Assembly: GCA_026261815.1 (NCBI GenBank)
Contig: JAMPIT010000697.1
Coordinates: 62,001-126,000, forward strand
Direction of reading: 5' to 3'
Origin: Monarcha castaneiventris obscurior
Lineage: Eukaryota > Chordata > Aves > Passeriformes > Monarchidae
DNA length: 64,000 nt
Part shown: one piece after another, positions 1 through 64,000 of the stretch
Numbering within the stretch: the stretch's first letter is position 1
Layout of the letters: every line of letters begins with the position of its first letter
Notes under the pieces: generated by a model
Databases searched by the model: none
What the model was told of the DNA's origin: nothing
Seen by the model: the letters and a program-made list of their open reading frames with translations, nothing else
Translations under genes and position numbers: made by a program

Positions 1-430
1 CTCAAACACATCCAGCTTTGCTCAGCATCAGAGACACCTTTCCTTGCTTGTCCCCACATGTCATCACTGCCTCCAGTGTTCTGCTCTGACTGGAACCTGG
101 GGAAACTTTGTCAGTCGTATCCCTCCATGGGACCCATTAGAACTTCAAGAAACTTTGGACTTTTCATCTGACTTTGAGTTCTTGGGAAGTTTTTTGAACA
201 AACATTCACGTTCTGAGTCTGATGTAAACAACAGCAAAGCCCTGAGAGGGTCATTAAAGTCCTTGTGCTGTGTCTGTGCTGCTGAGCTGGGCCGGGCTCC
301 TGGCACAGAGGGAGCTCCCAAGCCCTTGGACAGCAAGAAGAGCTTAGAAGAGGCAGGTCTGCCCAGGAGCAGCTCCTTTCCCAGCCCAGCAGGGCTGAGG
401 GCACTGCCTGCTGCTGCCTGGGAGGAGTGA
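1..430 (+). repeat. Partial copy of the OR upstream module
   Basis: This is the 3' part of a ~0.9-kb GC-rich module that recurs at 12700-13660 (+), 19700-20590 (-), 44290-45290 (-), 55086-55251 (+, cut) and 58480-59400 (+). Three further copies lie 1.9-2.2 kb upstream of an OR coding exon in the same orientation as that gene. The reading frames across it are not conserved between copies, so I treat it as non-coding. It may hold OR promoter or 5'-untranslated exon sequence; that is inference. Confidence 0.75.
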
Positions 431-2593
431 AGCAGACAGAGGCTTGAAGCAGCTGGAAGGACAATTCTGAGCTCATCCATGGAGAAATCTTCACCACTCC
501 TGACACAGTGAGTCTCTGGCTGCAGGGATCTTCTAAAGCTGACCCATGACACAGCTGCCAGGGCTGTAAGGATGGCTCTGCTGCAGTTTCTGGTTTGGGG
601 GAGGATGTGCTGCAGAGCGGGGCTGCCCTGGGCACCGTCAGAGGGACAGGGCAGGACGGTTCCTGCTGCCAGGGCTGGCTGCAGGCTGGGAAGGTGGGGC
701 TGCAGCCAGGGGTGCCCAGGGCTGTCCTGCAGAGCAGCTCCTGCAGCCCTGAGGGCTCTTTGCCAGGCCAGGGGATCTGCCACCTGCCAGGGGCAGCTCT
801 CAGCCTGCCTGGCAGCTCCCCATGGGCACTGGAGGGGAGCTGTGGCTGCAAGGAGTGACTCCTGCCAGGGCAGGTCCTGCTGCTGTGGAGAGGCTGCTGT
901 GGGGGCCAGGGCTGCTCAGAGCTCCAGCTCATGCCCAGCTCATTTCTGAGGGGGCTTTTCATGAGCTCATTCAGGGCAGGGGTTTCCTGCTTGAGTCTCT
1001 GCTTTCCTCAGTCTGTGCTCCCACTTGTCCCTGGCTCAGCTTGGTGGCAATGGAAACTCAGCTGATCAGGCAGAGCAGGGGCTGAGGCTCTTCAACCATC
1101 ACGCTGAGGATTCCTGGCAGCCTCAGCAAGTGCCTGCACCTCGGCAGCCTCCAGATGCATCCAGCATCACCTTTCCATGGTGCCCAGGCGTGGGGGAGCT
1201 GTTCTTTGATCCCTGCAGCCCCGAGCGGCTGCAGGGCAGAGCTGGCCCAGGGGCTGGGCTGGGCTCTGGCAGCCCTGGCAGGGACGGAGCCCGGGCCACA
1301 GGAGCAGCTCCCGGCTGGGCCAGCTCCAGCAGCAGAGCCGTGGGCAGGGAGGGAGGGAGGCAGTGCTGAGGGAAGCCCTGCTGCAGGGGACATGTGGCAG
1401 CTGCCGGGCCTGGCCTGCAGTGCAGACACTGCCCTGAGCAGCACAGCTCCGGTGTCCCCTGGCAGCCAGCACAGCCCTCAGCCCGGGGGCTCGGGGCCCT
1501 CAGTGCCCTCCTGGGCCGGCAGAGCAGCAGCACAGATGAAGGGCATCTCTGCGGCCCTGTGCCCGTTCCCTGCTGACCAGGGCCTGAGGGCCACTGTCCT
1601 GCCCTGCTGCTGCCTGCCAGGGGCTGGCCAGGGCTGGCCAGGGAAAGGCTTTTCCTCAGGGCCCGGCTCTCTCTCTCCTTGCCCTGCTCAGCTGCTCCTG
1701 CCCTTGCTGACGGGCTCTCTGGGAATGGCAGTTCCAGCTGCAGGCTCAGGCCCAGCCCTGGGGCTCCTCCTGTGCAGGCTGAGCACAGCAATGGGGTGTC
1801 CCAGCTCCCTCTGCCCAGGGAGCTCTGGGCAGGCCAGGCTGCGATGCTGCCAATGAGCCGGCTCTCCTCCAGCAGTGCCATGGACAGGAGCCTTGCTGTG
1901 TCCTCGGGATGCCATCCAAGCTGGGAGCTGCCTTCCAGGGGACACTGGGGGCCAGGAGTGTCCTTGGCCAGCAGTGGGGCTGAGACTCTGAGAAAGGCTG
2001 AGCCACTTTGCTCTGCTCTGGGTCCCTCTGCTCTCCGCTGTGTCAGGCTGATTTTCAGGGGAACACAGTGACTGCCCTCGATCTCAGAAAGGGCAGCTGA
2101 GGACAGATGGAGCACCAGAGCAGCTCCCCTCACCCTTCCCTGAGTTACAGCCAATGCTCTTGCATTGCACAGTTCTCTCTGCTCTCCCTGGGCACAGCAG
2201 GAAACCCTCTCAAAGTGCCTTTGGCCATCACCGTTCCTTAGCCCTGGCACAGGAGATGCTGCCCAGCTCCTGTGCCTCAGGAGCAGTTTGGGCTGATGAA
2301 GTCCAGCCCCAGGACTGGCCCCTGTCCCCCTGTCCCATGGCCCCAGTGCTGCAGAGCAGAGCTGACTCCTCGGTGTCCATGGGCACAGCCCCTGCTCGTC
2401 ACAGCAACGGGGCCAGATCCCAGCAGAGCTCCAGGCACGGGGCTGAGGGAAGGGCTCTGAGAAAAGGAAAATTGGGTGGCACAGAGTGGCAGGGGCAGGG
2501 CTGGGAGAAAGGGCTTGGGCATTGCTCAGGAAAGTGTCCCCTGACTTGTCACTGTCTCCTCCTTGAACAGGTGCCCGTGGCCAGAGGCAGCAA

Positions 2594-3525
2594 ATGTCCA
2601 ACAGCAGCTCCATCAGCCACTTCCTCCTGCTGGCATTGGCAGACACGCGGCAGCTGCAGCTCCTGCACTTCTGCCTCTTGCTGGGCATCTCCCTGGCTGC
2701 CCTCCTGGGCAACGGCCTCATCATCAGCGCCGTAGCCTGCGGCCAGCACCTGCACACCCCCATGTTCTTCTTCCTGCTCAACCTGGCCCTCACCGACCTG
2801 GGCTGCATCTGCACCACTGTCCCCAAAGCCATGCACAATTCCCTCTGGGGCACCAGGCACATCTCCTACTCAGCATGTGCTGCACAGCTCTTTCTGTTCG
2901 TCTATTTCTCACAGCAGAGTTTTCCCTCCTGACCATCATGTGCTACGACCGCTACGTGTCCATCTGCAAACCCCTGCACTACGGGACCCTCCTGGGCAGC
3001 AGAGCTTGTGCCCACATGGCAGCAGCTGCCTGGGCCAGTGGCTTTCTCACTGCTCTGCTGCACACAGCCAATACATTTTCCCTGCCCCTGTGCCAGGGCA
3101 ATGCCTTGGGCCAGTTCTTCTGTGAAGTCCCACACATCCTCAAGCGCTCCTGCTCACACTCCTACCTCCAGGAACTGGGACTTGTTGCAGGAGGTGCATT
3201 TCTATTATTTGGTTGTTCTGTGTTCATGGTTTTCTCCTATGTGCAGATCTTCAGGGTTGTGCTGAGGATCCCCTCTGAGCAGGGACGGCACAAAGCCTTT
3301 TCCACGTGCCTCCCTCACCTGGCCGTCGTCTCCCTGTTCCTCATCACTGCCTTTTTTGCCTACCTGAAGCCCCCCTCCATCTCGTCCCCATCCCTGGATC
3401 TGGCCCTGTCAGTTCTGTACTCGGTGGTGCCTCCAGCCCTGAACCCCCTCATCTACAGCCTGAGGAACCAGAAGCTCAAGGCTGCAGTGTGGACACTGAT
3501 GACTGGATGGTTTCAGAAACATTAA
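2594..3525 (+). pseudogene. Olfactory receptor family 14-like, one frameshift
   Basis: A seven-transmembrane OR of the bird-expanded family 14 type, which would sense odorants at olfactory neuron cilia. Reading starts at MSNSSS with an N-glycosylation site, then GN in TM1 and PMFFFL in TM2. In TM3, near 2900-2915, one base is missing relative to the three paralogues. The frame shifts and the first ORF stops at 2932, after 112 residues. The other frame carries the rest: MCYDRY, KAFSTCLPHL, NPLIYSLRN and a stop at 3525. A splice acceptor (TTGAACAG) ends at 2570, 23 bases before the ATG, as usual for single-coding-exon ORs. AATAAA lies at 3556-3561. A sequencing or assembly error is possible; otherwise it is a very young pseudogene. 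Confidence 0.9.
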
Positions 3526-3555
3526 ACTGCTGGCCAATTTCTGCAAATCACTTTC

Positions 3556-3561
3556 AATAAA
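3556..3561 (+). terminator. Poly(A) signal of the first OR
   Basis: AATAAA sits 31 bases after the OR stop codon and is followed by a T/G-rich stretch. The same position carries AATAAA in the paralogues at 16551-16556 and 62516-62521. Confidence 0.7.
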
Positions 3562-3622
3562 AGTCATCTTTGATAATTCTTGTTGGTTTGGTTCTAGGTT
3601 TTTTTTTCCTATCTTTCAGGTT

Positions 3623-4390
3623 TTAATCTTGTCCACAATGCAAGCCCACTGTTTTGTTTCTCCTTTTGTTCTCATTTTTGTTTGTGACATCCCGTACCCG
3701 GGCCCCAGGGAGGCAGCAGAGCTCCCTGTGGGATGGGTCCGGTCGGCACACGGGGCCCTCTGTTCCCCTCAGAAGGGACTCACCCACTGCCACTACCCTT
3801 CTTTTGTTGTTAATGCTAGAGGCAGTGACCTGTCTGACAGATGAAGTGTCACTGGGAGCCTCTCCGGGCTGATGATTTTCTTTGATGCCATCTGGCTGCC
3901 CCTCCTCATCCAGGGCCTCATACCTGTTCTGAAGGGGCACCTGGGTAGGTGATGGGGGTCGGGAGGAATTTTTATTAACTCCCCGAGGAGGGACCCATTT
4001 CCACTCCCCTGCATCCACCAGGTCTCCTCCTGCCTGCTGGTAGGAGGCATGGGAGTCCTCTGACTCCTGGCTGGCTTCTCTCAGGGAGGGAAGGGTGAAA
4101 CTCCACAGGTCCATCTCCCTTTCCCTTTCCCTAATACTCCTGAGTCTTCCTACTTCCTCCTTTAGCTCGGCCAGCAGAGAGAGCAGATCATTCACCTGTT
4201 GGCACCGCATGCAGGCCTCTTTTGCACCATCCCCTGGTACTCCTGGCAGGCTCAGACACTCCTTGCAGGAAGGGGTCTGGGCAGATGTGTCCTTCTTGGA
4301 GGGTTCTGCTTGGGCTGGTGCACTTTTACTGGCTACAGCTTTTGGTCGTTTGGAGACCATTGCTGAAAAAAAACCCCAAAATATAACCAA
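3623..4390 (-). mobile_element. CR1 LINE ORF1 fragment (coiled coil + start of esterase domain)
   Basis: The minus strand encodes a continuous ~245-255-residue product, probably starting at the ATG at 4360. In order it has a basic N-terminus; a Cys-rich zinc-finger-like stretch (CKECL...CMRCQQ); a Leu/Glu coiled coil (LLSLLAELKEEVGRLR); a Ser/Pro-rich linker with WKWVPP; and the start of an SGNH-type esterase (VAVGESLLRG). This is the order known for CR1-type LINE ORF1. The usual GDS nucleophile motif reads GES here: the serine is kept and the aspartate changed. The fragment ends soon after CLPGARVRDVT, so most of the esterase domain and all of ORF2 are missing. It is a dead 5' fragment that still has a long ORF. 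Confidence 0.7.
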
Positions 4391-4510
4391 ATAAAACTAA
4401 AAAAACAAAAAAAACCACCAACCAACCAACAAAAAAAAAAAAAAAGAAAAGGAAAAGTTAAAAAAAAAAAAGAACCCAACCAAAATCAAGCAAAATAAAA
4501 TAAAAACTGA
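4370..4510. repeat. A-rich low-complexity tract
   Basis: Runs of A broken by C (AAACAAAAAAAACCACC-like) lie directly beside the CR1 ORF1 fragment. On the minus strand this is a T-rich leader before the CR1 start codon. It may be a degraded poly(A) tail of a plus-strand insertion. Confidence 0.7.
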
Positions 4511-4550
4511 GGAAGCCCCTCCCTACACCGGAATGGCTGACGAGAACAGG

Positions 4551-5193
4551 CCCTGCTGAGCCAGGCCTGGGCTCAGGGCTGGGCCTTTCTGCTTCCTCCA
4601 AGCAGCCCAGGGCTTTCTCAGCATTGCAGTTCCCTGCTCACAGCCTTTGGCTCCCTGCAATCCTGGCACAGCTCAAGGATCTGCTCTCACGATTCCTTGG
4701 GGAGCCTTTGGCAGTCCCTGCCCTCAGTGGGGCCCATTGGTGCTCCAAGGGACTTGGAGTTTGGCTTCTGACTCCTTGAGCAGCTTCTTCATCCTTCTCT
4801 CAGAGCCTGAGGGTCCTGGACTCAGCCCCAAATTCACTGGTGGGGCTCCTTAAAATACAGAAAGCCCTCAGGAGCTCCTTGTCTTCCTTGAATTGTCTTC
4901 AAGTCTCCAGGGCTTGTGCAGCTGATTGGAGTCAGTTTGGAGTTCTGTTGAGGAGGGAGATTTCAAAGTGCACCTCATGATTTTTGTTCTTGATCAATGG
5001 AATACTTTTTTGTTTTCCAGTTCAGAGAAGAGGTGACAGAAGCATTCCCCAAGTGATCTTGATGCTGAATGTCTCCTTAGGAGGTCTGGGCACGGAGAAG
5101 AATGAGCCTTGCAGGCTGACCCTGTTTGGACAAGCTGCTCCTCACCCCCAACCTCAGCATGTCTGACATCGCCCACGTGGCACTGACATCCCA
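4551..5193 (+). repeat. 643-bp block duplicated at 49386-50022
   Basis: The block is almost identical to 49386-50022 in the same orientation, with small substitutions and 1-3-base indels. No coding frame is preserved in both copies. The left edges abut unrelated DNA (A-rich tract here, 37-bp satellite there), and on the right the copies diverge abruptly into AT-rich DNA here and GC-moderate DNA there. Confidence 0.85.
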
Positions 5194-5480
5194 AAATACC
5201 AAAAAATATTTGGGTTTTCCTGTATTAATAATATTTAATCAATACATGAATTCATTCTTTTTATTTCTTATTTTTAGTAACATAATTATTTTATTCTTAT
5301 TACCTTATTTTTATATTTATAATAAAAATCTGTACCTTTTTAGCAACCAACGAAAGTAATGTTCATTGGTTCTAAGTAACACAATTCCCTTCATTCATTA
5401 ATTAACCCTTCCTGGTTATTGATTTCTCCCTCTTTTTACTAATCAGCGCTTTGTTTAGAATTTCTGTCATGCTTTTGATC
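5194..5480. other. AT-rich spacer, no gene seen
   Basis: This strongly A/T-rich stretch contrasts with the GC-rich surroundings. I see no coding frame, terminal repeat or RNA gene in it. Confidence 0.6.
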
Positions 5481-5559
5481 ATCTTTTTCTCACACAGAGT
5501 CCACAGGGGTACTTCAGGTTCCACGGAGAAAATTGTGGGACACATTTGGGGCAGTTTTG

Positions 5560-5830
5560 AATCTGGGAAGGGAATTTAGGGGGAACTTGGGGGTCAGGAG
5601 GACACTTGGTGGGGTCGAGTGGGAAATGGGGGGAGCACTTAGGGATCCTGAGGTGCTGTTTGGGGTCCGGGGTAGCACTTGGGGGTCCAGGGAGGCACTT
5701 GGGGGTCAGGGAGAGGAATTTGGGGCCCTTCAGGGTCCGGGGGAGCACTTGGGGGTCCAGGGAGGCACTTGGGGGTTAGGGAGAGGAATTTGGGGCCCTT
5801 CGGGGTCCGGGGGAGGCCTTGGGGGGCTCT
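5560..5830 (+). repeat. G-rich minisatellite, 70-bp period
   Basis: Units share CACTTGGGGGTCCAGGG and GAATTTGGGGCCC. The clearest two begin at about 5681 and 5751, exactly 70 bases apart, with decayed units on either side. Many GGG and GGGGG runs on one strand make G-quadruplex formation plausible. Confidence 0.8.
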
Positions 5831-5839
5831 AACGGGGCT

Positions 5840-6930
5840 CTGAGGGCCGCGGGGCATGACGGGACTTGTAGGCGCGGGTGGAACAAACGCAATGGCGCCG
5901 CGGGGCATCATGGGAGTTGAAGGCGCAGCTGCAATGGCGCTCTCTGAGTCACGAGGCATGACGGGAGATGAAGTCCCGGCCGCAATAGCGCTCTATGGCA
6001 CCGCGGAGCATGATGGGAGCTGAAGTCCCGAAAGTTGCTGTCCGGCGGCGCTTGGGAGTCCGGGGAGCCGCTTGTGGGTGCGAGCGGCCACTTCGGGTCC
6101 TCAGGGGACACCTGCGGGGAATCCATGGGGTCGGAAAGCCCTTGGGGGCACTGGGGGAGCTGTAATGGGTCTCTTTGGGGCGCGGAACGTGACGGGAGTT
6201 GTAGGGCCGGAACTGGGTTCCGTCGGGAGTCAAACGTCGCGGGCCATGTTGGAGATGGGGGCCCGGCTGGAATGACGCGCTACGGCGCGCAGAGCGCCAC
6301 GGGAGATGAAGTTCCGGCTATAACAGAACTCTAAGGGTGCCGGGTGCGTGACGGGAGCTGTAGTCCCGAAATGGTCTCTAATGCGGCACTCCCGAGTGCC
6401 CGGGAGCCGCTCACGGCTCCGAGTGGCCGCTTCAGGTCCTCAGGGGGTGCCGGGGGGACCGTGTGGGGTCGGGGAGCGCTTGGAAGTGGTTGGAGAGCGC
6501 TGAGGCGGCTCTGTGGGGCCGCGGGGCATGACGGGAGCTGTAGGCGCGGAACTGGGTTATGAGAGGCTCAGGGGCCGCGGGGCACGATGGGAGGTAAAGT
6601 CCAAAGTGTAATGAGGCCACCGAGGGAGCGGGGCATGACGGGAGATGAAGTCCCGGCGGTGATTGGACTCCATGGGTCCCGCGGTGCATGATGGAAGCTG
6701 TAGTTCCAAAACTCATTCCAAGGGGGCATTTGGGGTCCGAGTGGCCGCTTTGGGTCCTCAGGGTGGAACCTGGGGGGAACTTACGAGGTCAGGAAGAACT
6801 TGGGAGCAACTGGGAGGCTTTAACGTGGGCGCTTTGGTGCGCGGGGCATGATGGGAGTTGTAGGCGCATAACTGGGAAATGATGGGCTCTGTGGCCGCGG
6901 GGCATGATGGGAGATGAAGGCCCGGGTGTA
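5840..6930 (+). promoter_or_regulatory. CpG-rich array of about 13 ZNF143/STAF-like motifs
   Basis: A motif close to GGCATGATGGGAGTTGTAG recurs at about 5853, 5903, 5954, 6006, 6187, 6299, 6345, 6525, 6580, 6631, 6684, 6845 and 6901. Its reverse complement (CTACAACTCCCATCATGC) resembles the known SBS motif bound by ZNF143/STAF and THAP11. The first four copies are 50-52 bp apart. Later copies sit in a longer repeat marked by GAGTGGCCGCTTYRGGTCCTCAGG at 6082, 6421 and 6739. The block is CpG-rich. No gene start is evident beside it, so a promoter role is inference; it could be a satellite that happens to carry the motif. Confidence 0.6.
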
Positions 6931-7089
6931 AGGCTCGGTGGGGCCTTTAAAATAGGAATGGATATTTCTTAGAAGCTCTTTGAACTATTTCTTCATAACT
7001 GCAGTAGGAAACCTTCCTGATGAGCTGCACCAGAGCAGAGGGAAATGAAGGCAGAGCCAGGGTTTGTCAGGACTTGCTTGATCCTAATG

Positions 7090-7730
7090 AGCCCCGTGAT
7101 GCCTTTGGTGCTGAGCCCTTGAAGCTCCGGGCCTGAGAGGAGATTGCACAAACCTTCCCAGGAGTCCAAGTCAGAGGAGAAACTCCAAGTGTCTCAAAGC
7201 ATTGATGGGACCCACTGAGGTCCATCCCCAACAGAGGCTCCTCATGGACTCCTTGGAGGAGAGAATTGGAGGCCAGGATTGAACAAACCCCTCAGAGACT
7301 CAGTGTGGAAAGGAAAATCCAAAGTACCTTAAAACCCTTGAGTATCTGGAAGCATTAACGAGCCCCACTGAGTGTCAGTGCAAAGCCTCTCAAGGGGCTC
7401 GTTAAAGTAGACAACTGAAGGCTCTGATTGCAGAAAGCTCTCAGAGACTCAGTGTCAAAAGGAAGGACTTCATTAAACCCTGACTATCTCAAAGTATTAA
7501 TGAGCCCCACTGAGTGTTGTTACTGACAGAGACTCTCAAGGGACTCATTAAAGCAGATAATTGGAGGCCATGATTGCACAAAGCTCCCAGACACTCAGAG
7601 GCAAAAGCAAAACCCAAAGTCCTTTGAGAAACCTGCAGTCCCTGGGAGCATTCAGGAGCCCCCAGGGCCATTCCTGACCAAGGCTCCCCAGGGACTCCTT
7701 CCAGCAGATCCCTGAGGCCACTGGGATGTG
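7090..7730 (+). repeat. ~150-bp tandem repeat, four diverged units
   Basis: Units share a core like GAGCCCCACTGAGTGT, a region like GGACTCATTAAAGCAGA and a region like GAGACTCAG. The cores lie at about 7209, 7362, 7503 and 7656, giving spacings of 153, 141 and 153. No coding continuity is seen. The preceding 6950-7090 holds no feature I recognise. Confidence 0.75.
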
Positions 7731-7829
7731 GGGGGATGCTGAGGGCAGGACAAGGGGGTGACAGTGCCCAGCCTTGCTGGGGCTGTGCCAGGAGGCCCCA
7801 GGGCCTCAGGACAAGGCGTCTCCTCACAG

Positions 7830-8400
7830 CCCTTGGTGCCAAAGTCGAGCAAATGAATTCTACAATCAAACTGCAACTGAGTAAAATATGTCAGGAGCCC
7901 TCCTTGACCTGGGTCCAAGCCTTCCCTGTTGCTCTGCTTCAAAGCAGAATTCAGCCGTGGGGCTCCAGCAAAATCAGCCCCTGTGAGCTGCTCTGTGGTG
8001 GGCCCTACCAAGGGCCACATTCCAGGAAACACACACGTAAAAGGAGGGGTCCATTTGAATAATTCCCTCATTTTTCTCAGTAAAACCTTACAGGATTTGC
8101 AGCGAGCAGTGGAGATCTCCAGACCGACGGGATTGGACACAGCAGGGCACGAGTTCCAAGCAGGAGATTGGGTCTGCTTGAAAGGCTGGGAACTGCTCCG
8201 CTCCAGGCAAAGGGGAAGGGACCTTTCCAAGTGCTGTTGACAACTTTTTACAATGCACAGCTCAAGGTGGCACCTCCTGGGGATCTGAAGAAATGTGGAC
8301 CAAAATTAACTCATGGTTCCCCAGCTGGACTTGGTTAAAACATCTGTTTATAATGGTCACCACAATCATTGCTGAAAGGTTTTAGCCTGCATCAGGATTC
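7830..8400 (+). mobile_element. Gammaretrovirus-like ERV relic: integrase end and TM tail
   Basis: From about 7840 the translation resembles the C-terminal part of a class I (gamma/epsilon-like) retroviral integrase: the segment after the catalytic glutamate (VEQMN) and a conserved SPCELL segment. The frame breaks at 8060, then a short tail domain follows in another frame (about 8100-8230). Around 8295-8370 a Trp-rich, hydrophobic segment resembles the end of an envelope transmembrane subunit. Everything from there back to integrase has been deleted. The remnant is stop-ridden and cannot encode a functional protein. Confidence 0.6.
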
Positions 8401-8409
8401 AGTGTTGCA

Positions 8410-8827
8410 GCTGTTGGAATGCCCTAAGCTATAAAATGAAATAGAGATGTTGAGAGACCACTGCCCATGAGGAGCTGAGTCTCAGGCAAAGGGGCACTTG
8501 ATGAGGACAGGAGAACAGCACAGCCCTGGAGAAACAGATAAAGGATGTAACTGAGGCAAAGAGAAGTCCCACAAAACACAAGCAGGATGCCAGCTCAGCT
8601 CTGCAAGGCTGACAAAGCAGAAGTTATGCAAAGCAATGATATTGCCCTTGCTGAACAAGGGGGGGTCGAGGAACCTGAAAAGGACAGCAGATGTTGAAGA
8701 CAGACCCCAAAGATCCATAGAAGGACTTTGCATGAGGGGTGCAATTCTGTAAAATAAAGTAATACATATCCATCAAGTGAGCAGGGACAGCTCATGAGTC
8801 TGTAATCAGTGTGTGATAAAAACTCTG
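8410..8827 (+). mobile_element. LTR of the gamma-like ERV, 3' end cut
   Basis: This matches the reverse complement of about 51850-52290. Shared blocks include TTATGCAAAGCAATGATATT, AATAAAG near 8754 and GTAATCAGTGTGTGATAAAA. It follows the TM tail as a 3' LTR should. It is cut at about 8827, where an unrelated beta-like gag sequence starts, so the second ERV interrupted or recombined with it. Confidence 0.6.
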
Positions 8828-9400
8828 CAGGCTCTCTCCTTACACTCTCCCGGCAAACCGATAATGACGAGGCCAGAGCTATTCTATTGCGGCAGCTTGC
8901 CTTTGTAAATGCAAATGAAGACTGCAGAAAAGCATTGTTCACAGTTCGTAACCCACACACTTGTGACATAGCAGATATGGTTAGAGCATGCCAAAATCTG
9001 GGTTCAGCCACTCATGATAGTAACTCTCTGGCCGTGACCTCAGCTGCACACTTCCGGGTTTCGGACACACGGGCGGGAGGTTGCTTTAACTGCGGTTCAA
9101 CCAATCATTTTAAAAGGGATTGCCCTCGACAAGGGGACAGGATAAAAATACCGCCTAGAGATTGTCCCCAGTGTGGAAGAAGGAAGCAGTGGGCTACTGA
9201 TTGTTGTCCGCGGTACACTGTAAAAGGGAAATCTATACAACCGGGAAACTTCCGGCTGGGGGTGAGCCCGCGCGCCCGGCAGAATCAAAGAAATGCGAGG
9301 CAAAATATTTGGCAAGCAAGCTCCTGCCTACAACCGCAGGCAGTGCCAGGTTGGACCTGGCCTCCAGAGAGTCAATAACTCTCATGACATCTTCAGTGCA
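8827..9400 (+). pseudogene. Betaretrovirus-like gag fragment (capsid end + nucleocapsid)
   Basis: The open stretch contains the end of a capsid domain (LRQLAFVNAN, in the major-homology-downstream region), then nucleocapsid zinc knuckles. The first knuckle, CFNCGSTNHFKRDC, fits CX2CX4HX4C. The second, CPQCGRRKQWATDC, has Gln where His should be, so zinc binding there is probably lost. Matrix and most of capsid are missing on the 5' side. It runs into dUTPase sequence in another frame, the usual beta-type order gag-dUTPase-protease. Confidence 0.75.
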
Positions 9401-9671
9401 CCTAGTTCCTACTGGAGTGTGGGGACCCCTTGGTAATAATATACATGCTTTGCTAATAGAGCGTTCCTCTGCCACTCAGTTGGGGCTTTTTGTGCTACCT
9501 GGAGTTATTGATTCAGATTATGAAGGTGAAATACAAATTATGCTATGGACTCCTGTGCCACCCTGCTTTATACCTGCAGGTCCATGCATTGCACAACTTA
9601 TTCCTTTTTCCAACAAAACCCCTAGTGGCAAGGGTAAACATGGCACGAGTAACTTTGGTAGCACAGGTTAG
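9330..9671 (+). pseudogene. Retroviral dUTPase domain (beta-type ERV)
   Basis: The frame covering 9201-9671 carries dUTPase features: an ERSS-type motif (ERSSATQLGL), a GVIDSDYEGEI motif with the catalytic-type aspartate, and an IPAGPCIAQL segment. In betaretroviruses this domain is fused upstream of protease and hydrolyses dUTP. The domain looks nearly full but is separated from gag and protease by frame changes. Some frame changes are natural ribosomal frameshift sites in such viruses; whether these are cannot be told here. Confidence 0.7.
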
Positions 9672-9716
9672 CCACAGGTTTTCTGGACAAGCTTCATTAC
9701 AACAACTCAGCCAACC

Positions 9717-10060
9717 TTGATATGCAGTATAGATGGTAAAAAATTTAAAGGGCTTCTTGACACTGGAGCTGATGTCTCTATTATTAAAGGCAGAGAATGG
9801 CCTAGTAACTGGCCCACAATCAGCCCTGCATCAACCCTAATTGGGGTGGGAGGAATGCAGCGCCCTAGACAAAGCGCTCACCTTCGGCTTGTCCTTGGCC
9901 CTGAAGGACAAACTGCCCAGATTGCCCCATTCATTGCCACTATACCATGTACATTATGGGGAAGAGATGTCCTGGGACAATTTGGAACCACCATACAAAT
10001 AGACTCAACCTCACCAAAAAAACCCTTTTTCATAGGGGCCATTGATCAGCAGTTCCGAAA
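9717..10060 (+). pseudogene. Retroviral aspartic protease (beta-type ERV)
   Basis: The catalytic triad LLDTGADVSII is present near residue 16 of the ORF that begins at 9717. A flap-like GVGG and the C-terminal GRDVLGQFG follow, in the normal order. The domain looks intact over ~100 residues and then runs on towards polymerase sequence. This enzyme class cleaves retroviral polyproteins as a dimer. The host element is broken on both sides, so activity in context is unlikely. Confidence 0.8.
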
Positions 10061-10391
10061 TAAAATACTAGACATATGTAAACTCACATGGCGAACTGAG
10101 GACCCTGTATGGGTATTCCGCCTAGAATCTTCGTATTTAAAACATGTTAATAACCATCTTTTATTTACAGAACTGCGAACATTGTGGACCTTGATTAACA
10201 GCCGGCACCATGACTTTTATGTGTTACATGTTCGCTCCCATACAGGTTTACCAGGCCCTATTACAGAAGGTAACAACTATGCAGACATCACGGTGATGAC
10301 AGGTGTGATACCAAATACTTTTGCACAAGCTAAGCTATCCATGACTTTTTCCACCAGAATGCTCGCTCTCTTTGCAAGCAATTTCAGTTAA
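10060..10391 (+). pseudogene. Deleted polymerase: RT start joined to RNase H end
   Basis: After protease the same frame reads a short RT-start-like segment (LTWRTEDPVWV), then jumps within about ten residues to the C-terminal end of RNase H (HVRSHTGLPGP). Almost all of reverse transcriptase and most of RNase H are absent, an in-frame internal deletion of roughly 1.5 kb relative to a complete element. The ORF ends at 10391, where the integrase N-terminal zinc region begins in a different frame. Confidence 0.75.
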
Positions 10392-11098
10392 CTTCCTCAC
10401 AGGCCCGTGACATCCTGTTGTCCTGCTCCTCCTGTCGTGGTATTGCTCCCACTCCTGTAGCAGAAGGCACCAACCCCCGAGGCTTAACTGCTAACTCCAT
10501 CTGGCAAACTGATGTCACCCATATCCAAGAGTTCGGTCGCTTAAAATATGTTCATGTGTCAGTTGACACCTATTCTCGTTTTCTTATGGCAACTGCCCAC
10601 ACCGGAGAAAAGGCCCGTGATGCCATCCAGCACTGGCTCACCTGTTTTGCCACTCTGGGCCTTCCAAACACCATCAAAACGGACGATGGACCTGCCTACA
10701 CCTCAGAGAGAGTTTGCAGCTTCTTACAACAATGGGGTGTGTCGCACAACATGGGCATTCCCCACTCTCCCACAGGGCAAGCTATTGTGGAGCATGCCCA
10801 TAGAACCTTAAAAACAAAGCTTGAAAAACAAAAGAAGAGGGAGTTGGGGTGCCCCCATGACAGGCTGGCCAAAGCCTTGTATGTCCTCAGTTTTTTAAAT
10901 CAGGATGAGATGGGACAGACTGCTTGTGAGAGACAGTATTCCTTTGGCACAAGGGCTCGTCTAAGACCTCCCGTAATGGTGAGGGACTTACTAACCGGAC
11001 AATGGAAAGGACCACTGGACTTACTAACATGGGGAAGGGGTTATGCCTGTGTCTCCACAGGCCACTATGTGCAATGGATTCCATCACACTGTGTGTGA
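10330..11098 (+). pseudogene. Integrase of the beta-type ERV
   Basis: A 226-residue ORF (10418-11098) holds the integrase core. The triad is visible as WQTDVTH, KTDDGPAY and a Glu in QAIVEHAHRTLK, with roughly the D,D(35)E spacing of the family. The C-terminal DNA-binding region (LTGQWKGP...WGRGYACVS) ends just before the stop. The zinc-binding N-terminus is cut off by a frameshift near 10391-10418. It is the best-preserved part of this provirus. No envelope gene follows. Confidence 0.8.
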
Positions 11099-11284
11099 CC
11101 TTTTGTCGCACCCACCTAATCCCATCTGTATATAGTTACTATGTTACATGATGCCATGATGAATTTTGTCTTTTCTTTTATACCCTTGTTTTACCTTTTT
11201 GCAACTTCTGTATTCTTGGTGCTTTTTTGCCTACATTCTTGGACTTGTTTGTTAAGCTAAGAGACTAAACATTTTAGAGGCTTC

Positions 11285-11608
11285 GTAGTTGGGGTGCCAG
11301 GGTGCCCAGACCCCAAGGTCCTCTCCAGAACACATTTTGTAAACTAAGATAGAACCATCCAGGGGAAGGTTCCTTGGGAGGGGGGGTTCATTTGAGCCTC
11401 TCATTGGGGAATATTTGATAGATATGCTAATTAATAAGACCTAGAATGTAAGACCAGATCTAGAAGAGGGGACTTTGCGGTGGGGATGGGGTGCACAGAG
11501 GCGTATTCGACCTGTTTGTGGTGCACCTAAGGATCCTTGCAATAAATACCAAGGTAAAACCCTTTTCCCCCTTCTAACTGTGTTCGCCTCTTGATTTTTA
11601 AGACCAGG
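11285..11608 (+). mobile_element. LTR-like sequence with AATAAA
   Basis: Between the first integrase and a second integrase tail lies a non-coding stretch with AATAAA near 11541 and a pyrimidine-rich end, as in the 3' half of an avian ERV LTR. Exact TG/CA ends are not certain. It is the expected place for the 3' LTR of the beta-like element. Confidence 0.45.
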
Positions 11609-11611
11609 AAA

Positions 11612-11930
11612 GGCATCGTTGGATGAGGCACAGCAGCCTCGAGCGAAGGTTCGGGTGAGAAATTTAGTCACCAAACAGTGGGAAGGTCCCTATGACCTTA
11701 TCGCTTCGGGGCGCGGGTGTGCTTGTGTATCCACAGATACTGGGGTGCGCTGGGCACCTGCAGAGTGTGTCCGTCCTGACCTGCGACCGCAGAGGCAAAA
11801 TCCAGCCAACAGGCAGGGTGGAAACCGTGACCAGAATGAAAGTGATCAAGTGGGTGGAACATCGAGTGATGACGCAGATGCAGACGATGTGAGTGATCAC
11901 TCCAACGGTCCTTCCACAAGCAGAGATTGA
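11612..11930 (+). pseudogene. Second integrase C-terminal fragment
   Basis: A separate integrase C-terminal domain (VRNLVTKQWEGPYD, then GRGCACVSTD) is followed by an acidic, Asp/Ser-rich tail and a stop at 11930. It parallels the end of the integrase at 10980-11098 but differs in sequence, so it comes from another element of the same broad group. The rest of that element on the 5' side is gone. Confidence 0.7.
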
Positions 11931-11971
11931 ACATTGTTCATTTTTCTTTTTCTTTTTTAAAGGAAAAAGGG

Positions 11972-12301
11972 TGAGATGTTGCCCTGAGTTGTGCAGTCTT
12001 TTGATGTTTTCATTCCTGTAATAGAATTCTCACACACTTTATATATAACACATAGTTATATTTAGCTAACCTTCTCTTTGTTTTTCATACCTTCTCCTAT
12101 GACAGAGAATATGTTAGATTTTATTGTCCTGTGTGCTTAGAGAGGTGGTAACCTCATCCTCCAATCCACGGTTGATTTTAAAGAAGTATAAAAAATGATG
12201 GAATAAAGAAAGACAGGGCTTTTGCTCTGGGCTCCTGTCCTGAATTGCTTGAGTCTGTGTGCTTCTTTTCGTGTCCAAGTGTGACACCTGGCGGCCCCAC
12301 A
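11972..12301 (+). mobile_element. LTR preceded by polypurine tract
   Basis: A polypurine tract (AAAGGAAAAAGGG, about 11959-11971) immediately precedes TGAGATGTTG. The LTR ends ...CCCCACA at 12301. It has a TATA-like TATAAAAA near 12187 and AATAAA at 12202-12207. At about 330 bp it is compact. Integrase, polypurine tract and LTR are adjacent with no envelope gene between them. Confidence 0.65.
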
Positions 12302-12338
12302 GTGTCACTCTATACTCCATGGTTCTGTGAGGCCCCGC

Positions 12339-12703
12339 TGTCACCAAATCTCCAAAATATCAGCATAAGACTCCTTAACACTAATTTGGTGTTAAAGAGG
12401 GTATCATTTATTCAGGTCTGAGGTCCAGCAGGGGATAACTCCTAACCTTACCTGGACACGAGATTCTACAAGTGTGTTGCTCACATAGAGTCGCTACATG
12501 CATATTACAATTACTCCATCTCCTTAAAACCCACACCAAGTTCCCAGATTCAGTCCTTGTTTTTTCTATCACAGCACCTGTGACCCAGATGTCTTCTTCT
12601 CTTCAGACTGTCCTCACCGGGAAAGCAGCCCCTGCATGCCTTGTTCCTCTGCTAAAAGTTCACAGGCACAGTAAAAATTGAATTAACCCTTTTGGTATTG
12701 AGC
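12339..12703 (-). mobile_element. Minus-strand LTR, copy of 54707-55085
   Basis: On the minus strand this reads as LTR R-U5: AATAAA near 12410, then sequence ending GGAGATTTGGTGACA at 12339. A near copy occupies 54707-55085. Both are joined on the left to 37-bp satellite sequence and on the right to the OR upstream module at the same point. They were therefore duplicated as one composite, not inserted twice. Confidence 0.6.
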
Positions 12704-13660
12704 CCAAGGCTTTGTGTGCCCAGGCAGAGGCAGGCAGGACGCAGAGCTGCCAGCAAAGGAAGGGGCCAGCGAGCTGGGGCGGCCGGGGGGATGACGACAG
12801 CCTGCAGGGACAGAGGCACAGGGCAGGGACACCGTGGCACAGCCTGGGCTGGAGAGGGCACAGGGATGGGCAGCAGCTGCAAGGCCCTGCCAGAGCCAAC
12901 TTGTGCAGCACTTTGGCCACGGCTGCTGGCCCTGGGCCTGAGGCCAGCAGGAGACAAGTGACCCTTGCAGCCCTGGGGCCTCAGTGCCTCCTTGGCCCTG
13001 CTCAGCAGCCTGGCAGGGGCCGCCCCATGGTGCTGCCCTTGGCATTGCACATCCCCACATCCCAGTGCCCCGGGAAGAGCCCTGAGCACTGAGGGAGGGA
13101 CAGGATGTGCCTTGCCAGGGGCTGGGGCTCAGGCCTTGGCCCTTTGCATTCCTCAAACACATCCAGCTTTGCTCAGCATCAGAGACATCTTTCCCTTGCT
13201 TGCTCCCCCCTGTCATCACTGCCTCCAGTGTTCTGCTCTGACTGGATCCTGGGGACACTTTCTCAGTCGTGTTCCTCATTGGGACCCATTAAAACTTCAA
13301 GAAACTTTGGAGTTTGTGACTTTGAATTCTTGAGAGGTTTCTTCAGCTCCCTCCCAGGGACTGATGTTCAGGGCCTCAGCACCAAAGCCCCGAGAGGGTC
13401 ATTAAAGTCCTTGTGCTGTGTCAGTGCTGCTGAGCTGGGCCGGGCTCCTGGCACAGAGGCAGCTCCTGGCAAGTGGCAGCGCTGCAGAGAGACAGCTCTG
13501 GCCAGGAGCAGCTCCTGTGCACAGCCCAGCAGGGCTGGGGCACTGCCTGCAGCCAGCCCGGGCACAGCACAGAGGCACAGAGAGCTTCAGTCAGTCAGGG
13601 CTGGGAAGGTGCTGAGAAGTGACTGCAGGGGAATCACTGCCAGCCCTTGACACAGGAAGC
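12700..13660 (+). repeat. OR upstream module (copy for the second OR)
   Basis: A full-length copy of the ~0.9-kb module in the same orientation as the OR at 15588, ending about 1.9 kb before it. It starts at AAGGCTTTGTGTGCCCAGG and ends soon after a block shared with 13430-13570 and 44330-44460. Overlapping reading frames on both strands reflect low stop-codon density in GC-rich DNA. Confidence 0.8.
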
Positions 13661-14640
13661 CTCTGGCTGCAGGTCAAAGCAGCTGCAGTTCCTGGAGGCA
13701 TCTCCTAAAGCTGGAACACCCCAATGCCTACAGATTCTGTGAGTACAACTCTCTGAGTGTTCCTGGTTTAGAGGCAGAGGAGAATGTGTTCAGAGCTTCA
13801 GCTCACTCCCAAAATATTTCCATGACAAGGATAATTTTAAAGTTAAGGAAATTCCTGAAATTGTGTTTTCAATTTCCTACTCTTGGGCAATAGGAGGGAT
13901 AAATTATTTTTAAATTATTAATTTTGATAAATGCCTGAGACATCAGAACTGTTCCTTTGAGTCATCACTATGTCTGCAGGAGTTTCCTAATGTGCTTTCT
14001 GCCACTCCTCTGCCCATGGACAGCACCAGCATCACCTTTGCTGGACCCATCAGGCTCAGGCTGAGCTGTCCTTTCTCCCACCTGCAAACAGAACCTGCCC
14101 CCAGCCACTGCCCTGCAAACAGGAGGTTTCTGTAGGGCCAAGGAGAGTGCACAGAGATTTGGGGTCAGTGAGTGCTGGCAGGGAGAGATCAGGCACAGGG
14201 AAACACCTCCAGGGAGAAAATCTCCAGGAAGCAGAGAGAAGATCATGCAATGAGAGAAAACAAAACTCAGAAATGTTGTGTCAGGGAGAGTTTAGAGATC
14301 TCCACAGGATCCCCTCCAGTGCAGCCCCCTTGGGCTTGTCTCCCTGAGATGGGAGCTTTTCTCCAGGACACAAACCTGTCCTGGAGCATCTTTGTGTTAT
14401 CTGAAAGACCCACAGGGAAAGGCAGAGATGTTATGACAGAGAAATGCTGTATGGATGGTGAAATGAGCCACATGAGTCCTTGGCTACAAATGTGGTGTCA
14501 GACTGTGGTGGATCCATCTGATCTCAGCAGTACCTGGTGGTTTTTAGGGAAAACATGCAAAGGTGATCACTTTTTACCTGAGAAAGGTTAAAGCCCAGAG
14601 AAACTGTGAAAAGGTCAGAATGACAAACCACCTATCCTAC
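13661..14640. other. Intergenic DNA upstream of the second OR, no gene seen
   Basis: Moderate-GC unique sequence. The short reading frames here have no domain I recognise. It is not shared with the region upstream of the other ORs, so the OR exon and the module keep their relation although the DNA between them differs. Confidence 0.5.
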
Positions 14641-14699
14641 CTCTCTGCTCCTCACTTTGCCTCAGAGAACTCCCTCTGTTCTCTCTGAGGGCAGCAGAA

Positions 14700-15345
14700 A
14701 TGCTGAGGGTGAAACATAGGGTTTTATTTTAGACACTTAAAAGTAGAAATTTTAGATAAATTTAGTTTTGTCGAAATCAACTAGAATAAAAAGATGTAGA
14801 ACTCAGCTGGAAAGGAATTAATGATGAAGTAGGATAGGCTTTGATTGTTTGGTATTTATTCAGCTGTGTTTAGAATGGACAATTAATAATCTTAGAAAAA
14901 GAAATTCAAAGGAGAGTCTAGACAGTTACAAATTCTACCCAGATGCAACCTATTCAAAAGCAATGGAAGAGAGCACGGGAGTTTTCCAAGGTCAAATGTA
15001 TTGTCAAAAACCAGAGAAGCAACAAGGTCAAAGTGAAGAAGACAAGTATTACTTCCTCAAAAGCAACCCTCAGACCCATTTTATGACCACCCACCCAATT
15101 CTATTGCAAGAATTGTGCATGCTTAATGACTTTTTGCTAATTTCCATATGAAGCGGGGAATGGGAGGTGCTTATGCTATGAATACATATCTGTATTTCAA
15201 ATATGCATTATTGCTATAGATAAATAAGTTCTGTGTTGCATTGTGATTCCAGAGCTGTATATTTGGGAGCTATCCCTGCAGCTCTCCAGCACTGAAATAA
15301 ACATACACTTTCTAACCTTAACAAGTTAGAGAGTCTTTGTCTGTC
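14700..15345 (+). mobile_element. Possible LTR or retroelement remnant, AT-rich
   Basis: AT-rich DNA ends in a segment with AATAAA at about 15295 followed by a T/C-rich end (GTCTTTGTCTGTCTCGGG), resembling the R-U5 end of an LTR. A 100-residue frame at 14849-15151 has no recognisable domain. No terminal repeats or TSD were found, so this is tentative. Confidence 0.3.
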
Positions 15346-15587
15346 TCGGGTGGATATCGATATTAGATCTATATCCACGTTTTAATAATTCAAGGGCTGC
15401 TGACAACCCAGGAGAGATGGGTGGAGGTTTAAAAACAACCCCATAGAATGCTAAAACACTAAAGGCTGTGTTTCTGTGTTTCAGGCGAGGGTTTATAAGA
15501 AATAACTTTAATTTTGGTAACACAGATCTCCTCTGACTCTTTACTTTCTTTTTCTCTATGACAGAACCCAATGCCCAGACCCAGCAA

Positions 15588-16520
15588 ATGTCCAACAGCA
15601 GCTCCATCAGCCACTTCCTCCTGCTGGCATTGGCAGACACGCGGCAGCTGCAGCTCCTGCACTTCTGCCTCTTGCTGGGCATCTCCCTGGCTGCCCTCCT
15701 GGGCAACGGCCTCATCATCAGCGCCGTAGCCTGCGGCCAGCACCTGCACACCCCCATGTTCTTCTTCCTGCTCAACCTGGCCCTCACCGACCTGGGCTGC
15801 ATCTGCACCACTGTCCCCAAAGCCATGCACAATTCCCTCTGGGGCACCAGGCACATCTCCTACTCAGCATGTGCTACACAGCTCTTTTTTCTTGGATTTT
15901 TCATCTCAGCAGAGTTTTCCCTCCTGACCATCATGTGCTACGACCGCTACGTGTCCATCTGCAAACCCCTGCACTACAGGACCCTCCTGGGCAGCAGAGC
16001 TTGTGCCCACATGGCAGCAGCTGCCTGGGCCAGTGGCTTTCTCAATGCTCTGCTGCACACGGCCAATACATTTTCCGTGCCCCTGTGCCAGGGCAATGCC
16101 CTGGGCAAGTTCTTCTGTGAAGTGCCACAGATCCTCAAGCTCTCCTGCTCACACTCCTACTTCAGAAAAATTGGGATTTCTTTGGTTGCTGTCTGTTTAG
16201 CTTTTGGCTGTTTTATGTTCATGGTTTTTTCCTATGTGCAGATCTTCAGGGTCGTGCTGAGGATCCCCTCTGAGCAGGGACGGCACAAAGCCTTTTCCAC
16301 GTGCCTCCCTCACCTGGCCGTGGTCTCCTTGTTCCTCATCACCGCCATTTTTAACTACCTTAAGCCCCCCTCCATCTCCTTCCCATCCCTGGATCTGGCC
16401 CTGTCAGTTCTGTATTCGGTGGTGCCTCCAGCCCTGAACCCCCTCATCTACAGCCTGAGGAACCAGGAGCTCAAGGCTGAAGTGTGGACACTGATGACTG
16501 GATGGTTTCTGAAATACTAA
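15588..16520 (+). CDS. Olfactory receptor family 14-like (intact, 310 aa)
   Basis: An intact class A GPCR of the OR14-type, bird-expanded group; it should signal through the olfactory G protein in sensory neurons. Landmarks: N-glycosylation site N3-S-S, GN at 39-40 (TM1), PMFFFL 56-61 (TM2), C95 for the TM3-loop disulfide, MCYDRYVSICKPLHY 116-130 (TM3 end), FCEVPQILKLSC 176-187 (second loop), SY at 215-216 (TM5), KAFSTCLPHL 234-243 (TM6), NPLIY 284-288 (TM7). At 310 residues the length is normal. An upstream ATG at 15558 lies inside the splice acceptor (TTTCTCTATGACAG, ending 15564), so I take the ATG at 15588, matching the paralogues. AATAAA lies at 16551. Family 14 is confident; the exact member is not assigned. 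Confidence 0.95.
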   Translation: MSNSSSISHFLLLALADTRQLQLLHFCLLLGISLAALLGNGLIISAVACGQHLHTPMFFFLLNLALTDLGCICTTVPKAMHNSLWGTRHISYSACATQLFFLGFFISAEFSLLTIMCYDRYVSICKPLHYRTLLGSRACAHMAAAAWASGFLNALLHTANTFSVPLCQGNALGKFFCEVPQILKLSCSHSYFRKIGISLVAVCLAFGCFMFMVFSYVQIFRVVLRIPSEQGRHKAFSTCLPHLAVVSLFLITAIFNYLKPPSISFPSLDLALSVLYSVVPPALNPLIYSLRNQELKAEVWTLMTGWFLKY

Positions 16521-18035
16521 ACTGGTTGCCAATTTCTGCAAATCACTTGTAATAAAACTCACATTTGATAGTTCTTGTTGGTTTACTTCTCGGGTTATTT
16601 TCTCTCTTTTTAGTTATTTAACATTGTCCACAAAAGAAGGCCATTACTCCTTCCATTTCTCATTTTGTTTCTCTCCACCTTGCCTGTGGCCCCAGACTGT
16701 GTCAGTGATGAGCTGTGCTCTCGGTGCCTTTAAACAAACTAAAGGATCTCCCAGCAAAGTTTCCAGCAGAGATGCCCCTTTAGTTCCCCTCTCTGGAGCT
16801 GCAGCAGCAATGTCTGTGTGCAGAGCTGGGGGCAGATCAGGGCTGGCACAGCAGCTGTGCCCAGGAGCAGCAGCCCTTGGTGTTGCCAGTGCTGCTCCCG
16901 TGGCACTGCCCCGCTGCCCTCCTGGCCCTCGTGTTGCTGCAGGGCCTGAGTGCTCTCGGGCTGGCTCCCAGCCCTGGGCTGGCAGTGCCGGGGCTGCAGC
17001 AGGGCCAGGCCATGGGCACTGCTGGGGCAGCGCTGACGCCTCAGGGCAGGGCCTGGGGGCTCGAGGCTCCTTGCCCAGGCTCTCTCAAGAACACGCCCAG
17101 GCCAGTGCTGAGCAGAGAAAAGCCCCGTGAGCAGCCCCAGGGTGGCCGTGGGCAGGGTGGGGGCAAACAGCATGGCTGGTGCTCTGCAAGGTCCCTGGGG
17201 GAGCCGGGAAGGAGCAGCAGAGCAGGGGCTGATCCATCCCCCCTGCGCTGGACAGCCCAGGGCAGCGTCCCAGAGCGGCCTCATGCAGCTGCCAGCAACA
17301 TCCCCCCTGTGCAGCCCTGGCCTCTCCCCAGCTCAGAGAGGGGCTGCATCCTTGCAGGCAGAGACACGGCAGCACTGCCTCAGGAGCCCCTGTTTGCATT
17401 GCACAGCCCAGGCCTCAGCACCCCCACGCTGCTGCTGTGGGGAGATGAAGCTGAGTGAGCACAAATGCCATCAGCCCCTGGGGCCAGCAAGGGCTGCGGG
17501 ACGGCAGGGAAACCACTCAGCTTGCTCGTGGCCTCTGAAGTCAGCCAGAAAGTTTGTTCCATGAGCTGGGAGTTTGCTGTCCCACTGCAGACGTTGTTGC
17601 TCAGAGCCGGGGCTGCCTGGCAGCCACCCCCAAAGAGCCCTGAGCATTTCCTTTGCTTCCCCTTTGCTTTCTTTCCTCTTTCCTGCTCCACATTTCTTCC
17701 TCTTGCCCATCCCTGTCCCCTCCCCTGCAAACAGCCCATCCCTGCTTGCCCTTTCCTCTCTGGCCCCACTCCCCATTTCAGTTCCTGCCTTGGCACCATG
17801 GGAACGTCCCTTGGGGAGCAGGATCATCCCAAAAGTGCTCCAGGAATTGTCTGCAGGGCCCTGCAGTGCCTCGTGCTGTTCCCTTGCCAGAGGCACCACA
17901 GGCCAGGGGGGCACATCTGGGCTGCTGTGTCTGGGTGTGGGGCTCCCTGTTGTGGGCCAGGGAGGAGGAGCTGGAGAGGCTCTGCAGGACTGACAGGAGG
18001 GGCTTTGGGGCCTGTGTGGAGAAGCTGAGGGCCAG
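16521..18035 (+). repeat. OR downstream module, duplicated at 62486-64000
   Basis: This aligns colinearly with 62486-64000 at a constant offset of 45965, starting right after the OR stop codon. It is GC-rich, with overlapping open frames on both strands but no recognisable domain, so I treat it as non-coding. The copy after the first OR (3525 onward) keeps only about 90 bases before changing to CR1 sequence. Confidence 0.85.
16551..16556 (+). terminator. Poly(A) signal of the second OR
   Basis: AATAAA lies 31 bases after the stop, at the same place as in the other plus-strand copies. Confidence 0.65.
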
Positions 18036-18104
18036 GGGCTGCTGGACCTTCTGAAGAGGAGGCCCAGGGCTCATCCTGCAGCTGCTTCAAGGGTGGGTTC
18101 AGAG

Positions 18105-18640
18105 AATCCCAGAACCAACCAGGTTGGAAAAGATCTTGGCGATCATCAAGTCCAACCTGTGCCCTAACACCTCCTTGTGTCCCCTGAGCCTCCTCTTCTC
18201 CAGGATAAACAACCCCAGCTCTCCCAGCTGCTCCTTACAGCACTTGTGTCCCAGATCCCTCACCAGCCTTGTTGCCCTTCTCTGGACATGCTCCAGCCCC
18301 TCAATGTCCTTCCTAAATTGGGTAGCCCAGAACTGGGACACAGCACTCAAGGTGCGGCCTCACCAGTGCTGAGTCCAGGGGAAGAATCCCTGCCCTGGTC
18401 CTGCTGGCCACACCATTCCTGATCCAGGCCAGGTGCCATTGGCCTTCTTGGCCACGTGGGCACACTGCTGGCTCATGTCCAGCCTGCTGTCCATCAGTGC
18501 CCCCAGGTCCCTTTCTGCCTGGCTGCTGTCCAGCCACTCTGTCCCCAGCCTGTAGCGCTGCAGGGGTTGTTGTGGCCAAAGTGCAGGACCTGGCACTTGG
18601 TCTTGTTGAACCTCACATTGTTGCATTTGGCCCAAATTTT
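18105..18640 (-). mobile_element. CR1 LINE 3' end (ORF2 C-terminus and 3' UTR), minus strand
   Basis: The minus strand encodes the end of CR1 ORF2: [20 protein letters not shown], then [17 protein letters not shown]. It continues to the CR1 3' UTR with the family's GTTGGACTTGATGATC and TTTTCCAACC stretch near 18120-18150. This is the typical 5'-truncated bird LINE. The frame is interrupted, so it cannot move itself. Confidence 0.85.
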
Positions 18641-18697
18641 CATTGGATTTCAGAGGTCTTTTCCAACCTGGATGTTTCTGTGATTCTGTGATGGCTG
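18640..18697 (+). mobile_element. CR1 extreme 3' end, plus strand
   Basis: AGAGGTCTTTTCCAACCTGG followed by TTTCTGTGATTCTGTGAT is the CR1 3' terminus with its short octamer-like repeats, on the plus strand. It lies directly against a minus-strand CR1, giving a head-to-head arrangement. Confidence 0.7.
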
Positions 18698-19440
18698 TGA
18701 CACTGCAGGGCCCTGGGAAAGCAAGGGGCCATTGTGACACTGTGGGGCCTTGTTGAACCCAGGGGCCATTTTGACAGTGCAGAGCCAAGGACACCCTTGT
18801 GAGATTCCAGGGCCCAATGGAACCAAGGGGACATTGTTACACTGCAGGGACTCATGGCACTAAGGAAACAATTTGGACACTGTGGTGCCCCATGGAAACA
18901 AGGGGCCATTGGGACACTGCAGGATCTTGTGTAACCAGGGCTCCATTGTGACACTGTGCCACCAAGGAGTCCATTGTAACACCGTGGGGCCTCATGGAAT
19001 CAAGAAGACCCTTGTGACACTGAGTGGCCTCGTGTAGCCATGGGGCCATCACGATACTGCAGGGCCCCATGGAAGCAAGGAGTTCAGCGTTACTCTGTGG
19101 GGCCTCACGGAACCACGGAGACCATGGTGACCCTGCAGGACCTCGTATAACCAAGGGGCCGTTGTTACACTGCAGGGACTCATGGAATGAAGGAAACAAT
19201 TTTGACACCGTGGTGCCCCACGGCACCAAGAGGCCATGGTGACATTTTGGAACCAAGGAGACCATTGCTGCACTGTGAGACCTCATGGAACCAAGGATCC
19301 ATTGTGACACTGCAGGGCCCAGGGAACCAAAGGGCCATTGTGACACTGGGGGGCCCAAGGAATCGAGGGACATTGTGACACTACGGAGCCTCCTGGAATC
19401 ACCGAGATCATTGTGACACTCCATGGACTCATGGAACCAA
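18697..19440 (+). repeat. 37-bp satellite (plus orientation)
   Basis: About 20 diverged units contain CATGGAACCAAGGGGCCATT and GTGACACTGCAGGG. Spacing between GCCATTGTGACA cores is near 37 bp. The same family is at 46140-46345, 48112-48565 and 53870-54710 (opposite orientation), and at 50460-51850 and 57255-57525 (this orientation). Confidence 0.85.
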
Positions 19441-19444
19441 GCTG

Positions 19445-19695
19445 ACATCAAGCTGTGTGTGAGTGTGGATCTGCTGGAGGGTAGGAGGGCTCTGCAGAGG
19501 GACCTGGACAGGCTGGATCCAGGGGCCAAATCCAACAATGTGAGGTTCAACAAGACCAAGTGCCAGGTCCCACACTTTGGTCACAACAACCCCTGCAGCG
19601 CTACAGGCTGGGGACAGAGTGGCTGGACAGCAGCCAGGCAGAAAGGCACCTGGGGCACTGATGGACAGCAGGCTGGACATGAGCCAGCAGTGTGC
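19445..19695 (+). mobile_element. CR1 LINE ORF2 C-terminal fragment, plus strand
   Basis: The plus-strand translation reads [20 protein letters not shown] and then [16 protein letters not shown], which is standard CR1 ORF2 C-terminal sequence. It stops short of the 3' UTR and joins an inverted OR module at about 19700. It overlaps the same CR1 region found on the minus strand at 18360-18640, so the two form an inverted pair around the satellite. Confidence 0.8.
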
Positions 19696-19699
19696 TTTA

Positions 19700-20590
19700 A
19701 GCCTCCATCTGCTTCACTCCTCTGCTGGGCTCTGCAGAGGAGCTGTTCCTCATCAGAGCTGCAATTTTGGAGCTCTTCTTGGTGTCCAAGAGCTTGGGAG
19801 CTCCCTCAGTGCCAGGAGCCTGGCCCAGCTCAGCAGCACAGACACAGCACAAGGACTTTAATGACCCTCCCGGGGCTTTGGTGTTGTTTACATCAGACTC
19901 AGTCCCTGAGAGTGTCTTCAAAAAACTTCTCAAGAACTCAAAATCAGAAACAAACTCCAAAGTTACTTTTAGTTTTAATGGGTCCCATGGTGGAACAGGT
20001 CTGAGAAAGTGTCCCCAGGTTCCAGTCAGAGCAGAACACTGGAGGCAGTGATGACAGGGGGGGACAAGCAAGGGAAAGGTGTCTCTGATGCTGAGAAAAG
20101 CTGGATGTGTTTGAGGAATGCAAAGGGCCAAGGCCTGAGCCCCAGCCCCTGGCAAGGCACATCCTGTCCCTCCCTCAGTGCTCAGGGCTCTTCCCGGGGC
20201 ACTGGGATGTGGGGATGTGCAATGCCAAGGGCAGCACCATGGGGCGGCCCCTGCCAGGCTGCTGAGCAGGGCCAAGGAGGCACTGAGGCCCCAGGGCTGC
20301 AAGGGTCACTTGTCTCCTGCTGGCCTCAGGCCCAGGGCCAGCAGCCGTGGCCAAAGTGCTGCACAAGTTGGCTCTGGCAGGGCCTTGCAGCTGCTGCCCA
20401 TCCCTGTGCCCTCTCCAGCCCAGGCTGTGCCACGGTGTCCCTGCCCTGTGCCTCTGTCCCTGCAGGCTGTCGTCATCCCCCCGGCTGCCCCAGCTCGCTG
20501 GCCCCTTCCTTTGCTGGCAGCTCTGCGTCCTGCCTGCCTCTGCCTGGGCACACAAAGCCTTGGGCTGCTCCAGACTCCTTCTGGGGGACG
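19700..20590 (-). repeat. Orphan OR upstream module (inverted)
   Basis: A complete module copy on the minus strand, nearly identical to 44290-45230 and to the plus-strand copies. Unlike the others it has no OR coding exon downstream (towards lower coordinates): CR1 and satellite DNA occupy that place. It marks an OR copy lost to deletion, or a module that spread alone. Confidence 0.8.
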
Positions 20591-21580
20591 TGTTGCACCA
20601 CAGCCCTGCCCTGGGACAGAAATTCCTTTCTCCTCCTGTCCCTGTTCAATTCAAGCTCCAGCTGAGGGCTGGAGGGAAGGAAAGGATGGCACCAGGACAT
20701 TGATGTCCATCCCAGCAGGGCAGGGACAGCTCTGGTGGCACAATCCCTCCTGGCCAGGGGCTCAACGCTGGGAAGGTCTTTCCATGCCCAGGCTTTGCTT
20801 CAGCCAAGGAAAGCTCCTGGCTCAGGGTCACCTTTCCTGCTCAGCCAGACACCCTGAGTTCCCCAGCAGGAGAATTCCAGCATTCCCACAGGGTGGTACA
20901 GGAGGGGGAGATTTCCCCCTCGAGAGATGCTCATAGTCCAGTTTTTGCATTCAGGCAGCTCCAGGTCCCTCAGTTTTGGTTGCACAGCAGCTGGAAATGC
21001 AGTCCAGGAGCTCTGTTCATGCCCAGCCACAGCAGGTGACACAAGGACAGGGCACTGGCCGTGGGACATTTGCAGGGAGCACCTTCAGCGAGCGCTGGGG
21101 GCTGAACTCAGTGCAGAAAACGCCCCGGGGGCCTCCAAAGCACCCAGGCAAAAGGAACAAAGTTTCAGTTCTGGCCTTGCTGGGGGGACCAAAATCGCTA
21201 CTTTTTACCCCAAGGTTCCATTGCCGAATGTCCTACGACCCCCAGAGGAGACCCCCGAGGGGCACCGAAATGAGCCCCTCGCTGTGGTGCAGGAGGGGTC
21301 GGGGCAGAGGAAGGGCTGCAGGAGCTGGGACACGGCTGAGATGCGGCTGCCACAGCGCTGCCCGGAGCTGGCAGGGCCATGGTCACTCAGGGTCAGGGGC
21401 CGGTCAGTTCTGTTGGCTGGAGGCGGCTCTGGACGCTTCTCTCGGAGCGTCTCCAGGGATGGAATGCTGGGGCTGCCACTGCTGTGTCACACAGACGGGA
21501 ACGCCGGGGCTGCCCTGCTCCTGTCCCACCCCCACAGCTCTGCCAGCTCCTCGTGGGGACAGAAAGGCTGAGCCAAAGGC
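20591..21580. other. GC-rich intergenic DNA, no gene seen
   Basis: The first ~50 bases extend the homology with 45220-45290. The rest is unique GC-rich sequence with long overlapping frames on both strands and no domain I recognise. Confidence 0.5.
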
Positions 21581-21589
21581 TGAGAGTTG

Positions 21590-21870
21590 CACAATGGGCT
21601 GAGCTGGGAGGGACCCACCGGGATCATCGAGTCCAAGCCCTGGCCCTGCCCAGACAGCCCAACAATCCCAGCCTGGGCCTGGGAGCGATGTCCAAAGGCT
21701 CCTGGAGCTGCGGCAGCCTCGGGGCCGCGCCCATTCCCTGGGGAGCCTGGTCAGTGCCCGAGCCCCCTGTGGGGGAAGAAGCTTCTCCTGCTCTCCAGCC
21801 CAGCCCTGCCCTGGCCCAGCCCCAGCCGTTCCCTCGGGCCCTGTCCCTGCTCCCCCGGGCAGAGGTCGGA
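21590..21870 (-). mobile_element. CR1-like 3' region, minus strand
   Basis: Antisense CR1 signature: GGGATCATCGAGTCCAAGCC near 21620, then TCAGTGCCCGAGCCCCCTGT and GAAGAAGCTTCTCC near 21750-21800. These are the reverse of the CR1 3' UTR. The divergence is higher than in the CR1 at 18105. Confidence 0.65.
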
Positions 21871-22139
21871 GCTGCCCCCGCGCTGCCCCTCGGGAGGAGC
21901 CGCAGCCCCCGGGGAGCTCTGAGCTGCGCCTGCTCTGCTGGGGCTGAGCAAACCCAGCGCCCTCAGAACTCCGGGGCAAGGTCCTGCCCCCGGCTCAGGG
22001 CTGGGCCGCTGCCACTGGGAGAAAATCAGCTTCCAGCTTTCGCCCAGCAACGGGGAGGAGCAGCAATTTGTGGGTAAGAGAGACTCTTTCCAAGGGCCTG
22101 GAGGGACAGGACAAGGGCGAATGGCTTCCCACTGCCTCA

Positions 22140-22340
22140 GAGCAGGGTGAGATGGGATTTTGGAAAGGAATTCTTCCCTGTGAGGGTGGTGAGGCTCTGG
22201 CACAGGTTGCCCAGAGAAGCTGTGGCTGCCCCTGGATCCCTGGAAGTGTTCCAGGCCAGGCTGAAGAGGGCTTCCTGCCCAGGAGGGCTGGGATGTGTTG
22301 GGGGGGAATTGTGAGGGTGGGATGGGGCCTGGATGAGACA
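22140..22340 (+). mobile_element. CR1-like 3' region, plus strand
   Basis: GTGAGGGTGGTGAGGCTCTG, then GGTTGCCCAGAGAAGCTGTG and CCCTGGAAGTGTTCCAGGCC, are standard CR1 ORF2-end sequence on the plus strand. Only about 200 bases remain. Confidence 0.75.
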
Positions 22341-22689
22341 GGCATTGGCTTGGGATAGTGAGGCCGTGTGGTACCCTTTTTTTGAGTGAGTTCTGGGGTA
22401 TCCCCACATTCCTGAAGGAATTTCAGGGTATCTCCTGTTCCTGTGCACACCAGATCATGGTGTACAGGATCAGGAACAGCCCCAGCCCGGCTGCCTGGGA
22501 CTCTCTGAGGGCTGATTTGGGTTGTGCTCTCTGGGGGACGCAGCACTGAAACCCCTCCACTGTCCCCATCAGGTTCTTCTTCCCCATCTGGTGAGGACTG
22601 AGACAGTCCCAGTGCTTCCAGCTGCTGAACGACCGGGCCAGTCCTGTCCTGGACTACCCCGTCACTGATTACCTTTTTGCCCAGGTGAA

Positions 22690-22780
22690 CCCCACCCAGC
22701 TGCCTCCTCCTTCTCCCCCTCCTCCTCTTCCTCTTCCTCCTCCTCCTGCTCCTTCTCCTCTTCCTCCTCCTCCTCATCTA
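22690..22780. repeat. (TCC)n-type pyrimidine tract
   Basis: A ~90-bp run of CTCCTC and CTTCCT units, pure purine on the other strand. It lies in the first intron-like gap of the JAK-like pseudogene and makes artificial Glu- or Arg-rich frames. Confidence 0.9.
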
Positions 22781-22899
22781 GTGCCCACCAGTGCCTGTGG
22801 GACGTGGATCCTCTTAGCTGACTCACCTGGAGCTGCCCATGGCCATCCCACAGTGGGCATGGGGCACCCCAGATTGCCGAGATGAGCACTATGTGACAC

Positions 22900-23440
22900 C
22901 CTTGGGAGAGCCTAGCATCCATCAGGACAGCCTGGCACCCATGGGGACAGTGTGATACCCACAGGGATGGCCTGGCATCCATCAGGACAGTCTGGCAGCC
23001 ACTGGACAGCCTGACATGCATGAGGACAGTGTGACACCCATAGGGACGGCCTGGCACCCACTGGGTCAGCCTGAAACCCATGGGGACAGAGTGACACCCA
23101 TGGGGACAGCCTGACATCCATCAGGACAGCCTGGAACCCATGGGGACAGCCTGGAACCCATAAGGACAGTCCGGCATTGCTGGGGACAGCCGGGCAGCCA
23201 CTGGACAGTCTGGCACCCAGGGGGAGAGTGTGGCACCCATGGGGATAGCCCAGCATCTGTCAGGACAGACTGGCACCCATGGGGACAGAGTGATGCCCTT
23301 GGGGACAGCCTGGCATCCATGGGGACAACCTGGCATCCCCTGGGAGAGCCTGACACCCATGGGGACATTCTGGCATCCCTGGGGACAGCTTGACATCCCT
23401 GGGGACTGTCCAACATCCCTGGGGGCACCCTGCCTGCCAC
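22900..23440 (+). repeat. ~32-36-bp minisatellite inside the JAK-like pseudogene
   Basis: Units resemble ACCCATGGGGACAGCCTGG alternating with CATCCATCAGGACAG. About 15 units fill the gap between two exon-like pieces and produce long spurious frames on the minus strand. Confidence 0.85.
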
Positions 23441-24224
23441 CTGTGCCTCCTATCCTGGGCACAGGATATCCATGTCCTGGATCCCAGCACTGTTGCAGAG
23501 CCAGATCCAGTGGCACAACTTCCTCCCCTGCCAGCGCCTCTGCAAATCCCTGCGGGAGCTCGGGGGCTGCCGGATGGACAGACCCCGCCTGAAGCTCCAG
23601 TCCCTGCTGGCCCTGGAGTGGCTCCAGCGCTGCTGGCTCGAGGAGACTCCATGTCCCCTGCCCAGGATCCATCGCCATCCCCATGGCCGGAGACAGCGGC
23701 GTGTCCTGGAGCTGCAGCGGCTCCGAGGTGCTGGTGGTGGCTGTGGCAGGGTTCCCGCAGTGTGGGGACGTGGGTGGCGGCGGTGTGACCCTGGTGGTGT
23801 CCCCACAGAGGCGCCAGCACTTGTGCGACTTCCCCAGCGTTGCCGACATCAGCCCCGAGCAGGCGGCGAGCCGGGAGGGCGGCCCCATGGGGACCCGGCT
23901 CGTCACCCTCCCCAAGGCAGACAGCCGGGTGCTGGGAGCTGGGGGGTTTGGGGAGGCCCCGGGGGTCCCCACCCTGCTGAGCCCAGTGGTCACTCCACAG
24001 CCGCTCTCTGGACAGGATTCCAAACGGTGCCAGGTACGCCAGGGTACGGATGGGCACTTGTGGCTGTCAGGGGTGGTGTGGAGGTTCTGCAGCCTGCGGG
24101 AGCTGCTGGGCACCTCCGGGCACCAGGGGCTGCAGGCACAGGGGGCTGAAATGCACCTGGAGGCTGCCTGCCCTTCCCACCCAAAAGGTGACACTAGGGG
24201 ATGTCCCAGAGAGAGAGAGAGCTG

Positions 24225-24545
24225 TGAAACCACAGAGCGGCTATGGCATCATGGAGGGGCTGTGTGACATCACAGAGTGGGCTGTGACATCATGGAGGGG
24301 CTGTGTGACATCACAGAGTGGGCTGTGACATCACAGGGCACCTGTGTGACATCACAGAGCAGGCTGTGACTGAATGACATAAAGGAGTGGGCTGTGAGGT
24401 CACAGGACATCTGTGTGACATCATAGTACAGACTCTGACATCACAGAGAAAGTGTGACATCACAGGGTGGTGGTGTGAGATCACAGAGCACACTGTGACA
24501 TCAGAGAGTGGGCCATGACATCACAGGGGTGGCTGTGTGAGGTCC
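24225..24545 (+). repeat. TGTGACATCACAG satellite
   Basis: Tandem units with TGTGACATCACAGAGTGGGC at intervals of roughly 18-36 bp, more than a dozen copies. Each carries TGACATCA, one base from the CREB/ATF site TGACGTCA. Confidence 0.85.
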
Positions 24546-24556
24546 CAGGGTAGATT

Positions 24557-25600
24557 AATGTCTTGGTTTTAAAGAACAGATGTCTGCCCAGGAAGGCGGG
24601 AACTTTCCTGGACTGGAAAGATGACCCCCTCATTCCAAATGATCACTTTGTGATACCAGGGGCTCCCAGGCAAAAATTTGGGAAAAGGAATGTTACAAAA
24701 ATATGATAATTTCAGATATTAAACCAAATAAAAACAGTTTATTTAACAATTAAAGAAACCAGAACCAAAAAAACCTGAAAAAATCGGATAAAAATTGAAA
24801 CCCGGGAACCTCTGATTAAAGACGCTTTTCAGCTGGTTTGGCTATCAAAAAACCCAGGCAAAGCTTTTTTCTCGGCGCAGAGTTGCTTAAAAAGGCAGTA
24901 AAAGTTGGAAAATGGCCTGGTCTCACTGCGCCGAGGCTCTGTCTCTGGCTAGTTCCGGCAAGAAAAGAGAAAGGGTTTTTGTTGCCTGGCTATCCCAAGC
25001 TGCCCTCAGCGAAGGATGCCGGCCCTGGATGGCCTGGACACCTCGGCAGGCCTCGGTGCTGTAGGCAAGGCAAGGCTGGTTCCCGCAGGGGGAGGGCGGC
25101 TCCACGTGAGGAGAAGCACGGCGCGAAGAAGAGGCAAGGAGGCAAAGGGCTGTGAGAGGGGGTCTCCCCATGAACTCCTTTATTAAGGGAAGGGTCAGAG
25201 ATCCGGGATAGGAGCAGGATCGGAGGAGAAATCCCGAGGGGGGAATGGGGTGCACAGCCTTATAAGGGGGGCAAACATGGGAGGGGCGCCGGATAGGGAA
25301 CCAATAGAACACTAGGCTGAGGGAGGAGACAATATCTGAGGGCCAACAGTTTTTTAAAGGGGGGTCTACAGAACACATCCATCAAGGACTGACCAACCAC
25401 ACGACGCCTTTGGGAGAACCTTCTAGAAGAGGGGGCGGGCATTAGACCTCTGTGCCGCCCATGGAGTCCTCCTCCCAGGAGGAGTCTCCGTCCTCTGAGG
25501 CGGAGTCAGAGGAGGTGTCTGGGAGATTGACAGCGGCCACTGTTGGGGCCCGCCCCTCCACAAGTTTTAGGCTTGGGCTTGAGATATAGGGTCGAGTCTC
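24557..25600 (-). mobile_element. Minus-strand LTR sequence, possibly two LTRs
   Basis: TGTCTTGGTTTTAAAG at 24557 is the reverse complement of the ...CCAAGACA end seen in the LTRs ending at 27097, 29496 and 57144. On the minus strand an AATAAA lies about 185 bases before this end, as in those LTRs. Further up, a second promoter-like set appears on the minus strand: CTATTGG near 25307, TTATAAGG near 25262 and AATAAA near 25180. This suggests another LTR, or a longer one. The outer boundary is not resolved. Confidence 0.45.
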
Positions 25601-26150
25601 TGCCCAGCCTCATTCTCAGTCCTGCTTTTCCTGTCTCACAGTGATTGGTCGTTTACTCTCCAAGCAGTTCTTAGCCAATGGCTCGTTGGCTTCTAGGGGT
25701 GCTGGCAGCACCAGTGTTTCTGGCAAGAAAATAGATACATGCTTTTTTGCGAGGCTGGAGCAGCTCTGAGGTTTGTGGCGGGAGACGAACTCATTTTAAA
25801 TGCGTGGTTCCCATGGCGATGGCAGTAAGTTCCTTCTCTGGCTGCTAAAACCAGGATATATGTGCTTGCAAGGCATAAGATTTTAGAATATAAAACAGAT
25901 AACACTAAACTACAGCTTTTAAAACTATTTAAACACTCTTAAAACATTTTCATAACTGTCTAAATAAAGGATTTAGTTAATTTTACATTTTAGTTATAAT
26001 AACGTTTCTTAAAACTACTCTTTAATTAGTAATTAGTTAATAATTTTGATACTTGATGAAAGATGGTGCGAAAGTCTTAAAGGGTTCATGAATAACAGGA
26101 ATAACAAAATATAAATACATCAATCAGAAGAGGTCGAACAGCAGCCGAGC
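25601..26150. other. AT-rich DNA without recognised features
   Basis: AT-rich sequence with short frames only. ATTGG and CCAAT elements near 25645-25680 could belong to LTR promoters. No gene is supported. Confidence 0.45.
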
Positions 26151-26189
26151 AGTGACAGAGTTCCCTGTCATGCTCCCCTTCCCCCTTGG

Positions 26190-26560
26190 GCGCAGTTCTG
26201 GCCACACCCAGCAGGGGGCGCTGGGGGCCCCGGCGGGGCGGGGCGGGCGCTGTCTCGCGGCCAGCAGGGGGCGCTCCGGTAGCGGGGCGGGGCCTCCCCG
26301 GGCGGTGATGGCGGAGAAAGGGACCCGGCGGGGACGGCCCCGGCCCAGGCGGCACCGCCCGCGCTGGCTCCGGGCCCCGGGCGGCAGGGAGCAGGGAGCA
26401 GGGAGCAGGGAGGAGCGGGCAGGCTTCGGTGGCAGTGCCCAGAACCCCAGGGCAGCAGTACCCGGGCCAGCCACACTCACCCCGTCACCCACGCGGCCGC
26501 TCCTCGATCCCGAACGGAAGGGAAGGGGCAGCCCCAGACCCGCCCCTGCAGGGTCCTGGC
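26190..26560. promoter_or_regulatory. CpG island with two CTCF-like motifs and GC boxes
   Basis: CCAGCAGGGGGCGCTG at 26208-26223 and CCAGCAGGGGGCGCT at 26261-26275 match the known CTCF core in the same orientation, 53 bp apart. GGGGCGGGGC boxes lie near 26235 and 26283, and ATGGCGG at 26308 resembles a YY1 site. On the minus strand the block partly resembles the LTR at 56740-57010 (GAGCGCCCCCTGC; AACTGC.CCCA; TTATTCCTGTTATTC-like), so it may be an old LTR. No gene start is supported: the 161-residue frame here is Arg/Pro-rich without a domain. Confidence 0.55.
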
Positions 26561-26659
26561 CGAGCTCACGCCTCTGGCGATATCCCCCAAGATGTGGGAG
26601 GTCCGTGGGCGACAGTGACAATTCCCAGCACAAATGACCGTGAGCCACCCCCAGAGACA

Positions 26660-26709
26660 GGGCTGGGGCCGATGGGATTTGGTTTTGGATCCACTGGGAT
26701 TTTGGGTTG
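26660..26709 (+). repeat. Left part of the ~24-bp GGATCTGATGGGATTT minisatellite
   Basis: Units like GATGGGATTTGGTTTTGGATC stop at GGTTG (26705-26709), where a solo LTR is inserted. The array resumes at 27098 with the same GGTTG. Confidence 0.8.
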
Positions 26710-27097
26710 TGTCTTAGGCTACAATGTAAGATATAACCAAAAATATGTATTCTGTCACCATCTGTTGAAACCTGGTGGGGCAGGGTTTTTTATGTCTTCC
26801 ATGACACATCCCTGAAAACTGCCTCCGGAGGGACATCTTCTGTTAATGGGCCATCCAGCCTCACTGCATGAGGGTGTCAGGTCGTATCCTGACTGTCGGG
26901 GTTAAGCCAGTGTCTGTGTATTATTGCCCTGTTATATATGTATCAGTAAAGAACTGTTATTCCTATTTCTCATATCTTTGCCTGAAAGCCCCTTAATTTC
27001 AAAATTAGAATAATTTGGAGGAAAGGGGGGTTACATTTTCCATGCCAGGGGAGGCTCCTGCCTTCCTTAGCAGACACCTGTCTTTCAAACCAAGACA
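26710..27097 (+). mobile_element. Solo LTR (388 bp) with 5-bp TSD GGTTG
   Basis: It starts TGTCTTAGG and ends CCAAGACA, with GGTTG directly before (26705-26709) and after (27098-27102). The last ~190 bp closely match the 3' end of the LTR at 56260-57144: GTAAAGAACTGTTATTCCTA, CATATCTTTGCCTGAAAGCC, ACACCTGTCTTTCAAACC. A 5-bp TSD and TG...CA ends show retroviral-type integration followed by LTR-LTR recombination. It is shorter than its relative, so it has an internal deletion or is a subfamily. Confidence 0.85.
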
Positions 27098-27262
27098 GGT
27101 TGGATCCAATGGCATTTGGACCTGAATCCATTGGGATTTGGGCTTGGATCTGTTGGGATTTGGAGTTGGATCCGATGGGATTTTGGGTTGGATCTGCTGG
27201 GATTTGGGGTTCCATCTGATGGGATTTTGTGGTGGATCTGATGGGATTTGGGGCAAAAAGGG
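27098..27262 (+). repeat. ~24-bp GGATCTGATGGGATTT minisatellite
   Basis: Six or seven units of about 24-26 bp such as TTGGATCTGCTGGGATTTGG. This is the right part of the array split by the solo LTR. It lies downstream of the 3' end of the CCDC81-like gene. Confidence 0.85.
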
Positions 27263-27409
27263 CACATTCTGTGTGAAAACCAGGAAGATCCCAATGTATC
27301 CTGAGGGAAGGAAGCTCCTCCCAGTCACCCCTCAACTGTCCCCAACCAAAGGCATTTATTGATGGCTCCTGGACACTCATGGAGATCCCTGGAACCCAAA
27401 GATTCCCAA

Positions 27410-30400
27410 CTACTCCAGAGACACCTCCAGCACTGGCCAGAAGTTCTCATTGCTCGTCCTCATTGTCTTTGGCCTCGCAGGGCTGGGCGGGAGCTCCTTG
27501 GGATCGGGATCCGCAGGAATGCCAGAGCCGGAGCTGGACGCCGACAGCACCGCGATCACCGGCGTTTGGAAGCTCCAGGGATCCCAAGAACGGAACCACT
27601 TGGATTTCTCCTTCTTCTTCACCTCTTCCTCGTCTCCTCCTCTTCCTCCTCTGGAGCATGGATTTTTGGCCGTGCGCATCTGGCGCCGGCGCCTGGAGCG
27701 GTCCTGGCGCTGTCCGGCCTTTGGAATCTTGGGATGATCCCTGGAAGGATCCAACGAGAAAGGTCATCCCAAGCTGGGGGACACCAGATTGTCCCCAAGC
27801 CTTCAGCCTCACCTGTCCAGGGACTTCTCCGTCTTGTTCTTCCTCCCCTCAGTTTCCGACTTTTCCAACTTTCCTAACTTTTCCAACTTTTCCGACTTTT
27901 TCAGCTTTTCCTTCATCCCTTTGGATTCTGACTTTTCTGACATCTCCTTTTCCCCCAATTCAGTTTCCAACATTCCCGATTTCTCCTTCCTCCCCAATTC
28001 AGTTTCCAGCTTCTTTTTCCCCAGTTCAGTTTCTGACTTCCCAACTTTTCCTTCCTCCCCAGTTCAGTTTCCGACTTTCCTGATTTTTCCTTCCACTCGA
28101 ATTCAGTTTCCAACTTCTTTTTCCCCAGTTTGGTTTCCAACTTTCTGGACTTTTTCTCCTTCTTCGCCAGCTCTGTTTCCGACTTCCTCTCCATCCCCTT
28201 CCTCCCCTGGGTTTTCTGGTTTTCTGCAGTCTCTTCCTGAGGTTGTTCCTCTGCTCCTGGTATTCCAGAAGCTGCCTCTGGAACTGGAAAGGAGAGGCTA
28301 AGTCAGAGATGACATCACTTGTCCCATTTCTTCCCTTTTCCCCCACACTTCTCTGCTCTTTCCCCATTCCTTTGCTCTTCTCCCATTTCTTTCCCATTTT
28401 TTATCCATTCCTTTGCATTTTCCCTCATTTCTTTGCCTTTTCACTCATTCCCCCTTTGCCCTTCCCCCATTTTTTCCTGTTCTCCATTTTTCCTTGATTT
28501 TTCCCCAATTTCTTTCCTTTCTCCCATTTATTTGCTTTATTATCCCCAAAAATTCCCATGTTCCCCATTTTTTGCTGTTTTCCCTCTTTTCTTTGTTTTT
28601 TTCTCCAATTTCTTTCCTTTCCATCCACGTCTTTTCTTTATTATCCCAATTAAGTTCCATTTCCCTGTATTTTGCTATTTCCCCCCTTTCCTCGATTTTT
28701 CCCCATTTTTTCTGCTTTATGTCTTGGGGTGATTTTATGATGGTCCTTTATTCCCTAACTGTGTGCTTTGTGCCCAGAAAACGGCTGCTGCAGCTTTAGG
28801 CTGGGCCCAGGGATGGGGCCGGAGCCTTGGGCTCCTGCGCGGTTCGGTTCAATCTCTCTCCGGCGCGGTCGGCGGCTGCACGCATTGTTACTTCGCTGCC
28901 TTTGCTGGATTATTTTCACCAATTTAGGCAAGAAGCTTCTGGGTTTTTTGGGTTTTGTTTTCCCTTCCCCTGGCCTGGAGGCTTTTCACTGGCAAATCCT
29001 TTAGGTGGCTTTTTGGGATTTTTTCCCTTGAACTGTCTCAGTTCATTTCTTTCTTTGGCCTGAGGAGCCTGCGGAGGCGGCCCCGGCCGGTCCGAACCCC
29101 GAATAGACCGAGCCAGGGAAAGAAGGGACATTGAAGTCCACCAGCTTCGCCTGCTGCCAGGAGGAGACCCACGCCAGAAATCCAACAGGTCCCAGCTGCT
29201 GCGTGAACTCCTTCTTTTCTCCCCCCTTCCCAGGGACAAAGAAGGGCAGCCGCCACCTTTGCCTCTCGGCCATGTGGCGAGGTGGGGGTGGGTGTAAGGT
29301 TCAATTTTCTTTCTTTCTTTCCTGTGCTTTGTGGGAATCCTGCTTTGTTAATAAACAGTTCTACTTTTTTCTCACTTTCATCCCCTGGTATCCATTTCTC
29401 TCATTGGCAAAAGAAAAGGGAGTTACTGAAGCCCTTTCCCCCTAGACGCTCATTCCAGGGTGCTTCCTCCTGAAATTTGTCTCCAAAACCAAGACACTTT
29501 ATTATCCCCAAAAATACCCATTTCCCCCATTTTTTGCTATTTCCCCCCTTTCCTTGATTTTTTCCTGTATTTCTTTCCTGCATTCCTGTACTTTATCATC
29601 CCAATTAATTCCCATTTCCCCCTTTTTTTTTCCTATTCCACCATTTTGTTTTGGTTTTTCCCCATTTCTTTGCATTTTTCCCCATTATTTTTGAGTTTTA
29701 CCGTTTCTGTCTCTCCCAATTTTCCCGCCTTTCCCATCTTTCTTGATCCGTGGCCCCAATTTCCCCCTGGGACATGGGGTCTCCTTGTGAAGGTTCTGGA
29801 GGTTCTGGAGCAGCAGCACCCTTGGAAGCGTTGCCTGGACCATTTCCCTCTCGAACCTGGGCGGGAAACACCGGGATCACCCCGGAATCACCCTGGAATC
29901 ACCATGGTTTTCCCCAAATCCATGACATTTCCCCCTCAATTCACCACATTTTCCCTAATCCACCTTGTTTTTTCCCCCAAATCCACCATGTTCTCCCCAA
30001 ATCCACCTTTTTTTTCCCAAATCCACCTTATTTTACACATATCCACCACCATTTTCCACAAATCCACCATGTTTTTCTCAAATCCCCCGTTATCCCCAAA
30101 TCCATCACGTTTTCTGCAAATCCACCTTGTTTTCCCCCAAATCCAACACATTTTCCTTTGTATACTTTTTTTTCCCCAAATCTACTTTGTTTTTCCCAAA
30201 TCCACCACATTTTCCCAAATCCACCATATGTTCCTTAATCCATTTGTTATTTTCTAAAATCCACCACGTTCCCCCAAATCCACCCCATTTCCTCAAATCC
30301 ACCACATTTTCCCAAAATCTACCACAGTTTTCCCAAGATCCACCATCCCCCAGACCCACCCAGTGCAGAATTCCAGGCCCCCTAAATCCAAGGCATCCTG

Positions 30401-33400
30401 GAGCGGGTTGGGTTGGACCCTGTTCCGGTCCCACCCCAGCGTCCCCCCATTCCCAGAGCCCCGGGATCGCCCCCGGACGCACTCGGGGAAGACGATGACG
30501 GAGCCAGACGAGGTCAGGGCAGCCACAGAGACCCCCCGGGGCACCACCATGTCCAGGAGCTCCTGGATCTGCAACGGAAGAGAACAGGGATGAGACGTTC
30601 TCCATGGGGATGAGGAGCTCAACATTAGAAGGCCCCAAATATGGTGGGATCTTGTCATCATGGATGAGGAACTCAGCGTTGGAGGAGCCCCAAGATGGCC
30701 GGAGCTTCCTACCATGGATGAGGACCTCAATGATGGAAGACCCCAAAGATGAGGAACCCGGTGTTGAAGGAGCCCAAAGAGGACCCCAGAGATGGTGGGA
30801 CCTCCTTGAAATGGGTGAGGGCATGTTGGAGGAGCCCAGAGATGGTGGGATCTCCTCAATGTGGATGAGGAACTCAACACTGAAGGAGTCCAAAGATGGT
30901 GGGATCTCCTCCCCAAGGATGAGGAACTCAGTGTTGGAGGAGGCCAAAGAGGACTTTAAAGACATTGGGACTTTCTCCATGTGGATGAGGAAATGCTGGA
31001 GGATCCCAAAAATGGTGGGATCTCCTCAACATGGCCAAGGGACTTGAGGACCCCAAAGACGGTGGGACCTTCTCCCCATGGATGAGGGAATTTTAAAGGA
31101 CCACCCCACTCCCCTCCCTCAATCCCCTCAACCCCCTCACCTTGAAGACCCCCTTTTCCAGGTTCTCCTTCCCGGCCACCGCCCCCAGGAAGTCGTGGTA
31201 GAACCTCATCCGGACCTTGCGCCGCTCCACCAGCAGGACTCCAATGTCCCTCAGGACCAGGGCCACGTCCTGACCTGTCCCCAAGCACCGCGACAGGAGG
31301 GACGTGGTGGCCTGGAGGGCGCCCTCCACCCTGCACCGGGGCCGTCCCAGTGCCGCTGCCACCACAAACGTCCGGAGGGGATCCAGGTTCCCTGGGAGGA
31401 CATGGAAGGTGGGGGCATTTGGGTATCCTCAGGGGTTTGGGGTTTTCTGGTGGGGTTTTGGGGGTTTCTCAAGGTTTTATGGGGTCTCCTTGTGGCTATT
31501 GGGGTCCTCTCATGGTTTTTTGACATTTCTCAGGGTGTTTTGGAGACTTCTGTGGGTGTTTTGGGGTCTTCTTGTGGGGTTGTTTTGGTCTCCTTGTGGT
31601 TTTTGAGGTCTTCTTGTGGCTTTATGGGATTTTCTCACGCTTTTTTGGGGTCTCCTCATGTTTTTTGGGGATGTCCACATGATTTTTTTTTAGTTTTTTG
31701 GGCATTTCCTTAGGGGTTTTGGAGTCTTCTCATGTTTGGGGGGGTTTTCTTGAGGGTTTTTGAGGTTTTCTCATGTTTCTATTGGGTCTTCTGGGTTTTG
31801 GGGTCTTCTCATGGTTTTAGGGGGTATCCCTGTAATTTTTGGGGTCTCCTCATTGATTTATGGGGTCCTCATTGATTTATGTGCTTTTGTGGGGTGTTCT
31901 CATGATTTCTGGGAGGGTCTTGTGTTTTGGGGGGTCTCTTCATGGGTGTAAGGGTCACCTGATGGTGTTTTGGGGTCTCCTTGTTATTTTTCGGGTCTTC
32001 TTATGGTTTCTGAGGGTTTCCTTGTGGTTTTCAGGGTCTTCTTTTTTTTTTTTTTTTGTGGTCTTACTGTGTATTTTTTGGGTCTCCTCGTGATTTTTGG
32101 GGTCTCCTAATGGTTTTTTGGGGTGTCCTTGTGAGTTCTGGGGTCTTCTTGTCATTTTTATGGTCTCTACAAGATTTTTGAGGTTCCTCATGGGTTTTAG
32201 GCTCTTGTGATTTTTAGGGACTTCTCATGGGGATTTTGGGGTCTCCTCATGTTTTTTGGGTTCTCCTTGTGAATTTGGTGGTCTCCTTGTGGGTTTTTCC
32301 GGCTCTTCTCATGAGTTTTAGGGGATCTTCTCATTTTTTGGAGGTGTTCTTCTGGGTTTTGAGGTCTTCTTGTGTTCTTTTGCGGCTTCTCATGGTTTTA
32401 TAGGGTATCCCTATATTTTGGGGTGTCTCCTCATTGTTTTATGGGATCTCCTTTTGGTTTTGAGGTCTTCTTACAGTTTTTTCTGGTCTCATGGTTTTTT
32501 GGGTCTTGCCACATGCTTTTTCAAGGTCTTGTAATGTATTTTGGGGGTCTCCTGATGGTCGTTTGGGGTCTTCTCATGGTTTTATGAAGTCTCTGTGTGC
32601 TTTTTGGGGGTCTTCTTGGGGTTTTTGGGGGTCTCCTTATGATTTTTGTGTGCTTCTCATGGCTTTTTGGGTTCTTCTTATGGGTTTTTTGGGGGATTTT
32701 CTCATGGGTTTATGGGGTCTTCTTACAGTTTTTTGGGTTCTTGCTATGTGCTTTTTTGGGGTCTTGTAATATATTTTTGGGTCTCCTCACAGTTTTTTGG
32801 GGGCTCCTTGTGATTTTTGGGTTCTTCTCACAGGGCTTTTTAGGGTGTCCTCGTGGGTTTTGGGGGCTCCTCATGCTTTTTTTTGGATCTCTTCTTGTTT
32901 TTTTGGGAGATTTCCTTGTGATTTTTGGGATCGCCTTGTGTTTTTTTGGGGTCTTCTTGTGTTTTTTTGGGATCTCCTCATGGATTTTTAGGGTCTCCTC
33001 CCATTTTTTTGGTTTCTTCTCACACCTTTCAAGTCCCCATTTTCCACCCCTTCCCTCAACCCTCCCCCTCCATCCATGTCCACCTCGGAATGCCCATGGT
33101 CCTACCGGGCTGGAATTCCCAGTCATCCATCAAATTGTGGCTCTGGACCAAATTCCTGGCCAGGCAAAAAATCGGCCTCTGTGTTGTCACCTCCATGTTC
33201 CCAACCTGCGCCCGCCAGGGCACCACATCCAGGGTGCCGAGGGTCGGGATCCGCACCCCCTGCAACCAGAATTTTTGGGAATTTGTGACCTGCTTCCCCC
33301 CAGAAGTGGAATTTTGGGATTTTTAAGTGGAAATTTGGGATTTTGGGGTCCGCACTCCATGGAGCTGGAATTTTGGGATCTTGAGATCTGCACCCTCTGC

Positions 33401-33743
33401 AAGCAGAATTTGGGGATTTTGGGATCTGCTCCCCCAAGAAATGGAATTTCAGGATTTTGGAAGGAGCCAGAGGTGACCTTGACCCCCAGGAGGGGACACG
33501 GCAGGGGAATTGAGGTGACCTTGTTTTGCAGCAGGAGCTGGTCCAGGACGAAGTCGGCCACCACATCCCAAATTTCCTTCCACTCTGGGAATTGAGGGAA
33601 ACTGAGTCAGGATCCTGACAGATCCTGACATTCCCATGGGTCCAGGTAGTGCTGGTACCTTTGGGGGTGGTGGCTGAAACCACCTCTGTCCTCCCCCAGA
33701 GCTCCACCTTGGTCCTCCTGGCAGTGAGAGGGCGAGAGCTCAT
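27410..33743 (-). CDS. CCDC81: CCDC81-like gene, eight coding exons, one frameshift in a Lys/Glu repeat
   Basis: A gene related to CCDC81 (tandem bacterial-HU-like domains, then a charged C-terminus; CCDC81 is linked to centrosomes and cilia). Exons, minus strand: 33743-33659, 33584-33520, 33259-33106, 31391-31141, 30568-30483, 29856-29702, 28283-27813, 27740-27410. All introns are GT...AG and the phases (1,0,1,0,2,1,2) fit. HU-like domain 1: EIWDVVADFVLDQLLLQNK, GVRIPTLGTLDVV, QRPIFCLARNLVQSHN. Domain 2: VALVLRDIGVLLVERRKVRM, RFYHDFLGAVAGKENL, ending SSGSVIVFPE. Exon 7 encodes a ~12-residue Lys/Glu repeat (KLETELGKKEK type). Exon 8 ends with TAG at 27410. Coding length is 1598 nt, one short of a multiple of three: one A appears missing near 28041. 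The protein would be ~532 aa; human CCDC81 is about 650. The start ATG at 33743 is the least certain part. Confidence 0.8.
27813..28283 (-). repeat. Coding ~36-bp repeat in exon 7 of the CCDC81-like gene
   Basis: On the minus strand GGAAACTGAATTGGGG and GGAAGGAAAAGT alternate about every 36 bp, giving the Lys/Glu repeat. It reads in one frame to about 28041 and in the next frame from there to the donor (GACAG|GTGAGG at 27813/27812). The repeat probably arose by expansion and is a likely place for slippage or assembly error. Confidence 0.75.
28310..28714. repeat. Pyrimidine-rich repeat in intron 6, left of the solo LTR
   Basis: Diverged units such as TTTCCCCATTTCTTTGC and TTATCCCAATTAAGTTCC occupy the intron. 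The array continues after the LTR at 29497-29700. The Phe/Pro- or Lys-rich frames here are by-products. Confidence 0.8.
28720..29496 (+). mobile_element. Solo LTR (777 bp) with 5-bp TSD CTTTA, in intron 6 of the CCDC81-like gene
   Basis: It begins TGTCTTGGGG and ends CCAAGACA. CTTTA precedes it (28715-28719) and follows it (29497-29501). AATAAA near 29348 precedes the end by about 145 bp, as in related LTRs. A CpG-rich centre (28840-28890) fits a promoter. It is antisense to the host gene. The perfect TSD and matching ends mean that an ERV inserted here and was reduced by LTR-LTR recombination. Confidence 0.88.
29930..30350. repeat. ~24-bp minisatellite in intron 5 of the CCDC81-like gene
   Basis: Units like CCCAAATCCACCATGTTTTC, about 17 copies, fill most of the intron between exons 5 and 6. 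Confidence 0.85.
30600..31100. repeat. ~55-bp minisatellite in intron 4 of the CCDC81-like gene
   Basis: Units contain GGATGAGGAACTCAGTGTTG, GGAGGAGCCCCAAAGATGG and TGGGATCTCCTCC. Two clear starts at 30863 and 30918 give a 55-bp period; others are diverged. Confidence 0.8.
31425..33010. repeat. T/G-rich ~30-bp minisatellite in intron 3 of the CCDC81-like gene
   Basis: About 1.6 kb of diverged units like TTTTTGGGGTCTTCTCATGG fills almost the whole intron between exons 3 and 4. One strand is nearly devoid of A and rich in GGGG and TTTT runs. Long Phe/Gly/Trp-rich frames here (for example 32597-33595) are artefacts. Confidence 0.9.
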
Positions 33744-33899
33744 TCTGCACTCTCTCGGGATTTGGGATCGGGATGTGGGATCGGGGTGTGGGGTCTGGGA
33801 TGTCCCACCACCAGACTAGCTCCTGTTGTGTCCCAGGACACTCGGTGACGCTGCTGGTGGCACTGTGACTTTGGTGGGGCCTCTGTGATGTCGTGGTGA

Positions 33900-34090
33900 C
33901 ACCGCAGGGACGGGGGGGGGGGATACGGGGTTGGGGCAGGGAGGAGGGATGGAACATGGAATGGGGGACATGGAATGGGGGACATGGGGGATATGGGGGA
34001 CATGGAATGGGGGACATGGAGGGCGGACTTGGAGGATGTTGGATGGGGCACTCAGAATGGGGGACAAGGGAAACATGGGGGACACAGTCT
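33900..34090 (+). repeat. GGGGGACATGGAAT minisatellite
   Basis: Units of about 9-18 bp such as ATGGAATGGGGGACATGG, upstream of the CCDC81-like start codon (gene on the minus strand). The flanking 33744-33900 shows no further coding exon. Confidence 0.85.
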
Positions 34091-34107
34091 CCAGGTGTTC
34101 AAAGAGA

Positions 34108-34841
34108 TTACAATAAGCAGACCCAATGACAAAGCCATTTTTGAGGCATTTTTCTTATTACCAGCTCCTTACACCTGGTCAATGCCCAAACCCCGGGACA
34201 GGGATCCCGGTTCCTTGGCTTCACCACCATCCAGCTCCACATGGGAGCCGCGATATCCCAGCACAGAGCAGCCGGGTCACCAGGGGCTCTCCCGACGGGC
34301 GGCTGAAACCTTTTCACACATCTCGCAGCTCTCCTGAGGACAGGGGGCGGGTGATTATCTCTGGCCTTGCCTCTTCCTCCTCTTGTGAGGGCCCTGCTTC
34401 CTCTTCCTCCCTCACTGAGGGATTGGTGATGATTTGGTCTTGGATTTCTTCTCCTGTATAGCAGGAGCTGCTCCCGGCAGGGGCTGTTCCCTGGCTCAGC
34501 TGCAGTTGGAGTGCCCACGGTGCTGTTGCTCTGCTTTCCTCCTCCTCCCCCTGAGGGTGCTGTCCAGTGACCAGCAGTGTCCCGGAAACAGCAGCCAGGG
34601 CCCAGCAGGCTGCATCACTTTGCACCTCTCTGGAGCTGTGGCAGCATTTCTGCTTCACATATTTTGTCACATTAACGGGGTCCTGTGGCTGTTCAGAGGG
34701 GAACTTCCGAACCATTGGAGGAGAGGAGTCCTCCAGATACTGGCCCATTCCCTCCCCCATTCCATGCCACTCCTGACTATCCACCCTTGGGGCAGATCTC
34801 TGAATGACCTTCCTGGAAATCTCTGTCCTGACCCTAAACAT
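34108..34841 (-). pseudogene. ERV gag-like fragment
   Basis: A 175-residue minus-strand frame (34841-34314) has an acidic Glu-rich central part (VREEEEAGPSQEEEEARPEI) and then a shift into a second frame (to 34108) with CWDIAAPMWSW-like sequence. I associate this with the variable gag region of avian class III-like ERVs, but no zinc knuckle or protease is present and the match is by general resemblance. No LTR is evident beside it. It may be a domesticated or simply decaying gag. Confidence 0.4.
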
Positions 34842-34849
34842 GGTGTGGA

Positions 34850-36980
34850 CCCCAGTGAGGACCCAGCAGGCTCAGCAGCAAGAACAGGCTTTCCTTAACA
34901 TCCAGAGGGAATTCAGAATTCTCAAAAGCTGTTGGAACAGGCCTGAAGGAGGAGAAGGGGGTGAAAGGCTGGGCAAAATCATTCTCCCCTGTTCCCCCCA
35001 CAGGCTGGGCACGATTATTAATGAATTCCCAGAGGCAGCACCCGAGGCCAGGGTAGGAGAGCAGCACTGGAGACACATCCCAAATGACCCCCACTGCCCT
35101 TGATGTTCTCACATCATAAACTGATGTCCCACAGTACAGCAACAAAGCAATCCTGGTTCCTCTCCCTGCTCTGGAAAAGATCCCTGAGAGAAGCACGGAC
35201 GGGAATATGCCCAGGGTGAGGTCCCACAGCCACATGAGCAGACCAAGGCACTGTGCCCAGGGGCTCTGTCCCTGGGACAGCAAATGCTCAGACCAAAGTC
35301 ACTTCCAACCTGCTCTGTGCAGATCTGGTGCTTTACAACCCATTGTGGCCCACATTTTCCCCAGAAAGGTGCTGCCCCACATCCACACAGCCCCTTTCCA
35401 ACCACAACCTGCTCTAATTTCCCATTTGCCCTTTGTCTCTCAGTGCTCACATGTGGACTGTGAAGCCAATCCTGCTCCAGGAGCCTGGTTGGGAAGCAAT
35501 TGGCCCCATAACCTGGGGACAAGATATTAATCACAAAACTGCTCATGCCAGCAGAGACAAGACAGGGGCAGAGGAAAGGGGAGAGGCAGGCCCAGGGAAC
35601 AGGGCTGGAATGGTGATGGCTGTGAGGTCACTGCCACTGCAGCAGCCTGGCTGGCCCTCAGCAGACATCCTGGCCAGGAGGCACTGTGAGGTCACCCAGC
35701 ACACCAGAGACCCCACACAACAGGAATTCCATCCCTGGGGAGGTGAAGGAGTGAGGCAGGAGGGAGAGGCCCCACCTGGGCTCTGATTCTGGGGCACCTC
35801 TGTTACACAACCCGAGCAGCCCTGGCACACAGGGAGGCCGGCCGGGCTCATGGCCACCCTGGCCTGCACCAGCCCTGCAACCGGGGCAAAATCTTTCCTC
35901 ACCTCCTGGCTGAACATCCCCTGTTTCACCCAACACCCCTTGTCTTTCATCCTCCTCACCTGCTCCAGCCAAGCTTTCCGTGCCTCAAAACAACAAAGTC
36001 ACCATTTCTGCATTTCCCCACTGCAGACTGTCCTTGCTGTCACCTCCTGGCAGTGGCTCCATGGCCCTGTCAGAGCCAGCCCTGTCCCTGCCCTGCCCCA
36101 GCTCTGCTGCCCCACAGCTGCTGGATCAGGAAGGGCAGAGCCATGGGGGAGGGACATGCACAGGGACTCCTCCTGGGAGGCACCTCGGGAGGTTTCCAGG
36201 CCGGGCCAAAGCCCAGCCAGTGGGGAAAGGGACCCAGGGATGGGCTGTTTGTGTGCTCTGCCATGGCAGGAGAAGATGCAGAGCTACCAGCTCCCTTCAT
36301 CCCATTCTCTCTCTGTTTTCTCATGCTTGTGCCTCTATAAACCACCACAATCCCTTCCTTTCCTTTCCTGTATCCTTTTCTAGGCATCTCACAGGAAGTC
36401 TGGAAAATGCTCTTTCTGTCTGACCTCCATGAGTCTCAGACCCAGAGGCACAAACCCCATCCTCATCCTCAGGTCATCCTGGGGGACTCGGCCACTGACC
36501 CACTTGGGGAATCTTTCATGCAGAAATGTTGGAACATTCTCTGACTTGTTTTAGACTTTCTGAATTTTGAATTGTTTCTGCACAAATATGGCAATTCATG
36601 TCCCTGGTATGGCAGTCCTTTGATTTTCATGGAAATGTTGGGGATTAGGGGAGATGAAAATGCTGACATGGTGTAAGTAGGTATTTGCAGCGCTGTGGAG
36701 AAGCAGTTGGTAAAATAGGAATCAAAGACTGATGGGGCTTAGAGACCTCAAGTACAGGATCAGGATATGGAGGCTGAGATCCCTGGGCTCAGTGCTTTGG
36801 AGACTGAGGCAGTGGCACCGAGGAGGTGATGGAGAACACAGAGCCAGGCTCTTCACCAGGGTGCCTGGTGGGAGACAAATGACAATGGCTGGAAGGGGAA
36901 AGAGGGGAGATCAGCCTGGACAGGAGGAAGCCTTTGTTCTGATGGGCTCCGCCAGGTGCTGAGATGCTGCCCTGTCCCTG
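34850..36980. other. Unique intergenic DNA, no gene seen
   Basis: GC-moderate sequence with short frames on both strands, none with a recognisable domain or splice structure. No tandem repeat stands out. Confidence 0.5.
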
Positions 36981-36984
36981 TCCT

Positions 36985-37095
36985 TTGGGATTGTCCAGTC
37001 CCAACCAAATCAAGCCTTGAGCCACTTGGTCTGAGCCTGTTTCTGACAGGTTGGGCTGCAGACTTGCTGAGGTCCCTTCCAACCTCAGCTCTCCA
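36985..37095 (+). mobile_element. Possible CR1 3' end
   Basis: GCTGAGGTCCCTTCCAACCT near 37060-37085 resembles the CR1 3' terminus on the plus strand. The rest is too diverged to follow. Confidence 0.4.
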
Positions 37096-37099
37096 ATGG

Positions 37100-37985
37100 T
37101 CCCAGGATGATGCTGGTCCCTGTCTCAGACTGGAGCAGAGCAGATGTTTATGGGACAGGAGCCCTCCGGGGCTGTAGGGGACCTGAAGCTTGATCCTCAT
37201 TAGCTGGGTCATTTGAGTGCTTTTAGGAAATGGCAAATTTTCCCACCAGGAGAGAACAGGAATTTTCTGGAAGTGTACGGATGGCAGAAGAAATATTGAC
37301 CCTCCCCTCCACTTGTGTCACCACTATTCTGTCTATTATTTGATGTCCCTCTTCCTTCAGATGCTTCCACCTCTCCTGTTTAATGGCCATGTCTAAGGAC
37401 ATCTCTACACCAGACCAGCAGGATCTGTGTCCTTCCCATTGCTCCCAGATTTCCTCCTCTAGTTCCTCTCCAGCCATTCCAATGCCTCACAATTGACTGG
37501 CTTCACCCTTTGAGCTTCAGGGAGTTTCCCAGGGTTTCAGAAGTTAAAATAACTCATCAGTCAACATCTTAATTGTGTTTATATCTTTTAGAATCACCTT
37601 TTCTTATGTCTTTGTCTAAAACTGTTCCTTTATGGAAATCCCTTGAGAATGGTGGACACGTCAGATGCTGCTGGGATGTCTCACATTGCTGAGGGAAGAG
37701 TTTTGAGGGTTATTAAATTGTATCATGTTTACATTTTTTTATGTTGGCCATGAAGAGAAACTTCCTGTGCCTCTGAGTCTCAGCAGTTCCTGACCCCCAA
37801 AGGACACAAACCTGATGAGTCGTGGTTCCCACTCTAGTGGCTGCAGTTGGACCTCCCTCCATACCCAGAGCAGAGCTCCCCTGTCCCAGAAAGTCCCTGG
37901 CAATGGAGGGATGAAGGGAATGGGACAGGCTGTGGGGATCAGGGGCAGGGCACGGCCAGGGATTGGGGGTGGTTGTGAGGCCAGG
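37100..37985. other. Intergenic DNA, no gene seen
   Basis: No coding domain, repeat or LTR feature is recognised here. Confidence 0.45.
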
Positions 37986-37989
37986 GCAG

Positions 37990-38240
37990 GACCCGGCCCT
38001 TGGCCTTGGTGAACCTCATCCAACTGTCCTGGGCCCATGGCTGCAGCCTGTCCAGATCCCTCTGCAGAGCTTCCTGCCCTCCAGCACAGCCACACTCCCA
38101 CCCAGCTTGGGGTCAGCTGGGACCTGACTGAGGGTGCCCTCGATGCCCTCGTCCAGATCAGCAAGAAAGAGATTGAACTGACCTGGCCCCAGTGCTGAGC
38201 CCTGGGGACAGCCCTGGCTGTGACTCCATTGCCCAGCACT
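37990..38240 (-). mobile_element. CR1 reverse-transcriptase fragment, minus strand
   Basis: The minus strand reads [20 protein letters not shown] and then [13 protein letters not shown], the CR1 RT region around the catalytic Asp motif. The F-A-D-D segment is altered to VPADPK, so it is inactive. Confidence 0.8.
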
Positions 38241-38649
38241 CCTTGGGCTGGACTTGTGTTTTTTATGGAGCTGTGCCTTCCCTGGGTTTGTTTGCTGACA
38301 AGAAATGGACATCCCTCTGTGTCTCGGGCAGCTCCTTCTCCAGGGAGAGCAGCTGGGAGTTGGTGCCAAGGAGCTGAAAGCTGCAGGCACAGCCTGGACT
38401 GGAGGAAGCTCAGATTTGCACAAGGCTGCTCTGAGTCCCAGGGGTTGGATGAGGGAAATGCTGGGGAGGGGGTAGGGACAAAGTGTGATTGATTGTCAGC
38501 CATAAAGGGTCTTGATGTTCACATCTATTCAGACTGCATTAGGAGGTGCTGGGGATCAATATCAGCTGGAGATCGCTGATACCAGTGTATAACAGGAAAA
38601 AGGTAAACAGGGCACAGAAGAGAAATAATTTCTCCTTGTATTGTTAACA

Positions 38650-38935
38650 CAGTATATTCACTTTGAATGGACTTCTGAAATCTGTCTATAGAACCACAAA
38701 AGAATTGAAGGCATAAATTATTCCCAGGGGCTTTTCTTCTTAGGGTGTTTTGAATTGTTAATGTATAAACAGGATAAAAATAAACTGGGAAAATAGATAC
38801 TCGTTCATTGTTTTTTTAATTTAATATATTCACTTTGAAAACACTTCCGGAATTGCTCTAATTAACCACGAAAGAATTGAAGACCTAAATGATTCCTGGG
38901 GGCTTGTCTTGTTAGGGTGTTTTGAATGTTAATGG
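38650..38935 (+). repeat. AT-rich tandem duplication, ~173-bp period
   Basis: Two diverged copies start at about 38652 and 38825. Both have ATATTCACTTTGAA, ACGAAAGAATTGAAG or ACAAAAGAATTGAAG, and TTAGGGTGTTTTGAAT. Confidence 0.75.
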
Positions 38936-38939
38936 TTCT

Positions 38940-41200
38940 TTGTCACTGAATTCCTGAACTGAAGAGCTGAAGGCTGAACAAGGTAAAATTCAGCAGCAAG
39001 CTCCAAGTTGCTGAGGATGTCAGCAGCCCCCACTGAGGCCATCCCTGCCAAGAGACCATGGGGGCAATGAGCAGACAAGGAGAGCATCCCTGGGGCTGGG
39101 GAAGCAGGAACTCAGAGGCACCCCTGGCTCCAGGTGGGAAATGGACTCTGGAACGTGGCTGTCAAAGCCCTGCCTGGGCTTGGCCAAGCAGCACAGCCAA
39201 GCCCTGACCCCATCCCCTGGGAATGGGCATCGGTGGCCTCACAGGATGCTCGAGGCTGTCCCGGAGCAGTGGCATGTGGGGTGTGGGATGGTGAGGGCAG
39301 GAGAGCAGCAGGAGCCCTCCAAAGCTCTGTGGGCTGGGAGAGGAGGCCACAAGCCCTGGGGCTGGCATGAGCTGGTGTCTGCTCATGGGCCTGAGTGCAA
39401 GGGACAGCAGCCACAGCCAGGGGACACAAAACTCACTGCTGTGGGCAGGGGGTGGTCCCAGCCCTGCCAAGGCCTTTGGTCACCCCCACTGCAGCTCTCC
39501 TCCCCTGGCCTAGGCCTGTGCTGGTTCCCTTGCACACTTTACCCAGCGTCCCATTTCCCCATCTCCCTCTGAGCCTGGGAGTTCCCAAAGCTTTCCTGAT
39601 GTCCCTGTGTCCTCCCTCGCTGTTGCTCCACACACAAAGCTGTGTTAGGCCGAGGAATGGCCAATTCCTGTGGCATTGCCAATGCCTGCCTTCTTCCCAC
39701 ACCCTGCTCAAGCTCCCGTGGCACCCAAGCTGTCCCAGGCACAGCCTTGCTTGAATCTGGTCCTTGTCTCCCTCTCCCAGCACTGAAATCCATGTCCCAT
39801 GTCCAGCCCCGCAGAGCAGCCCAGTCCTGTCTGGGCCTGCAGCAGGAACTGGAGGCACTGCAGGGCAGGGACAGCCACTCTGTGTCTGCAGTGCTCAGGA
39901 GATGCTCAGCTCGGGCAGCTCCTGCAGCCCCAGGGCCAGCCCCGCTGGCCAGCACAGCAGCAGAGAGTTGGCCCCGGGGCTCCTCAGGCAGCTCCTGCTG
40001 GCCCAGGCACAGGGCAGCCTCTTGCCAGGGCTCCTGTGCACACACACGGGCTCCTGCTCTGCTCCTGGCCCATGCCAGCTGCCCACAGAGCCTTTGCCAG
40101 GGGAACACGTCTGTGCTGGCCTGAGCAGCCCTTGCTGCAGCCCTGCCCTGCTGCCCAGAGCCCCCGAGCTGGGGGTGCTGCTCTGCAGAGCACGGGGGCT
40201 GTGCTGCCCGGGGCCCTGGGCTGGCTCTGCTGGGCTCTGCTGCTCCAGCTGGGAGCCAGAGGCAGCTGCTGCTGCTGCCTGCACTGACCCCCTCCCACAC
40301 AGGCTCTGCTGTGCCCATGAGGCTGCTCAGGGCTGCCTGCCTTGTTCCAGGGCTGCCCCGTGGCCTTGGGGCTGCCCTGCATCCTCCTGGGGAAGTTCCC
40401 TGAGGGTCAGAGCAGTCAGTGCCCAGACTCCTTTCCCTGTGCCTGCTGTGTCCCCTGGGCTGCAGAGCTCTCCTGGCTCACAGCAGACATTCAGTGCTTT
40501 ATCTCTGGGTGACCCCACCCTGGGCAGGCCTGTGCCCAGTGAGCTCCACTCCCTGCTGAGCCCTGGCACACACTGTCCCTGCAGCTCCCCTGTGTTCTCC
40601 TGGCCGCTGCCAAGGCCCTCCAGACAAACATTCCCCTGCCATCAGCCCTGGCACAAGCTGGAGAGCCCCAGGAAGGTTCAGCACTGACCATTCCCCATCT
40701 GATGGGCAGTGACCACCAACAAGCAAAACCTGACCCATTCCTGAGTCCCCTGAAGGCTACCCTGGGACCCTGATCTCATCCCACTGAGCCCTGGGAGCAC
40801 AAGGAACACAAGGAGCCTCTTTAGAGTCTGTTCCTTGGGCCTGTCCCTGAGAGTGACTCTGGAGGGAGAGCGAAGCTTTCCTGCCCTGCCCTCAGGAGAT
40901 GCCCTTTGCTGATGGAGCTGCTGTGCTGGAGCCCAGCTGTGTCCCAGCAGTGCCCATGGCCTGTCCCTGCCTGTGGTCACAGCACAGACACGCAGCAGGA
41001 CAGTGACCAAGCTGCCAGAGCACTCCGGCCTTAGAGCCACAGAAGGGCTGGGAAGGAGAGGGTGGAGTTGGGAAGAGCAGATGTGGAAAGACCAAGCACT
41101 GCTTCTCCCTGGCCGTGCTGCTGTGCTTGGAGTCTTTTCCCTTTCTCCCCTCTAACTTCATGCAGGTCACAGAGTTGGGATCCCAGATAAACCAGGCTGT
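38940..41200. other. GC-rich DNA downstream of the third OR, no gene seen
   Basis: Long frames occur on both strands (for example 39539-40687) with Ala/Pro/Ser/Leu-rich, domain-free translations typical of stop-poor GC-rich DNA. I find no splice-supported exon. It lies 3' of the minus-strand OR and does not match the downstream module of the other ORs. Confidence 0.5.
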
Positions 41201-41209
41201 GCAAGGTAG

Positions 41210-41215
41210 TTTATT
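41210..41215 (-). terminator. Possible poly(A) signal of the third OR
   Basis: AATAAA on the minus strand, about 190 bases beyond the stop codon. No closer signal is present, unlike the other OR copies. Confidence 0.4.
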
Positions 41216-41406
41216 TTCTTCAAATGTAGCGAAACCACAAATCCTGGTTTACAGAGTTCTGGGTCAAATTCAAGAGGCAGACAATTCATGAGATGAGGGC
41301 AATTAAATAATTTCATTGAGAAAAACATTATGACAGAAAAACCCACTGACCACTACCAAAGACCCCCGAAGGCTGGTAGGGCCTGTCACAAGTTCCATTC
41401 CAAAAA

Positions 41407-42363
41407 CTATGCAGAAGAAAACAGGCAATTTGTTGCGTCTGAGAAGCATCCAGTCATCAAATTCCTCAGGGCATCCTTGAGCTCCTGGTTCCTCAGGCTG
41501 TAGATGAGGGGGTTCAGGGCTGGAGGCACCACCGAGTACAGAACTGACAGGGTCAGATCCACGGATGGAGAGGAGATGGAGGGGGGCTTCAGGTAGGAAA
41601 AAAAGGCAGTGCTGAGGAACAGGGAGACGACGGTCAGGTGAGGGAGGCACGTGGAAAAGGCTTTGTGCCGTCCCTGCTCAGAGGGGATCCTCAGCACAAC
41701 CCTGAAGATCTGCACATAGGAGAAAATCATGAACACAAAACAGCCAAAGGCTAAACAGGCACTAACAGCAGGAAGCCCCAGTTCCCTGAAGTAGGAGTGT
41801 GAGCAGGAGAGCTTGAAGATGTGTGGGATTTCACAGAAGAACTGGCCCGGGGCATTGCCCTGGCACAGGGGCAGGGAAAATGTATTGGCCGTGTGCAGCA
41901 GAGCATTGAGAAAGGCACAGGCCCAGGCAGCTGCTGCCATGTGGGCACAAGCTCTGCTGCCCAGGAGGGTCCCGTAGTGCAGGGGTTTGCAGATGGACAC
42001 GTAGCGGTCGTAGCACATGATGGTCAGGAGGAAATACTCTGCTGAGATGAAGAACAGAAAGAAAAAGAGCTGAGCAGCACATCCTGAGTAGGAGATGTGC
42101 CTGGTGTCCCAGAGGGAATTGTGCATGGCTTTGGGGACAGTGGTGCAGATGCAGCCCAGGTCGGTGAGGGCCAGGTTGAGCAGGAAGAAGAACATGGGGG
42201 TGTGCAGGTGCTGGCCGCAGGCTACGGCGCTGATGATGAGGCCGTTGCCCAGGAGGGCAGCCAGGGAGATGCCCAGCAAGAGGCAGAAGTGCAGGAGCTG
42301 CAGCTGCCGCGTGTCTGCCAATGCCAGCAGGAGGAAGTGGCTGATGGAGCTGCTGTTGGACAT
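41407..42363 (-). CDS. Olfactory receptor family 14-like (intact, 318 aa)
   Basis: An intact OR14-type odorant receptor on the minus strand. The MSNSSS start at 42363 matches the paralogues; the longer frame to 42534 runs through a splice acceptor (TTCCTCCTCAGCAG, near 42390) and is probably intron. Landmarks: GN in TM1, PMFFFL, LFFFLFFISAEYFLL in TM3, MCYDRYVSICKPLHY, FCEIPHIFKLSC, ELGLPAVSACLAFGC in TM5, KAFSTCLPHL, STAFFSYLKPP in TM6, NPLIYSLRN. The tail differs from the others after LRNQELK (DALRNLMTGCFSDATNCLFS...) and is 8 residues longer. Its upstream module lies at 44290-45290, also minus strand. TM3, TM5 and TM6 differ most, suggesting a different odorant range. Confidence 0.95.
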   Translation of the reverse strand: MSNSSSISHFLLLALADTRQLQLLHFCLLLGISLAALLGNGLIISAVACGQHLHTPMFFFLLNLALTDLGCICTTVPKAMHNSLWDTRHISYSGCAAQLFFFLFFISAEYFLLTIMCYDRYVSICKPLHYGTLLGSRACAHMAAAAWACAFLNALLHTANTFSLPLCQGNAPGQFFCEIPHIFKLSCSHSYFRELGLPAVSACLAFGCFVFMIFSYVQIFRVVLRIPSEQGRHKAFSTCLPHLTVVSLFLSTAFFSYLKPPSISSPSVDLTLSVLYSVVPPALNPLIYSLRNQELKDALRNLMTGCFSDATNCLFSSA

Positions 42364-42539
42364 TTGCTGCCTCAGGAAATGGTGATCTGCTGAGGAGGAA
42401 AAGGCAGGACAGAGTTGGGCCGGACATAGAGCAAAATACATTGCATATCTCATAGCAATTCTACATTCAGGGTCTCTCTGTTTAGGAGCACTTCTCTGCA
42501 TTCCCCTCACCTGGGCTCTGGGTTTTGCAGGCATTGAGA

Positions 42540-44285
42540 GCAGGGACTCACAAATGGGCTCCAGAGGATTCCTTCTTCTTGTGCAGTAAAAAGCAACTCA
42601 GAAGGCTGCGTGATCTCCAATTAAATGGACTTGTGATACACCAAGAAGCTTTTCAGCTTTGCTGTTTGTAATTTGCCCATCTGAAGGACTAAGCTGAGGG
42701 AATTCCTTGTATTTGTTCATCCAGTTGCACCTGCCACAGTTAGGAGTGGTTGTGGGTGTTTGAAACCCCTGACATTTCTGACGCACTGCGGGTGAAATCT
42801 TGCGGGTCTCAGAGGCAGAGGGATGGTCTCTCAGTGCAGGGACAGGAGAGCTGCTCTGCCCATCAGGGCTGTTCTCAGCTGCCCCTTGCCGGCAGCTTGG
42901 AGCTGAAGGAGAGGCAGCCAGAGGAGTTCCCCTACAGAGCAACAGGGCACTGCTGACAGCAGAGGGGTCTGGGTTCAGAGAGCAGATTGACAGACTCCTC
43001 GGCCTTTCTCAGGGTGCCTCATTAGGATCTCAGCTGTCTCCTGCCAGGCTGCTGCACAGAGGGATCATTGCAGCTGCCCAGGTGCAGCTGCCCAGCAGCA
43101 TTTCCCTGGCCCTGCCACTGAGGCGTCTCCTCCGTGGGGATCCCAGGCAGCCCAGAGACACTATGGCAGAGCTGTGCCCTTCTGGAGGGCACCCTGCAGC
43201 CCTGCAGGACACCCGGGGAATCAGCTGAATGGCCCCTGAGGGGACTTGGGCACTCTGCTCCCACAGACACACCTCCACAGCAGGATCCAAAGGCTCCCGG
43301 CCTGGACAGGCACCTGCCACCCCCAAACCCTTGCACTGGCTCAGAAAACCCGGTGGTGGGAACAAGGACAGCACAGGCAACAGGGGATGGCAGTGAAATG
43401 CCACAGTGCTCCTGCCAGGGGAGGAGGGACACCCAGAGACTGATGGAAATCAGGGGCTTGTCCTTCCTCCCCTGGGCTTTGGCTGCTGCAGGGCAATGCC
43501 CACCCGAGCCCCCGTGGGATGAGGACAGGGGCTCTGCTTAGGCTGGGAAAGGAGCCCGGGGAGGAGCTGCTGGGGGAAGGTGTCTGAGCTACAGGGACAG
43601 CAGGGAGGTGCCCATGTCCCCCTGGCCAGCATTTGTGGCAGCAGCTCCCTGTCCCTCCCTGCCCATGTCTCTGCTGTGGGGGGCTGCTGCTGCCAGCAGC
43701 GTCTCCCTGTGCCCAGCTGCGCTCCCTGCCAGGGCTCACAGAGCCCATCCCCAGTCCACGGCCCCGGGGCAGCTCTGCCTGTGCAGGGACTGTCCTGTCC
43801 TGTGCCTCTGAGGGGGCAGCAGGGAAGCCCCGCTCTGGAGCTTGCTCTGCTCCACACCAGGACACCCAGGAGAGCCACCCTGACAGCTCCTATCAGTGCT
43901 GGCATTGGCAGGTGTCAGAGCCACTTCCAGGAACTCACCTGTGTTGCTCTGCAGCCAGAGACCCACTGTGTCCAAGGGCTGTGGAGATTTCTCCACTGAT
44001 GGGGTCTCTCCTGTCCTCCCACCCCCGGCTGCATTTAAACCTCTTTCTCACTTCTCCTGCCTGCCCTTGCTGCCTGCAGGTACTGACCTGCTGTGCCCTA
44101 CAGCCACTTCCTCTGCACCAGAGGAACTGGGAGAGTCCTTCCAAAAGATCATGGAAAACGTGGGATGTGCCAACATTAGGAGATCCCTCCAGGAAGGAAG
44201 TATAACTTTTCTACAGCCAGAAAATTATTCATTCAAACACTGTGAAGATTTCTCCCCTAGCGAGCGCTCAGTCACCCTCCCAGCC
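42540..44285. other. DNA between the third OR and its upstream module, no gene seen
   Basis: GC-rich sequence without a recognised domain. It is not homologous to the 2-kb interval shared by the first and fourth ORs. Confidence 0.5.
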
Positions 44286-44289
44286 CAGG

Positions 44290-45290
44290 CTGCCTCTGAT
44301 CTCTCTGTGCCTCTGTGCTGTGCCCGGGCTGGCTGCAGGCAGTGCCCCAGCCCTGCTGGGCTGTGCACAGGAGCTGCTCCTGGCCAGAGCTGTCTCTCTG
44401 CAGCGCTGCCACTTGCCAGGAGCTGCCTCTGTGCCAGGAGCCCGGCCCAGCTCAGCAGCACAGACACAGCACAAGGACTTTAATGAACCTCTCAGAGCTT
44501 TGGTGCTGAGGCCCTGAACATCAGTCCCTGAGAGGGAGCTGAAGAAACCTCTCACTGAGAGGGAGCTGAAGAAACCTCTCCAGAATTCAAACTCACAATC
44601 AAACTCCGAAGTTTCTTGAAGTTTTAATGGGTCCCACAGAGGAACAGGACTGAGAAAGTTTCCCCAGGTTCCAGTCAGAGCAGAACACTGGAGGCAGTGA
44701 TGACAGGTGGGGACACACAAGGGAAAGGTGTCTCTGATGCTGAGCAAAGCTGGATGTGTTTGAGGAATGCAAAGGGCCAAGGCCTGAGCCCCAGCCCCTG
44801 GCAAGGCACATCCTGTCCCTCCCTCAGTGCTCAGGGCTCTTCCCGGGGCACTGGGATGTGGGGATGTGCAATGCCAAGGGCAGCACCATGGGGCGGCCCC
44901 TGCCAGGCTGCTGAGCAGGGCCAAGGAGGCACTGAGGCCCCAGGGCTGCAAGGGTCACTTGTCTCCTGCTGGCCCCAGGGCCAGGGCCAGCAGCCGTGGC
45001 CAAAGTGCTGCACAAGTTGGCTCTGGCAGGGCCTTGCAGCTGCTGCCCATCCCTGTGCCCTCTCCAGCCCAGGCTGTGCCACGGTGTCCCTGCCCTGTGC
45101 CTCTGTCCCTGCAGGCTGTCGTCATCCCCCCGGCTGCCCCAGCTCGCTGGCCCCTTCCTTTGCTGGCAGCTCTGCGTCCTGCCTGCCTCTGCCTGGGCAC
45201 ACAAAGCCTTGGGCTGCTCCAGACTCCTTCTGGGGGACGTGTTGCACCACAGCCCTGCCCTGGGACAGAAATTCCCTTCTCCCTGTGTCC
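44290..45290 (-). repeat. OR upstream module (copy for the third OR)
   Basis: A complete minus-strand module, about 1.9 kb upstream of the minus-strand OR at 42363. A short direct repeat, GAGAGGGAGCTGAAGAAACCTC, is doubled at 44530-44580 only in this copy. It is part of the larger inverted duplication with 57145-59400. Confidence 0.8.
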
Positions 45291-45544
45291 AGTCTGGGCC
45301 TCCCCAGCTGCCCTTGTCATTAATTCTTTCTTCCTCCAGCTGCTCTCTGCTATGTCAAAAGGATCCACCATCTCTGAAACCACCCTTCAATCCCTCCCAG
45401 GGCTCTCCTCTGCTGTCCTCAGTCTCCTCTCCACTGAGCACAGATTTCCTTTGTACCTATGTAGTGGTCATGGGCTTGAGGCAGCCAAACCCCACCTTGG
45501 CAGATCTTGGCCCTCTCCAAGGTCCTGGAAAATGAGAACATTCT

Positions 45545-46140
45545 GCTCATAGTCTAAGAAAATCCCCAGAGGCCAAGGCCAGCCAGACCTGCCTGTAATG
45601 GCAGCTTTTGTCTGGGAGCCATCCTTGGATAGATGGAAATTGGGAGGTAGAATATCAGAATATCAGAGCCCCAGTGTTTTGGTGGTAGACGAGAGGCAGC
45701 CATCAGGAGGCCAAACCAGCCACACTTGTCTCTCCTGGAAGTTTCTGCTGGGAGCAATCCTTGGCTATATGGGATTTTGGTGGCCAAATCCTATTTCATC
45801 CACGGGTGCCTGGATGAGAAGGATGGTTCTTTTCCGTAGGAGGGAAAGCACAGGTCCCTGATGTTTCAGGGGCAGATGAGAGGTGCCCACCAGAGGCCAA
45901 GTCCAGCCAGAGCTGTCTGTCCTGGCAGCTTTTGTCTGGGAGAAACCGTTGCACACAGGGAATTCTCATAAGGGAAGTTCCAGTTTTGGCCATGGACATA
46001 TGAACAAAGGACAGTTCATTTCCATAGGAAGGAAAGCAAGGAGCTCCAGAACTTCAGGGGCTGATGAGAAGGCACCCTCAACATTCCAAGGTCAGCCAGA
46101 CCTGTCAGGCGGCCCCCCAGAGGCCAAGGCAGCCAGACCT
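45545..46140 (+). repeat. 189-bp satellite, first block
   Basis: About three units, more diverged than the next block. Shared landmarks are TGGCAGCTTTTGTCTGGGAG, ATCCTTGGATA and TTCCATAGGAAGGAAAGCAC. It is mirrored at 57600-58160. Confidence 0.8.
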
Positions 46141-46345
46141 GTTCCATGTTCCCTTGGTTCCATGGGGCCCCACAGTGTCACAATGGTCTCCACAATTCCA
46201 TGGGGCCTTGCAATGCCACAATGCTCTCCAAGGACCCACGGTGCCCCGCAGTGTCACAACAGCCCCTTCATTTCACAGGGCCCCGAGGTGTCATTATGGT
46301 CTCCATGGTTCCACAAGGTCCTCACCGTGTCCCCATGGTCTCCAT
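46140..46345 (-). repeat. 37-bp satellite block between 189-bp units
   Basis: Five or six units in the TTCCATGGGGCCCCACAGTG orientation, entered through GACCTGTTCCATGTTCCCTT, a junction also present at 48108, 53860 and (inverted) 57525. Confidence 0.8.
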
Positions 46346-48110
46346 AGGAAGGAAACAACCGAGCCCCAGGGCTTCAGGGGCAGATGAGGGGCAGTCACCA
46401 GAGGCCAAGGCCAGCCAGACTAGACAGTACTGGCAGATTTTGTCTGGGAGCGACCCTTGGATATAGGGAATTTTAGAGGCGGAATCCCAATTTCGGACAG
46501 GGACTCCTGTAGGAGAAGGACGGTTCTTTTCCATAGGAAGGAAAGCACAGAACACCGGTGTTTCAGGGGCAGACGAAAGGCGGCCATCAGAGGCCAAGGC
46601 CAGACAGACCCCTCTGCCCTGGTAGCTTTTGTCTGAAAGCAACCCTTGGATATAGGGAATTTTGGAGGTGGAATCCCAACTTCAGCCATTTCTGTGTTTA
46701 TAGGAATTACGGTTCTTTTCCATAGGAAGGAAAGCACAGAGCCCCAGTGCTTCAAAGGCAGATGAGAGATGGCTCCTGGGAAGCCACGCCAGCCAGACCT
46801 GTTTGTCCTGGCAGCTTTTGTCACAGAGGAATCCTTGGATATACAGAATTTGAGAGGCAGAATCTCAATTTTGACCATGGATACCTTGACAAGAAGGACG
46901 GTTCTTTTCCATTGGAAGGAAAGCACCGAGCCCCAGTGTTTCAAAAGGAGCTGAGAGGCAGCCCCCAAGAGGCCAAGGACAGCCAGACCTGTCTGTCCTG
47001 GCAGCTTTTACTTGGGACCACTCCTTGGATATATAGAATTTTGGAAATGGAATCCAAATTTTGGTCATGGGCGCCTGGATGACATGGATGGTTTGTTTCC
47101 ATCAGAAAGAAAAGAAGAAGGCCAAGTGTCCTGGCAGCTTTCACTTGGGAGAAATCCTTGGATGTGCAGAGTGTTGCAATTGGAATCCCAATTTTGGCCA
47201 TGGGTTCATGTTCGAGATGGGTGGTTTTTTCCCATAGGAAATGTAAGTGCAAAGTCCATGTCTTTTGGAAGAAGATGAGCAGTGGCCACCCACAGGCCAA
47301 GCCAGCCAGACCTGTCTCTTCTGGCACCTCCATCTGGGGGCAATCCTTGGATATAGGGAATTCTGGAGGTGGAATCTCAGTTTTGGCCATGGGTGCCTGG
47401 ACAGGAAGAAGAGTTCTTTTCATTAGGAAGGAAAGCATAGAACCCCAGTGTTTCAAAGGCAGATGAGAGCCAGCCCTCAGGAAGCCAAGGCCAGCCAGAC
47501 TTGTCAGTCCTGGCAGCTTTTGTCTGGGAGCTATCCTTGGATACAGGGAATTCTGCAGGCAGATGCCCAATTTTGGCCTTGGGCACCTGGACGTGAAAGG
47601 TGCTTTTTTCCCATAGGAAAGAAAAGCACATGGTCCCAGTGTTCCCAAGGCAGATTAGAGGCGACCCCCAGGTGGCCAAGCCAGCCAGATCTGTCTGTCC
47701 TGGCAGACTTCATCTGGGAACAAAGCTTGGATAGATGGAAATTATAAGTAGGAATCCCAATTTTGGGTGTGGGCACCTGGACGTGAAAGGTGCTTTTTTC
47801 CCATAGGAAAGAAAAGCACATGGTCCCAGTGTTTCAAAGGCAGATGAGAGGTGGCCCCCAGGTGGCCAAGCCAGCCAGATCTGTCAGTCCTGGCAGATTT
47901 CATCTGGGAACAATCTTTGCATATGAGGAAATTTGGAAGATGAATCCCAATTTTGGCTATGGGCACCTGGAGGAGAAGGATGGTTCTTTTCCATAGGAAG
48001 GAAAGCACAGAGCCCCAGTGCTGCAGGGGCAGATGAGCAGTGGCCCTCTACATGCCAAGGTCAGACAGACCTGTCAGGTGGCCCCCGGGAGGCCAAGCCA
48101 GCCAGAGCTG
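46345..48110 (+). repeat. 189-bp satellite, main block
   Basis: About nine units. The GGAAGGAAAGCAC landmark lies at 46347, 46536, 46725 and 46914, exactly 189 bp apart, and later at 47426, 47616, 47806 and 47996 with 190-bp spacing; one shortened unit lies near 47104-47237. Because 189 is divisible by three, both strands hold frames of 100-235 residues across units; they show no known domain. Confidence 0.9.
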
Positions 48111-48111
48111 T

Positions 48112-48565
48112 TCCATGTTCCCTTGGTTTCACGGGGCCCCACAGGGTCACAATGGCCCCTTGCTTCCATGAGGCCTTGCAATGTCCCAATGGCCCCTTGG
48201 TTCCACAAAGCCCTGAAGTGTCCCAATGGCCCCTTGGCTCCATGGGGCCCAACAGTGTCCCTGTGGCTCCTTGGTTCTATGGGCCCCACAGTTTGATCAC
48301 TGACCCTTGGTTCCACAGGGCCCCTGAGTTTCACCATGCTCTCCTTGATTCCACAAGGCAGCAGAGTGTCACAATGGTCTCTGTGGTTCCATGAGGTTCC
48401 ATAGTGTCCCCATGGTGTCCCTGGATCTGCAGTGTCACAGGGGCCCCTTGGTTCCATGAGTTTCTGTGCTGTCAACAACGGTTCCTTTGTTCCACCGAGG
48501 CCTTGATGTGTCACAGAGGCCCCTTGGTTCCATGAGGTTCCGCAGTGTCACCATGGTCGCTGTCA
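48112..48565 (-). repeat. 37-bp satellite (TTCCATGAGG orientation)
   Basis: About 12 units directly continue from the 189-bp satellite through the same junction sequence as at 46140. Confidence 0.85.
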
Positions 48566-48658
48566 GAGGCTGGATGAGATCCATGACTGGAGACATCTTG
48601 GGATGAGCTGTCAGTCAGGAGCAGATGGGGGGGATGGTGGTGGTGCTCTCCCAGCTCT

Positions 48659-48672
48659 GATTGGCTGAGCTG

Positions 48673-48723
<51 letters not shown>

Positions 48724-48850
48724 GTCAATCACACAATAGGCGGTGCTAACCCAGCCCCTGATTGGGTGACCAAGCAGAAGTCCCACCTGGCAGGACGCCC
48801 ATGAAGGCCCAGGGCCTTTAAAGATGGAGCAGGAGCTCAGTCCCTGGTCT
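48659..48850 (+). promoter_or_regulatory. CCAAT/TATA-like region around a (TCAA)n microsatellite
   Basis: GATTGG at 48659 and GATTGGG at 48760 (inverted CCAAT boxes) flank a (TCAA)n run. CCTTTAAAG at about 48815 resembles a TATA box. The order fits a pol II promoter, perhaps of an LTR, but no coding sequence or TG...CA boundaries follow. Treat as tentative. Confidence 0.3.
48672..48730 (+). repeat. (TCAA)n microsatellite
   Basis: About 14 tandem TCAA units, with an imperfect TCAG near the right end. Length variation between individuals is likely. Confidence 0.95.
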
Positions 48851-49385
48851 GGACCCTGCCTTTCTCTGGGGTTTCTGTCTCGCCCATGCTGAAACCCTGG
48901 GAACTGGTCACTTTGTGTGTGTCTTTCTATAGATCTTCTGTCTTTTTCTCTTTCTTTCCTAATCCTCTTTACCTGGGACATTTTTGGCTAACTTAACATC
49001 ATAAGGGTTTAAAGGTTTTTAGGTTAAATGGGTAAGTTAGTGATGTTAATGCTACAATTATTGTTTTATGTTGAATTGGATGTTGTATGAAATGCTTTGC
49101 CTCAGTTTGCCATGGTTTTCTGTATTATGCCAGCAAATTTTGTGTCATTTTGACCTGTTGAGAATATCTGGTTGATGTTTCTCCTGTGTGCCAAACTCAA
49201 GTAAAAAAGCCTTGGGTTACCCCCAGCATTTGAGTGTTCTGGGGTGTTACAGCCCCACAGTGTCACAGTGGCCCCTGGGTTCCATGAGGATCTGGAGGGT
49301 CACACAGGTTTATGGCATTTGTCCTTCCTCCCCCTCACATCCCACTGCCCCACAAAGAGCCCCGAGCCACCCGGGAGGGACAGGC
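48851..49385. other. Spacer, no gene seen
   Basis: AT-moderate DNA with T-rich stretches. A remnant of 37-bp satellite lies at 49250-49315. No coding frame is supported. Confidence 0.45.
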
Positions 49386-50022
49386 CCTGCTGGGCCAGGC
49401 CTGGGCTCAGGGCTGGGCCTTTCTGCTTCCTCCAAGCAGCCCAGGGCTTTCTCAGCATTGCAGTTCCCTGCTCACAGCCTTTGGCTCCCTGCAATCCTGG
49501 CACAGCTCAAGGATCTGCTCTCACGAGTCCCTGGGGAGGCTTTGGCAGTCCCTGCCCTCAGTGGGGCCCATTGGTGCTCCAAGGGACTTGGAGTTTGGCT
49601 TCTGACTCCTTGAGCAGCTTCTTCATCCTTCTCTCAGTGCCTGAGGGTCCTGGACTCAGCCCCAAATGCACCATGGGGCTCCTTAAAATATAGAAAGCCC
49701 TCAGGAGCTCCTTGTCTTCCTTCAATTGTCTTCAAGTCTCCAGGGCTTGTGCAGCTGATTGGAGTCAGTTTGGAGTTCTGTTAAGGAGGGAGATTTCAAA
49801 GTGCACCTCATGACTTTTTTAAATCAACTGAGTATTTTTTTGTTTTCCAGTTCAGAGAAGAGGTGACAGAAGCATTCCCCAAGTGATCTGGATGCTGAAT
49901 GTCTCCTTAGGAGGTCTGGGCACAGAGAAGAATGAGCCCCTTGCAGGCTGACCCTGTTTGGACAAGCTGCTCCTCACCCCCAACCTCAGCATGTCTGACA
50001 TCGCCCACCTGGCACTGACATC
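49386..50022 (+). repeat. Second copy of the 643-bp block at 4551-5193
   Basis: Near identical to 4551-5193, same orientation. The right neighbour (50023-50460) is unique sequence without a recognised feature. Confidence 0.85.
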
Positions 50023-50459
50023 CCTGTTCCCTGCATCAGAACCTTGTCCCTGAGCTCTGCAGCTGCGTGTCCCAGCCCACTGCACCATGTCCCACCTGCT
50101 CTCCTCAGGGCTCTGCCTGCACACAGGCCCAGGAGAAGTTTTCCTGTTTGGAAGGAAAGAATGGAAAAGCCTGAGCAGGTTTCCTGAACAACAAACCCCA
50201 CCCAGGAACCCCATGCTCAGTACAGGCTGCCTGGAATGATGTCACCTTTCTACAAGGGACAGTGTGACCAGGAATGATCTCTGTGAGCAGAATTCTCTGA
50301 GTCTTTCAGCTGAATTCTCTGTCCCTCTGCTTTCCCTGGGTCTCTGTTGCAGATGGAAGCTGCTGGTGCCATTCTCAGCTTTAAGCCCTCTTTTGATGCA
50401 AGCAGATGTTCCCAGGTGTGTTCAGCAGGTGTTGCTCAGTGTTTATGCAAAGCTTTTGT

Positions 50460-51850
50460 ATCCTCATGGAACCAAGGAGACCCCTGTGACTCTGCCAGGC
50501 CTCATGGAACCAAGGGTCCATTGTTACACTGTGGATTCAAGGAGACCATGGTGACACTAGGGAACCTCATGGAACCATACGTCCATTGTGACCCTGCAGG
50601 GCCTCACAGAGCCAAGGAGACCATGGTGACACTATGGAACTTCATGGAAAAATCGGTCCACTCTGACACAGCGGGGCCTCATGGAACCAAGGGTCCTTTG
50701 TGGCCCAGCAGGGCCTCGCTGGAACCAAGGGGACCATTGTGACAGAGCAGGGCCTGATGGAACCATGGAGAGCATTGTGACACTAAGGAAACTCATGTAA
50801 CCAAGGCCACCACTGTGATACAATTGAACCTCATGGAACCAAGGGTCCATTATGACTCTGTAGGGCCTCATGGAACAGAGGATTCATTGTGACACAGTAG
50901 GACCTCGTGGAACCAAGGAGCCTTTGTGATACTCCAGATCCTCATGGAACCAAGGGTGCATTGAGGCACAGTGGAGCCTTGTTGGATCCAAAGAAAGCAC
51001 TGCAAAAAGCAGGGTAGCTCATAGAACCAAGGATTCCATTGTTACAATATAAAACCTATGGATCCAAGGGGCCCTTGTGACACAGCTGAGCCTCATGGAA
51101 CCAAGGGCCCATTATGACAATGCAAATCCAAGGAGACCTTGGTGACACTGCAGAAGCTCATGGAACCAAGGGGTCATTGTGACACTGTGGGGCTTCATGG
51201 AATCAAGGAGGCCATTGTGAAACCCTGGGGCCTTATGGAACCAAGGAGCCATTGTGACACAGGGGGCCCACATGAAGCCAAGGAGCCATTGTAACACTAT
51301 GGGCCTCGATGGAAAAAAGGACATTGTTGATAGTAATGAAACTCATGGAAACTATGGGACATTGTGACACTGCAGAGCCTCATGGAGCCAAGGAGAGCAC
51401 ACTGAGGAACCGTACGGAACCAAGGGGCCATTTTCACACTATGGAACCAAGGAGACCTTTTTTGCTGGTGCAAACCTCAAGGAACCAAGGGGCCTTTGTT
51501 ATACAGCGAGGCCTCATGGAACCAAGGGTCCATTGTGACACTGTGGGGCCCTGTGGAACCAAATATTCATTGTGACACAGTGGGGCTGCCTGTAACCGAC
51601 TGCAATACTGCGGATCCAAGAGACCATGGTGACACTACAGCAGTTCATGGAACCAAGGGGCCGTTGTGACATGCCAAGGCCTCCTGGAACCAAGGAGAGC
51701 ATTGTGGCAGTGCAGAACCAAGGAGGACATTTTCACACTACGGACCCTAATGGAACCAAGGGTCCATTGTTATACAGCAGGGCCTCCTGAAACCGAGGAG
51801 CCATTGTGAAACTGTGGGGCGTAATGGAATCAAGGACACCACTGATACTG
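50460..51850 (+). repeat. 37-bp satellite, longest block
   Basis: About 35 diverged units in the CATGGAACCAAGGGTCCATT orientation. It ends where a minus-strand LTR begins. Confidence 0.9.
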
Positions 51851-52400
51851 AAATCTGCTGGAGAGAAACCTTCTCACACAGTTTTGAATATTGAAAGCAG
51901 CTATTCTTTATTATAGCATGGTGGTCACTCGGATGATCCTTTATCCATTTGAGTGCACTGAGCATTGCAGGAACAGAGTTTTTATCAGACACACTGATTA
52001 CATATTCATTAGCTATCCCCACTTCCTTTGACTTTATTTGACATAGTTGTACCCCTTATCGCAAGTCCTTATATGGTTGTTTGGGGTCTGTCTTCAACAT
52101 CCGGTGTCCTTTTTTAGGGGGCTGTTCCTGGACCCTTGCTTTTCAGTAAGGGCAATATCATTGTTTTGCATAACTCCTGCTTTGTCAGCCTTGCAGAGCT
52201 GAGCTGGCATCCTGCTTGTGTTTTGTGGGACTTCTGTTTGCCTGAGTTACATCCTTTATCTGTTCCTCCAAGGCTGTGCTGTTCTGTTCTCCTGTCCTTG
52301 ATAAGAGTTAATGTTGTTCTGTTCTCCTGTCCTTGATAAGAGTTCATGTTGTTCTGTTCTCCTGTCCTTGTCACAGTGCTCGCCCCACACGAGGGGTGTC
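51850..52400 (-). mobile_element. Minus-strand LTR of the gamma-like ERV family
   Basis: This is the reverse complement of the LTR at 8410-8827: AATAAAG near 51910, ATCAGTGTGTCTGATAAAAA, and the block around TTGCATAACTCCTGCTTTGT. It includes a triplicated 35-bp unit at 52281-52385. Boundaries are approximate. Confidence 0.6.
52281..52385 (+). repeat. 35-bp tandem triplication inside the LTR
   Basis: GTTCTGTTCTCCTGTCCTTG recurs at 52281, 52316 and 52351. The homologous LTR at 8410-8827 has a single copy. Repeated units in the U3 part of LTRs often act as enhancers; that role is inference here. Confidence 0.85.
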
Positions 52401-52890
52401 TGCAACCCCCCAAAGCCAGTGGGCTTGGGGTGGGCAAGTGTTCCTGAGGGAACAGGGATGGAGCAGCTGGGCTGCCCTGACCCAAGGGATGTTCCATTCC
52501 ATGTCACACCATGATCAGCAATCAGCTGAGAGAAGCACGGGGTGGAGGGCATTAATTGCTTTTTTTAAAGACATTTTTCTTTCAAAACAGCACCTACACA
52601 TACAGAATCCTCTCCTGCCACATGGTGGTTGAACATTTTCTGCTGAAAGGAGATTTCCTGTGCATTTGCTTTGCCTCTGTTTGTGGCCTTTGCTTTTTGT
52701 GGTTGGTTGGTTTGTGGGGATTTTGTAGTGTTGTGGGTGGGTTTTGCTTTGGTATTTTTGGTTGGGTTTTGGTTTTTGTCCATACTGAATTGCCTTTCTT
52801 CTGATGCATAAGTTTTTTTCTCCCTTTTCTTGTGGTTTGGTTGGCACCTGATGGCAAGACAAATTTATGCAACTCAGTCCTCTTGCCCAA
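52401..52890. other. T/G-rich spacer, no gene seen
   Basis: T-rich DNA with many TTTGTGG and GGTTTTG words. The Lys/Asn/Gln-rich minus-strand frames are by-products. Origin unknown; it could be retroviral internal sequence. Confidence 0.4.
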
Positions 52891-53340
52891 TTATGTTTTG
52901 CAGCCACCATTAACTAGATGAGTTTGGTCACAGATTCTCTGCAACTTGGCAGCATCTACAAAGGAGGTGAAAGTGCATTTCATCCCATTGTAGAGACAAT
53001 AGAAATGTTCCACAGTGGTGGTCAAGGGCTGCTCACTGAGGGATGTCACCGGGAAGTGGCTGCCAAGAGGACTCTGTACCATGAATGACATTTGAGCCTC
53101 ATTGTTCAGCCAAATTCCCACCCACCCCATGTTCCACTTCTTCAGCCCAGCTCTCACCAACCTGGCTCTGAGGAGACCCCAGCAGAGCCTGGCACAGGCC
53201 TGGCTGAAGTCTGGGCACACAACATCCCCTTCTTTTCCCTCCCACAGGGGCTCTGCAATCCCTGCCTTGTCCTGCCAGGGCCTGGAATGGCTGCAGGAGG
53301 ATTTGCCACCTCCCCTTCCCTGCTGAGCCTGACCACTCTG
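52891..53340 (-). mobile_element. Highly diverged CR1 RT relic, minus strand
   Basis: The minus strand reads GDVVCPDFSQACARL, then LVRAGLKKWNMGWVGIWLNN, HFPVTS and GMKCTFTSFVDAAKLQR. These align in order with CR1 reverse transcriptase (DIVYLDFSKAFD...KWTVRWIENWLN...GIECTLSKFADDTKL). The catalytic FADD is replaced by FVDA. A long open frame persists despite divergence, mostly through GC content and chance. Confidence 0.6.
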
Positions 53341-53354
53341 GGACTCTCCCAATA

Positions 53355-53870
53355 CCTGGACAAGGATGGTTCTTTCCCATAGGAAGGAAAGCACAGAGCC
53401 CCAGTGTTTCAGGGGCAGATTAGAGGCGACAACCAGAGGCCAAGGGCAGCCAGAGCTGTCTGTCCTCACAGCTTTTTTTGTCTGGGAGAAACTCTTGCAT
53501 ATAGGGAATTTCGGAGGAGAGGTACCAATTTTGGCCATGGGTGCCTGGACAGGCAGGACAGTTCTTTTCCACAGGAAGGAAAACACAGAGCCCCAGTGTT
53601 TGAAGGCAGGTGAAAGCCAGCTTCAGGAAGCCAAGGCCAGCCAAACTTGTTGGCAGTGGCAGCTTTTGTCTAGGAGCAATCCCTGGATATGGGCAATTTT
53701 GGAGGCAGAATCCCATTTCAGCCATGGATGCCTGGATGACAAGGACAGTTCTTTTCCCTTTGGAGGAAAACCTAGAACCCCAGTGTTTCAGGGGCACATG
53801 AAAGAGACTCTTGACATGCCAAGGTCAGTGGGACCAGTCAGGCCAAGCCAACCACACCTGTTTCATGTTC
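53355..53870 (+). repeat. 189-bp satellite, third block
   Basis: About 2.5 units, entered in mid-unit at GGATGGTTCTTTCCCATAGG and leaving through the same junction into the 37-bp satellite as the other blocks. Confidence 0.85.
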
Positions 53871-54707
53871 CCTTGGATCCACAGGGACCCGCAGTGTCAC
53901 AATGGATCCTTGGTTCCACGAGGCCCTGCTGTGTCACACTGGCCCCTTGTTTCCATGCAGCCCCATAGTGTCACAATGGTCCCCCCCTGCTTCCATGAGG
54001 CCCTGCAGTGTCACAGAGATCTCCTTGGTGCCACAGCATCACAATGGACTCTTGGTTCCATAGGGATTCACAATGTCAGAAGGGTCTCCTTGGTTCCACA
54101 AGGTCCTGTGGAGCCCCTTGATTCAACGAGGCCTCAAAGTGTCATCATGGTCTCCAGGATTCCATGACGCCCTGCAATATCACATTGCACCTTGGATTCC
54201 ATTAGTCCCCACACCGTTACATGAATCCTTAGTTCCATGGGGCCCTGTAGTGTCACAATGGTCTCCTTGGTTCCATGGTACCACACAGTGACACAATGGC
54301 CCTGTGGTTCAGTGAGGTTCCTCAGTGTCACAGTGGTCTCCTTGGATCCCCAGTGTCACAGTGGCCTCTTGGCTCCATGTGGCCACTCTGTGTCACAGTG
54401 ACACGTGATTCCATGAGGCCCTACAGAGTCACAATGGACTTCTGGTTCATGAGTTCTCGTACTGTTAACAACAGTTTCCTGCGTTCTGCAGTGTCACCAT
54501 TTGTTCCATGAGCTTCTGTAATATGACATGGTCACCTTGAGTCCATGAAGTTCCATAGTGTCACAATGGACTCCTTGGTTCCATGAGGCCCCACAGCATC
54601 AAAATGGCCCCGTGGTTCCATGGGGTTGTGCTGTGTCACAATGACCCCTTTGTTCCATGAGGTCCCACAGCGCCACAGTTGACTCCTTGGTTCCGTGAGG
54701 CCCCACT
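53870..54707 (-). repeat. 37-bp satellite (TTCCATGAGG orientation)
   Basis: About 22 units, with occasional truncated ones. It ends directly at the minus-strand LTR starting at 54707. Confidence 0.9.
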
Positions 54708-55085
54708 GTCAACAAATCTCCGAAATATCAGAGTAAGACTCCTTAGCACTAATTTGGTGTTAAAGAGAGCATCATTTATCCAGGCCTGATAAATGAGTTA
54801 TCCCAGCAGGGAATAACTCCTAACCTTACATGGACATGTGATTCTACAAGTGTGTTGATCACATACAGTCACTACATGTGTATTAAAATTCATGCGTTAA
54901 ACTAAAACCTAACGCCAAGTTCCAAGATTCAGTTCTTGTTTTTTCTATCACTGCACTCTTGAGCCAGCTGTCTTCTTCTTCTCTTCCAACTGTCCCTGCT
55001 GAGAAAGCAGCCCCTGCATGCCTTGTTCATCTGCTAAAAGTTCCCAGGCACAGTAAAAATTGAATTAACCCTTTTGGTATTGAGC
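54707..55085 (-). mobile_element. Minus-strand LTR, copy of 12339-12703
   Basis: Same LTR, same neighbours (37-bp satellite on the left, OR module on the right) as at 12339. AATAAA on the minus strand lies near 54778. Confidence 0.6.
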
Positions 55086-55251
55086 CCAAGGCTTTGTGTG
55101 CCCAGGCAGAGGCAGGCAGGACGCAGAGCTGCCAGCAAAGGAAGGGGCCAGCGAGCTGGGGCAGCCGGGGGGATGACGACAGCCTGCAGGGACAGAGGCA
55201 CAGGGCAGGGACACCGTGGCACAGCGTGGGCTGGAGAGGGCACAGGGATGG
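55086..55251 (+). repeat. Truncated OR upstream module
   Basis: The first ~165 bases of the module, cut where ERV-L-like integrase sequence begins (55252). No OR follows. Confidence 0.8.
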
Positions 55252-56124
55252 CAACATAAAGGAGAGTTATTCCTAGCTCGATGGGCCCATGATGCCTCAG
55301 GACATCAAGGCAGAGATGCCACCTATAAGTGGGCACGAGACCGAGGGGTGGATCTAACCATGGACAGTATCTCCCAGGTGATCCATGATTGTGAGACATG
55401 CTCTGCAATCAAGAAGGCCAAGCGAGTGAAACCCCTGTGGTATGGTGGGCGGTGGTCCAAATACAAGTATGGGGAGGCCTGGCAGATTAACTACATCACA
55501 CTGCCTCAAACACGCCAAGGCAAGCGTTATGTGCTCACAATGGTAGAGGCCACCACAGGATGGTTGGAGACCTACCCTGTGCCTCATGCTACAGCCCGGA
55601 ACACCATCTTGGGCCTTGAAAAGCAAGTCCTGTGGAGACATGGTACCCCTGAGAGAATTGAATCTGACAATGGGACTCATTTCAAGAACAGCCTTATCAA
55701 CACCTGGGCTAGGGAACATGGCATTGAATGGGTGTACCACATCCCTTACCATGCACCAGCAGCTGGGAAGGTTGAGCGGTGTAATGGATTGCTTAAAACC
55801 ACCTTGAAAGCACTGGGTGGGGGAACTTTCAAAAACTGGGAACAGCATCTAGCAAAGGCCACCTGGTTAGTTAACACCCGAGGATCTACCAACCGAGCAG
55901 GCCCTGCTCAATCTGAACTGCTACAAACAACAGATGGGGATAAGGTTCCAGTGGTGCACATGAGAGATATGCTTGGAAAAACTGTTTGGGTCAATTCTGC
56001 CTTGAGCAAAGACCAACCTATCCGTGGGGTTGTCTTCGCTCAGGGACCAGGTTACACCTGGTGGGTGATGCAGAAGGATGGAGAGACCCGATGTGTACCT
56101 CAAGGGGACCTTGTTTTAGGGTGA
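55252..56124 (+). pseudogene. ERV-L-like integrase, long ORF with catalytic Asp to Asn change
   Basis: An open frame of about 290 residues covers nearly all of a class III (ERV-L-like) integrase: a zinc-binding-type N-terminus (H...H, then CETC), the catalytic core and a C-terminal GYTWWVMQKDGE region, with a stop at 56124. In the core the first catalytic aspartate is replaced by Asn (WQINYITL). The second (ESDNGTHF) and the glutamate (GKVERCNGLLK) are present. The change should abolish strand transfer. The ATG used by the ORF lies in the joined OR module and is not viral. RT and gag are missing upstream; the 3' LTR follows 135 bp later, with no envelope gene, as in ERV-L. Confidence 0.8.
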
Positions 56125-56259
56125 ACTGCCCAAGGCATTGTACTTGTATCATATCTGCATGTACATATGTATATAATTATGGTGATGCATGTGTGTATAT
56201 GGTTAAAAAAGTTAAGTTTGATGTAACATGTTAGTATGGGAAAAATTCGGGGTGGATAA

Positions 56260-57144
56260 TGTTGGGGTTTAGGATTTTAGCCTGTTTTTTCTCTTAAAGA
56301 ATTTTACCCATACTAGTTGCTAGGGGACAAACCGCTGGATACTTAAAAGAAACAAAAGACCTGGCCACAGAGGCGGGGTGGGACTGGCCACCCTTTTGTC
56401 ACCTGGGGGTTGGGACACCCGGGGGGGCTGCCTGGGTGCTCAGCGTTTAGTCTGGGAGCTGCCTGCCTTCGGTGTGGACGTCTCGGTCACACTGCGGGTT
56501 TCTGCTTCTTTGGCTGTTTTGCTTTCTGCGGGCAAACCCCGGGGTTCCTAAGCCTGCTCTTCTCCTTGTCCCGTCTGGAAACGGAGCTCCTACGCTCTGC
56601 CGACTGAGAGACCTGCCGGGTTTCCCTGCCACAGCTCCGCAGTTTGATACCTCTCACTGCCACCCGAGATCTGCGCTCGCCCCTGCCGTTCCAGCCTGCT
56701 GTTCCTGAGGATCCAGCCAGACGCCCAGGGGGTTTGTGAGGCTTTTCACCCATCCCTTCCCGGGACCCTGCGCTGCCATTCCCGGTGCTGCCCGAGCTCG
56801 CTGCGGAGCGCCCCCTGCAGCCGCGGGGGAACCATCGCACCCGCCCTGCTCACCGGGAGCCGCCCCGCAGGAACTGCACCCAGGGGAAAGTGCCCGAGGC
56901 CGAGTGAGGCTGCACTGAGTTTGTGCTGCTGTTTGCTGTGACTGCCACAGCTATTGCTGTTTGTTTGTGTTGTTATACATATATATTTATTAGTAAAGAA
57001 CTGTTATTCCTATCCCTCATATCTTTGCCTGAAAGCCCCTTATTTTCAAATCTATAATAATTCGGAGGGAAGGGGGTTGCATTTTCCACTTCAGGGGAGG
57101 CTCCTGCCTTTTCCTGTCTGACACCTGTCTTTCAAACCAAGACA
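56260..57144 (+). mobile_element. 3' LTR of the ERV-L-like element (885 bp)
   Basis: A purine-rich tract (GGGAAAAATTCGGGGTGGATAA) precedes TGTTGGGG at 56260. The LTR ends CAAACCAAGACA at 57144. The CpG-rich centre (56400-56900) includes GCGCCCCCTGCAG at 56808-56820, on the minus strand a CTCF-like core. The last ~190 bp match the solo LTR at 26710-27097. No TSD can be checked because the 5' end of the provirus is gone. Confidence 0.8.
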
Positions 57145-59400
57145 ATCCGGTAATTGCTCCAAGACAAAATCTGCCAGTACTGTCTAGTCTGGCTGGCCTT
57201 GGCATCTGGTGACTGCCCCGCATCTGCCCCTGCAACACTGAGGCTTGGTTGTTTCCTTCCTATGGAGACCATGGGGACACTCATGGAACCAAGGGGCCAT
57301 TGTGGCTCTGTGGGACCTCGTGGAACCAAGGGGATCCCTGTGGCACTGTTGGGCTGCATGGTTCCAAGGGGCCAGTGTGAAGCAGCAGGGCTTTGTGGAA
57401 CCAAGAGGCCATTGTTGCATCAAAGGGCCTTGAGGAGCCAAAGGGCCGTTGTGATCCTGCAGGGCACCGTGGATCCATGGAGACCATTGTGGCATTGTGG
57501 GGCCCCATGGAACCAAGGAAACATGGAACAGGTCTGGATGCCTTGGCCTCTCAGGGGCCACCTGACAGGGCTGGCTGACCTTGGAATGTTGAGGGCCACT
57601 TCTTATCTGCCCTGAAGCACTGGAGCTCCTTTCTTTCCTTCCTATGGAAAAGAACTGTCCTTTTTTCATTTGTCCATGGCCAAAACTGGCACTTCCCTTA
57701 CAAAAATTCCCTGTGTTCAAGGGTTTCTCCCAGACAAAAGCTGCCAGGACAGACAGCTCTGGCTGGCCTTGGCCTCTGGTGGTCACCTCTCATCTGCCCC
57801 TGAAACACCAGGGATCTGTGCTTTCCCTCCTACGGAAAAGAATCATCCTTCTCATCCAGGCGCTCATTGATCAAATAGGATTTGGCCTCCAAAATCCCGT
57901 ATAGCCAAGGATTTCTCCCAGCAGAAACTTCCAGGAGACACAAGTGTGGCTGGTTTGGCCTCCTGAGGGCTGCCTCTTGTCTACCACCAAAACACTGGGG
58001 CTCTGTGCTTTCCTTCCAGTGGAAAAGAACTGTCCTTCTTCTTTAGGTGTCCATGGCCAAAACTGATATACTACCTCCCAATTTCCATCTATCCAAGGAT
58101 TGCTCCCAGACAAAAGCTGCCATTACAGATAGGTCTGGCTGGCCTTGGCCTCAGGGGATTTTCTTAGACTATGAGCAGAATGTTTTTATTTGCAAACACC
58201 ATGGAAAGGGCCCAGAGATCTCCCAAGGTTGGGTTTGGAGGCGTCAAGCCCATGACCACTATATAGGGACAAAGGAGTTCTGTGCTCAGTGAAGTGGAGA
58301 CTGAGGACAGCGGAGGAGAGCCCTGGGAGGGATTGAAGGGCGGTTTCAGAGATGGTGGATCCTTTTCACATAGCAGAGAACAGGTGGAGGAAGAAAGAAT
58401 TAATGTCAAGGGCAGCTGGGGAGGTCCAGACTGGACAGGAGGCGAGAGGAATTTCCATCCCAGGGCAGGGCTGTGGTGCAACACGTCCCCCAGAAGGAGT
58501 CTGGAGCAGCCCAAGGCTTTGTGTGCCCAGGCAGAGGCAGGCAGGACACAGAGCTGCCAGCAAAGGAAGGGGCCAGCGAGCTGGGGCAGCCGGGGGGATG
58601 ACGACAGCCTGCAGGGACAGAGACACAGGGCAGGGACACCGTGGCACAGCCTGGGCTGGAGAGGGCACAGGGATGGGCAGCAGCTGCAAGGCCCTGCCAG
58701 AGCCAACTTGTGCAGCACTTTGGCCACAGCTGCTGGCCCTGGCCCTGGGGCCAGCAGGAGACAAGTGACCCTTGCAGCCCTGGGGCCTCAGTGCCTCCTT
58801 GGCCCTGCTCAGCAGCCTGGCAGGGGCCGCCCCATGGTGCTGCCCTTGGCATTGCACATCCCCACATCCCAGTGCCCCGGGAAGAGCCCTGAGCACTGAG
58901 GGAGGGACAGGATGTGCCTTGCCAGGGGCTGGGGCTCAGGCCTTGGCCCTTTGCATTCCTCAAACACATCCAGCTTTGCTCAGCATCAGAGACACCTTTC
59001 CCTTGCTTGTCCCTACCTGTCATCACTGCCTCCAGTGTTCTACTCTGACTGGAACCTGGGGACACATTCTCAGTCATGTCTTGCATTGAGACCCATTAAA
59101 AGTAAAAGAAAGTTTAGAGTTTTATTCTGACTTCGAGTTCTTGAGAAGTTTTTTGAAGACACTCTCAGGCACTGAGTCTGATGTAAACAACAGCAAAGCC
59201 CAGAGAGGGCCATTAAAGTCCTTGTGCTGTGTCTGTGCTGCTGAGCTGGGCCGGGCTCCTGGCACAGAGGGAGCTCCCAAGCACTTGGATAACAAGAAGA
59301 GCTTAGAAGAGGCAGCTCTGCCCAGGAGCAGCTCCTTTCCCAGCCCAGCAGGACTGAGGGCACTGCCTGCAGGTACCTGGGAGGAGTGAAGCAGACAGAG
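57145..59400 (+). repeat. Right arm of the inverted duplication
   Basis: Inverted copy of 44290-46455: 189-bp units (minus orientation, 57145-57255 and 57525-58160), a 37-bp satellite block (57255-57525), a linker (58160-58480) and the OR module (58480-59400). Confidence 0.8.
58480..59400 (+). repeat. OR upstream module (copy for the fourth OR)
   Basis: A complete plus-strand copy ending about 2.15 kb before the OR at 61553, the same arrangement as at the window start. The interval 59400-61530 is the second copy of 440-2570 and contains no other gene I can support. Confidence 0.8.
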
Positions 59401-61552
59401 GCTTAAAGCAGCTGGAAGGACAATTCTGAGCTCATCCGTGGAGAAATCTTCACCACTCCTGGCACAGTGAGTCTCTGGCTGCAGGGATCATCTAAAGCTG
59501 ACCCATGACACGGCTGCCAGGGCTGTAAGGATGGCTCTGCTGCCGTTTCTGGTTTGGGGGAGGATGTGCTGCAGAGCGGGGCTGCCCTGGGCACCGTCAG
59601 AGGGACAGGGCAGGACGGCTCCTGCTGCCAGGGCCGGCTGCAGGCTGGGAAGGTGGGGCTGCAGCCAGGGGTGCCCAGAGCTGTCCTGCAGAGCAGCTCC
59701 TGCAGCCCTGAGGGCTCTTTGCCAGGCCAGGGGATGTGCCACCTGCCAGGGGCAGCTCTCAGCCTGCCTGGCAGCTCCCCATGGGCGCTGGAGGGGAGCT
59801 GTGGCTGCAAGGAGTGACTCCTGCCAGGCCAGGTCCTGCTGCTGTGGAGAGGCTGCTGTGGGGGCCAGGGCTGCTCAGAGCTCCAGCTCATGCCCAGCTC
59901 ATTTCTGAGGGGGCTTTTCATGAGCTCCTTCAGGGCAGGGGTTTCCTGCTTGAGTCTCTGCTTTCCTCAGTCTGTGCTCCCACTTGTCCCTGGCTCAGCT
60001 TGGTGGCAATGGAAACTCAGCTGTGCAGGAAGAGCAGGGGCTGAGGCTCTTCAACCATCACGCTGAGGATTCCTGGGAGCCTCAGCAAGTGCCTGCACCT
60101 CGGCAGCCTCCAGATGCATCGAGCATCACCTTTCCATGGTGCCCAGGCGTGGGGGAGCTGTTCTTTGATCCCTGCAGCCCCGAGCGGCTGCAGGGCAGAG
60201 CTGGCCCAGGGGCTGGGCTGGGCTCTGGCAGCCCTGGCAGGGACGGAGCCCGGGCCACAGGAACAGCTCCCGGCTGGGCCAGCTCCAGCAGCAGAGCCGT
60301 GGGCAGGGAGGGAGGGAGGCAGTGCTGAGGGAAGCCCTGCTGCAGGGGACATGTGGCAGCTGCCGGGCCTGGCCTGCAGTGCAGACACTGCCCTGAGCAG
60401 CACAGCTCCGGTGTCCCCTGGCAGCCAGCACAGCCCTCAGCCCGGGGGCTCGGGGCCCTCAGTGCCCTCCTGGGCCGGCAGAGCAGCAGCACAGATGAAG
60501 GGCATCTCTGTGGCCATGTGCCCGTTCCCTGCTGACCAGGGCCTGAGGGCCACTGTCCTGCCCTGCTGCTGCCTGCCAGGGGCTGGCCAGGGCTGGCCAG
60601 GGAAAGGCTTTTCCTCAGGGCCCGGCTCTCTCTCTCCTTGCCCTGCTCAGCTGCTCCTGCCCTTGCTGACGGGCTCTCTGGGAATGGCAGTTCCAGCTGC
60701 AGGCTCAGGCCCAGCCCTGGGGCTCCTCCTGTGCAGGCTGAGCACAGCAATGGGGTGTCCCAGCTCCCTCTGCCCAGGGAGCTCTGGGCAGGCCAGGCTG
60801 CGAGGCTGCCAATGAGCCGGCTCTCCTCCAGCAGTGCCATGGACAGGAGCCTTGCTGTGTCCTCGGGATGCCATCCAAGCTAGGAGCTGCCTTCCAGGGG
60901 ACACTGGGGGCCCGGAGTGTCCTTGGCCAGCAGTGGGGCTGAGACTCTGAGAAAGGCTGAGCCACTTTGCTCTGCTCTGGGTCCCTCTGCTCTCAGCTGT
61001 GCCACGCTGATTTTCAGGGGAACACAGTGACTGCCCTCGATCTCAGAAAGGGCAGCTGGGGACAGATGGAGTGACAGAGCAGCTCCCCTCACCCTTCCCT
61101 GAGTTACAGCCAATGCTCTTGCATTGCACAGTTCTCTCTGTTCTCCCTGGGCACAGCAGGAAACCCTCTCAAAGTGCCTTTGGCCATCACTGTTCCTTAG
61201 CCCTGGCACAGGAGATGCTGCCCAGCTCCTCTGCCTCAGGAGCAGTTTGGGCTGATGAAGTCCAGCCCCAGGACTGGCCCCTGTCCCCCTGTCCCATGGC
61301 CCCAGTGCTGCAGAGCAGAGCTGACTCCTCGGTGTCCACGGGCACAGCCCCTGCTCATCACAGCAACGGGGCCAGATCCCAGCAGAGCTCCAGGCACGGG
61401 GCTGAGGGAAGGGCTCTGAGAAAAGGAAAATTGGGTGGCACAGAGTGGCAGGGGCAGGGCTGGGAGAAAGGGCTTGGGCATTGCTCAGGAAAGTGTCCCC
61501 TGACTTGTCACTGTCTCCTCCTTGAACAGGTGCCCATGGCCAGAGGCAGCAA

Positions 61553-62485
61553 ATGTCCAACAGCAGCTCCATCAGCCACTTCCTCCTGCTGGCATTGGCA
61601 GACACGCGGCAGCTGCAGCTCCTGCACTTCTGCCTCTTGCTGGGCATCTCCCTGGCTGCCATCCTGGGCAACGGCCTCATCATCAGCGCCGTAGCCTGCG
61701 GCCAGCACCTGCACACCCCCATGTTCTTCTTCCTGCTCAACCTGGCCCTCACCGACCTGGGCTGCATCTGCACCACTGTCCCCAAAGCCATGCACAATTC
61801 CCTCTGGGGCACCAGGCACATCTCCTACTCAGCATGTGCTGCACAGCTCTTTTTCTTTGTTTTTTTCATCTCAGCAGAGTTTTATCTCCTCACAGTCATG
61901 TGCTATGACCGCTACGTGTCCATCTGCAAACCCCTGCACTACGGGACCCTCCTGGGCAGCAGAGCTTGTGCCCACATGGCAGCAGCTGCCTGGGCCAGTG
62001 GCTTTCTCCATGCTCTGCTGCACACAGCCAATACATTTTCCCTGCCCCTGTGCCAGGGCAATGCCCTGGGCCAGTTCTTCTGTGAAATCCCACACATCCT
62101 CAAGCTCTCCTGCTCTCATTCCTACTTCAGAAAAATTGGGATTTCTTTGGTTGCTGTCTGTTTAGCCTTTGGCTGTTTTGTGTTCATGGTTTTCTCCTAT
62201 GTGCAGATCTTCAGGGTTGTGCGGAGGATCCCCTCTGAGCAGGGACGGCACAAAGCCTTTTCCACGTGCCTCCCTCACCTGGCCGTCGTCTCCCTGTTTG
62301 TCAGCACTGCCTTTTTTGCCTACCTGAAGCCCCCCTCCATCTCGTCCCCATCCCTGGATCTGGCCCTGTCAGTTCTGTACTCGTTGGTGCCTCCAGCTCT
62401 GAACCCCCTCATCTACAGCCTGAGGAACCAGGAGCTCAAGGCTGAAGTGTGGACACTGATGACTGGACAGTTTCAGAAACATTAA
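61553..62485 (+). CDS. Olfactory receptor family 14-like (intact, 310 aa)
   Basis: An intact OR14-type receptor, 310 residues from MSNSSS, 23 bases after a splice acceptor (CTTGAACAG, ending 61529). Landmarks follow the second OR: GN 39-40, PMFFFL 56-61, C95, MCYDRYVSICKPLHY 116-130, FCEIPHILKLSC 176-187, KAFSTCLPHL 234-243, NPLIY 284-288. Differences include LFFFVFFISAEFYLLTVM in TM3, His at 153, and VSTAFFAYLKPP in TM6. Its TM5 (RKIGISLVAVCLAFGC) equals that of the second OR, while its 5' flank equals that of the first, a mosaic pointing to gene conversion or unequal exchange. AATAAA lies at 62516-62521. Confidence 0.96.
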   Translation: MSNSSSISHFLLLALADTRQLQLLHFCLLLGISLAAILGNGLIISAVACGQHLHTPMFFFLLNLALTDLGCICTTVPKAMHNSLWGTRHISYSACAAQLFFFVFFISAEFYLLTVMCYDRYVSICKPLHYGTLLGSRACAHMAAAAWASGFLHALLHTANTFSLPLCQGNALGQFFCEIPHILKLSCSHSYFRKIGISLVAVCLAFGCFVFMVFSYVQIFRVVRRIPSEQGRHKAFSTCLPHLAVVSLFVSTAFFAYLKPPSISSPSLDLALSVLYSLVPPALNPLIYSLRNQELKAEVWTLMTGQFQKH

Positions 62486-64000
62486 ACTGGTTGCCAATTT
62501 CTGCAAATCACCTATAATAAAACTTGTCTTTGATAGTTGTTGTTGGTTTAGTTCTGGGGTTATTTTCTCACTTTTTAGTTTTTTAACATTGTCCACAAAG
62601 GAAGGCCATCATTCCTTCCATTTCTCATTTTTTTTCCTCTCCACCTTGTCTGTTGTCCCAGACTGTGTCAGCGATGAGCTGTGCTCTCAGTGCCTTTAAA
62701 GGAACTAAAGGATCTGCCAGCAAAGTTTCCAGCAGAGATCCCCTTTAGTTCCCCTCTCTGGAGCTGCAGCAGCAATGTCTGTGTGCAGAGCTGGGGGCAG
62801 ATCAGGGCTGGCACAGCAGCTGTGCCCAGGAGCAGCAGCCCTTGGTGTTGCCAGTGCTGCTCCCGTGGCACTGCCCCGCTGCCCTCCTGGCCCTCGTGTT
62901 GCTGCAGGGCCTGAGTGCTCTCGGGCTGGCTCCCAGCCCTGGGCTGGCAGTGCCGGGGCTGCAGCAGGGCCAGGCCATGGGCACTGCTGGGGCAGCGCTG
63001 ACGCCTCAGGGCAGGGCCTGGGGGCTCGAGGCTCCTTGCCCAGGCTCTCTCAAGAACACGCCCAGGCCAGTGCTGAGCAGAGAAAAGCCCCGTGAGCAGC
63101 CCCAGGGTGGCCGTGGGCAGGGTGGGGGCAAACAGCATGGCTGGTGCTCTGCAAGGTCCCTGGGGGAGCCGGGAAGGAGCAGCAGAGCAGGGGCTGATCC
63201 ATCCCCCCTGCGCTGGACAGCCCAGGGCAGCGTCTCAGAGCGGCCTCATGCAGCTGCCAGCAACATCCCCCCTGTGCAGCCCTGGCCTCTCCCCAGCTCA
63301 GAGAGGGGCTGCATCCTTGCAGGCAGAGACACGGCAGCACTGCCTCAGGAGCCCCTGTTTGCATTGCACAGCCCAGGCCTCAGCACCCCCACGCTGCTGC
63401 TGTGGGGAGATGAAGCTGAGTGAGCACAAATGCCATCAGCCCCTGGGGCCAGCAAGGGCTGCGGGACGGCAGGGAAACCACTCAGCTTGGCCGTGGCCTC
63501 TGAAGTCAGCCAGAAAGTTTGTTCCATGAGCTGGGAGTTTGCTGTCCCACTGCAGACGTTGTTGCTCAGAGCCAGGGCTGCCTGGCAGCCACCCCCAAAC
63601 AGCCCTGAGCATTTCCTTTGCTTCACCTTTGCTTTCTTTCCTCTTTCCTGCTCCACATTTCTTCCTCTTGCCCAGCCCTGTCCCCTCCCCTGCAAACAGC
63701 CCATCCCTGCTTGCCCTTTCTTCTCTGGCCCCACTCCCCATTTCAGTTCCTGCCTTGGCACCATGGGAACGTCCCTTGGGGATCAGGATCGTCCCACAAG
63801 TGCTTCAGGAATTGTCTGCAGGGCCCTGCAGTGCCTCGTGCTGTTCCCTTGCCAGAGGCACCACAGGCCAGGGGGGCACATCTGGGCTGCTGTGTCTGGG
63901 TGTGGGGCTCCCTGTTGTGGGCCAGTGAGGAGGAGCTGGAGAGGCTCTGCAGGACTGACAGGATGGGCTTTGGGCCCTGTGTGGAGAAGCTGAGGGCCAG
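62486..64000 (+). repeat. OR downstream module, second copy
   Basis: Colinear with 16521-18035 up to the window edge. Same non-coding GC-rich content; the CR1 that follows the first copy at 18105 lies beyond this window. Confidence 0.85.
62516..62521 (+). terminator. Poly(A) signal of the fourth OR
   Basis: AATAAA 31 bases after the stop codon, conserved with the first and second ORs. Confidence 0.65.

Follow-up and report, generated by a model that had tools for sequence, protein, structure and literature searches.

The HU domains of CCDC81 are reportedly described by Burroughs et al. in their 2017 paper on the HU superfamily. The accessible parts of two further reports place CCDC81, IJ34 and CCDC81b at the inner junction of axonemal doublets (PMC11961760, PMC10105768). 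A 2026 report on the dot chromosomes of the chicken described 'sequence stuttering', giving medians of 7-93% for these chromosomes with RepeatMasker and TRF combined; its accessible text states the phenomenon to be unreported in other vertebrates (PMC12954441). The chicken also provides a case of strong amplification, since the portion available of another study places 386 intact copies of the olfactory receptor OR29G in pericentromeric heterochromatin of dot chromosome 29 (PMC9974502). Here we compare these systems with a gene in the window, by which we mean the whole stretch of 64,000 nucleotides analysed. It is probably a passerine CCDC81-like gene that was amplified with OR14, whose introns were filled by tandem expansion of the stuttering type and whose copy in the window is decaying.

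The gene consists of eight exons on the minus strand, from 33743 down to 27410. All seven introns have a GT donor and an AG acceptor and the phases match at every junction, which bears out the first-pass annotation in its joining of the exons. Exon 1 (33659..33743) opens with the ATG at 33743 and encodes residues N-terminal to HU domain 1, with a start like MSS..RRTK..W as in many homologues; its length is identical in all 12 sister copies (11 distinct copies and C620). Exon 2 (33520..33584) supplies the first helix of HU domain 1 (EWKEIWDVVADFVLDQLLLQNK), as placed by Pfam, homologues and sister copies. The remainder of that domain lies in exon 3 (33106..33259; Pfam and tblastn), where 29 tblastn rows start when the 32 homologues are used as queries. 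Exon 4 (31141..31391; Pfam and tblastn) contains the core of HU domain 2 and exon 5 (30483..30568; tblastn) its end (...VIVFPE). Exon 6 (29702..29856) continues with FEREMVQ..PR.. and closes on a weak donor, ACG/GTAAAA; the junction between exons 5 and 6 is read in the same way in the passerine fragments P0154, P0155, P0158 and P0159, while P0157 and P0164 continue past it into the intron. Exon 7 (27813..28283) is a K/E-rich coding minisatellite. Exon 8 (27410..27740) carries the conserved C-terminus (FQTPVIAVLSASSS...NFWPVLEVSLE), which matches residues 371-412 of the bird homologue P0004 (tblastn, E=1e-4), and a TAG stop at 27412-27410, in the frame known from the sister copies. Chance open reading frames were ruled out because both Pfam domains, the homologues and 12 sister genes agree; an Rfam search gave nothing above gathering scores.

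Both HU domains are encoded by exons 1 to 6, PF18289 following PF14908, and both exceed the curated Pfam cut-off of 26.1 bits: PF14908 (HU domain 1) at residues 25-93 with 36.1 bits (E=7e-9) and PF18289 (HU domain 2) at residues 106-176 with 64.2 bits (E=1.2e-17). A search of the bird's own genome with PF14908 returned no match from seven candidates, as expected for a domain split over three exons. The solved sea-urchin CCDC81 chain (PDB 8snb) is matched by sequence (E=1.6e-16). The predicted fold of P0004, a homologue and not the window product, has a mean pLDDT of 58 overall and of 80-94 in most blocks of both HU domains; it matches 8snb_1K strongly and bacterial HU/IHF weakly. Bird 'CCDC81-like' proteins (for example of Spheniscus, Mycteria, Gymnogyps and Gallus) likewise have PF14908 and PF18289, share the RRTK..W N-terminus and the FPEFE..PR junction with the window gene, in some cases also the C-terminal motif TPVIAVLSA.SS, and are 50-56% identical to it in the best 10 of 32 rows. 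The proposed CCDC81-like identity with two HU-like domains, for which a protein search against CCDC81 had been named as a check, is therefore upheld by the profile search, the bird homologues, the sea-urchin chain and 12 sister genes of the same structure. We see in it a probable bird-type CCDC81-like gene, in which two HU-fold domains are joined by a K/E-rich linker, encoded by the repeat, to a conserved C-terminal motif.

Passerine counterparts are present in the databases as pieces. Among 32 homologues of 190-604 aa, for which the 7997 candidates sharing most words were scored, none bears a passerine name; a second search, with a visible length range of 118-375 aa, gave eight passerine-named rows, every one a fragment of 118-142 aa. 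The expectation that such a gene would be easy to miss is thus met by the entries themselves, and its repeat-rich architecture may explain why they are short.

What had been described as a single gene is one of 13 such CCDC81-like genes, window copy included, on 10 short contigs of the assembly (21-370 kb). Judged by homology and splice signals, the gene structure, the family and its multiple copies are well established. All 12 other copies keep the eight exons; eight of them (seven distinct) read through in full, to 529-537 aa. The HU exons are constrained, with few changes in the intact copies (pN/pS 0.27), and the C-terminal part of the protein is little constrained. Stop codons interrupt four distinct copies besides that of the window, and decay is therefore common in the family.

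Some of the 13 genes are perhaps assembly duplicates. C106 and C620 are identical across the 9.9 kb read; C545 and C563 are identical in bases 1-4000 and 12800 to 18730 and then diverge inside intron 6 of the window gene, in line with the earlier expectation of a locus hard to assemble; and the 5' half is identical in four contigs, which diverge inside intron 6 within an LTR-like element. Such identities would also arise if most of the family stemmed from a single locus or a few, with haplotigs or graph paths emitted repeatedly during assembly. However, nine distinct 5' halves survive the merging of identical contigs, C261 holds three copies and C545 two that lie 77 kb apart, and the window gene is ~91-97% identical to the copies in the longest aligned rows, with unequal arrays; we consider an artefact on this scale very unlikely. 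Common 5' halves with differing 3' halves might suggest gene conversion between copies, but we make no such claim: the contigs begin identically, which points to path switching during assembly. No fewer than nine of the 13 genes have an OR14 olfactory-receptor gene on their own strand, ~10 kb upstream of exon 4. These neighbours came from a genome search with 395 first-look candidates, 40 of them scored; within the 9.9-kb CCDC81-like loci OR14 was not found. For a family of real copies, joint amplification of the CCDC81-like gene with OR14 would account for this arrangement.

The first-pass annotation had predicted a protein of ~532 residues, which the window does not encode, since its exons total 1598 nt, no multiple of three: one 38-bp unit in exon 7 (28077-28040) disrupts the frame, and translation stops after 388 residues. 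The description of exon 7 as a coding repeat stands, but a plain 36-bp period does not; tandem arrays cover 49% of the exon (TRF), in units of 9, 18, 27, 30, 36, 39 or 42 bp. K/E repeats are read only in the entry frame dictated by exon 6 and, past the 38-bp unit, in the frame of exon 8. Two early stops rule out the third frame, and the one opening FQRQLLEYQEQ was discarded because it closes after 85 residues.

The 12 other copies, 11 of them distinct, all keep exon 7 in frame and lack the 38-bp unit, so that the window copy shows, as a pseudogene would, a frame-disrupting change absent from its sisters. If this unit were a sequencing or assembly error, the window copy would be intact, with 532 residues. 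That is conceivable but unlikely: the assembly is visibly troubled around the gene, exons 1 to 6, every splice site and exon 8 are otherwise open, and indel errors are documented for hard bird regions in the accessible part of one report (PMC9516821), but decay is common among the sisters and the window copy has seven private non-synonymous changes in exons 1 to 6 and 8, against 0-5 in intact copies and 0, 1, 6 and 9 in the other broken ones, the low figures being too low because copies with a common 5' half cannot show private changes in that half. Exons 4 and 5 of the window copy gave no signal of relaxed constraint (3 private changes over 112 sites, against 0-8 in 10 passerine relatives).

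A stop codon upstream of an exon junction would invite mRNA decay, and the stop in exon 7 lies upstream of the junction with exon 8. This weighs against the 388-residue product, which consists of the HU pair, half the charged repeat and a new tail, being a real shortened protein, as does the tail itself, which after the break is the repeat read out of frame; exon 8, which it loses, has a counterpart in other birds. The HU domains and exon 6 are nevertheless complete in it, two other distinct copies (C545a and C261a) also end early in exon 7, at 385, and the missing C-terminal part is the one little constrained in the family. We regard a real short form as quite unlikely, and favour the window copy as a decaying, frameshifted member, probably one of five broken among 12 distinct copies.

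By TRF, tandem arrays make up 49% of the gene against 11% of the window outside it; when the window is divided into overlapping stretches of 6334 bp, 1.8% of them are covered at least as fully as the gene. For introns 1 to 7 the cover is 0, 60, 86, 63, 75, 31 and 0%, which confirms that introns 3 to 6 are repeat-filled; of the periods given earlier, that of intron 4 holds, and those of introns 3 (30 bp) and 5 (24 bp) need correction. Intron 3 (31392..33105, minus strand, as are all introns) has a unit of ~21 bp and measures 1622-2346 bp across copies, intron 4 (30569..31140) has a unit of ~54 bp, and intron 5 (29857..30482) has one of ~20/41 bp and measures 605-740 bp. Intron 6 (28284..29701; 1410-1418 bp in all copies) holds a pyrimidine-rich array interrupted by a solo-LTR-like element of 777 bp (28720..29496; TGTCTTGG...CCAAGACA; 5-bp flanking repeat CTTTA), whose end at 29496 and flank are exact in 13 of 13 copies and whose opposite end is exact in three; with this insert set aside, the array share of the intron rises, by arithmetic, to ~68%. 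The insertion, like a 38-bp array in intron 2 (33260..33519), goes beyond what had been listed before. Upstream of the gene lie a 13-bp array directly before the start codon (33755..33803) and a 14-bp GGGGGACATGG-type array (33954..34020).

Local tandem expansion of the stuttering kind appears to have filled the introns singly, each with a unit of its own: in a comparison of the gene with the window, all 24 non-self rows listed, out of 25 in total, are each confined to one intron or exon. An origin of intron repeats from exons was not convincing, the best exon-intron match, exon 6 to the non-neighbouring intron 3, reaching 30.1 bits (16-25 bp) against 26.5 for the best of 20 shuffles of exon 6. 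The minisatellites might instead be functional, for example in splicing or transcription timing, and arrays do persist in intron 3 of a relative, as seen from protein P0029, which runs through a similar repeat next to exon 4. Yet array length differs among copies, by ~100 bp in intron 3 apart from an inserted element and by 135 bp in intron 5, nothing suggests that a particular length is maintained, and we hold a function to be extremely unlikely. As tolerated by-products, the arrays would stem from unequal exchange or slippage, probably in a region of high recombination or of heterochromatin, and would be spliced out. Exon 7 may expand by the same process, selection retaining only three-base steps.

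The gene is ordinary in kind; its interest lies in the architecture, the co-amplification and the frame-kept coding repeat. The protein of intact copies may work like CCDC81, the HU pair sitting at the inner junction of doublet microtubules in cilia or sperm, or at the centrosome, and the charged tail serving as a flexible linker; any cilium, sperm or centrosome role of the bird protein is an inference. Our literature search, with most subscription papers outside its reach, found no paper on a multicopy passerine CCDC81. We judge the odds to be evenly balanced that intronic stuttering, so far a chicken phenomenon, also shapes a multicopy passerine gene and, in three-base steps, its coding exon, and that the OR14-CCDC81 amplicon, beside broken copies, keeps yielding an HU protein of the cilium or sperm type in new lengths. 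A songbird would then share a way of filling introns that is stated to have no report beyond the chicken, and 12 distinct copies in one genome make array growth measurable in introns as well as in a coding exon. With a CCDC81-type gene linked to a region of amplified olfactory receptors, copy number, expression in the testis and amplification by a drive-like process become open to test.

Altogether, and as far as the accessible text on stuttering goes (PMC12954441), the intron pattern of the window gene matches that of the chicken: the imperfect tandem units, tens of bases long, differ from intron to intron, no array is shared between introns in the rows listed, and array lengths vary in both, here between paralogues and not between individuals. 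The median is 60% over seven introns by TRF, where the chicken figures come from RepeatMasker and TRF together. The gene differs from the chicken cases in being passerine and multicopy and in having a coding exon that is itself an array; exon-derived copies, known from a subset of stuttering cases, were not clearly found. To chicken OR29G, by the available portion of its description, the OR14 genes of this assembly are alike in forming a large set of near-identical copies, but here the amplicon includes a CCDC81-like gene. That gene is set apart from other bird 'CCDC81-like' proteins by its tandemly repeated exon 7 and its amplification with OR14, and its likeness to the inner-junction proteins lies in the HU pair, by the 8snb sequence and the homologue's predicted fold.

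The CCDC81-like gene lies on the minus strand in eight exons (E1, 33743-33659; E2, 33584-33520; E3, 33259-33106; E4, 31391-31141; E5, 30568-30483; E6, 29856-29702; E7, 28283-27813; E8, 27740-27410), and at sequence level the joining proposed in the first-pass annotation was confirmed: GT opens and AG closes each of the seven introns, with consistent junction phases. Donor scores are high at E4 (11.2) and E7 (11.3), reach 6.3 at E3 and are just 3.2-4.9 at E1, E2, E5 and E6. The intact protein of ~532 residues claimed for these exons could not be upheld for the window copy: it needs 1599 nt, the exons total 1598 nt, and translation ends after 388 residues. Exon 7, a coding minisatellite, consists of a first stretch of 98 bp, a series of units (42, 27, 39, 38, 27, 39, 30, 9, 36, 9, 18 and 9 bp) and a last stretch of 50 bp; the 38-bp unit is its sole full unit not divisible by three, and past it the frame required by exon 8 is lost.

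In the assembly the gene has twelve sister copies of the same structure. The assembly (1.077 Gb, 688 contigs) was searched with the profile PF18289, and the scoring of all 23 candidates gave 18 places, 16 of them above the cut-off. Fifteen loci were fetched, that is, every above-cut-off place except the window's own; twelve have all eight exons, with identical lengths of E1-E6 and E8, and three are divergent paralogues (on contigs C643, C568 and C30). These paralogues (loci L030, L031 and L032, respectively) lie on larger contigs with few tandem repeats, and none gave a blastn match to the window gene; the C568 paralogue is similar to CCDC81-like proteins of non-passerine birds. Reading is open through the whole gene in eight of the twelve sister copies (C65, 537 aa; C336, 531; C476, 529; C563, 533; C54, C106, C261b and C620, 532 each), seven of them distinct since C106 equals C620; the proposed length does hold for C54, C106 and C261b. 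A stop codon breaks the other four (after residue 195 in C99, 67 in C261c, and 385 in both C545a and C261a); with the window copy, five of twelve distinct copies are broken. Exon 7 measures 463-487 bp in the sister copies, or 376 bp in two, and 471 bp in the window copy; in 12/12 sister copies this length exceeds a multiple of three by one, which is what the frame demands, the window copy being the only exception.

Copy number has to be read with caution. C106 and C620 do not differ across the 9.9 kb read, and C545 (the window's contig) and C563 are identical over bases 1-4000 and 12800-18730, after which they separate in intron 6; C65 and C336 have that 5' half too and likewise part in intron 6, within an LTR-like element. 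Contigs with identical stretches look as if they draw on one graph segment. Two contigs (C545 and C563, bases 1-4000, loci L034 and L035; L023 and L024) begin identically and split within intron 6 of the gene, which points to assembly paths that were duplicated. Merging such contigs leaves nine distinct 5' halves, a figure that may differ from the true copy number.

Two introns carry LTR-like inserts. The excess length of intron 3 in C336 is a 656-bp insert bounded by TG...CA with a 6-bp flanking repeat (by eye); intron 3 of C65, C545a and C563 is identical to it, and from its length we infer the same insert in C476. In the window copy, the array of intron 6 is interrupted by a solo-LTR-like element of 777 bp with the 5-bp flank CTTTA. 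The end of this element at 29496 is exact in 13/13 copies (the opposite end in 3/13) and the intron is nearly constant in length (1410-1418 bp over 13 copies), so this insertion probably predates the amplification. A further LTR-like stretch lies directly downstream of the gene (~26601-27098); parts of it recur at 56980-57144 and 24559-24691.

Family identity, including the two HU-like domains, was borne out by bird homologues and both HU profiles: 345 residues (E1-E6 and the start of exon 7) match PF14908 (E=7e-9) and PF18289 (E=1.2e-17), both above the curated cut-off. A search of ~5.8 billion proteins, in which the 7997 candidates of 190-604 aa with most shared words were scored, returned 32 proteins; every named species is a bird, none of the rows is passerine-named, and identity is 39-56% in 30 and 77 and 85% in two pieces whose source is unnamed. 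With the 214-residue HU part as query and candidates limited to 118-375 aa, 45 proteins were returned, eight of them passerine-named and 82-90% identical (Pteruthius, Polioptila, Leiothrix, Spizella, Malurus, Locustella, Quiscalus and Hirundo; two genera were verified as Passeriformes, and the other six we take to be so). Each of these eight has 118-142 residues, chiefly from exons 4 and 5. Among them, P0154, P0155, P0158 and P0159 cross the E5|E6 junction as FPEF(E/K)REMVQ.P(I/L)PR, in agreement with prediction, P0153 covers E3|E4, and P0157 and P0164 continue past exon 5 into the intron.

The HU pair matches the sea-urchin sperm CCDC81 chain 8snb_1K in sequence (E=1.6e-16). For the predicted fold of the homologue P0004, that chain is again the top match, followed by doublet chains of Tetrahymena, Trypanosoma and Leishmania; the match to bacterial HU/IHF is weak. 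The Tetrahymena CCDC81 homologue IJ34 is described as stabilising CFAP52 at the inner junction (PMC10105768), and CCDC81b is proposed to be an axonemal inner-junction protein (PMC11961760). Our best, still tentative, suggestion is that intact copies may act at the centrosome or in the doublets of sperm or cilia.

The HU part looks conserved and the tail loosely constrained, because pN/pS over E2-E5 of the seven intact distinct copies is 0.27 (8 synonymous variants in 145 sites, 6 non-synonymous in 410; uncorrected Fisher p 0.013 from one test out of six), going up to 0.50 (p 0.047) with the five broken copies included, and is 0.81 (p 0.53) over E6 and E8. Pairwise dN/dS over E1-E6 and E8 of 12 distinct copies is 0.64. 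Exon 4 diverges by 0.9% on average and the other measured exons by 1.0-2.9%, while introns 1 and 2 show 3.4% and intron 7 shows 2.1%.

The window also carries OR14-like reading frames at 2545-3522 (+; partly out of frame, by eye), 15537-16517 (+), 41410-42597 (-) and 61526-62482 (+). Among the matches listed for the last (120 of 7999), those of ordinary length have 85-91% identity and, to judge by their names, are passerine, which places the source bird among the passerines; a few far longer ones belong to pigeons, a parrot, a quail, a stork and passerines. Searching the bird's own genome at DNA level with one of these frames gave at least 42 rows (40 of 395 candidates scored), and the window's OR14-like frames are part of a large multicopy set in the assembly. 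At 9/13 gene places an OR14 lies 9.97-10.73 kb upstream on the same strand (OR14 to exon 4 match, placed by hand; C106/C620 and C545/C563 counted separately), and therefore the gene seems to move within an OR14-CCDC81 amplicon. C261b has its OR14 at 16.8 kb; C261a, C476 and C54 have none among the matches listed (40 of 395 candidates scored). The literature offers a parallel to this arrangement, which is not proof of chromosomal place. Long OR14-bearing direct duplications join 1-3648 to 58959-62608 (95.7% identity) and 15567-18035 to 61533-64000 (96.3%). Elsewhere lie endogenous-retrovirus gag/pol-like ORF fragments (8806-11095 and 55177-56121, by eye), tandem arrays of a ~190 bp unit (46341-48077, related copies near 53.4-53.8 and 57.4-58.2 kb) and blocks of a scattered 37-38 bp minisatellite of the GGAACCAAGGGGCCATTGTGACAC type in both orientations (18696-19382, 46160-46259, 48120-48551, 50538-51586, 53870-54706 and 57274-57518).

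Introns 3-6 are occupied by arrays as first described, with TRF cover of 86, 63, 75 and 31%; intron 2 has 60%, introns 1 and 7 have 0%, exon 7 has 49%, and the whole gene 49% against 11% in the remainder of the window. Among the non-self rows from comparing the gene with the window, the 24 listed are each confined to one intron or exon, and the units therefore seem to be of local origin. Across the 13 copies the gene-wide tandem share is 42-51% (11% in the C568 paralogue), intron 3 spans 1622-1723 bp (2345-2346 in five), intron 4 571-616 bp and intron 5 605-740 bp; gaps between copies measure 104 bp in introns 3 and 5 and 47 bp in intron 4, and so lie in array-bearing introns. Altogether, the first-pass observation was largely right, and its interpretation was correct as to family and incorrect as to intactness and copy number; the gene adds a new member to a family already known, and its architecture is noteworthy.

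Its introns show the pattern described as sequence stuttering in PMC12954441, where each intron holds imperfect local tandem units, length differs among chickens, and the median for introns is 7-93% on dot chromosomes and near zero elsewhere. Compared with the chicken account, the present case concerns another species and a multicopy gene, and here a coding exon is likewise built of an array.
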